Of a DNA stretch of 31,005 nt, positions 1 to 31,005 are shown in pieces. The stretch comes from a virus, in IMG/VR virus record IMGVR_UViG_3300012936_005037, positions 1 through 31,005 of that record. One strand, given 5' to 3'. The notes below the pieces were generated by a model that was not told the DNA's origin, searched no databases, and saw nothing but the letters and a program-made list of their open reading frames with translations. Position 1 is the first letter of the stretch, and the number at the start of each line of letters is the position of its first letter. A program made the position numbers and the translations under genes.

Positions 1-497
1 ACAGTGATTATTTTGAAGGCTTAGATAAATTAGGTCCTGATTGGGTAGAATTATATACACCAACAGTACAAACATTTTTAAACAAAGCAGGATTTAACAA
101 AAATAAAAAATGGAAAGTAGATGTTGATTTATGGTATAATGTAGGTGTTCAAGGTAGTTTTCAAGAAGAACATGATCATCAAGGAGGATATCCAAGTACT
201 CTATACAGTGCTATACATTATTTAATATTTGATCCTAGTGAACACGAATCAACTGTATTTTACAATCCAATGCATCATATGTTTTTACGTAATATGCATC
301 CTTGCAAAGGCTATGAGATGCCAGATGATTGGAACCAACCGTGGCATTTGCCTAAAGTAAAAGAAGGTGATATGGTATTTTTTCCTTCATATGTAAGGCA
401 TAGTGTACCGCATCAAAAAAGTACAAAAGCACGAGCGACTATTGCACTTAATTTAACAATTGGTGATCCTGGTCAAGACTTATTTAAGGATTCATAA
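1..497 (+). CDS. 2OG-Fe(II) oxygenase, N-terminus cut by window edge
   Basis: The reading frame is open from base 3 to the TAA at 495-497, so the start lies left of the window; the ATG at 270 is internal because the iron-binding motif lies upstream of it. The visible 164 residues contain an H-D-H triplet (His codons at 171 and 177), a distal His (399-401) in a context SYVRHSVPH, and an Arg about 11 residues later (432-434) that would bind the 2OG carboxylate. This is the double-stranded beta-helix dioxygenase pattern, closest to the 2OG-FeII_Oxy_5 / TIGR02466 type, which uses HxH rather than HxD. It resembles the next gene throughout (LWYN/GWYN, HDH.GG, GDMVFFPS/GDIVLFPS), so the two are tandem paralogues. 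The substrate is unknown. Its stop overlaps the next start as TAATG. Confidence 0.82.
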   Translation, partial: SDYFEGLDKLGPDWVELYTPTVQTFLNKAGFNKNKKWKVDVDLWYNVGVQGSFQEEHDHQGGYPSTLYSAIHYLIFDPSEHESTVFYNPMHHMFLRNMHPCKGYEMPDDWNQPWHLPKVKEGDMVFFPSYVRHSVPHQKSTKARATIALNLTIGDPGQDLFKDS

Positions 498-1135
498 TGG
501 TAGAAGAAATAAACCCATTTCCAGTATACATATACAAAATGAAATCTACTCGTCATAACGAGATAAAAGATTACCTAATGAAACATGTATATCCAAAATT
601 TAAAGAATCAGGTCCTAATGGTGGTTTACAAAAAATATTTACAGATTATTTACCAGGGACTGGTGCAATGATACACTGGCCTTACTTATATGATAGATAC
701 AGAGAAGATGTTAACACTATATTGTCAAAGGTTGGATTTACCATTAATGATTCATGGGATATAAAAATGAAAGGTTGGTATAATTTTAGTACCGGTAATG
801 ACGAAGAGTGGGTACATGATCATATTGGGGGTGCAACTAACATAAACTACAGCTTTGTTCATTACATTCAATTAGAAAACGAAAAAGATGGTACTATATT
901 TGTAAATCCTAATTATAAACTTATTAGAAGTATCATGCCAACAAAAAATATTAATTATTTGCCTTCTAGTTTTTTTAACGACAGATATCAAGTAGAAGTA
1001 GAAGAAGGAGATATTGTTTTATTTCCTAGTTGGTTAGATCATACTGCACCAAGACATACTACAAATAATTTACGGATAACCACAGCAGTAAATCTAATGA
1101 TGAGATGTAAAGATAATGATCAGGACGGTTTTTGA
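497..1135 (+). CDS. 2OG-Fe(II) oxygenase (TIGR02466-like), partner of halogenase 1
   Basis: 212 residues, full length for a small phage 2OG dioxygenase. The N-terminus (INPFPVYIYK) matches the usual start of TIGR02466-like proteins. Iron ligands seem to be H107 and H109 (V-H-D-H-I-G-G) and H182 (SWLDHTAPRH), with R193 as the 2OG-binding Arg; the GDIVLFPSWLDH block is typical. The enzyme would oxidise a C-H bond using O2 and 2OG in the infected cell; the substrate cannot be read from sequence. An AAGGA lies about 8 bases before the ATG. The start overlaps the previous stop (TAATG) and its own stop overlaps the halogenase start (TGATG), so oxygenase and halogenase are probably translated together. 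The same gene order recurs at 6048-8361. Confidence 0.88.
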   Translation: MVEEINPFPVYIYKMKSTRHNEIKDYLMKHVYPKFKESGPNGGLQKIFTDYLPGTGAMIHWPYLYDRYREDVNTILSKVGFTINDSWDIKMKGWYNFSTGNDEEWVHDHIGGATNINYSFVHYIQLENEKDGTIFVNPNYKLIRSIMPTKNINYLPSSFFNDRYQVEVEEGDIVLFPSWLDHTAPRHTTNNLRITTAVNLMMRCKDNDQDGF

Positions 1136-2658
1136 TGCAAATTTGTATAATAGGCGGGGGCACTGCAGGTTGGTTGTCTGCGTTAATGATATCAAAAGCA
1201 TATCCGCAACACTCTGTTACAGTCATAGAATCTAGTAAAATTGGAATAATAGGTGCGGGCGAAGGTAGTACAAGTGTATTAACATCTTTACTGAATAACA
1301 CTGTCCTAGATATTGGCACAAATTTAGAAGAATTTATTGTACAAACTGGTGCTACTTTAAAATATGGTATAACTCATAAAAACTGGACTACAAAAAAAGA
1401 TCATTCATATTTTGGACCTTTAGGAGGAACACCTACAGCCAGACATGCAAGAGACTGGTTTTTTCTAAATCAAATGGTTTTACAACCATCAAAAATACAT
1501 CACACTACTTTAGAAGGATTATATTTAGATTACGACTTATCAGATTACAAAGATGACAGCTTTGCAGTTTCGCCAGAAGGTGAATTACAATTTTCTTTTC
1601 ATTTTGATGCACACAAAGTAGGACAATATTTTAAGTCTAAAACAGAATTTGTTAAAACAATAGATAGTGTAGTCAAAAAAGTAAATTTGGATTCGCAAGG
1701 TTTTATCACAAGTGTAAATTTAGAAAATGATAAAGTGATTGAGGCAGATTTTTTTATTGATGCAAGTGGATTTTCAAAAGTTTTAATGTCTCATTTAGAT
1801 AATCCTTGGGAAAGTTATTCAAAACATTTACCAGTAAACTGTGCTATGCCTTTTTTACTACCAAATGAAGAAAAAATAAATCCATATACTTTAGCGTATG
1901 CACAAGGTAACGGATGGATGTGGCAAATACCTACAATGGAAAGGCGAGGATGTGGATATGTGTTCTGTGATGATTTCACTACACCAGAAGACGCACAGAA
2001 AGAAATAGAACTTACTTTAGGGCATGATATTGATCCTATAAGAATTTTAAAATTTGATACAGGTAAATTAAAATACAATTGGCGGAAAAATTGTGTAGCT
2101 ATTGGATTATCTAGTGCTTTTGCAGAACCTTTAGAAGCAACTAGTATACACTCCACAATAATGCAATTACTTTATTTGGTGTATAACGGATTATCTGGGT
2201 ACGGAAAACAATATGTACACAATGAAGGCATAGTAAATAATTACAATAATTACACTTCTAAAATATTTGAAAATTATAGAGACTTTTTAAATATACATTA
2301 CATGGCAGGACGTCAAGATACAGAATTTTGGAAGTATATGTCAAGTGAAAAATCTAAAACTGATAAAGTTAATAATTTAATAGAAATTTGTAAACACCGT
2401 ATTCCTAATCAAAAAGATTTTGAATTAATAGACGGCGGTGCAGGATACGACATATGGATTTTTGTAATGGCGGGGATTGGACTTGTAACCCAAGACTTGT
2501 GTAAAAAAGAATTAGAAAATCATAAAACGTTTTTAAACCATCATGCAATGGATGAGTATAAAAATGAAGTAATTTTTGAACATAAGAAAAATCTTAGTTA
2601 TCAAAAATTTATACAGAACATGAAGGAGAAGTACAATGCCAACACCGTTTGTAGTTGA
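1135..2658 (+). CDS. Flavin-dependent halogenase 1 (tryptophan-halogenase family)
   Basis: 507 residues from the ATG at 1135. The FAD-binding motif is GGGTAGW (residues 7-13). The family signature WxWxIP is seen as WMWQIP (261-266). K76 in ATLKYGI aligns by motif with the catalytic lysine of PrnA/RebH (PrnA K79). The FAEPLEATS block (329-337) corresponds to the PLESTG block of PrnA: the Glu (E334) and the chloride-contacting Thr (T336) are kept, but the following Ser and Gly are Ala335 and Ser337. These enzymes use FADH2, O2 and halide to make hypohalous acid, which acts through the lysine. A marine viral member, VirX1 of cyanophage Syn10, has been reported to prefer iodination of many substrates, so tryptophan should not be assumed. 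No flavin reductase is visible here. The C-terminus overlaps the next gene by 23 bases. Confidence 0.92.
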   Translation: MQICIIGGGTAGWLSALMISKAYPQHSVTVIESSKIGIIGAGEGSTSVLTSLLNNTVLDIGTNLEEFIVQTGATLKYGITHKNWTTKKDHSYFGPLGGTPTARHARDWFFLNQMVLQPSKIHHTTLEGLYLDYDLSDYKDDSFAVSPEGELQFSFHFDAHKVGQYFKSKTEFVKTIDSVVKKVNLDSQGFITSVNLENDKVIEADFFIDASGFSKVLMSHLDNPWESYSKHLPVNCAMPFLLPNEEKINPYTLAYAQGNGWMWQIPTMERRGCGYVFCDDFTTPEDAQKEIELTLGHDIDPIRILKFDTGKLKYNWRKNCVAIGLSSAFAEPLEATSIHSTIMQLLYLVYNGLSGYGKQYVHNEGIVNNYNNYTSKIFENYRDFLNIHYMAGRQDTEFWKYMSSEKSKTDKVNNLIEICKHRIPNQKDFELIDGGAGYDIWIFVMAGIGLVTQDLCKKELENHKTFLNHHAMDEYKNEVIFEHKKNLSYQKFIQNMKEKYNANTVCS

Positions 2659-3319
2659 AGATTTATTCGAACTAAATCCAAATAGTGATATTTCTTATCA
2701 CCAAGACTATATGTGTATTGACAACTACTACAAAAATATTGACGAAATACAAAAAGTGTTTTCAACAATGTACGTAGAGTCGTGGAAAATGAGTAAATGG
2801 AGTAGAAATTTTAGAGATTACTATGATTGTAGACCTTGCTTTGCTAATTGGGAGCCAGATGAAGATAAAATTAATGCAAGAATGGAGCCTATGAATCAGT
2901 TAATAGGAAGAGAATTAGGCATTAATGACATTGCTATAGAACGTAATCTTTCTTTTAATGTTTTTAAACATAATAAAACTGGTTTGCCAAAAAATATGCA
3001 ACACCATCCGCATTATGATACTGATATGGTAAACATACTTGTGTATCTTGACGAACATAGTGAACATGGTGGTACAGCACTTTATGAAAATGTAGATATT
3101 GTAAACAAAGAAGCTTCTAATTTAATTATAGATATTTCAAAATATGATATAAAAGAAATCATTCCTGGAAAACCTAATAGATGTGTGATTTTTAATGGTA
3201 ATCAATTACACGGTGCATACATCGAAAATAACGATATATACTACAATAACTGGAGAATTACTCAAGCAACTATTATTAAAAATGCTAGAGCAATGATGGA
3301 ATTACAAGGTGATGTGTAA
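2636..3319 (+). CDS. DUF6445-like 2OG-Fe(II) oxygenase
   Basis: 227 residues. The ATG at 2636 lies inside the end of halogenase 1 and is chosen because a strong Shine-Dalgarno (AAGGAGAA, 2623-2630) precedes it. A likely iron site is H126-Y-D128 (HHPHYDTDM) with the distal H192 (FNGNQLHGAY) and R207 (NNWRIT). HGGTALYE and the final NWRITQATII strand are typical of DUF6445-type proteins, which in marine bacteria often sit beside tryptophan-halogenase genes. It keeps the classical HxD pair, unlike the HxH oxygenases around it. The function is unknown; hydroxylation of a peptide or small molecule is possible. The stop TAA overlaps the next start as TAATG. Confidence 0.75.
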   Translation: MPTPFVVEDLFELNPNSDISYHQDYMCIDNYYKNIDEIQKVFSTMYVESWKMSKWSRNFRDYYDCRPCFANWEPDEDKINARMEPMNQLIGRELGINDIAIERNLSFNVFKHNKTGLPKNMQHHPHYDTDMVNILVYLDEHSEHGGTALYENVDIVNKEASNLIIDISKYDIKEIIPGKPNRCVIFNGNQLHGAYIENNDIYYNNWRITQATIIKNARAMMELQGDV

Positions 3320-4005
3320 TGGTAGGTAGAGGCGGAGTTGTACCCGGCACAAACATGCTGGAAAATAGCGGAATTTACATAAATGAATTAAATCCTTTTG
3401 TTTTTAACACACTTAAAAAAGATTGTTTAGAAAATGTAGATGATATACAAAAACAATTAAAAGATCGCACAGGCGATTTATTACAGATGTTTAAGATTGA
3501 TGCTCCAAAAGAAATGTACTTTAAGCAGCCTACCAAAAGTAGGGACGGATTAACTAGAGAACTGTTGCAAATTTGCAACGAATTAATGGACGCATATCCT
3601 GAGTATCTTACAAAAATAGGATACTATATGGAGGAAAACAGTTTAGTAGATTTGTATGTGGAAAGGTATTGGATTAATTATCAATTACCTGGAGAGTTTG
3701 TACCTTTACATCAACATTCTGGTGTTTTTAGCTTTGTAGTTTGGGTCAGTTTACCAGAGGTACAAGTAAAGAAAAACATTCCATACAACGGAATGAAAGG
3801 ATATCAAGGCGATTTTGAATTTACGTATCCTGATATTTTAGGCAGTTTGCGTAGTATTAGACTAGCCCAAGATAAATCTTGGGAAGGAAAAATTTGTGTG
3901 TTTCCAGCAGGATTACATCACCAAGTTTATCCTCACTTTGAAGATGATATAAGAATTACTGTTTCGGGTAACATTAGAGCAAAATTGACAGAGGTTAAAA
4001 AATAA
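3319..4005 (+). CDS. 2OG-Fe(II) oxygenase, HxH type
   Basis: 228 residues. Motifs: H131-Q-H133 (PLHQHSG), a distal His (H200 or H201, AGLHHQVYP) and R212 (DDIRITVSGN), giving the jelly-roll dioxygenase layout. Two aromatic strands (FSFVVWVSLP) follow the first motif, as expected for the core sheet. The N-terminal 80 residues are mostly helical and charged and match nothing I recognise. Similar HQHSG oxygenases are common in T4-like marine phages, but the substrate is not established. An ATG at 3355 (Met13) is an alternative start; 3319 is preferred because it forms the TAATG overlap used elsewhere in this operon, although the AAGGTG ahead of it is only moderate. Confidence 0.78.
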   Translation: MVGRGGVVPGTNMLENSGIYINELNPFVFNTLKKDCLENVDDIQKQLKDRTGDLLQMFKIDAPKEMYFKQPTKSRDGLTRELLQICNELMDAYPEYLTKIGYYMEENSLVDLYVERYWINYQLPGEFVPLHQHSGVFSFVVWVSLPEVQVKKNIPYNGMKGYQGDFEFTYPDILGSLRSIRLAQDKSWEGKICVFPAGLHHQVYPHFEDDIRITVSGNIRAKLTEVKK

Positions 4006-4664
4006 TGATTCCTATACAGTTTGTATGTGAAGATCCTCAAATTGTAAAACAGTTTAGTCCTAAACCTATTTGTGAAGATTATCCAAAATGGTTAGACAAA
4101 ACAAACAGTAATGAGAATGAATTTAGTATCAAAAACTGTGGTCCAGCTATGGATTGGATTAATTCAGGTTACATAATTTATAATGCTTGGGAATATACAC
4201 TTAAAGAAAAAATAGTAAATTTTAGAAAAGGTACAGAAATTGAAAGTCAAAATCCAAGACCAGAAATAAGAAAAATTAATCCTTCTATATATTCTGGGTT
4301 ATGTGCTCCTATACCAAACGGTCCGCACAGTTATTTTAGGCTTGAAACAGATTTTAAAGTTGTAACACCTCCTGGTTATAGCTGTATGGTGATGCAACCT
4401 TTTTATGATTTTAACAATAAGAGTTACACACTGTTTCCTGGCATTATTGACACTGACAAACATGATTGGGTTATAAGCACAATGGGTGTTGCACATGATA
4501 AAGAAACAGTTGTATGGCCAGGTGACAGAGTTTTACAAATTATTCCATTTAAAAGAGAAGAATGGAAAATGGAAGTACGTAATGAAATGTATGTTAGCCA
4601 ACTATTTCATTACATAAGAGGAGCATACAATTTACTTTTTAGAGCAAACAAGGTATACAAATAA
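4005..4664 (+). CDS. Phage protein of unknown function, tandem paralogue A (possibly DUF6065-like)
   Basis: 219 residues, no signal peptide or membrane segment. It shares with the next gene the blocks TPPGYSC (121-127), a QPF strand, FP.I.DTDKHD (D149-D154) and PFKR..WKME near the C-terminus, and an N-terminal P.W......E..........C.P..D....GY.I pattern. The layout (a central PPGYS block, then the DTD motif) reminds me of DUF6065, a small uncharacterised family, but I cannot confirm this. No 2OG-oxygenase HxD/H..H pattern is convincing; H153 and the invariant Asp residues could still bind metal. It lies between oxygenase and halogenase genes and overlaps both neighbours as TAATG, so it probably acts in the same process. 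Confidence 0.7.
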   Translation: MIPIQFVCEDPQIVKQFSPKPICEDYPKWLDKTNSNENEFSIKNCGPAMDWINSGYIIYNAWEYTLKEKIVNFRKGTEIESQNPRPEIRKINPSIYSGLCAPIPNGPHSYFRLETDFKVVTPPGYSCMVMQPFYDFNNKSYTLFPGIIDTDKHDWVISTMGVAHDKETVVWPGDRVLQIIPFKREEWKMEVRNEMYVSQLFHYIRGAYNLLFRANKVYK

Positions 4665-5353
4665 TGGATAACTTAATAAAATTTGTATCTTATGATAAAT
4701 CAGCAGAGCAATTTTTTCCTCCTTTACCTATGAGTAAAGTTGTCCCCCAATGGTATAAAGATACCGATTTAGAATGTGAACATAAAGCGACTGACCAGAT
4801 TGTACCTACTATAAGAAAATGTGTTCCTGTAAGAGATTATTTAACTTGCGGCTATGTAATAAGAAACCCATACGAAGTTGATATAAAATACGAACCTGAT
4901 GAGGAAGGAATTGTAGGTGTTTCTACAGTATGTCCTGTTGATGAATATATATCTCAACATCCTTGGAAACAGGCTCCTACGATAATGCAAGGTATTAAAA
5001 ATCATTATTTTAAAGTGGCAAATGTATGGAAAGTAATTACACCTCCTGGTTATAGTTGTCATTTTTATCAGCCTTTCTTTCATTTGCAAGAAGACTATAG
5101 AATGTTTCCTGCAATAGTTGATACTGATAAACACGATGATGCAGTAAATTTTGTAGGCTTAGGTATTAAACATCAATTCAAAATACCAGCAGGAGCTCCA
5201 TTGATGGTTGTTTATCCGTTTAAAAGACAAGATTGGAAAATGGAGACTGAATATAAAGATTATTCAAGACAAAATAGTTTTAAGTTTTTTATTAAAAAAA
5301 TGTGGCATGGTAATTATGCAAAACTATTTCATAGCAGGAAAAAATTTAGATAG
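4664..5353 (+). CDS. Phage protein of unknown function, tandem paralogue B (possibly DUF6065-like)
   Basis: 229 residues. Closely follows paralogue A: TPPGYSC (126-132), QPFF, MFPAIVDTDKHD (D153-D158) and PFKRQDWKME are all present. It has the clearest N-terminal version (KCVPVRDYLTCGYVI), where A has NCGPAMDWINSGYII. The last 30 residues are rich in Lys, Phe and His. The start overlaps the previous stop (TAATG) with an AAGG about 14 bases upstream. The function is unknown. Keeping two similar copies side by side suggests a multi-subunit or two-substrate role, which is inference only. Confidence 0.7.
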   Translation: MDNLIKFVSYDKSAEQFFPPLPMSKVVPQWYKDTDLECEHKATDQIVPTIRKCVPVRDYLTCGYVIRNPYEVDIKYEPDEEGIVGVSTVCPVDEYISQHPWKQAPTIMQGIKNHYFKVANVWKVITPPGYSCHFYQPFFHLQEDYRMFPAIVDTDKHDDAVNFVGLGIKHQFKIPAGAPLMVVYPFKRQDWKMETEYKDYSRQNSFKFFIKKMWHGNYAKLFHSRKKFR

Positions 5354-5355
5354 AT

Positions 5356-6051
5356 ATGTTTAGTATTTTTAATAGAACTCCAACAATAACTTTAGATTGT
5401 TTTACTCCTATTACAGATTTGCCTGATTTATTTCCTATAAAAAAGGCTTCTGAAATTATGCCTAATTGGTGGAAAAATTTAAAACCAACAGTTGAATTTA
5501 AGGGCATAAACAGAGGCAGTTTAAAAATGTGTCCAGGAGTAACAGATTATTTTAAATCAGGTTTTATAATTACATGTTGGAGAGATTTTATTATTGAAGT
5601 AAACAGTGGTATACCAAATGTTATTCCTGAAAACACTGCCGACTTACATAATCCTATTCAATGGGGTGACGAAGCTCTACAAGGATATGCACATATTAAA
5701 TTAATAAGTCCTTGGAGGATAAGAGAAAAAACAGGGTGTAAATTTTTATTTACAAATACATTTTGGCATAATAATACACATCAATATTTTGTGCCCAATG
5801 GTGTAGTTAATTACAAATATCAACATACAACTAATGTAAATTTAGTTGTAAATAAAAATGCTTTTCCTAATAGATTTGAATTAAATGCTGGAGAACCATT
5901 TGTGCATTGTTTGCCTATATCAGATAAAAATATTAAAATAAAAATGCATGTAGTAAGCGATGAAGAATTTGCTAAAACTGATGTATATCATTTTACTTTC
6001 TCAGGTAATTATTACAAATCTAAAAAATTTAAGGAGGAAAATAAAAAATGA
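5356..6051 (+). CDS. Divergent tandem paralogue C of unknown function
   Basis: 231 residues. The N-terminal half aligns with paralogues A and B (P.WW, KMCPGVTDYFKSGFIITCW matching C.P..DYL..GYVI), but the PPGYSC and DTDKHD motifs are absent. In their place are SPWRIREKTGCKFLFTN and a VPNGVVNYKYQHT stretch. It is therefore either a diverged copy with a changed active site or a fold relative with another role. It begins two bases after the stop of B. Its own TGA overlaps the next ATG (ATGA). The C-terminus is lysine-rich and the coding sequence there (AAGGAGG, 6031-6037) doubles as the ribosome binding site of the next gene. Confidence 0.66.
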   Translation: MFSIFNRTPTITLDCFTPITDLPDLFPIKKASEIMPNWWKNLKPTVEFKGINRGSLKMCPGVTDYFKSGFIITCWRDFIIEVNSGIPNVIPENTADLHNPIQWGDEALQGYAHIKLISPWRIREKTGCKFLFTNTFWHNNTHQYFVPNGVVNYKYQHTTNVNLVVNKNAFPNRFELNAGEPFVHCLPISDKNIKIKMHVVSDEEFAKTDVYHFTFSGNYYKSKKFKEENKK

Positions 6052-6683
6052 TCGAATGGCTTTTTCCAATGCCGGTTTATTGTCATAAGCCAACATTTGA
6101 TGAAATTTTTCTTGTTCAGAATGAAATAAAAAAGAACTTACCTAATATTATAGAAAATGATAATTGGGACAAACCAGAAGGCTGGGAAGATGAAGTTGAA
6201 ACAAACATAGGGCATAGATGGCATTCTATTGCAGATTATGGCTTGACAAATTTAGAACAATATATACAAAAGCATACTGACATATATAGGAACGAACTTG
6301 AACCATTTATGAATAACGATATATTCCTTAGTCATAGTTGGTTTAACTTAAACAAGGCAGGCCATAGTCAAGAATGGCATGCACATACAGACAGCTTTAT
6401 TAGTGGAGTATACTACTACCAAACTAACGGACAAGATGGTGATTTAATGTTTAAAAACACTAATCAGTTCGCACAAAGAGGATTTTTTCCAACTGGAAAA
6501 AAAGTACCAGAGAAGGTTTTTTACTCACCCGTTGAAGGAATGATTTTGCTCTTTCCTGGATGGATGGATCACCGGGTCCAGGTAAATAAAACTGAAGATA
6601 CAAGGATAACAGTAGCATTTAATTGGCTTACAGTTAACACATTAAGAAAAGGATTGATAAAAGATGAGAGGACCAATAAATAG
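6048..6683 (+). CDS. 2OG-Fe(II) oxygenase (TIGR02466-like), partner of halogenase 2
   Basis: 211 residues, the clearest TIGR02466-type oxygenase of the window. It starts IEWLFPMPVYCHK. The first ligand motif is H111-A-H113 (EWHAHTDSF) followed by ISGVYYY; the distal His is H175 (FPGWMDHRV) and R186 (DTRITVAFN) binds 2OG. It starts after a perfect AAGGAGG with 10 bases spacing. Its end overlaps halogenase 2 by 20 bases. Like the 497-1135 gene it directly precedes a halogenase, so the pair probably arose by duplication of an oxygenase-halogenase unit. The substrate is unknown. Confidence 0.9.
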   Translation: MIEWLFPMPVYCHKPTFDEIFLVQNEIKKNLPNIIENDNWDKPEGWEDEVETNIGHRWHSIADYGLTNLEQYIQKHTDIYRNELEPFMNNDIFLSHSWFNLNKAGHSQEWHAHTDSFISGVYYYQTNGQDGDLMFKNTNQFAQRGFFPTGKKVPEKVFYSPVEGMILLFPGWMDHRVQVNKTEDTRITVAFNWLTVNTLRKGLIKDERTNK

Positions 6684-8361
6684 AATTATTATAGCTGGCG
6701 GTGGATCAGCTGGATGGATGACCGCTGCTGTATTATCACAGCAATTTCCGGAGAAAGAAATTGCACTAGTTGAATCACCAGATATACCAGTAATTGGTGT
6801 AGGTGAATCAACATTGGGTACTATTAATAGTTACCTTGATATGCTTAATTTAAAAGATGAAGACTGGATGAAAGAATGTCAAGCTACATATAAGTTAGGC
6901 ATCAAATTCACAGATTTTTACAAAAAAGGTGACGCTTATTATTATCCTTTTGGTATTAAAGATCATCAAAATACACAAGCTGGTTGTACTGACTGGTATG
7001 TAAAGAAAACTCTCAATCCTGATACACCTGTAAATGACTTTTACGAAAGTTTTTACAGTAGTATGCCTTTTATCTATGACAACAAAATTTATGATAATGA
7101 AGATGGTCAATTACCAAACTTCAGTTGGAAGTCTGATGTTGCTTACCATGTAGATGCAATCCAATTTGGTCATATGTTAAGAGATAAAATTGCATTGCCA
7201 AATGGTGTTGTTCATGTAAAAGCTAATATTGTAAAAACAAATATTGAAATGGAAGGTAACATTGAATCTATAAAACTAGATAATGGTGATGAATTAGAAG
7301 CAGATCTTTATATTGATTGCACTGGTTTTAGATCTTTACTACTTGGTGAAGCAATGGATCAATATTTTGAAGACTGGTCAGACTGGTTACCTAACAGAAA
7401 TGCTATTACTTGTCATGTTCCTTATACCGATAAAGATAAAGAAATGGAAAATGTTACCAACTGTACAGCATGGGATCACGGTTGGTGTTGGAATATTCCG
7501 TTATACAATAGAATTGGTGCAGGATATGTATATGACAAAAAATATATAACACAAGAAGAAGCAGAAGCTGAGTTCAAAGCATATTTGGACAGTGATAGAA
7601 TGGCACATCATGATCCTGAAAGATCTAAAAAAATTGAAAAATTTGATCATATAGATATTAGAAATGGTGTATATCATAAATGCTGGACACAAAATGTTGT
7701 AGGCGTTGGACTTTCTTATGGATTTATTGAACCTTTAGAATCTACTGGATTACTAAGTGTACAAGAAATACTTTTAAGATTGTGCGAAACACTACATAAT
7801 CCACAAGTGAATAGAGCTCATGTTGATCATTTTAACTATGTTGTAAAACAAATTATGACTGGTTTTAAGTATTTTGTAGCTTATCATTACACTTTAAGCT
7901 CAAGAAGAGACACAGAGTTTTGGAGAGCTGCAGGAGAATTTATTAGAATGGATGCAAGACTAGATGATCCTAAATTTAATAATTCAGCAGAAAGTTTACC
8001 AGCTGTAATGGCAAATGCATTATTGCAATCACATGAATTGAGAGGAGATCTTTCTATGGGAGGTATTCCTGATATTTTTGTTGGGAATAGATGCATTCCA
8101 TCTAACAAAACACAACTGACTGTGTTGGAAAATTTAATGATTGCAAGAAACGGATCTGCTCCAGAAATTTACACAAAGCAGTTGCAAGATTACTGGGATC
8201 AGAAAAAAGATTATATTCAGACGCTTGCAAATGACTCGCCAACACACTATCAATATTTGAAAGAAAAAATATTTGATGGTAAAGATTTTGATATGGCTGT
8301 GAATAAAAAGCAGGAAGAAACTCCTCCTGCTAAAAAAAGTAAATCTAAAAAATCTAAATAA
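6664..8361 (+). CDS. Flavin-dependent halogenase 2 (tryptophan-halogenase family)
   Basis: 565 residues. FAD motif GGGSAGW (12-18); GVGESTLGT (45-53); candidate catalytic K77 in ATYKLGIKF; WCWNIP (274-279); FIEPLESTG (354-362) with E359, S360, T361 and G362 all as in PrnA. It is thus the more canonical of the two halogenases and about 58 residues longer than the first. The last 20 or so residues are a Lys/Ser/Pro tail (PPAKKSKSKKSK), absent from halogenase 1 and probably disordered. The expected reaction is FADH2-dependent halogenation of an electron-rich substrate; a flavin reductase would have to come from the host or elsewhere in the phage. It is the last gene of the plus operon, and its TAA abuts the stop of the opposite gene with no spacer. 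Confidence 0.93.
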   Translation: MRGPINRIIIAGGGSAGWMTAAVLSQQFPEKEIALVESPDIPVIGVGESTLGTINSYLDMLNLKDEDWMKECQATYKLGIKFTDFYKKGDAYYYPFGIKDHQNTQAGCTDWYVKKTLNPDTPVNDFYESFYSSMPFIYDNKIYDNEDGQLPNFSWKSDVAYHVDAIQFGHMLRDKIALPNGVVHVKANIVKTNIEMEGNIESIKLDNGDELEADLYIDCTGFRSLLLGEAMDQYFEDWSDWLPNRNAITCHVPYTDKDKEMENVTNCTAWDHGWCWNIPLYNRIGAGYVYDKKYITQEEAEAEFKAYLDSDRMAHHDPERSKKIEKFDHIDIRNGVYHKCWTQNVVGVGLSYGFIEPLESTGLLSVQEILLRLCETLHNPQVNRAHVDHFNYVVKQIMTGFKYFVAYHYTLSSRRDTEFWRAAGEFIRMDARLDDPKFNNSAESLPAVMANALLQSHELRGDLSMGGIPDIFVGNRCIPSNKTQLTVLENLMIARNGSAPEIYTKQLQDYWDQKKDYIQTLANDSPTHYQYLKEKIFDGKDFDMAVNKKQEETPPAKKSKSKKSK

Positions 8362-8697
8362 TTAAGGAGCTTCCGGAAGTTGAATGGCTTCTTCAGTTGT
8401 TTCGTCTATAGCGTCTGGATTTTGAACCATATGCTCCATCCTCTTGGTATCTTCTGCTTCAATTTGAGCACAAGATTTTACTTTTGCCGCAGTAAGTAAT
8501 GCTTCTTTATCAGCTGGAATAGATCTCACACCTGGTTTCGCCATTTCCTGTTTGATTATAACTTTAATCAAATCCTCTTTCATTTGCCTAATGTATTCTG
8601 TAATATGTTCGTCAACATATGTGTTAGGATTATCTGTTACATAACATAATGCTCTGTAATCTGCGTCTGAAATTTGAACTGTGTACTGTACTGCCAT
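8362..8697 (-). CDS. Small protein of unknown function, end of structural operon
   Basis: 111 residues, acidic and helical, no membrane segment. The N-terminus (QYTVQISDADYRALCYVT) resembles the next-upstream protein (IVFEITDNEEKVLRHYC): a beta strand, then a helix with a conserved small/aromatic pattern, followed in both by an amphipathic helix (ITEYIRQMKEDL against VGHLVELAKDKL). The two are probably distant paralogues. Nothing indicates a catalytic function. The position directly after tail-fibre genes allows a fibre-assembly or small structural role, but this is a guess. A weak AGGAATAG lies ahead of the ATG. Confidence 0.65.
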   Translation of the reverse strand: MAVQYTVQISDADYRALCYVTDNPNTYVDEHITEYIRQMKEDLIKVIIKQEMAKPGVRSIPADKEALLTAAKVKSCAQIEAEDTKRMEHMVQNPDAIDETTEEAIQLPEAP

Positions 8698-8706
8698 TTT
8701 CTATTC

Positions 8707-8949
8707 CTATGTGTTTGGATTACCCATTAATGGGCCCCTGTAATTAGATACTATATCATCTCTGCTGGTTGTAAGAGTAGCTTCACCAGGATCATCTAAA
8801 ATTCTATTTAACTCAGCTTCATATAACTTGTCTTTTGCAAGTTCAACAAGATGTCCAACTGCATTTTCAATCCAGTCTTGCGGATCCATACAATAATGCC
8901 TAAGCACTTTTTCTTCGTTGTCTGTAATTTCAAAAACAATATTTCTCAT
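8707..8949 (-). CDS. Small protein of unknown function, related to the following gene
   Basis: 80 residues, with a short beta strand and then two predicted helices, ending in a polar tail (RGPLMGNPNT). A strong GGAGGAATAG precedes the ATG, and a late-promoter-like CATAAATA (8964-8971) lies 14 bases upstream, overlapping the end of the fibre gene. It probably heads a two-gene unit with 8362-8697, which it resembles in its first 45 residues. No function is recognised. Confidence 0.65.
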   Translation of the reverse strand: MRNIVFEITDNEEKVLRHYCMDPQDWIENAVGHLVELAKDKLYEAELNRILDDPGEATLTTSRDDIVSNYRGPLMGNPNT

Positions 8950-8963
8950 CTATTCCTCCATAG

Positions 8964-8971
8964 TATTTATG
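8964..8971 (-). promoter_or_regulatory. T4-type late promoter-like element CATAAATA
   Basis: On the minus strand the bases read CATAAATA, matching the T4 late consensus TATAAATA except at base 1, the position that is relaxed in marine T4-like phages (NATAAATA). It lies 14 bases upstream of the ATG at 8949, and the Shine-Dalgarno falls between. It overlaps the stop codon of the upstream fibre gene. Confidence 0.6.
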
Positions 8972-9911
8972 CAACTAGAAAGCCGTCAAAGTGAGTGTGA
9001 GCACCGTGGAATCTAGTTTGATTGTTGTGCCAGTACACCCTTACGTCAACATATTGTCCTGCATTTAGGTATGTTCCTAAACTCATATGTGTTCCGTTCG
9101 GATAGTATCTCTGTGCATTACTGTGACCAAATATTCCATGTGGTGTTCTTCCTCCAACCATAGCATTACCACCATTAATACCAAAACTCATGTGATAATA
9201 TCCTTGGTTGTTGTTTCTGTCATTTCTTGCATATGTGTTGAAATTAAATTGATAAAAGCCTGCAACAGGTGCTGTAAATCTTCCATTACCATTGCTAAAA
9301 TTAGATCCACCTCTTTGTTCGTGTGCATAACTCATGTTTCCGTTAAGTGATCTCCATCTAATGCCACCATAAGAGTTAGCATATCTCCATCCACTTGTGC
9401 CAGATGCATGAAATGCTGGAGTTGCGGGTCTTGTAACTGTGTCATTGCTGTTAACTTGTAAACCCGTTGTTCCGCCTGCTCTTAAATAAACTGTGTTTCC
9501 AGAAAAAGATATTCCAGTATTTGCATCACCGTCTTTTTGTAGTGCTGCACTACTACTGTTACCTGCAGGCAAAGTTAATGTACCTGAATGAGTACCTCCT
9601 TGCTTATTTAATGGAGCATTACCTAAGTTGGTTGCAATCGCGCCACTACCTAATTTGGAGCCTGCAATAGCTGCCGCATTACTAATATCTGAACTTGCAA
9701 TGGTTCTATAAGTAACTGTCTTTGATGAAATATCAACTGTGCTACTAAGTTGTGTTGTGCCTACAGCACCATCTAAAATTTTATCTGTTTCAATAGCGCC
9801 TGCAGCTAATTCACTAGTTTCAACCGAATTAGAAGCTAAGTCGGTGTTTTGAACCTGTCCGTCTATAATTGCATCGCTATCTATTCTTTTAAAACTATCA
9901 TATGTTGCCAT
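8967..9911 (-). CDS. Tail-fibre protein with C1q-like tip, copy 3
   Basis: 314 residues. An N-terminal region of about 95 residues is built of short AV..(T/S).(L/I) repeats ending in the shared KTVTYR block, typical of trimeric fibre stems. A DANTGISFSG...LRAGGTTGL block follows, then GWRYANSYGG. From about residue 200 a jelly-roll segment with TAPVAGFYQFN matches the C1q/TNF-like signature (a Pro-x-x-Gly-x-Tyr strand). The protein ends TRFHGAHTHFDGFLVA. It is likely a distal fibre or receptor-binding tip. It is one of three tandem paralogues; here the GGRTPHG loop is retained. The ATG follows AGGAACAG. Confidence 0.82.
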   Translation of the reverse strand: MATYDSFKRIDSDAIIDGQVQNTDLASNSVETSELAAGAIETDKILDGAVGTTQLSSTVDISSKTVTYRTIASSDISNAAAIAGSKLGSGAIATNLGNAPLNKQGGTHSGTLTLPAGNSSSAALQKDGDANTGISFSGNTVYLRAGGTTGLQVNSNDTVTRPATPAFHASGTSGWRYANSYGGIRWRSLNGNMSYAHEQRGGSNFSNGNGRFTAPVAGFYQFNFNTYARNDRNNNQGYYHMSFGINGGNAMVGGRTPHGIFGHSNAQRYYPNGTHMSLGTYLNAGQYVDVRVYWHNNQTRFHGAHTHFDGFLVA

Positions 9912-9920
9912 TTCTGTTCC

Positions 9921-10844
9921 TTATCCTACCAAATATCCTGCCCACAAGCTGTGGTTACCATGATGTCTGCCTTGATTACCACCAAAATATGGTCTAGGTG
10001 TTATATACTGTCCAGCATTAAGATATCTAACATAAGCAACCATAATGCCTGGAGCATAGTTATTTCTAAGTCCATATGCATACATAGAGTGAGGTGTACG
10101 TCCAGTTACCATTTGGCCATTACCTCCGTTCAGTGCTATGTTCCAATGTGTATATCCGTTTGTTGAATTTGAATCATTATACCAATATGTTTGCAAGTAA
10201 CAGTAATAATAACCTGCTGTAGGCACTGTGACTCTACAGTTGTTAGAAGTGGTTATTCCTCCTTGTGTTGAATAGTTCCAACCCATGTCGTCTAATTCTC
10301 TCCAACTGCTAGGTCCGCCATATGAGTTTGCATATCTCCAACCGCCTCTACCTGATGCCATCCATGCAGGTTTAGCTGATTCTACTGGTCTTCCTGAACT
10401 ATCATAATATAATCTGTCACTTCCGCCTTCACGTAAGCTAATTGTTTGGCCACTGAAAACTATACCGCTACTTGAATTTCCTGATCTTATCAATGCGCCA
10501 TCTTGCATTGTAAGTTGACCGCCCATTGTATCTCCAGCACTATTAACTGGAGTGTATCCAAGATTTGCTACAGCTGCTCCACTAGCCATATTTGCGCCAG
10601 TTATTGCACCTGGGCCTAAATCACCGTCAACTATAGGTCTATATGTCACTGTCTTACCAGACAAATCAATTGAGCTTGCAAGTTTATTTGAATTGACTGC
10701 ACCTGTATCTATATCTGCAGATTGGACTGTTGAATTTGCTATTTTTGCTGTATCAACAGCATTTGTAGCAACGTCTCCTGCTGTCAGAACATTATCTACT
10801 ATTGCTTCTCCAGATATTTTCTTAAAACTACTATATGATGCCAT
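9921..10844 (-). CDS. Tail-fibre protein with C1q-like tip, copy 2
   Basis: 307 residues with the same layout as its neighbours: MASYSSFKK start, AV/ANS stem repeats, KTVTYRPIV, NLGYTPVN, LREGGSD, GWRYANSYGG, then a C1q-like jelly roll (TVPTAGYYYC) and the C-terminus GRHHGNHSLWAGYLVG. The TGRTPHS loop matches copy 3. Divergence is highest in the loops of the last 100 residues, as expected for receptor-contact surfaces. It is separated from copy 1 by only three bases and preceded by AGGATAAG. It probably forms homotrimers, possibly mixed trimers with the other copies. Confidence 0.82.
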   Translation of the reverse strand: MASYSSFKKISGEAIVDNVLTAGDVATNAVDTAKIANSTVQSADIDTGAVNSNKLASSIDLSGKTVTYRPIVDGDLGPGAITGANMASGAAVANLGYTPVNSAGDTMGGQLTMQDGALIRSGNSSSGIVFSGQTISLREGGSDRLYYDSSGRPVESAKPAWMASGRGGWRYANSYGGPSSWRELDDMGWNYSTQGGITTSNNCRVTVPTAGYYYCYLQTYWYNDSNSTNGYTHWNIALNGGNGQMVTGRTPHSMYAYGLRNNYAPGIMVAYVRYLNAGQYITPRPYFGGNQGRHHGNHSLWAGYLVG

Positions 10845-10847
10845 AAC

Positions 10848-11795
10848 TTATCCTACTAATTGTCCACTAAAAATTTGATGTCCAGCATGTAATCTTCCGT
10901 TGCCTGTTGCAAAGTAATTGTAAATACTGCAATACTGTCCTGAATTTAGATACATTATCATATTATAACACGCACCGTCATCGTGACTGTTTGTGTTTCC
11001 ATGCATGTTGATCACATATGGGTTTCTACTACTTGGTGAAATGGTTACACTGCCATTTCTAGCCCACATGTGATGTTGATAACTGTTTGTGCTATTTGTG
11101 TTGTTATAGTAATAGTACATTGTGCTGAAATGATACCATCCACTTACAGGAGCTGTGTATCTTCCATTGCTGTTACTGAAATTTGATCCGCCATATTGAT
11201 GTGACACGCTCCAACTCATTGCACTGCCTAATTCTCTCCAACCTGTACCTCCGAATGAGTTAGCATATAACCATCCAGGAGTACCACATGCGGCAAAAGC
11301 AGGTTTATTTGGTTCTCGTACACGGCCACTGCTGTCCATTACCATTACATCGGTACCGTTTACACTAAATCTTAAATTGTCAGATCCAGTCATGTACATG
11401 CCTGTATTTGAGTCACTGCCTTTTATTGATGGTGAACCTGCACTACCGTCTGTCAATGCTAAATTTCCAGTCATTGTACCAGAAGTTGCAGATAACGGTG
11501 TGTATCCTAAATTAGTTGTGGCTGCTCCTGGAGCAAGTTTGTTACCTGCTATCGCTGCACTATTACTAATGTCTGCATTTACAATAGGTCTATATGTAAC
11601 AGTTTTTGCTGATATATCTAATGTGCTTGCAAGTTGATCAGCACCGACTTGACCAGTGGCAAATTTTCCGCCAGTAACTGCATTATTCTGTATTTCAGCA
11701 GTATCAATTGCGCCTGGACCTAAATCGCTTGCTTCAATTGTGCCATCAATAATAGCTTCTGTGTCAACTTTTTTAAAACTGCTGTAACTTGCCAT
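10848..11795 (-). CDS. Tail-fibre protein with C1q-like tip, copy 1
   Basis: 315 residues. The N-terminal 110 residues (MASYSSFKKVDTEAI, KTVTYRPIV, NLGYTPLS) are nearly interchangeable with copies 2 and 3, while the tip differs most: the GRTPH loop of the others is replaced by SSRNPYV, and the end is GRLHAGHQIFSGQLVG. TAPVSGWYHFS is the C1q-like strand. A conserved phage-fibre block (SDSNTGMYMTG, LRFSVNGTDVMVMDSSGRV) lies in the middle. It is likely the first of three alternative or co-assembled receptor-binding tips. The start follows AAGGAACAG. Confidence 0.82.
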   Translation of the reverse strand: MASYSSFKKVDTEAIIDGTIEASDLGPGAIDTAEIQNNAVTGGKFATGQVGADQLASTLDISAKTVTYRPIVNADISNSAAIAGNKLAPGAATTNLGYTPLSATSGTMTGNLALTDGSAGSPSIKGSDSNTGMYMTGSDNLRFSVNGTDVMVMDSSGRVREPNKPAFAACGTPGWLYANSFGGTGWRELGSAMSWSVSHQYGGSNFSNSNGRYTAPVSGWYHFSTMYYYYNNTNSTNSYQHHMWARNGSVTISPSSRNPYVINMHGNTNSHDDGACYNMIMYLNSGQYCSIYNYFATGNGRLHAGHQIFSGQLVG

Positions 11796-11807
11796 GTACT
11801 CTGTTCC

Positions 11808-12149
11808 TTAAATTGTAAAGATACGCCAACCATAAGTTGCATTGTAATAGACTAATTCAAATGCAGCTCCTTCTGTGCTTACTGTTAAATTATCAGCTGC
11901 ACCCATTATATTATGTCCGTTTCTATCAACTATGCAGTTGTTAGAATCAAATGTATTGCGTACATCGAATATTCTTACAATATCGCCCATTGAAGGATTA
12001 GCAGGAAGAGTAAGTGTTACTGATCCTCCATCAGTGTCTACCCAATAGGCTTTGTTACTGTCAGCATTTATTCCCGAAGTAACTTCCACGTTTGGCATCT
12101 TCACAAAGTTTGGTGTTGGTTTTACACCTAATGATACAATTCTTGCCAT
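11808..12149 (-). CDS. Small beta-rich virion protein, probable fibre component
   Basis: 113 residues. The segment from about 40 onward (GSVTLTLP, GDIVRIFDVRNTF, CIVDRNGHNIMG, AAFELVYYNATYGWRIF) is the pattern often found as a C-terminal knob in phage fibres: alternating strands, a N-G-x-x-I-x-G turn and a final YN..YGWRI strand. Here it stands alone as a short protein. It begins the unit of four genes ending with the C1q fibres, behind a late-promoter-like GATAAATA and a strong TAGGAGAAGG. A role as adaptor or base of the following fibres is plausible but unproven. Confidence 0.7.
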   Translation of the reverse strand: MARIVSLGVKPTPNFVKMPNVEVTSGINADSNKAYWVDTDGGSVTLTLPANPSMGDIVRIFDVRNTFDSNNCIVDRNGHNIMGAADNLTVSTEGAAFELVYYNATYGWRIFTI

Positions 12150-12170
12150 GTTTTTTCCTTCTCCTATAGA

Positions 12171-12178
12171 TATTTATC
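12171..12178 (-). promoter_or_regulatory. T4-type late promoter-like element GATAAATA
   Basis: Minus-strand GATAAATA in the 29-base gap between two genes, 21 bases before the ATG at 12149 and directly after the TAA of the upstream gene. It matches NATAAATA. It would drive the 113-residue protein and the three C1q fibres. Confidence 0.6.
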
Positions 12179-12499
12179 TTAACTAGTTGCTGTTTCTAAA
12201 CCGTATACTTGAACAGAACATCCTAAACTGTCAGCATATGCAACAATGTTTTTTCCTGCGTCCATTACAATACCAGTTCTTTCAAGAACACCGTTTGCTA
12301 ATATTTCAACATCATATTCAATGTAGTCTGCATTAGCTGGTGTAGCTGCATCTGATAAAGCAAGCCTTACAGTTCTTGGACTTGCTCCTCTGTTTGCAAC
12401 GTTGATCGTTACAACAGAAAAAGTGTCCGCAGGTACTGTATACACAGTTGTATTTGTTGTAGCTGCCAGTTCATTTCTGCCTAATATTCCATTTGCCAT
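12179..12499 (-). CDS. Small beta-sandwich virion protein
   Basis: 106 residues, with no Cys-rich or catalytic motif. Strands such as NTTVYTVP, SVVTINVANRG, TVRLALSD, IEYDVEIL and GKNIVAYADS resemble the small accessory virion proteins common in marine T4-like phages. It shares a strand order with the 27560-27889 product (a TV..L.I.N strand, a TV.I.L.D strand, L..G..L, a VxAxAD-like turn, a final V.V...ET), so the two look like distant paralogues. It ends a unit with the 665- and 2082-residue proteins and is preceded by ATGGAGAAATAG. A structural role is inferred from position and composition. Confidence 0.68.
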   Translation of the reverse strand: MANGILGRNELAATTNTTVYTVPADTFSVVTINVANRGASPRTVRLALSDAATPANADYIEYDVEILANGVLERTGIVMDAGKNIVAYADSLGCSVQVYGLETATS

Positions 12500-12511
12500 T
12501 CTATTTCTCCA

Positions 12512-15500
12512 TTATCTAAAAAAGTAATTATACGCTAACGGTACACCAACTACCGCACCCTGGAAGTTTATGTTAGCTTTTATATTTATCGGACTCCCTG
12601 TAACAGTAGTTATTTGGTTGGTATTAATAAAAATATCACCAGCTGTTACACTGTTAACTATAAGTGATGCTTGTCCGCCACCGATTTGCGCCTCAATGTA
12701 TGCCTTAATAGCTCGTTGTGTTGGTATAACAGAATCTGAGTTAGCTGTAAAAAATGGATCTGTACTAAATTCTGTAACACTTGCAGAGTTTCCTCCAAGT
12801 GTAACCTCACCTAATGTAAGTTCTTGCAATCCTGCAATATTAAACGCTTCAGCATTAAGTGTTGCAACACCAGTTGCCTGCTCAATACTAAACAATCCGC
12901 CAACTCTAAAGTTACCATCTTGGTCGGTTGCAGTGTAAAATACTCGTCCACCATTTGATTCAGTAGTCTCTTTTGTTTGATCTGGCGGATTAACTGGATC
13001 TCCATAAACTTCATTTGGATAATTTGTATCGTCAAAGTTACCAGTGCCGATATCCAAGAAGTCGTGTCCTGTTAAACGTACCTGTGAATATCTAATTCTA
13101 AGTGTTACATTATCACCGTGTGCAGGAGTATCTTCAATCTCCATGTCTGGTGATAATTGTAAAAATGCTGTGTATGTGCCATCAAGAGTACCAATCCTAC
13201 TTACAGTATTCACCAATTTAAATACTTTGTTTGGTAAACTATCAAACACTACGTTAGAGCCATTTACTGGAACTGTAGAAAGCTGTCTGACAGCAACAAA
13301 ATTTCCTGCTTGGAAAAAGTCTGCATAACCATTACTATTGTTATCATTTACTTCTGCTGTTGCTGTAATAAAAGAACTTCCTCTGTTTACAAATGTAGGT
13401 TGTGCAAGCACACCATCTCCATTTCTCACTGTAAATAATACGTCATTAACATTATTAGGATCAGTTATAGTCAATGCTGGTGCACCGCTACCGTACATTG
13501 AACCTGGATCATAAAGTCTTACTTCAAAAACTTTCTCGTTAGCAACACCAGCTCTGCCTTTGGCTGTTGCTCCTAGTTTAGTTGTGATTGCAGCTGTTGC
13601 ACTTGCGCCACTTTGTATACAAACAAATTTTGGATCGCTATCATTATCAACAAAACTTATTGCACTGTATCCATTTGTAGAATTTTGAACAGTATGCTGA
13701 GTTGGCCAATATACGCCGTGTTCACTATATGATACTGCGTCTGTATCAGTTGTAGTTACCACAAACATACCTTGTCCGTACTTAATACGTCTCGGCAAAG
13801 CTCCGCCATCAGTAGTAATAGTTGAAGCTGTCCAAGTTGCTCCTGCATCTAAACTAAATGCACCTTGTACATTGTCTGAAGCAATACAGAAAAATCTACC
13901 ATTTCCATATTCTATATCAGTCCATGCATGTGTAGCTGGTAATCCAGTAGCTACTTCAGTCCAAGTTATCCCATCTGGTGAGTGACTTACGTTTTGAGTG
14001 CCTGATTTTACTGCTACAAATTTTCCTTGTCCAAATTTTATAGCTGTATAACCTGTACTAGGCAATGCGTTAGTAGTTGTTGTCCAACTTTGTCCACCAT
14101 CGTCTGAGTAAGCAACATCTCTATCATTATCAGCAATAAGCACAAATCTACCTGTACTTGCAGTAATTTGTCCAAAAGCAATATCTGCTGTTGATGTTGT
14201 AGTCAACGCTGGTTGAGCTCCTGGTGCTGTCCATGTTTCTGTATCAGTACTATAATTTACTTTTGTAGTACCTCCGTCATAACCTGCAACTATTGCGTAT
14301 CCTGCTCTATATGTAGTTGAACCGTCATCAATTAAACCGTGTGTTTGATTGGTCCAAGAAGCACTAGTAGCTAAAGTTTCAGCTGTCCATGTTAAGCCGT
14401 CTAAACTTCTTTGAGCACCTGTTCCGCTGGAAGGTAATGCAATAAGCACTCCTTTTCTACCTAATCCATCAAAATCAAATCCTGTAATTCCACCTGTGCC
14501 ATTGATTGCTGTAACTGTAATAGTAATATCATTAGCAGTTGTAGCACCACCTACACTAGTTCCCGGAATTGTAATTGTATCTAATCTTGTATATCCGCTT
14601 CCTGCACTATTTAATGAAGCATAATACTTACTTCCATTTCTAGTAATATCAAATGTTGCACCTAATCCATCACTATTAGTAGTGACAGCAACGTTTGTAT
14701 ATTGTGCTGATGTCTCTACCATGTGTACATCTGTCCAAGTGCCTGATGTAATAGCACTTGATGCAAATCCATTTACTTTGAGCGGTGCAGCGAATGTAGC
14801 TCTTGGTTCAATTTGATAGGTTGAACTACTGTTAGGATTAGTATAAGTCTTTCCTGGAATTACATGATCCCAACCTGCTGTACCGTCTGATTCTTTTACA
14901 ACCGTTGCTACTTTTGATCCAGCATTATATGTATCTATTCTTGCATACAATCCTGCACCAGCACCAGCTGTAATGTAAATTGCCATTCCAGGATATGCAG
15001 TGCTTGAATTACCATCAGTTGCCGCAAGTGTAATACTTGTACCTGAACCTGTTTGAGCAGTGTTAGATACAACCAAATATCCTGTACCACCAGCTACTGC
15101 ATCTGGATTTCCAGATGAATCGTCAATTTCTGTAATTCGTACTTGAGAAACAGCTTCGTCTCTAAAATCTTCCATAACAAGATTTTCGCTTGTACCTGCT
15201 CCGAAAATATCTATTACAGCTTCTGTATATGCATTACCTGCATGTGAATATTCTAATGTGTAAATTTCATCAGCGGCATCAGTAAATACTTTTCCTATAG
15301 TTGCATTATATTGGAATTTATTATCTACTATAGCTGTAACTGCTGTTTCATCAGGATCTACTCCCTCAGCAACAGAACCAAATGTACCATAAGAGTTATT
15401 ACCATTTGTAGCCCTAATTCTACCACCGCTTTCTGCAAGATAACCTATGTGTGCATAGTATGAGAACACAGAAACAAGTTCTGCCCTACCATTATTTAGA

Positions 15501-18500
15501 ATGTGTGCACCAATACCGTCGGAGATAACTTGTGTAAAATCATTACTAACAATAGAATCGTTACCGCCATCATGCAATGCTCCGTCAATTCTTTGACCTG
15601 TAGCCGCAAAACCAAATGTTGTTACATTTTGTACATACGGTGATCTAGCTGAGATCCACACTCTTTCGTCTTTTGGTCCCCAACCTGGATCTAACGAAGC
15701 ATATGCACCTGCTGATGGTCTACTTGTTCCAAAAGCATTTGCAGGACCTAAATCTCCTCTTAGGCCGTCTACTGTCATTAAACGTAAACCAGTGTTGTTT
15801 CTCAAATAGTACATATCCTCTTCTTGAGAACCATTTACACTGTTTACATAGTATCTAGATGCTAATTTTGTTTTGTAAACTGCTGGTAAGTAAATTGTAA
15901 TTTCTGTTGTGTTATTTTCACTATCACTTACTGAATAATTTCTTACCCACTGTTGTGGCCATTGTAGATCCCATTTAATTGCATCAATGTATCTAGTTAA
16001 GTCACGCTTACAAAGATCAACATTGTAATCGTATTGTTTACAAACCTTAAATCCTTCTCCGTACTCATTAAGTGTGACTTCGTTACCGTAGAGTTGATCA
16101 GATACTGTAAAAGTTGTATCTCCTGTAATTTGTCTTACATAGTAAATTGTAGGACTTGCTAATAAATTTGCATTTGTTAATACATCAGTTGAATCTGATC
16201 CTTGTTTAAAATATAGTGGCATACCTACATATAACATTCCTGTATCAGCAATAGTTAATCTATTGTTAGAAGTGTCAATACTTGTAACAGTTTGCTCAAA
16301 GAAATTATCTACATGTGCAATACATTCGTCAACAATAAAATCTTTGTTTAATTCTAATTGTCTGTATCCATTCCAAACTTCTATATCAGATACAGCATCG
16401 TTTCCGCCTTCAGCCGATCCGCTCCAAATAATATCTTCTACCCACTGCCATGTATCGTTAAGTCCATTTATAGCTGTGCTATTACCTCCTAAATAAGTAA
16501 CAGCAAGTGTCCTTGCATATTCGTTAGCGGCAATGGTTGCAGTTTTTTGATCTCCTAAAACTTTTTTACTTGGCGCTCTTAAATAACTATATGCGGCAAA
16601 AACGCTTGCAGCATTTGTACCTAACATCCAGTCATATCCTGCAGCTTCAGCAATAAATTTTAAATCTCTTGTACATTTTGCATGATCATATTTAAATCCA
16701 CTATAAGTATCTGTAATGTATTGTATAGTAGCTTTAATAGCATCATTTTTATCTGTTTCTATATTAAGATAAGCATTATGATATTCTGCTGTTGCCTGTG
16801 AAGATGTGTTAGGGAAAACTGCCGCTGGCAAACTATTTGTGTTTCCTGCTGTAATAACATCTTCGATAATTTGCATTTTTGCATCAACTTCTGCACCTTC
16901 TGTTGCACTTGCAGGTGTTCCTGGAGTTGTTTGTGTTTCACTATTTCCTGCTGATGTTGTTACTGCTTGTTCTTGCACAATTTGTGACAATACAGTAGCT
17001 AATCTAGCATAAGATGCAGCAGTTTGCGGTCCTGCACCGTATAATTGAACTCCGTTTTCAAAATATGATTCTGCAACTCTTGTAGTAGCGTGAGTTCCTC
17101 CGTAAAGAATATCGTATGTCATTGCATCAACAATCTGTCCTACATCTCTACGACATTTTTCTCTATCAAATGTAAATCCATTCCATATGCCTACAGCTCC
17201 AGCAATTTGTACTTCTATCCAAGCAATAATTTCTGATGTTATATAAGTTCTGTTAGCTATCAAATTGTCTTTAGCATCAACCCTATTCTGATCAACACCT
17301 ACCGGTGATGGAAATGTAATAGCATCTACAACACCATCTCCTGGTGCCGCTGTACCTGGTGTACCACTGTTAATAATGTTGACAACTTCATTGAATGCCG
17401 CTTTTAATCTTGTATCAGCACCACTTGATCCAGAAGCACTAGATCCGTCTTCTGTTACTGCGGCTGATAATACATCTCTTGTATTTCTTATTGCACCAAT
17501 TGTTTGAACCTTTTGACTACCTAGTAAGTAAGTGTTACTTACAGTCTCTCTCATATATGAAAGTCCAGTATATACAGCATTAAAATTAGTACCAAAAGCA
17601 ACATCAAACGCAGTATCTCTAATAATTTTATTTAGATCTCTACGACATTTTGCAGGTTTATATTTAAATGTGCCAAAGTTTTCACCAATGAAGTCAATTG
17701 TTTTTTCACCAATTACATCCATATTATCTCTAAGATTATCATAAGCACCTTGTAATCCAGCACTTACTGATGATAAACTTGGTTTTGTAATTGCAACTGT
17801 GCCACTACCATTTGTAATTATGTTAATTACATCTTGAACTCTACTTGCTGCAAAACTTGCTGTTGTTAAATTACCGCCTAAATATGTTCCTGTAATTTGT
17901 GTTTCACTATCATCATTTAAAATAGGGCTTACAGTTGCACCTCTACCTACTGTTTGTACAAGTTCTTTTAAATAACCATAAGCAGCAAGTGTAGCAGTTT
18001 TTTCACTTGAATTAATTTGTAAATTAGTTCCTTCAAAATAAGCTTCTCCAGCTTTTACACTTTGCCAATTACCACCATATGATAAATCATATGCTAACGA
18101 ATCAAGTATAAATCCAACATCTTGTTTACACTTAGTTTTGCTATATTTTAGTGAAGGGTAATTATCAGTAATATAACCTGTGATTTCTGATTGTATAAAT
18201 TTTTTGTTTAGTAAAACAAGATCTCTGTGCTTACCATACTCTTCAGCTGGTGAAGTCATATTATAAGACTTAGGATAATTTATTTCCCTTTTTTCTGCTA
18301 AACCAACATCTACCCTACGCTTAATATTTCTAGCTAATTTTTTAACTGCTGGTTTTACCGTTGCAGTTTCTGCATAAGGCCAAGATTGTACTTGTGTTCT
18401 TGTATTTGGAGTTGGACCTACTGAAGTTTTTGTGACTGTACTACCGTCAACAATATCTCCTATTACAGCTTCAAGTCTTTCTAAAGCTCTAACCGAAAAA

Positions 18501-18760
18501 TGTATATCAGTACGAGGAGTAAGTGAAGTTTTTGCATTGTAAACTGTTCTAGGTTGTACGTTTACTGATCTTAATTCATCACCCATAATACAACAATCAG
18601 CTGGAACAATAATTGGCAGTACTTCTTGATATCTTCCAGTGCTTACTCGTATTAATGTGTTTCTTCTTACTTTTGCGGGAATATTATTACTGTTACCTGC
18701 TGTAATTGCATCAGTAACAATTTTTCCTAACGCTTGAACTGTTTCATAAATTGTTGCCAT
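12512..18760 (-). CDS. Giant tail-fibre protein, 2082 residues, second half of a split fibre
   Basis: Layout: residues 1-70 are the end of a helical repeat (DAITAGNSNNIP) plus beta-helix strands with MGDELRS (59-65); about 190-920 hold repeats of roughly 162 residues marked by C211, C372, C536, C696 and a weaker C917 in a K-C-x-x-D motif; about 985-1130 continue a right-handed beta-helix (DGLRGDL, DPGWGP, SPYVQNV, VSNDFTQV, ATNGNNSYG); about 1447-1685 carry six BNR/Asp-box repeats (S.DG.TWT type); about 1897-1965 carry the fibre C-terminal module (GHDFLDIGTGNF, DQDGNFRVGGLF). From 985 on it aligns with the 2111-residue fibre. It lacks that protein's carbohydrate-binding-like N-terminus, which is encoded just upstream in the 665-residue gene with a TAATG overlap. 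It is probably a virion adhesin; no catalytic sialidase residues are evident. Confidence 0.85.
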   Translation of the reverse strand: MATIYETVQALGKIVTDAITAGNSNNIPAKVRRNTLIRVSTGRYQEVLPIIVPADCCIMGDELRSVNVQPRTVYNAKTSLTPRTDIHFSVRALERLEAVIGDIVDGSTVTKTSVGPTPNTRTQVQSWPYAETATVKPAVKKLARNIKRRVDVGLAEKREINYPKSYNMTSPAEEYGKHRDLVLLNKKFIQSEITGYITDNYPSLKYSKTKCKQDVGFILDSLAYDLSYGGNWQSVKAGEAYFEGTNLQINSSEKTATLAAYGYLKELVQTVGRGATVSPILNDDSETQITGTYLGGNLTTASFAASRVQDVINIITNGSGTVAITKPSLSSVSAGLQGAYDNLRDNMDVIGEKTIDFIGENFGTFKYKPAKCRRDLNKIIRDTAFDVAFGTNFNAVYTGLSYMRETVSNTYLLGSQKVQTIGAIRNTRDVLSAAVTEDGSSASGSSGADTRLKAAFNEVVNIINSGTPGTAAPGDGVVDAITFPSPVGVDQNRVDAKDNLIANRTYITSEIIAWIEVQIAGAVGIWNGFTFDREKCRRDVGQIVDAMTYDILYGGTHATTRVAESYFENGVQLYGAGPQTAASYARLATVLSQIVQEQAVTTSAGNSETQTTPGTPASATEGAEVDAKMQIIEDVITAGNTNSLPAAVFPNTSSQATAEYHNAYLNIETDKNDAIKATIQYITDTYSGFKYDHAKCTRDLKFIAEAAGYDWMLGTNAASVFAAYSYLRAPSKKVLGDQKTATIAANEYARTLAVTYLGGNSTAINGLNDTWQWVEDIIWSGSAEGGNDAVSDIEVWNGYRQLELNKDFIVDECIAHVDNFFEQTVTSIDTSNNRLTIADTGMLYVGMPLYFKQGSDSTDVLTNANLLASPTIYYVRQITGDTTFTVSDQLYGNEVTLNEYGEGFKVCKQYDYNVDLCKRDLTRYIDAIKWDLQWPQQWVRNYSVSDSENNTTEITIYLPAVYKTKLASRYYVNSVNGSQEEDMYYLRNNTGLRLMTVDGLRGDLGPANAFGTSRPSAGAYASLDPGWGPKDERVWISARSPYVQNVTTFGFAATGQRIDGALHDGGNDSIVSNDFTQVISDGIGAHILNNGRAELVSVFSYYAHIGYLAESGGRIRATNGNNSYGTFGSVAEGVDPDETAVTAIVDNKFQYNATIGKVFTDAADEIYTLEYSHAGNAYTEAVIDIFGAGTSENLVMEDFRDEAVSQVRITEIDDSSGNPDAVAGGTGYLVVSNTAQTGSGTSITLAATDGNSSTAYPGMAIYITAGAGAGLYARIDTYNAGSKVATVVKESDGTAGWDHVIPGKTYTNPNSSSTYQIEPRATFAAPLKVNGFASSAITSGTWTDVHMVETSAQYTNVAVTTNSDGLGATFDITRNGSKYYASLNSAGSGYTRLDTITIPGTSVGGATTANDITITVTAINGTGGITGFDFDGLGRKGVLIALPSSGTGAQRSLDGLTWTAETLATSASWTNQTHGLIDDGSTTYRAGYAIVAGYDGGTTKVNYSTDTETWTAPGAQPALTTTSTADIAFGQITASTGRFVLIADNDRDVAYSDDGGQSWTTTTNALPSTGYTAIKFGQGKFVAVKSGTQNVSHSPDGITWTEVATGLPATHAWTDIEYGNGRFFCIASDNVQGAFSLDAGATWTASTITTDGGALPRRIKYGQGMFVVTTTDTDAVSYSEHGVYWPTQHTVQNSTNGYSAISFVDNDSDPKFVCIQSGASATAAITTKLGATAKGRAGVANEKVFEVRLYDPGSMYGSGAPALTITDPNNVNDVLFTVRNGDGVLAQPTFVNRGSSFITATAEVNDNNSNGYADFFQAGNFVAVRQLSTVPVNGSNVVFDSLPNKVFKLVNTVSRIGTLDGTYTAFLQLSPDMEIEDTPAHGDNVTLRIRYSQVRLTGHDFLDIGTGNFDDTNYPNEVYGDPVNPPDQTKETTESNGGRVFYTATDQDGNFRVGGLFSIEQATGVATLNAEAFNIAGLQELTLGEVTLGGNSASVTEFSTDPFFTANSDSVIPTQRAIKAYIEAQIGGGQASLIVNSVTAGDIFINTNQITTVTGSPINIKANINFQGAVVGVPLAYNYFFR
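13700..14430 (-). repeat. Six BNR/Asp-box repeats in the 2082-residue fibre
   Basis: Each unit ends in a variant of S-x-D-x-G-x-x-W: SLDGLTW, STDTETW, SDDGGQSW, SPDGITW, SLDAGATW, SEHGVYW. GRF/GKFV strands precede several of them. This suggests a beta-propeller. Confidence 0.78.
15980..18160 (-). repeat. Four to five Cys-Arg/Lys-Asp repeats of about 162 residues
   Basis: The conserved cysteine codons lie at 18128-18130, 17645-17647, 17153-17155, 16673-16675 and (degenerate) 16010-16012. Spacings are 161, 164, 160 and 221 residues. A unit contains F.Y...KC.RD...I..A..YD...G, an A..Y/SY helix, a LG.Q..T..A helix and an II..VI..G segment. Confidence 0.75.
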
Positions 18761-20757
18761 TAGTAGCCTCCTCCGCCACCGCCGCCACCGCCGCCGGATC
18801 CACCTCCGCCGCCGTTGCTAATTGATGTACCGCCATAACTTGCTCCTGCTGTGCTTTCGTATACTGCGTCTGCTTGTTTGCCTAACGCTGTATCTATATA
18901 TTGTGTTACAATAGCTGTTGAATTATCACCGTTAGTTGTTTGATAATTTACAGCTGGTGCTTCATTGTTTAAAACTTTTTGTATCAAGGTAATTCCATAA
19001 TTAATACTTGCTACTGTTTCTGCTTCTTGCCCTAAAGTGTAAAACTGTCCAGGCTCTGTTACATATTTTAATGCCGCAGCTCTTGATCTTTCATTACCGC
19101 CATGTGCAAGATCCCACATAAAGGCGTCAATTATGTAGCCCATATCTCTTTCACATTTTGCACTATCGTATGTAAAACTTGTTGTGAATGGTGATGTATT
19201 ATTTGCAATTTGGTAATCTGTCCATTCAACTATTTCTCTTTGTATAAATCTTCTGTTTAATTCTAAAAGTTTGATTGCACTAGGTGCTTTTGTACCTTTG
19301 TCTATTTGTTCTGTAGCATATCTTATGCTTCTAAATGGTCTGTCAATATTTTTTCCGTAGGTCGGTGATGGACTATCAACACCATGTTCAGCTACATAGT
19401 AAACATCATCAGCAGATTCAAGTGTTGTCCATTCCGGAACACCAGTATTGGATACTTGTAATATTTGTCCATCTGAACCTATAGGTAATCTTGTTGGTCC
19501 TGCTCCACCATAGTATACTAAATCACCTTTAGTAGTAAGCACTGAGGTTTCGCTACCTATAACAAATGTATTCCAGTAGGTTCCAGTTACATCTTGATCT
19601 GGTCTTGAATTTTCATTACCGCCATCAAATCCTCCTGCTGGTGTGCCAACTGATGAATAATCGTCGCCTTCTGATATGTGATTTTGCACACAAAAATATG
19701 AGTTATCTCCATACCGTACAACATCACCAACAAAATATTCTCTATCATCTAACCACACACCTCTCCAGTTAATTCCTGAAGTAAGTTTTTCCCAATATGT
19801 AGCATTTGGTGGTTTTTGGCTTGTATGATCTTGTATGGCTCTATATGTATGTCCGCCTAATCTTACAACATCACCTACATAATATTCATACGCTGTTGAA
19901 TCATCACCCCAAGTTCCTACAAATCTTAATCCTTCTGAAAATAAATTCCAGTCTGCTGCCGAACTTGTCGGGGCTGTATCAGTATTATCTCTTAGTGCAA
20001 TATAAGTATTGCCGCCATATTTTACTATATCTCCAATTTGATAACTTGCAGAATATACCCATTCTGATTCATATTGAAATCCGTCTACAAATTTTTCCCA
20101 ATTTGCAGAATCTGCAGCAAATGTTGAAGCCGCTGTATGATAAGCTGTTGCAATCCATTGGTTGGCGCCAAATCTTACTACATCATTTACTTTATAGCGT
20201 GTGCCTGTTGCCCACAATCCTTTGTAATCAAAACCTTGATTGAACAATGTCCATTTAGAAAGATCATTTTCTAAACCTAATGCTGTGCTGTCTGCAGATA
20301 TATGATGTGAATTACAAACGTATGTGCTGCCGCCGTATTTGACCAAGTCGGCTACTTTATAATCAAAACTAGTTTGCCAATCGCCTTTCCAATCAACGCT
20401 TTCTGCGTAAACTTCCCAATTAGCTGAATCAGCTTCTAATCCTGTAGTAGAGTCTGATGCTGATGTATGTACAGCTTGTGCTATATAAAGTCTACCACCA
20501 TACCTAACAATATCATCGTATACATATTTTACTTGTGGTTGCCAATCACCTTTCCAAGTTTGTCCTTCACTTACTAAATTCCATTTTGAAGGTGATATAT
20601 CTAGATCTGTGTAAAAATCTGCATTACTAGTGTGTCCAATTACACAAATATAAATTTTACCTGCATAATACACAACGTCATCTTGGTAATATACCGTTGA
20701 TGATCCCCAGTTGTTTTTCCAAACAAATCTTAATCTACCTAGTTTAAATTCAGCCAT
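18760..20757 (-). CDS. Fibre protein with seven carbohydrate-binding-like repeats and poly-Gly C-terminus
   Basis: 665 residues. Residues 1 to about 375 hold seven units of about 50 residues of the form W.G.W....Y..GD.V.YGG..Y......H......W, resembling the chitin-binding CBM5/12 fold. A fibre block TTKGDLVYYGG...LP.GSDGQILQVS follows, then the start of a beta-helix (DDVYYVAEHGVDSP, DRPFRSIRYAT) and one Cys-Arg-Asp repeat (C535, KCERDMGYIIDAFMWDL). The protein then breaks off into Gly5-Ser-Gly10-Tyr. The missing remainder of that repeat and helix begins the next gene. The late-promoter-like GATAAATA lies 15 bases ahead of the start and CGGAG serves as ribosome binding site. Likely role: glycan binding on the host surface; the split suggests it assembles with the 2082-residue protein. 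Confidence 0.83.
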   Translation of the reverse strand: MAEFKLGRLRFVWKNNWGSSTVYYQDDVVYYAGKIYICVIGHTSNADFYTDLDISPSKWNLVSEGQTWKGDWQPQVKYVYDDIVRYGGRLYIAQAVHTSASDSTTGLEADSANWEVYAESVDWKGDWQTSFDYKVADLVKYGGSTYVCNSHHISADSTALGLENDLSKWTLFNQGFDYKGLWATGTRYKVNDVVRFGANQWIATAYHTAASTFAADSANWEKFVDGFQYESEWVYSASYQIGDIVKYGGNTYIALRDNTDTAPTSSAADWNLFSEGLRFVGTWGDDSTAYEYYVGDVVRLGGHTYRAIQDHTSQKPPNATYWEKLTSGINWRGVWLDDREYFVGDVVRYGDNSYFCVQNHISEGDDYSSVGTPAGGFDGGNENSRPDQDVTGTYWNTFVIGSETSVLTTKGDLVYYGGAGPTRLPIGSDGQILQVSNTGVPEWTTLESADDVYYVAEHGVDSPSPTYGKNIDRPFRSIRYATEQIDKGTKAPSAIKLLELNRRFIQREIVEWTDYQIANNTSPFTTSFTYDSAKCERDMGYIIDAFMWDLAHGGNERSRAAALKYVTEPGQFYTLGQEAETVASINYGITLIQKVLNNEAPAVNYQTTNGDNSTAIVTQYIDTALGKQADAVYESTAGASYGGTSISNGGGGGSGGGGGGGGGGY
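18766..18813 (-). repeat. GC-rich Gly5-Ser-Gly10 coding tract
   Basis: Sixteen codons made of GGN (GGC, GGT, GGA) with one TCC, a sharp GC island in AT-rich sequence, ending one Tyr codon before the stop. Glycine-rich runs are known in T-even adhesins (gp38), where they form packed polyglycine helices. Confidence 0.9.
19560..20757 (-). repeat. Seven tandem CBM5/12-like units in the 665-residue protein
   Basis: Recurring WKGDWQ, Y.V.D.V.YGG..Y.C and (S/A)..W.....G signatures at a period of about 50 codons. Unit boundaries are by eye. Confidence 0.8.
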
Positions 20758-20772
20758 TTCATACTCCGTTTG

Positions 20773-20780
20773 TATTTATC
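20773..20780 (-). promoter_or_regulatory. T4-type late promoter-like element GATAAATA
   Basis: Minus-strand GATAAATA in the 27-base gap between the 2111- and 665-residue fibre genes, 15 bases before the ATG at 20757. It is identical to the element at 12171-12178. Confidence 0.6.
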
Positions 20781-20784
20781 TATA

Positions 20785-23700
20785 TTACTGTCCATCATGG
20801 TTAAGTCTTCTCATAAACATCATCTGTGCCATATAACTTCCGCCTAAGTTTGCAGGATTTCCTAATGCATCTGCACCCTCAAAATTTACTCTTCTTGGAA
20901 TGTTTAAATATGTGCCAGCTAAGTTATTAATAATATTATTTTCTGTGCCTATTTGTACCTGACCTGCAACAATACTATTTGTTTCCAGATCGGAACCACC
21001 TACAGATAATCTATCTGCTAAGAATGTAGCAATGGCTTTCTGTGTTGGGATAATATTATTGCTATCTGCACTAAATGTTACATCTGTTGAAAATTCGTTT
21101 ACAACTGTACCTGTACCACCAAGTCTAACTCCGCCTAACGCTAGTTCAGACAATCCATCTAAATCAAAAAATTCAGCACTAATAGTAACTACACCTGTAG
21201 CTTGGTCTACTCCAAAAAGTTCACCAACTCTAAAGTTACCGTCCTGATCTGTACTAACATAAAATACTCTACCACCAGTTGATTCAGTAACTTCATTCTC
21301 AGGAGATGCTGTAAAGTATGCGCCGCCTGCATAAAGATCTGGATAATTTGTTTGTAGGAAATTACCTGTTCCAATATCTAAGAAATCATGTCCAGTTACC
21401 CTGCACTGACTATACCTAGTACGTAACTGCACTGCTGTACCATGTTGTAGATTATTTTCGTTTTTAAGACTAGGAGAAATTGTAAATCTTACTAATCTAG
21501 TATTATTTCCGGATCCATCATCTCCCAAATCTACTGCACCTACACCTGTAAACAATTTTAAGTCATCTGGATCGTCAGTTAATGTGTCAAGAATTGAAGT
21601 AAATTTTATTTGCACACCTGGTCCAGGTAAATCTTTATCGACACCTGAAAGCACTACACTATTTGCCTCTGGTACTATTTCAGCAAATCCATTTCCTTCT
21701 AAATTAATACTACTTGTGCTTGATCTATAACCAGTTCCCCTATTAACAAAATCTGGTTGTGCTAACACACCATTCTTCCTAAATAGTGTGTATTCAACTT
21801 CAGATACATATTGATTATCAACAATAGATAATGTAACATTATTTGCCGATGTGTATCCACTTCCACATTCCCAAATTTTTATACTATTAAATGATCCACC
21901 TGTAATATTTGCACGTACTTTTGCCTGACATCCTAATTCTATTTTACCAAACGCATTGTTTGTTTCGGTATTTCTAAATACTAAGAATGTTGGCTTGTTA
22001 TCTATAACTGCTGTACCTAGTGCTGAATAAGTTCCTACATAATCCAATGTACGTTCAGTCCATAATACTCCGTCTTCTGTGCTGGCAACATAATCTGTAG
22101 GCCCAGTGGTTGGATCGTCTCCCATGTCTACTCCACCTGTATCACAAATTGCAAAAAATACACCTTGATTGTATTTCATTCTTTTCCAATTCATTGGAGT
22201 AGAACCGTCAATACTTGGAGCATCAGTACCATTGATCCATGTAGCACCTTTATCAAAACTAAATATCATTTTTCCATCATTAGCCAGTGCCGCAAATCTA
22301 TTTGCACCATATCTTAAATCTATCCATCCTGGTTGGTTACCACCATAGTTAGGTAATACTTGATTTAATCTTACCCAAGTTTCTCCATTTGTACTATAAG
22401 CTGCATCTCTAGTTTGTGATCCTGTAATTGCTAAAAATCTTCCTTGGCCGTATTCTACAGCTAACCATTCGTCACCAGTAGAATCGTCTCCACTAGGCAT
22501 GTTGCCTGAATTCCAAGTTAATCCGTCTGAACTATATAAAAATGTATCTGTAGTTGGAGAAATAATAACAAATTTACCGTTACCATAAGCTATATCAGAC
22601 CAAGTAGCATTTACAGGTAGTGATCGTTGTGTCCAGTTTTGTCCGTCTAAACTAAAAGCTATTTTATTATCAGGACTGCTTAAAATTAAAAATCTATTAT
22701 TAGCCGCAATCATTCTTGTAAAATTGCCTGTGTATGGTAAATTTACTTCTAACCAATTAGCACCATCATCACTATATGCAGCTACACCCACGGCATCTGA
22801 TGCAACAAATCTTTCACCTCTTGGTGTGCCTGTGAATGTAAAACTTTGAATACTGTTTGTACTATCATCACTATTACTCGTTACAGTAATTACAATATTA
22901 TTTGCAGGTGCTGTGCCGCCTAAACTTGTACCAGGAATAGTAATTGTATCATTAACAGCATAACCTGCTCCTGGATTAATATTAGTTACTGAATAAGTTT
23001 TTCCTGCTCTTACTACAGTCCATATTGCATTTATTGCAGGACCATCTGGTGTTTGTCCTGTACCTCCACCACCAGTAATATTTGCATATGTTGCAGTAGT
23101 GCCACCTTGCACAACATCAACCCATACACGGCCTGCTGATGGTACAGGAGTAAAGTTTTGTGTGAATGCAGGTTTGTTGCAGTACACTCTAGGTTCTATT
23201 CTGTATATAGTAGTAGCATCAAGTGCAGGCTCTATAGGTGTACCAGAAAGCACATGGTCCCATCCATCTGTACCATCTGATTCTTTTTTGACTTCAACTA
23301 ATTTTGTACCTACTGTAAATGCTTTTATTTCAGCATATTGTCCTACACCTGTACCGCCCACAATAAATATTCTCATACCTAATATTTCTGATTCAAATTG
23401 TGTAGTATCGTTTACATTAAGTATAATACTAGTGTTGTTACTTGTGACCTGTGCTGAATTTTGTTTGATTAAATAATTTGAACCGCCTTCTTGTCCTGAA
23501 CCTGTAGTATTGATTAGTCTAGCATTTGATAATGCTCCGTCTCTAAATTCAGTAAATTGAACATCTACATCTGCACCAGCTCCTTCAATTTCTGCACTAG
23601 CCTGTGTATATTGTTCACCACAATGATCGTATTCAAAAACTAAAAACTCGTCATTTGCACCACCTGCTATAGCTTGATTTACTATAGCTTCATTTTGTTG

Positions 23701-26700
23701 ATTGTTAACTAAACAGGCCTGTGGAGTTTCATTAGGGTCTGTTCCTTGTGCAATAGATCCGTATTTTCCGTAAGAGTTATTTCCGTTTGTTGCACGAATA
23801 ATCCCACCATTTTCAGCAAGATATCCAACTTGACAATAATATGTAAACACAGATACTAATTCAGTTCTTGCATTATTTACTACCCATGCTCCAATACCAT
23901 CACTAAGCACTTGTGTAAAGTCGTTTGATACCATCGATCTGTTACCGCCATTATGTAGTGCTCCATCAATTTTCTTACCAATACAAGCTGTGCCGAGATT
24001 TGTTACACCTTGAATGTAAGGTGATCTTCTATTAATCCAAGTTCTTCTATCATCTGGACCCCAACCAGGATCTAGTGCAACGCAAGCTCCGCCTGTAGGT
24101 CTTTGGTATTCTTCATAAACACCAGATGGATTAAGTACACCAGATAATCCATCTGTGGTAAGATTTCTTAAACCAGTTGTATCTCTTACCCAAAATAAAT
24201 CATCAAGCTGGCAACCTTCAACACTGTTTGCAAGCCTTCTACCAGACATTATTGTAGCGTAATTTCCTGAATAATTAAGATCTCTTATAATACCTCTAAG
24301 CATATGTTTCACATCTGAACGTATTTCTTCTGATGGTATTGTAGTTGTATATAGAGAATCAACATATAAAACAACTTCGTCAGCAATAAGATCTATATTT
24401 CTACTTAATATAGATGCTGAATTTGTGTCTTCTTGATTTGTATTAGGATTATTACTACCAGTCATTGTTACTGCATCACCAGATGCTAGTCTAAAATCTA
24501 AGTATGCTTCAAAGTCGTCTATCAATTGCGTAATTTTTGCAACAGCGGTTTCTGTTCCTGCTGGTCCGTCTAAATTTTGTGTATTGGTATTATTCTCATT
24601 TAAACTTGCAACCTGTAATAGAACAACTTGTCCTATTATCTGTTTCATTCTAATTGTATAATCTTGCACGTATGTATACATGCTTGCATAATTTGGTATA
24701 GCTCTAGATGCATTAACTTTAGTTGATCTAAGTTCGTCTCCCATTACTACACACCCTGCTGGTATAGTAATTGGACCTACTTCGTCGTATGCACCTGTTG
24801 CAACAAAAATTTTGGTTGTTACAATTGGTTCAGAATAATTTATACTTGAAGCGGATGAACTAACAAAAGTATGTACACTTGTTTCTGAAGATGTACCTAC
24901 GTTAACAGTGATAGTTGTGCTTGATCTTGCTGTAATTACTAGTTCAGCATATTTACCAGCAGGATCTGTAGCTCGTGGATAAGCAACCTGTGTAACATTG
25001 CCATCTGATCCGCAAGTAAAAGTTAAACTTGCAGGATTAATTGTTATTTTATCAAGTATTTGTAGATTGTGTCTTCCTATTGTAAGCTCTAAAACTCCTG
25101 TGAATGGATCATAATTTGCAGCAGAAGGTGTAAAACTTAACACACTTTGAGGGAAATTGTCTTCAACATATTCGCAAGCATACCTTATAGTTTTGAAAGG
25201 TGATTTTGGAGATAAACCGAATCCATTTTTTACATCGTCGACTCCGTTATTTGCAACATAAATTGTATCGCTATCTTCTAGTTGTTTCCTCCAAAACATT
25301 TCTAATTCATTACTTACGCTCATTACCTCATTAGCTTCTCCTATGACTAATCTTTTATCACCTAGTGTGGATTCGTCTCCTGCTAAATCTCTTGACGTGC
25401 CAAAAGTAAGCATGTCACCTTTTTCCCAAAGTGCTCCTCTTATTCCTTCTTGAACTATTACTTGCCAGTAATTATATCCGCTACCACTATCACCAGGATA
25501 GTTATTTAATGTACTTTCATGCTCAACAGTACACACGTATGCTGTACCCATAAAGTTTACTACTTCATTGTATGCGTAATATTCTCCGGCCTTCCATCCT
25601 GATGAAAACACTGTGCCTGATGCAAGTCTTTCCCATCTTTCAGAATCTTGCCAATCAATACTACTGTTATCACCATCTGATATTGTTACATCTTGAACTG
25701 CATAATAAAGATCTCCGCCTCTTTGTACTACATCTCCTGTCTTATATTCTCTATGATAAGGATAAATTATTGGATTTTCTGAAACATTTAAACTGCCGCC
25801 CATATTTGCAGAGGTACCATAATAATAAACTGTACTAGGAACTGTTTTATTAGTTTGAAAACTTATAAATCTTCTTGTTGCTGATGTAAATCCTGATACA
25901 TAATTTTCTTGAGTAACTTCTACTCCGTCCAGACTGTATTTTATTATAATTGTAGGATCTCCGTTAGCATCACTTTCGTTACCTAAAACTAAACCACCAC
26001 CTATTGTACCGTTTATTGTTTTACTGAAAAGCAATGGTTGGTTAGTATTAAAAGTTGTGTTACTAGGATCATTTTGATTAAAAATATACACCTTACCTGT
26101 ACGTATTGCTACTGGTCCATTTTCTACACCGTCCATGTAAAAATTACCTGAAACTTTTGATGTTGAAGTGTCTGTGCCTACAGTTACATTTATAAATTCA
26201 GTTTTGTTATCTTTTTTAGACCATTGTCCTCTAAAATTATAACTTTTTACTAAAACAATCCAATCAATAGTACTATCATCTTGGTCTGCCGCTAAAATTT
26301 GCGAAGGATTACTATCCTTATTATTGTTGATTGCATAGTATAAGACACCGCCATATCTTACAATGTCGCCTTGATTGTATGTGACTGTATCACTCCATTC
26401 TCCATCGTGTTGGCTTCCTAGAAGAGCCAATTCAAATTTTGCATTGTCTATTTCGCTATGGCTTGATTGATGAGATACTGTACATTTAAAAATACTACCA
26501 CCATATTTTACAAGATCATTTATTGTGTAAGCAGTATCATGTGTCCAAGCTCCGCGATAATTTTCACCTTCATAAAATCTTTCCCAATTTAAAATGTCAT
26601 CTTCAAACACGGTGCTAACATGTGTTTTAATACATTTATAAATTATACCGCCATACTTTACTAATTGTCCTAACCCATAAGACAATCCAGTATCCCAATT

Positions 26701-27120
26701 GCTACTATATTTGTTTCCTAAAACATAAAGTTTCCAATTTAAATCAGTCGGATATGGAGTTTGTTCAACATAAAGAGAATCGGTGCCAAACGTAGTAGAC
26801 GTGTGGCTTGTTGAACATTCATATACACTACCTTCATAGACAGCTAAATCACCTTTATTATATGCTGTTGCAGTTGTCCAAGCACCTGTAAAAAATCTGC
26901 CACTTGTCATTACTACCCACTTAGGTTGTGGTTGTGGCGGGACTGATCCAGGTAATGTTGCATTTAGATCATCTCTAAATAACGCACTTGCAGTGTGTGT
27001 TACTACGCATACATAACTTTTTCCGTTGAGTCTTACAATGTCATCTTTTCTGTAATCAGAGGCTGCTGACCAATCACCTCTCCATCTATACTTAAACCTA
27101 TCTAGGGTAAATTCTGCCAT
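20785..27120 (-). CDS. Giant tail-fibre protein, 2111 residues
   Basis: Layout: seven CBM5/12-like units over residues 1 to about 575, the sixth interrupted (about 305-445) by a cupredoxin-like domain; a beta-helix start (DTIYVANNGVDD, about 617; SPFKTIRYA); an inserted beta domain common in marine phage fibres (YDPFTGVLELTIG, SLTFTC, YPRATDP; about 655-760); MGDELRS (about 795); more beta-helix (DGLSGVL, DPGWGP, SPYIQGV, ATNGNNSYG; about 980-1125); six Asp-box repeats (about 1447-1680, for instance SDDGANW, SLDGQNW); and the C-terminal module GHDFLDIGTGNF and DQDGNFRVGELF (about 1905-1975). It is the unsplit counterpart of the 665 plus 2082 pair but lacks their 162-residue repeats. It is probably a long trimeric fibre for host-glycan recognition. 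Its ATG overlaps the preceding stop (TAATG). Confidence 0.86.
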   Translation of the reverse strand: MAEFTLDRFKYRWRGDWSAASDYRKDDIVRLNGKSYVCVVTHTASALFRDDLNATLPGSVPPQPQPKWVVMTSGRFFTGAWTTATAYNKGDLAVYEGSVYECSTSHTSTTFGTDSLYVEQTPYPTDLNWKLYVLGNKYSSNWDTGLSYGLGQLVKYGGIIYKCIKTHVSTVFEDDILNWERFYEGENYRGAWTHDTAYTINDLVKYGGSIFKCTVSHQSSHSEIDNAKFELALLGSQHDGEWSDTVTYNQGDIVRYGGVLYYAINNNKDSNPSQILAADQDDSTIDWIVLVKSYNFRGQWSKKDNKTEFINVTVGTDTSTSKVSGNFYMDGVENGPVAIRTGKVYIFNQNDPSNTTFNTNQPLLFSKTINGTIGGGLVLGNESDANGDPTIIIKYSLDGVEVTQENYVSGFTSATRRFISFQTNKTVPSTVYYYGTSANMGGSLNVSENPIIYPYHREYKTGDVVQRGGDLYYAVQDVTISDGDNSSIDWQDSERWERLASGTVFSSGWKAGEYYAYNEVVNFMGTAYVCTVEHESTLNNYPGDSGSGYNYWQVIVQEGIRGALWEKGDMLTFGTSRDLAGDESTLGDKRLVIGEANEVMSVSNELEMFWRKQLEDSDTIYVANNGVDDVKNGFGLSPKSPFKTIRYACEYVEDNFPQSVLSFTPSAANYDPFTGVLELTIGRHNLQILDKITINPASLTFTCGSDGNVTQVAYPRATDPAGKYAELVITARSSTTITVNVGTSSETSVHTFVSSSASSINYSEPIVTTKIFVATGAYDEVGPITIPAGCVVMGDELRSTKVNASRAIPNYASMYTYVQDYTIRMKQIIGQVVLLQVASLNENNTNTQNLDGPAGTETAVAKITQLIDDFEAYLDFRLASGDAVTMTGSNNPNTNQEDTNSASILSRNIDLIADEVVLYVDSLYTTTIPSEEIRSDVKHMLRGIIRDLNYSGNYATIMSGRRLANSVEGCQLDDLFWVRDTTGLRNLTTDGLSGVLNPSGVYEEYQRPTGGACVALDPGWGPDDRRTWINRRSPYIQGVTNLGTACIGKKIDGALHNGGNRSMVSNDFTQVLSDGIGAWVVNNARTELVSVFTYYCQVGYLAENGGIIRATNGNNSYGKYGSIAQGTDPNETPQACLVNNQQNEAIVNQAIAGGANDEFLVFEYDHCGEQYTQASAEIEGAGADVDVQFTEFRDGALSNARLINTTGSGQEGGSNYLIKQNSAQVTSNNTSIILNVNDTTQFESEILGMRIFIVGGTGVGQYAEIKAFTVGTKLVEVKKESDGTDGWDHVLSGTPIEPALDATTIYRIEPRVYCNKPAFTQNFTPVPSAGRVWVDVVQGGTTATYANITGGGGTGQTPDGPAINAIWTVVRAGKTYSVTNINPGAGYAVNDTITIPGTSLGGTAPANNIVITVTSNSDDSTNSIQSFTFTGTPRGERFVASDAVGVAAYSDDGANWLEVNLPYTGNFTRMIAANNRFLILSSPDNKIAFSLDGQNWTQRSLPVNATWSDIAYGNGKFVIISPTTDTFLYSSDGLTWNSGNMPSGDDSTGDEWLAVEYGQGRFLAITGSQTRDAAYSTNGETWVRLNQVLPNYGGNQPGWIDLRYGANRFAALANDGKMIFSFDKGATWINGTDAPSIDGSTPMNWKRMKYNQGVFFAICDTGGVDMGDDPTTGPTDYVASTEDGVLWTERTLDYVGTYSALGTAVIDNKPTFLVFRNTETNNAFGKIELGCQAKVRANITGGSFNSIKIWECGSGYTSANNVTLSIVDNQYVSEVEYTLFRKNGVLAQPDFVNRGTGYRSSTSSINLEGNGFAEIVPEANSVVLSGVDKDLPGPGVQIKFTSILDTLTDDPDDLKLFTGVGAVDLGDDGSGNNTRLVRFTISPSLKNENNLQHGTAVQLRTRYSQCRVTGHDFLDIGTGNFLQTNYPDLYAGGAYFTASPENEVTESTGGRVFYVSTDQDGNFRVGELFGVDQATGVVTISAEFFDLDGLSELALGGVRLGGTGTVVNEFSTDVTFSADSNNIIPTQKAIATFLADRLSVGGSDLETNSIVAGQVQIGTENNIINNLAGTYLNIPRRVNFEGADALGNPANLGGSYMAQMMFMRRLNHDGQ
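22055..22785 (-). repeat. Six BNR/Asp-box repeats in the 2111-residue fibre
   Basis: Units end in SDDGANW, SLDGQNW, SSDGLTW, STNGETW, SFDKGATW and TEDGVLW, in the same order and position within the protein as in the 2082-residue paralogue. Confidence 0.78.
25430..27120 (-). repeat. CBM5/12-like array with one interrupted unit in the 2111-residue fibre
   Basis: W.GDW/W..A..Y..GD.V.Y.G..Y.C..(T/S)H units, seven counted by eye. The sixth is split by an insertion of about 140 residues between RGQWSKK and YKTGDVVQRGG. Confidence 0.75.
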
Positions 27121-27560
27121 TAGTAGTCTCCGCTCGGTTCTGAATATTTGTTATTTTTAATAACCTTTGTATCATCACCATCTCCATAACCCGGTGATGA
27201 GATGCCTGATGGATATACGTCATCTGACGATAATCTTTGAACAAATTGTCCATCACTATAATCAATTTTGTAAGATAATGCTCTTGAATCCCATTTAAAC
27301 TGCGGATATCTTAAGTTATCATACACAACATTGTGATTTTCATCTATTCCACTTAAGAAATCAATACCTTCTTCAAAGTCTAAAAAAGATTCTGCAGCAA
27401 TACCAATTTCATTTACTGTAACTGGATCTTCTGTACCAGAAAGTTGATCGCCTCGTACTAAAAACAATTCACCATCGTCATTTCTACGTAAACCGTAAAA
27501 GTATCTTTTGATAAAACTACCAATAACTTCTTGAGGTCCTGTTCCAATATAATAAGTCAT
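27120..27560 (-). CDS. Conserved phage protein of unknown function, probably structural
   Basis: 146 residues. A Y-rich N-terminus (YYIGTGPQEVIGSFIKRYFYGLRR) leads to DDGELFLVRGDQL, then an acidic central part (FLDFEEGIDFLSGID) and a Gly/Asp-rich tail ending SGDY. Proteins of this size and start recur beside fibre genes in marine T4-like phages, but I know no function. It lies between two TAATG overlaps, so its translation is coupled to the small beta protein upstream and the giant fibre downstream. A role in attaching the fibre to the baseplate is speculation. Confidence 0.68.
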   Translation of the reverse strand: MTYYIGTGPQEVIGSFIKRYFYGLRRNDDGELFLVRGDQLSGTEDPVTVNEIGIAAESFLDFEEGIDFLSGIDENHNVVYDNLRYPQFKWDSRALSYKIDYSDGQFVQRLSSDDVYPSGISSPGYGDGDDTKVIKNNKYSEPSGDY

Positions 27561-27889
27561 TATGTTGTCTCCACAAAGCTAACAATTACGTCGACTGCAT
27601 CATCGGCGTTTGCTTGTACTTTTAATTTGTTATTTGTTCCTAGCACAAGTTTTTCACCTGTTGATACAGCTCTTAAACTTGTTCCTGATGCAAGTAATGC
27701 ATCTTTTAAATAATAACCACTTACTGATGTATCATCGTCTAATAGAATACTCACTGTCAAAAAACCATTTGTTAAATTAGTAATACTTAGTCCTATCACA
27801 GTTTGCCTTTTACTAGGATCGGTTTCAGCTACAACTACTGGAATTGTGCCTACATTTTTTACTACTCTATTTTTTACTTGTACTGCCAT
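27560..27889 (-). CDS. Small beta-sandwich virion protein
   Basis: 109 residues of alternating strands (TVIGLSITNL, FLTVSILLDD, YYLKDALL, GEKLVLGTNNKLKVQAN, DVIVSFVET). No catalytic motif. It resembles the 12179-12499 product in strand order and length; both sit at the edge of a large-fibre unit. The ATG follows TAGGATAG in a three-base gap after the large fibre upstream; its stop overlaps the next start (TAATG). Confidence 0.7.
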   Translation of the reverse strand: MAVQVKNRVVKNVGTIPVVVAETDPSKRQTVIGLSITNLTNGFLTVSILLDDDTSVSGYYLKDALLASGTSLRAVSTGEKLVLGTNNKLKVQANADDAVDVIVSFVETT

Positions 27890-27892
27890 TTT

Positions 27893-30800
27893 CTATCCTA
27901 ATATTAGTGCCAATTCAACTGCTAAATCTTTTGCTTGTCCAAAGTTAATACCACCTGAACTACCTGCAACACTTGTCCAACTTGCACCATCATATAATTC
28001 AACTCTTTCATCGTCGGTGTTATACCTTATCATTCCTGTTGCTACAGATCCTCTAGCACTTGTGTTACCTACGGGTAAAACTACACCATATGTACCACTA
28101 AATTTTACGTATCCTGTACCTGAATTTTCAAAAACACTTACTTCATCAGCTACAGTATTTGTAATTGTGCTACCACTTACTCCAAAATTTTCAAATTTAA
28201 CTTGTCCAGTTCCATTAGCAGAAAATTGAAGATCTGTATCAGCTGTAGTAGTACTTATCACATTTCCGTTTATATTGATGTCATCAACTTGTACTTCTGG
28301 CACTTCAAATCTAGTGCTGTTTAGTGTTGCAACAACGTTGTCACTTACAATAAATCTTATTGTATTATCATTATCTCCAGGATTTAATTCAGCTGTAATT
28401 TTTGTATCATTATCCCTATCTTGAACTCCAGTTAAATTAAACCAGTTTGCTCCGTCATAACCTTCATATTGAGATAATGTTGTATTAAATCTAATTTGTC
28501 CAGCACCTAAAGTTGTATCTCTTTGAGCTGTAGTTCCTTTAGGTATAACTAATGCGCCGGTTCCATCTATAATAACTGATCCTCCGGCTGGATCGAAATT
28601 CAAAGTAGAAGTTGATGTTATTGTTGTATTGTTAACATTTATACCTTCTAGGTTTATTCCACCAGTTCCATTTGCACGTAGATCTAAATCACTGTTAGAA
28701 TCAGTTGTTGTGATAAAGTTTTCTTTAATAAGAATACTACTAGTTGCAAATTCACTTCCTGTAATAACGTTAGATGTGTTAAGATTATTAGCTGTAAGTG
28801 TGCCATTTACAATTAAGTTATTGTTAACATTTACATTATTATTGGAAATATTAACAACACCTGCATTACTAGCATTTAGTTCTAAAGGACTATTACTATC
28901 TGTCGTTGTTATTGTATTACCACTTATAATAATATTTTCAAATTGAGCATCTGCTCCTACATTTAAATTATTTGTAATTGTTGTATTACCACTTACAGTA
29001 ATATCACCAGATTGTGTAATGTTTCCATTTATTGTTGCTGTGCCATTTACAACAACATCTTGTAAAGTAGTAGTTCCTCCTACTGTAAAATTGTTATCTA
29101 CTTGAACATCGTTTCCAGGAAATAAAACTTTTCCTGTACCGCTTGCACTAAGTTCTAAATCAGCATTACTATTAGTAACTTGAATTCTATTTGTATTAAT
29201 TAAAAAATCATCTACAAAAATTTCGCTTATGTTTAATTGTTTCCATTTTTTTGCAGATGTTCCTAAGAAATAAACATTATCTTCACTTGGTATAATATCA
29301 CTAGCAATATTTGCAGGAATAGTTATATTAATTGCTGAAGGATCGGAAATTGTTACACCACTTGCTAAAGTAACATTTCCTTGCACAGTAAGATTGTTAC
29401 TTATATTTGTAGGATCTTGTAATTGAATTAAATTTGTAGCGGCATCAAGTTGTAAATCTCCTGATACAGTTTCTAGTGTGTTTCCACTAAGTCTTAAATT
29501 TCCTGTATCAATCCTGGATCCATTTATAAAAGTTGTGTTAGAACCATCAGTAAAAGTTGCTCCAGAAGTAAGATCAATATTCAAATTATTTGCAGCAAAA
29601 TTTACTGTTCCTGTATCCTGCTCAACATGAAATAAATCGCCTACTCTAAAATCCCCTTTATGGTCAACACTACTAAATCTAATTTTTGCATCATTAGTTG
29701 CAGAGGTTTCATTAGCTTGTATTGCTGCTGTTGGGTCATTAGTAACTTCTTTTCCTGTACCTATGTATGCAACATTATGTCCTATTGCATATACTAATAC
29801 TCCGGGTCCATCTCCTACAATTCCAAAGTTTCCATATACTGATGCTGATGCTATTGTTCTTATTTCTGCACCAAAATCTTTAACATCAACATTTAAAATA
29901 TTTGTTGCAGTTGCTCCAGCACCATTTGAAATACTTTGAGGTGTAGTATCGAAATCTATTAGACTTGTATCTTTTCCGTCTACTATTATGATATCGTTAT
30001 CTACGCTTTCAGCTGTTACTGTTGCTACAGTTGATGCATCTCTTGATGTAAATGTTATTGTATTTCCTGCTGAAAAAGTTCCAGATATACCACCTAATCT
30101 TATTCTTGTTTTTCCATCTGATTTTTTACCAACTGCACTATCAAATGCATAAATGCTTCTGTTAGCAAAATAAGTAAAACAATTTAACCATTCTATTCTT
30201 GCACCGTTAGTTGCAGTTAAACCATCAACACCAGGAGTAATAAAAGTTACTGAATGGAAAAGCATACTTGCTTCACGTGATGCACTTTCTGCATACGAAC
30301 CATCTACTAAAGCACCTTTACCTGCATCTCCGCTTGAAAAACCTCTAGGGTCTGATGCCGATGTTACTGTACCTTTTGTAATTACTGTAACATTTCTAAT
30401 ATAAGGTGAACGTGATGTGACTGTAAAATTGGTTGCAAATCTAAAGCCGTAACCATCATCGGGATATATTTTTTGTCCGCCTGCACAACTAAAAGTCATT
30501 CCTGATAAAAAGTGTTTTGCTCCTATAAATGAATCGTGTGTACCATCTATTGTAATTGTTATCAATCCAGTGGTATGATCATATGTAGCGGCTGTTATGT
30601 TTGCTTGTGTACTATCTCCTACTTCAAACACTCCACCACTTACATATGTATGTGCGTAAGGATTTGTGCCAATATTAAAAGTAAGCTGATTGTTTGCTGG
30701 CATATCTGTAACAGTATGAAAGTTTCCTCCACTGTAAAAATCTTTTACAGTTAATTCTTCAACAGTGCTTTCTCCATTTAGTAAAAATGCATTGTTATAT

Positions 30801-31005
30801 CTAGTATCTGATGTTGGTTTAATAGTTACTGATCTTAATCCAGCACCTCTAACTGTAACACCAACCGGAACTTCTAACGGAAATACTTCTTCGTATTCTC
30901 CTGAATTAATATACACCATATCTCCTGAAGTTGCCTGTGACAAAGCATGGCTAACTGTCTTAAATGGGTCTGCTGGATGTATACCATTGTTTGTGTTAAC
31001 ACCAT
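27893..31005 (-). CDS. Beta-helix tail-fibre protein, N-terminus beyond the window
   Basis: The frame is open to the right edge; 1036 residues are visible. The TTG at 30943 is not the start, because the upstream residues continue the domain (NNGIHPADPFKTVSHAL, the usual opening of a beta-helix). Visible layout: right-handed beta-helix (VYINSGEYEEV, SPYIRNV, ATNGARIEW) with a partial inserted beta domain (YDHTTGLITITI, MTFSC); about residue 448 the block DFRVGDLFHVEQDTG shared with the other giant fibres; then a long stem of repeated L.L.A.GTG.V.F and N.T(V/I)...T. units; and two copies of a G.IR(F/Y)N........YDGA.W block near the C-terminus. No CBM-like or Asp-box repeats are seen in the part present. 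It is likely a tail fibre or fibre stem. Confidence 0.83.
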   Translation of the reverse strand, partial: GVNTNNGIHPADPFKTVSHALSQATSGDMVYINSGEYEEVFPLEVPVGVTVRGAGLRSVTIKPTSDTRYNNAFLLNGESTVEELTVKDFYSGGNFHTVTDMPANNQLTFNIGTNPYAHTYVSGGVFEVGDSTQANITAATYDHTTGLITITIDGTHDSFIGAKHFLSGMTFSCAGGQKIYPDDGYGFRFATNFTVTSRSPYIRNVTVITKGTVTSASDPRGFSSGDAGKGALVDGSYAESASREASMLFHSVTFITPGVDGLTATNGARIEWLNCFTYFANRSIYAFDSAVGKKSDGKTRIRLGGISGTFSAGNTITFTSRDASTVATVTAESVDNDIIIVDGKDTSLIDFDTTPQSISNGAGATATNILNVDVKDFGAEIRTIASASVYGNFGIVGDGPGVLVYAIGHNVAYIGTGKEVTNDPTAAIQANETSATNDAKIRFSSVDHKGDFRVGDLFHVEQDTGTVNFAANNLNIDLTSGATFTDGSNTTFINGSRIDTGNLRLSGNTLETVSGDLQLDAATNLIQLQDPTNISNNLTVQGNVTLASGVTISDPSAINITIPANIASDIIPSEDNVYFLGTSAKKWKQLNISEIFVDDFLINTNRIQVTNSNADLELSASGTGKVLFPGNDVQVDNNFTVGGTTTLQDVVVNGTATINGNITQSGDITVSGNTTITNNLNVGADAQFENIIISGNTITTTDSNSPLELNASNAGVVNISNNNVNVNNNLIVNGTLTANNLNTSNVITGSEFATSSILIKENFITTTDSNSDLDLRANGTGGINLEGINVNNTTITSTSTLNFDPAGGSVIIDGTGALVIPKGTTAQRDTTLGAGQIRFNTTLSQYEGYDGANWFNLTGVQDRDNDTKITAELNPGDNDNTIRFIVSDNVVATLNSTRFEVPEVQVDDININGNVISTTTADTDLQFSANGTGQVKFENFGVSGSTITNTVADEVSVFENSGTGYVKFSGTYGVVLPVGNTSARGSVATGMIRYNTDDERVELYDGASWTSVAGSSGGINFGQAKDLAVELALILG

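Follow-up and report, generated by a model that had tools for sequence, protein, structure and literature searches.

A halogenase and oxygenase gene cluster beside the tail fibres of a marine T4-like phage as a candidate receptor-binding-protein tailoring island

The window, a complete 31,005-base IMG/VR record (IMGVR_UViG_3300012936_005037), comes from a marine T4-like phage and contains a cluster of ten enzyme-type genes. We propose, with a probability of roughly one half, that the cluster is a version of a mobile island of T4-like marine phages that tailors receptor-binding proteins, with a substrate and chemistry that we infer. Such an island would be composed of tandem paralogous fibres or adhesins, halogenases of independent origin, several oxygenase-like proteins of the HxH-type Fe(II)/2OG kind, an oxygenase-like DUF6445 protein, and DUF6065-like proteins. 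Its enzymes would most likely target side chains in freshly synthesised adhesin heads, aromatic ones among them (Tyr, Trp, His); halogenation would proceed via flavin-derived hypohalous acid, and the oxygenases would hydroxylate. The DUF6065-like proteins may serve as binding or presenting subunits, perhaps as heterotrimers. Gene content, halogenase motifs, separate ancestries, gene order, linkage, and one joint replacement with adhesins were established computationally.

Nine genes on the + strand occupy positions 497–8361, separated by intergenic gaps of −23 to +2 bases. The tenth has lost its 5′ end at the left edge of the record; intact homologues occupy the same place in loci L003–L005. 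The cluster and the neighbouring fibre genes are arranged as follows.

3–497, +: OG1, PF13759 2OG-Fe(II) oxygenase-like, 5′-truncated by the record; Pfam E 6e-14; HxH..H..R
497–1135, +: OG2, PF13759 2OG-Fe(II) oxygenase-like, upstream partner of HalA; Pfam E 1e-10
1132–2658, +: HalA, flavin-dependent (Trp_halogenase) halogenase; PF04820 E 3.6e-94; motifs intact; own clade
2636–3319, +: DUF6445 protein, oxygenase-like; PF20043 E 6e-9; phrog_1644
3319–4005, +: OG3, PF13759 2OG-Fe(II) oxygenase-like; Pfam E 1.5e-8; own clade
4005–4664, +: U1, divergent DUF6065, putative dUTPase fold; phrog_7084
4664–5353, +: U2, divergent DUF6065, predicted dUTPase-like fold; AF2 pLDDT 88.5
5356–6051, +: U3, degenerate U paralogue lacking the DTD and KR motifs; phrog_7084
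6048–6683, +: OG4, TIGR02466/PF13759 oxygenase-like, upstream partner of HalB; PF13759 E 7e-21
6664–8361, +: HalB, VirX1-type flavin-dependent halogenase; PF04820 E 1.7e-110; motifs intact
8967–9911, −: fibre paralogue 1, aromatic-rich C-terminal head, candidate substrate; weak sub-threshold C1q match
9921–10844, −: fibre paralogue 2, candidate substrate; weak sub-threshold TNF match
10848–11795, −: fibre paralogue 3, candidate substrate; PHROG tail-fibre matches

This map bears out the first-pass annotation in placing two flavin halogenases at 497–8361, each overlapped on its 5′ side by a PF13759 oxygenase gene. The two pairs are separated by a DUF6445 gene, a further PF13759 gene, and the three tandem paralogues. 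HalA and HalB score 316.6 and 370.4 bits against PF04820 (Pfam cut-off 21). Both retain GGGxxGW (GxGxxG test), the WxWxIP motif (WMWQIP in HalA, WCWNIP in HalB), the catalytic Lys region (LKYGI and YKLGI, respectively), and EPLE[AS]T in the Glu region. Judged by family profile and motifs, they are intact flavin halogenases. HalA probably starts at ATG 1135 rather than TTG 1132. It is absent in the closest relatives, L003 and L004.

The solved structure best matching HalB is that of VirX1 (6qgm; E 6e-113, 39% identity). HalB and VirX1 (CPUG_00131) fall into one clade with a support of 99* in a 36-row tree and 100/100 in a second tree. HalA lies outside the VirX1 clade in a clade of its own, and cellular halogenases fall on the HalB side. 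A clade joining HalA with HalB and HalC, a tandem duplicate located 3′ of HalB in relatives, is rejected (AU p ~3e-66). The two halogenases represent different lineages of independent origin.

All four OG proteins pass the PF13759 cut-off of 27 bits (OG1 52.7, OG2 42.4, OG3 35.4, OG4 75.0). The description of the paired oxygenases as TIGR02466-like holds for OG4, with 75.9 bits against a cut-off of 62.5, and fails for OG2 (24.6); OG1 (44.1) and OG3 (16.6) are also below it. The N-terminal FP.PVY motif ascribed to both partners is approximate, reading NPFPVY in OG2 and FPMPVY in OG4. OG1–OG4 do not conform to the classical 2OG-Fe(II) HxD/E..H triad plus Arg and instead carry HxH..H..R, common to 143 of 161 homologues. 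Because HxH replaces the classical triad, we name them 2OG-oxygenase-like. By sequence inspection, the DUF6445 protein has HxD..H..R. The solved relatives of OG4, 3bvc and 2rg4, are both uncharacterised.

OG3 forms a separate clade in the oxygenase tree. In two trees (support 99 and 90/88), OG2 is sister to OG1 rather than to OG4, and a clade of OG2 and OG4 is rejected (AU p=0.00018). The first-pass annotation had read the two pairs, which are alike in arrangement and overlaps, as an ancestral oxygenase–halogenase pair duplicated inside the operon, to be recognised by matching sister topologies. Both halves of the pair contradict this, as HalA and HalB lie in different clades and OG2 and OG4 are not sisters; such a duplication is scarcely credible.

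U1–U3 are all assigned to phrog_7084. None of them matches Pfam DUF6065 (PF19541, cut-off 26.6), but a profile built from U detects many cellular DUF6065 proteins and aligns with DUF6065 with an hhalign probability of 99.3 (E 1e-20). Proteins of L027, L039, and L041 are intermediates between the two. For the predicted U2 model, the top 50 PDB rows are all dUTPases (Z 9.8–12.1), and the best Foldseek E for the predicted U model is 3e-3. U1–U3 are divergent relatives of DUF6065 whose predicted fold is that of trimeric dUTPases. Only dUTPase motif 3 aligns (DTDKHD with IDSDYQG; probability 76), and inspection shows neither the motif-1 Asp nor the motif-2 Arg-Ser nor the Gly-rich motif 5. The missing catalytic motifs rule out ordinary dUTPases, and the likeness to DUF6065 rules out a wholly unknown family. 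A pairing of one U with each fibre copy is ruled out by L241, which has four U genes and three fibres. Three cellular DUF6065 neighbourhoods inspected by eye (L227–L229) contain no halogenase or OG gene and give no functional clue. A genome scan with a 12-row U alignment yielded seven matches, several amid phage tail genes.

The cassette gene order is found again in about 20 other contigs. The order OG-Hal / OG3-U1-U2-U3-OG4-HalB is kept at 40–60% protein identity, with gene overlaps, and dN/dS is 0.06–0.32 in all cassette genes tested, with synonymous sites near saturation. The recurring order and the low dN/dS speak against chance and uphold a conserved multi-enzyme cassette. Of 71 distinct phage-like halogenase genes, 36 are immediately preceded by an oxygenase gene, at most 60 bp away, as against 0 of 18 chromosomal ones. 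Among annotated phages, the cassette has no nucleotide near-match, and a search for a late-promoter motif upstream of it gave nothing consistent.

The multi-step tailoring first suggested for the cassette would gain a candidate substrate from its linkage to adhesins. Clusters in relatives almost always adjoin a tail-fibre or adhesin gene that is tandemly repeated two or three times. In a scan based on the fibres only, the halogenase-OG-U cassette lies next to the fibre triplet and convergent with it, as far as each contig runs, in 27 of 27 testable contigs (those extending at least 600 bp beyond the fibre genes), six of which had been missed by halogenase scans. A second, Gly-rich adhesin of Syn9/Syn10-type cyanophages occurs in 18 phage records, in all of which a VirX1-type halogenase lies no more than about 5 kb away; the 27 and the 18 are not independent counts, as contigs are partly near-identical. 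In Syn10, S-RIM44, P-TIM40, and Sf-FR1, two or three tandem copies of this adhesin lie just 5′ of Hal(-Hal)-U-OG, and in L030 the adhesin lies 5′ of OG-Hal. Linkage to both adhesin types argues for adhesin tailoring.

So does a joint exchange. The island of S-RIM44 KX349294 holds three adhesins, two halogenases, a U gene, and several oxygenases, and the same place in KX349297 holds an unrelated fibre and one OG gene, beside a right flank that is 95–98% identical. In this single isolate pair, an unrelated fibre module has taken the place of the adhesins and, with them, of both halogenases, the DUF6065-like gene, and most of the oxygenases. L030 further supports adhesin tailoring, since window-type fibre N-termini are fused there to Syn10-type heads, adjoining an OG-Hal pair. 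The fibre heads are also rich in W+Y+H (18% versus 4–12% in large tail proteins), and the active site of VirX1 is large and open and accepts bulky aromatics (PMC8407142), both of which are consistent with the proposed substrate. The fibre heads of the window contain hardly any Lys. The predicted fibre fold (pLDDT 52) is too poor for a fold search.

Several observations weaken adhesin tailoring and sustain other explanations. The enzymes might instead produce or alter a small metabolite, halogenated and hydroxylated, in the course of infection, an auxiliary metabolism whose proximity to adhesins would reflect an insertion hot spot; in T4-like phages, the region next to the fibres is open to accessory genes. 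Many free aromatic compounds are halogenated by VirX1 (PMC8407142), an antibiotic-like role has been suggested for cyanophage PrnA (PMC9964418, PMC2984593), and the VirX1-type halogenases of S-B64 and S-MbCM6 adjoin recombination genes and psbA, respectively, without adhesins or U. In the window lineage, moreover, cassette and fibres are on opposite strands. However, the loci examined showed neither an NRPS/PKS-type core nor a transporter, which favours adhesin tailoring, and linkage to two adhesin head types with joint replacement is unexpected for free-standing metabolism. We regard a metabolite as somewhat unlikely.

Separate accessory genes could also have piled up at a hyperplastic tail locus with no single pathway. 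Related loci vary in gene number (1–4 Hal, 3–4 U, 1–9 OG), HalA is optional, and insertion-prone regions are known from T4-like phages (PMC2984593), but an order held at such divergence, with overlapping genes under purifying selection, makes this unlikely. Modification of nucleotides or phage DNA is less probable still. In that case the dUTPase-fold proteins would bind deoxynucleotides. The predicted fold of U would also suit a nucleotide-like ligand; in haloarchaeal viruses, a single U homologue adjoins thymidylate synthase, and the U gene of S-CREM1 bears the annotation 'triphosphate nucleotidohydrolase'. Against this stand the single recognisable dUTPase motif and the setting of U genes in the tailed phages examined, for the most part tail regions that also hold OG genes rather than DNA metabolism.

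Adhesin tailoring admits a stronger and more tentative form, namely that phages halogenate and hydroxylate their own adhesin receptor-binding heads through a dedicated, co-inherited island, and that this is the native role of VirX1. Published ideas on the substrate of viral halogenases rest on pyrrolnitrin biosynthesis of other bacteria. Adhesin linkage and joint replacement provide a specific candidate, testable in cultured Syn9, Syn10, S-CREM1, and S-RIM44. If correct, chemical diversification of receptor-binding proteins would add a new layer to phage–host recognition, and biocatalysis would gain access to a set of halogenases and oxygenases that act on peptides or proteins. The adhesin would then be, to our knowledge, the first enzymatically halogenated virion protein.

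HalA and HalB share the PF04820 family and catalytic motifs with the free-tryptophan halogenases PrnA, RebH, and Thal. Unlike these, the window has no nearby antibiotic pathway genes, and HalB is nearer to VirX1 than to them. Tandem Trp-halogenase clusters linked to TonB receptors in Alphaproteobacteria (L224–L226) resemble the window in having several halogenases and, in two of the three clusters examined, a Cupin_8/JmjC-type oxygenase gene. They differ in being chromosomal, with an outer-membrane receptor as partner, other halogenase clades, and no PF13759 or U gene seen. In pelagiphage HTVC008M, as in the window, a PF13759-type oxygenase gene overlaps the halogenase start, but the single halogenase lies between terminase subunit genes, with no U in the 21 kb examined.

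The closest parallel is the VirX1 neighbourhood of Syn9 and Syn10, where a VirX1-type halogenase, a DUF6065-like U, and several PF13759/DUF6445 oxygenases adjoin tandem adhesins. VirX1 (CPUG_00131 of Syn10) had been cited as a lone viral halogenase; it in fact overlaps another, CPUG_00132, and is itself the second of the two. Two prnA copies were tabulated in Syn9 in 2010 (PMC3037559), so two halogenases in one phage are not new. The window has one halogenase from each of two distant lineages, whereas the two in Syn10 are both on the HalB/VirX1 side, back to back. It also has three U paralogues rather than one, C1q/TNF-like adhesin heads (weak matches) rather than the Gly-rich heads of Syn9 and Syn10, and a cassette convergent with the fibres, whereas all genes are co-directional in Syn10.

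The window, a linear fragment, comprises one entire IMG/VR virus record of 31,005 bases. Ten tightly packed genes, separated by gaps of -23 to +2 bases, occupy its left end, which truncates the first of them. The remainder of the record lies on the minus strand and encodes mostly tail-fibre and baseplate-like proteins similar to proteins found in T4-like cyanophages and in a pelagiphage.

Features of the window
3-8361, plus strand: cassette, in the order OG1, OG2, HalA, DUF6445 protein, OG3, U1, U2, U3, OG4, HalB
3-497, 497-1135, 3319-4005 and 6048-6683, plus strand: PF13759 genes (OG) with HxH..H
8967-11795, minus strand: three tandem fibre paralogues
18760-20757, minus strand: tail protein bearing seven carbohydrate-binding modules of the CBM_5_12 type (Pfam E 3e-36), suggesting a polysaccharide-binding fibre

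The FAD-binding motif, WxWxIP and the Lys/Glu motifs are retained in both flavin halogenases, HalA and HalB. In 2OG oxygenases the triad is usually HxD..H. The four PF13759 proteins carry HxH..H..R instead of the classical HxD..H..R, as do 143 of 161 homologues, and their solved relatives, 3bvc and 2rg4, are both uncharacterised; they are best called 2OG-oxygenase-like. Every cassette gene compared is under purifying selection, with dN/dS of 0.06-0.32 at near-saturated synonymous sites.

The cassette adjoins the three fibre paralogues, and this linkage recurs in relatives. When the fibre alone served as query, a halogenase was found past the fibre genes in all 27 contigs extending at least 600 bp beyond them, followed by OG and U genes up to each contig's end; six of the 27 had escaped the halogenase scans. 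Among the remaining contigs, one ends within HalB (L029/L232) and eight stop too early to tell. Syn9/Syn10-type phages possess different, Gly-rich adhesins, in two or three tandem copies immediately upstream of Hal-(Hal)-U-OG. All 18 records of these adhesins are also in the halogenase list, the two genes lying about 5 kb apart or less. One relative, L030, combines window-like fibre N-termini with Syn10-like heads and an adjoining OG-Hal pair. Both adhesins are uncommon across 79 loci with U genes only (Gly-rich head, 0/79; weak fibre matches, 4/79). Between S-RIM44 isolates KX349294 and KX349297, the entire module is replaced: one version contains three adhesins, two halogenases, one U gene and several oxygenases, the other one unrelated fibre together with a small gene and a single OG gene. 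The replaced module is bounded by a diverged tail-fibre gene and by the gp13 side, which is 95-98% identical.

The adhesin linkage and the S-RIM44 swap are consistent with an island whose enzymes modify adhesin heads, a reading to which we assign a probability of about 0.5. The heads are candidate substrates, their modification being proposed from gene linkage. The window fibre heads have a high content of W, Y and H (18%), the VirX1 active site is large and open (PMC8407142), and no biosynthetic core genes were seen in the loci examined. Phage halogenases have been regarded as auxiliary metabolic genes (PMC9964418, PMC2984593). Against head modification, the contigs in the linkage counts are not independent, and halogenases occur in other contexts: that of S-B64 (L269 8986-10557) lies beside recombination genes and that of S-MbCM6 (L270 8998-10440) beside psbA, both without adhesins or U genes.

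The first-pass annotation had read the cassette as a duplicated oxygenase-halogenase pair. The refuting condition set with that reading gives a split outcome: adjacency of the two genes is conserved in related phages, common ancestry of the pairs is not supported. A tree of 83 halogenases places HalA and HalB in separate supported clades. In a smaller, more careful tree, constraining HalA, HalB and HalC, a further halogenase of relatives, as one group is rejected (AU p 3e-66), as is constraining all phage halogenases together (p 3e-4). OG2 pairs with OG1 in two oxygenase trees (support 99; 90/88), and a single OG2+OG4 clade is rejected (p 0.00018). The true tandem duplicate is HalC, which sits downstream of HalB in several relatives and groups with it at 100/100 in the smaller tree. 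HalA is an optional member: the closest relatives, L003 and L004 (HalB ~80% identical), lack it yet retain its neighbours.

Halogenases in phages were known before, as were 2OG clusters and double halogenases. VirX1 (6qgm) is CPUG_00131 of Syn10; its gene overlaps that of another halogenase, CPUG_00132, and has a U gene and several OG/DUF6445 genes after it. P-TIM40 and S-RIM44 resemble this arrangement, and a table published in 2010 lists two prnA copies for Syn9 (PMC3037559). In the Syn10/S-RIM44/P-TIM40 pairs, the first halogenase (L051 8482-10005, L050 8506-10005, L048 8521-9990) reads WVW[NT]VP instead of WxWxIP and EPLESN instead of EPLEST, and may differ from VirX1 in activity. Four relatives encode a short (~403 aa) halogenase-like flavoprotein between HalB and HalC that lacks WxWxIP and is possibly not a halogenase.

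Short halogenase-like flavoprotein in relatives
L014, 12146-13357
L017, 12176-13387
L018, 12188-13396
L025, 11525-12739

Halogenase-OG(-U) clusters also occur on five contigs (C88, C70, C134, C37 and C158) of G003, a MAG labelled Maricaulis; these contigs probably derive from phage and were binned together with the host.

Intermediate sequences and an hhalign comparison (probability 99.3) identify U1-U3 as divergent members of DUF6065. The AlphaFold2 model of U2 is confident (pLDDT 88.5), and its best 50 solved matches are all trimeric dUTPases (Z 9.8-12.1), the top-ranked ones superimposing with an rmsd of 2.0-3.5 across ~120 residues. Foldseek by itself is weaker (best E 3e-3). Profile comparison with dUTPases is modest (probability 76) and aligns a conserved DTD with dUTPase motif 3. 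The other dUTPase motifs are unrecognisable in the U proteins, and U3 has lost both DTD and KR; we therefore infer that these proteins serve in binding or as a scaffold, perhaps forming a heterotrimer. Viral contigs commonly carry U genes (at least 597 stretches), often beside OG genes and without halogenases. In the haloarchaeal tailed viruses HSTV-2 and HRTV-7, a single U homologue (L053 7902-8771; L054 7902-8792) adjoins thymidylate synthase, with no halogenase nearby.

Neither the adhesin linkage nor a DUF6065/dUTPase-fold component is described in the publications found, and the term DUF6065 is not mentioned in the literature searched; as that literature takes in few subscription papers, these negatives are weak evidence. 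A cellular parallel exists in clusters of a TonB receptor with halogenases, two of the three viewed also containing a Cupin_8 oxygenase. These clusters likewise couple halogenases to a surface protein, but their halogenases belong to different clades.
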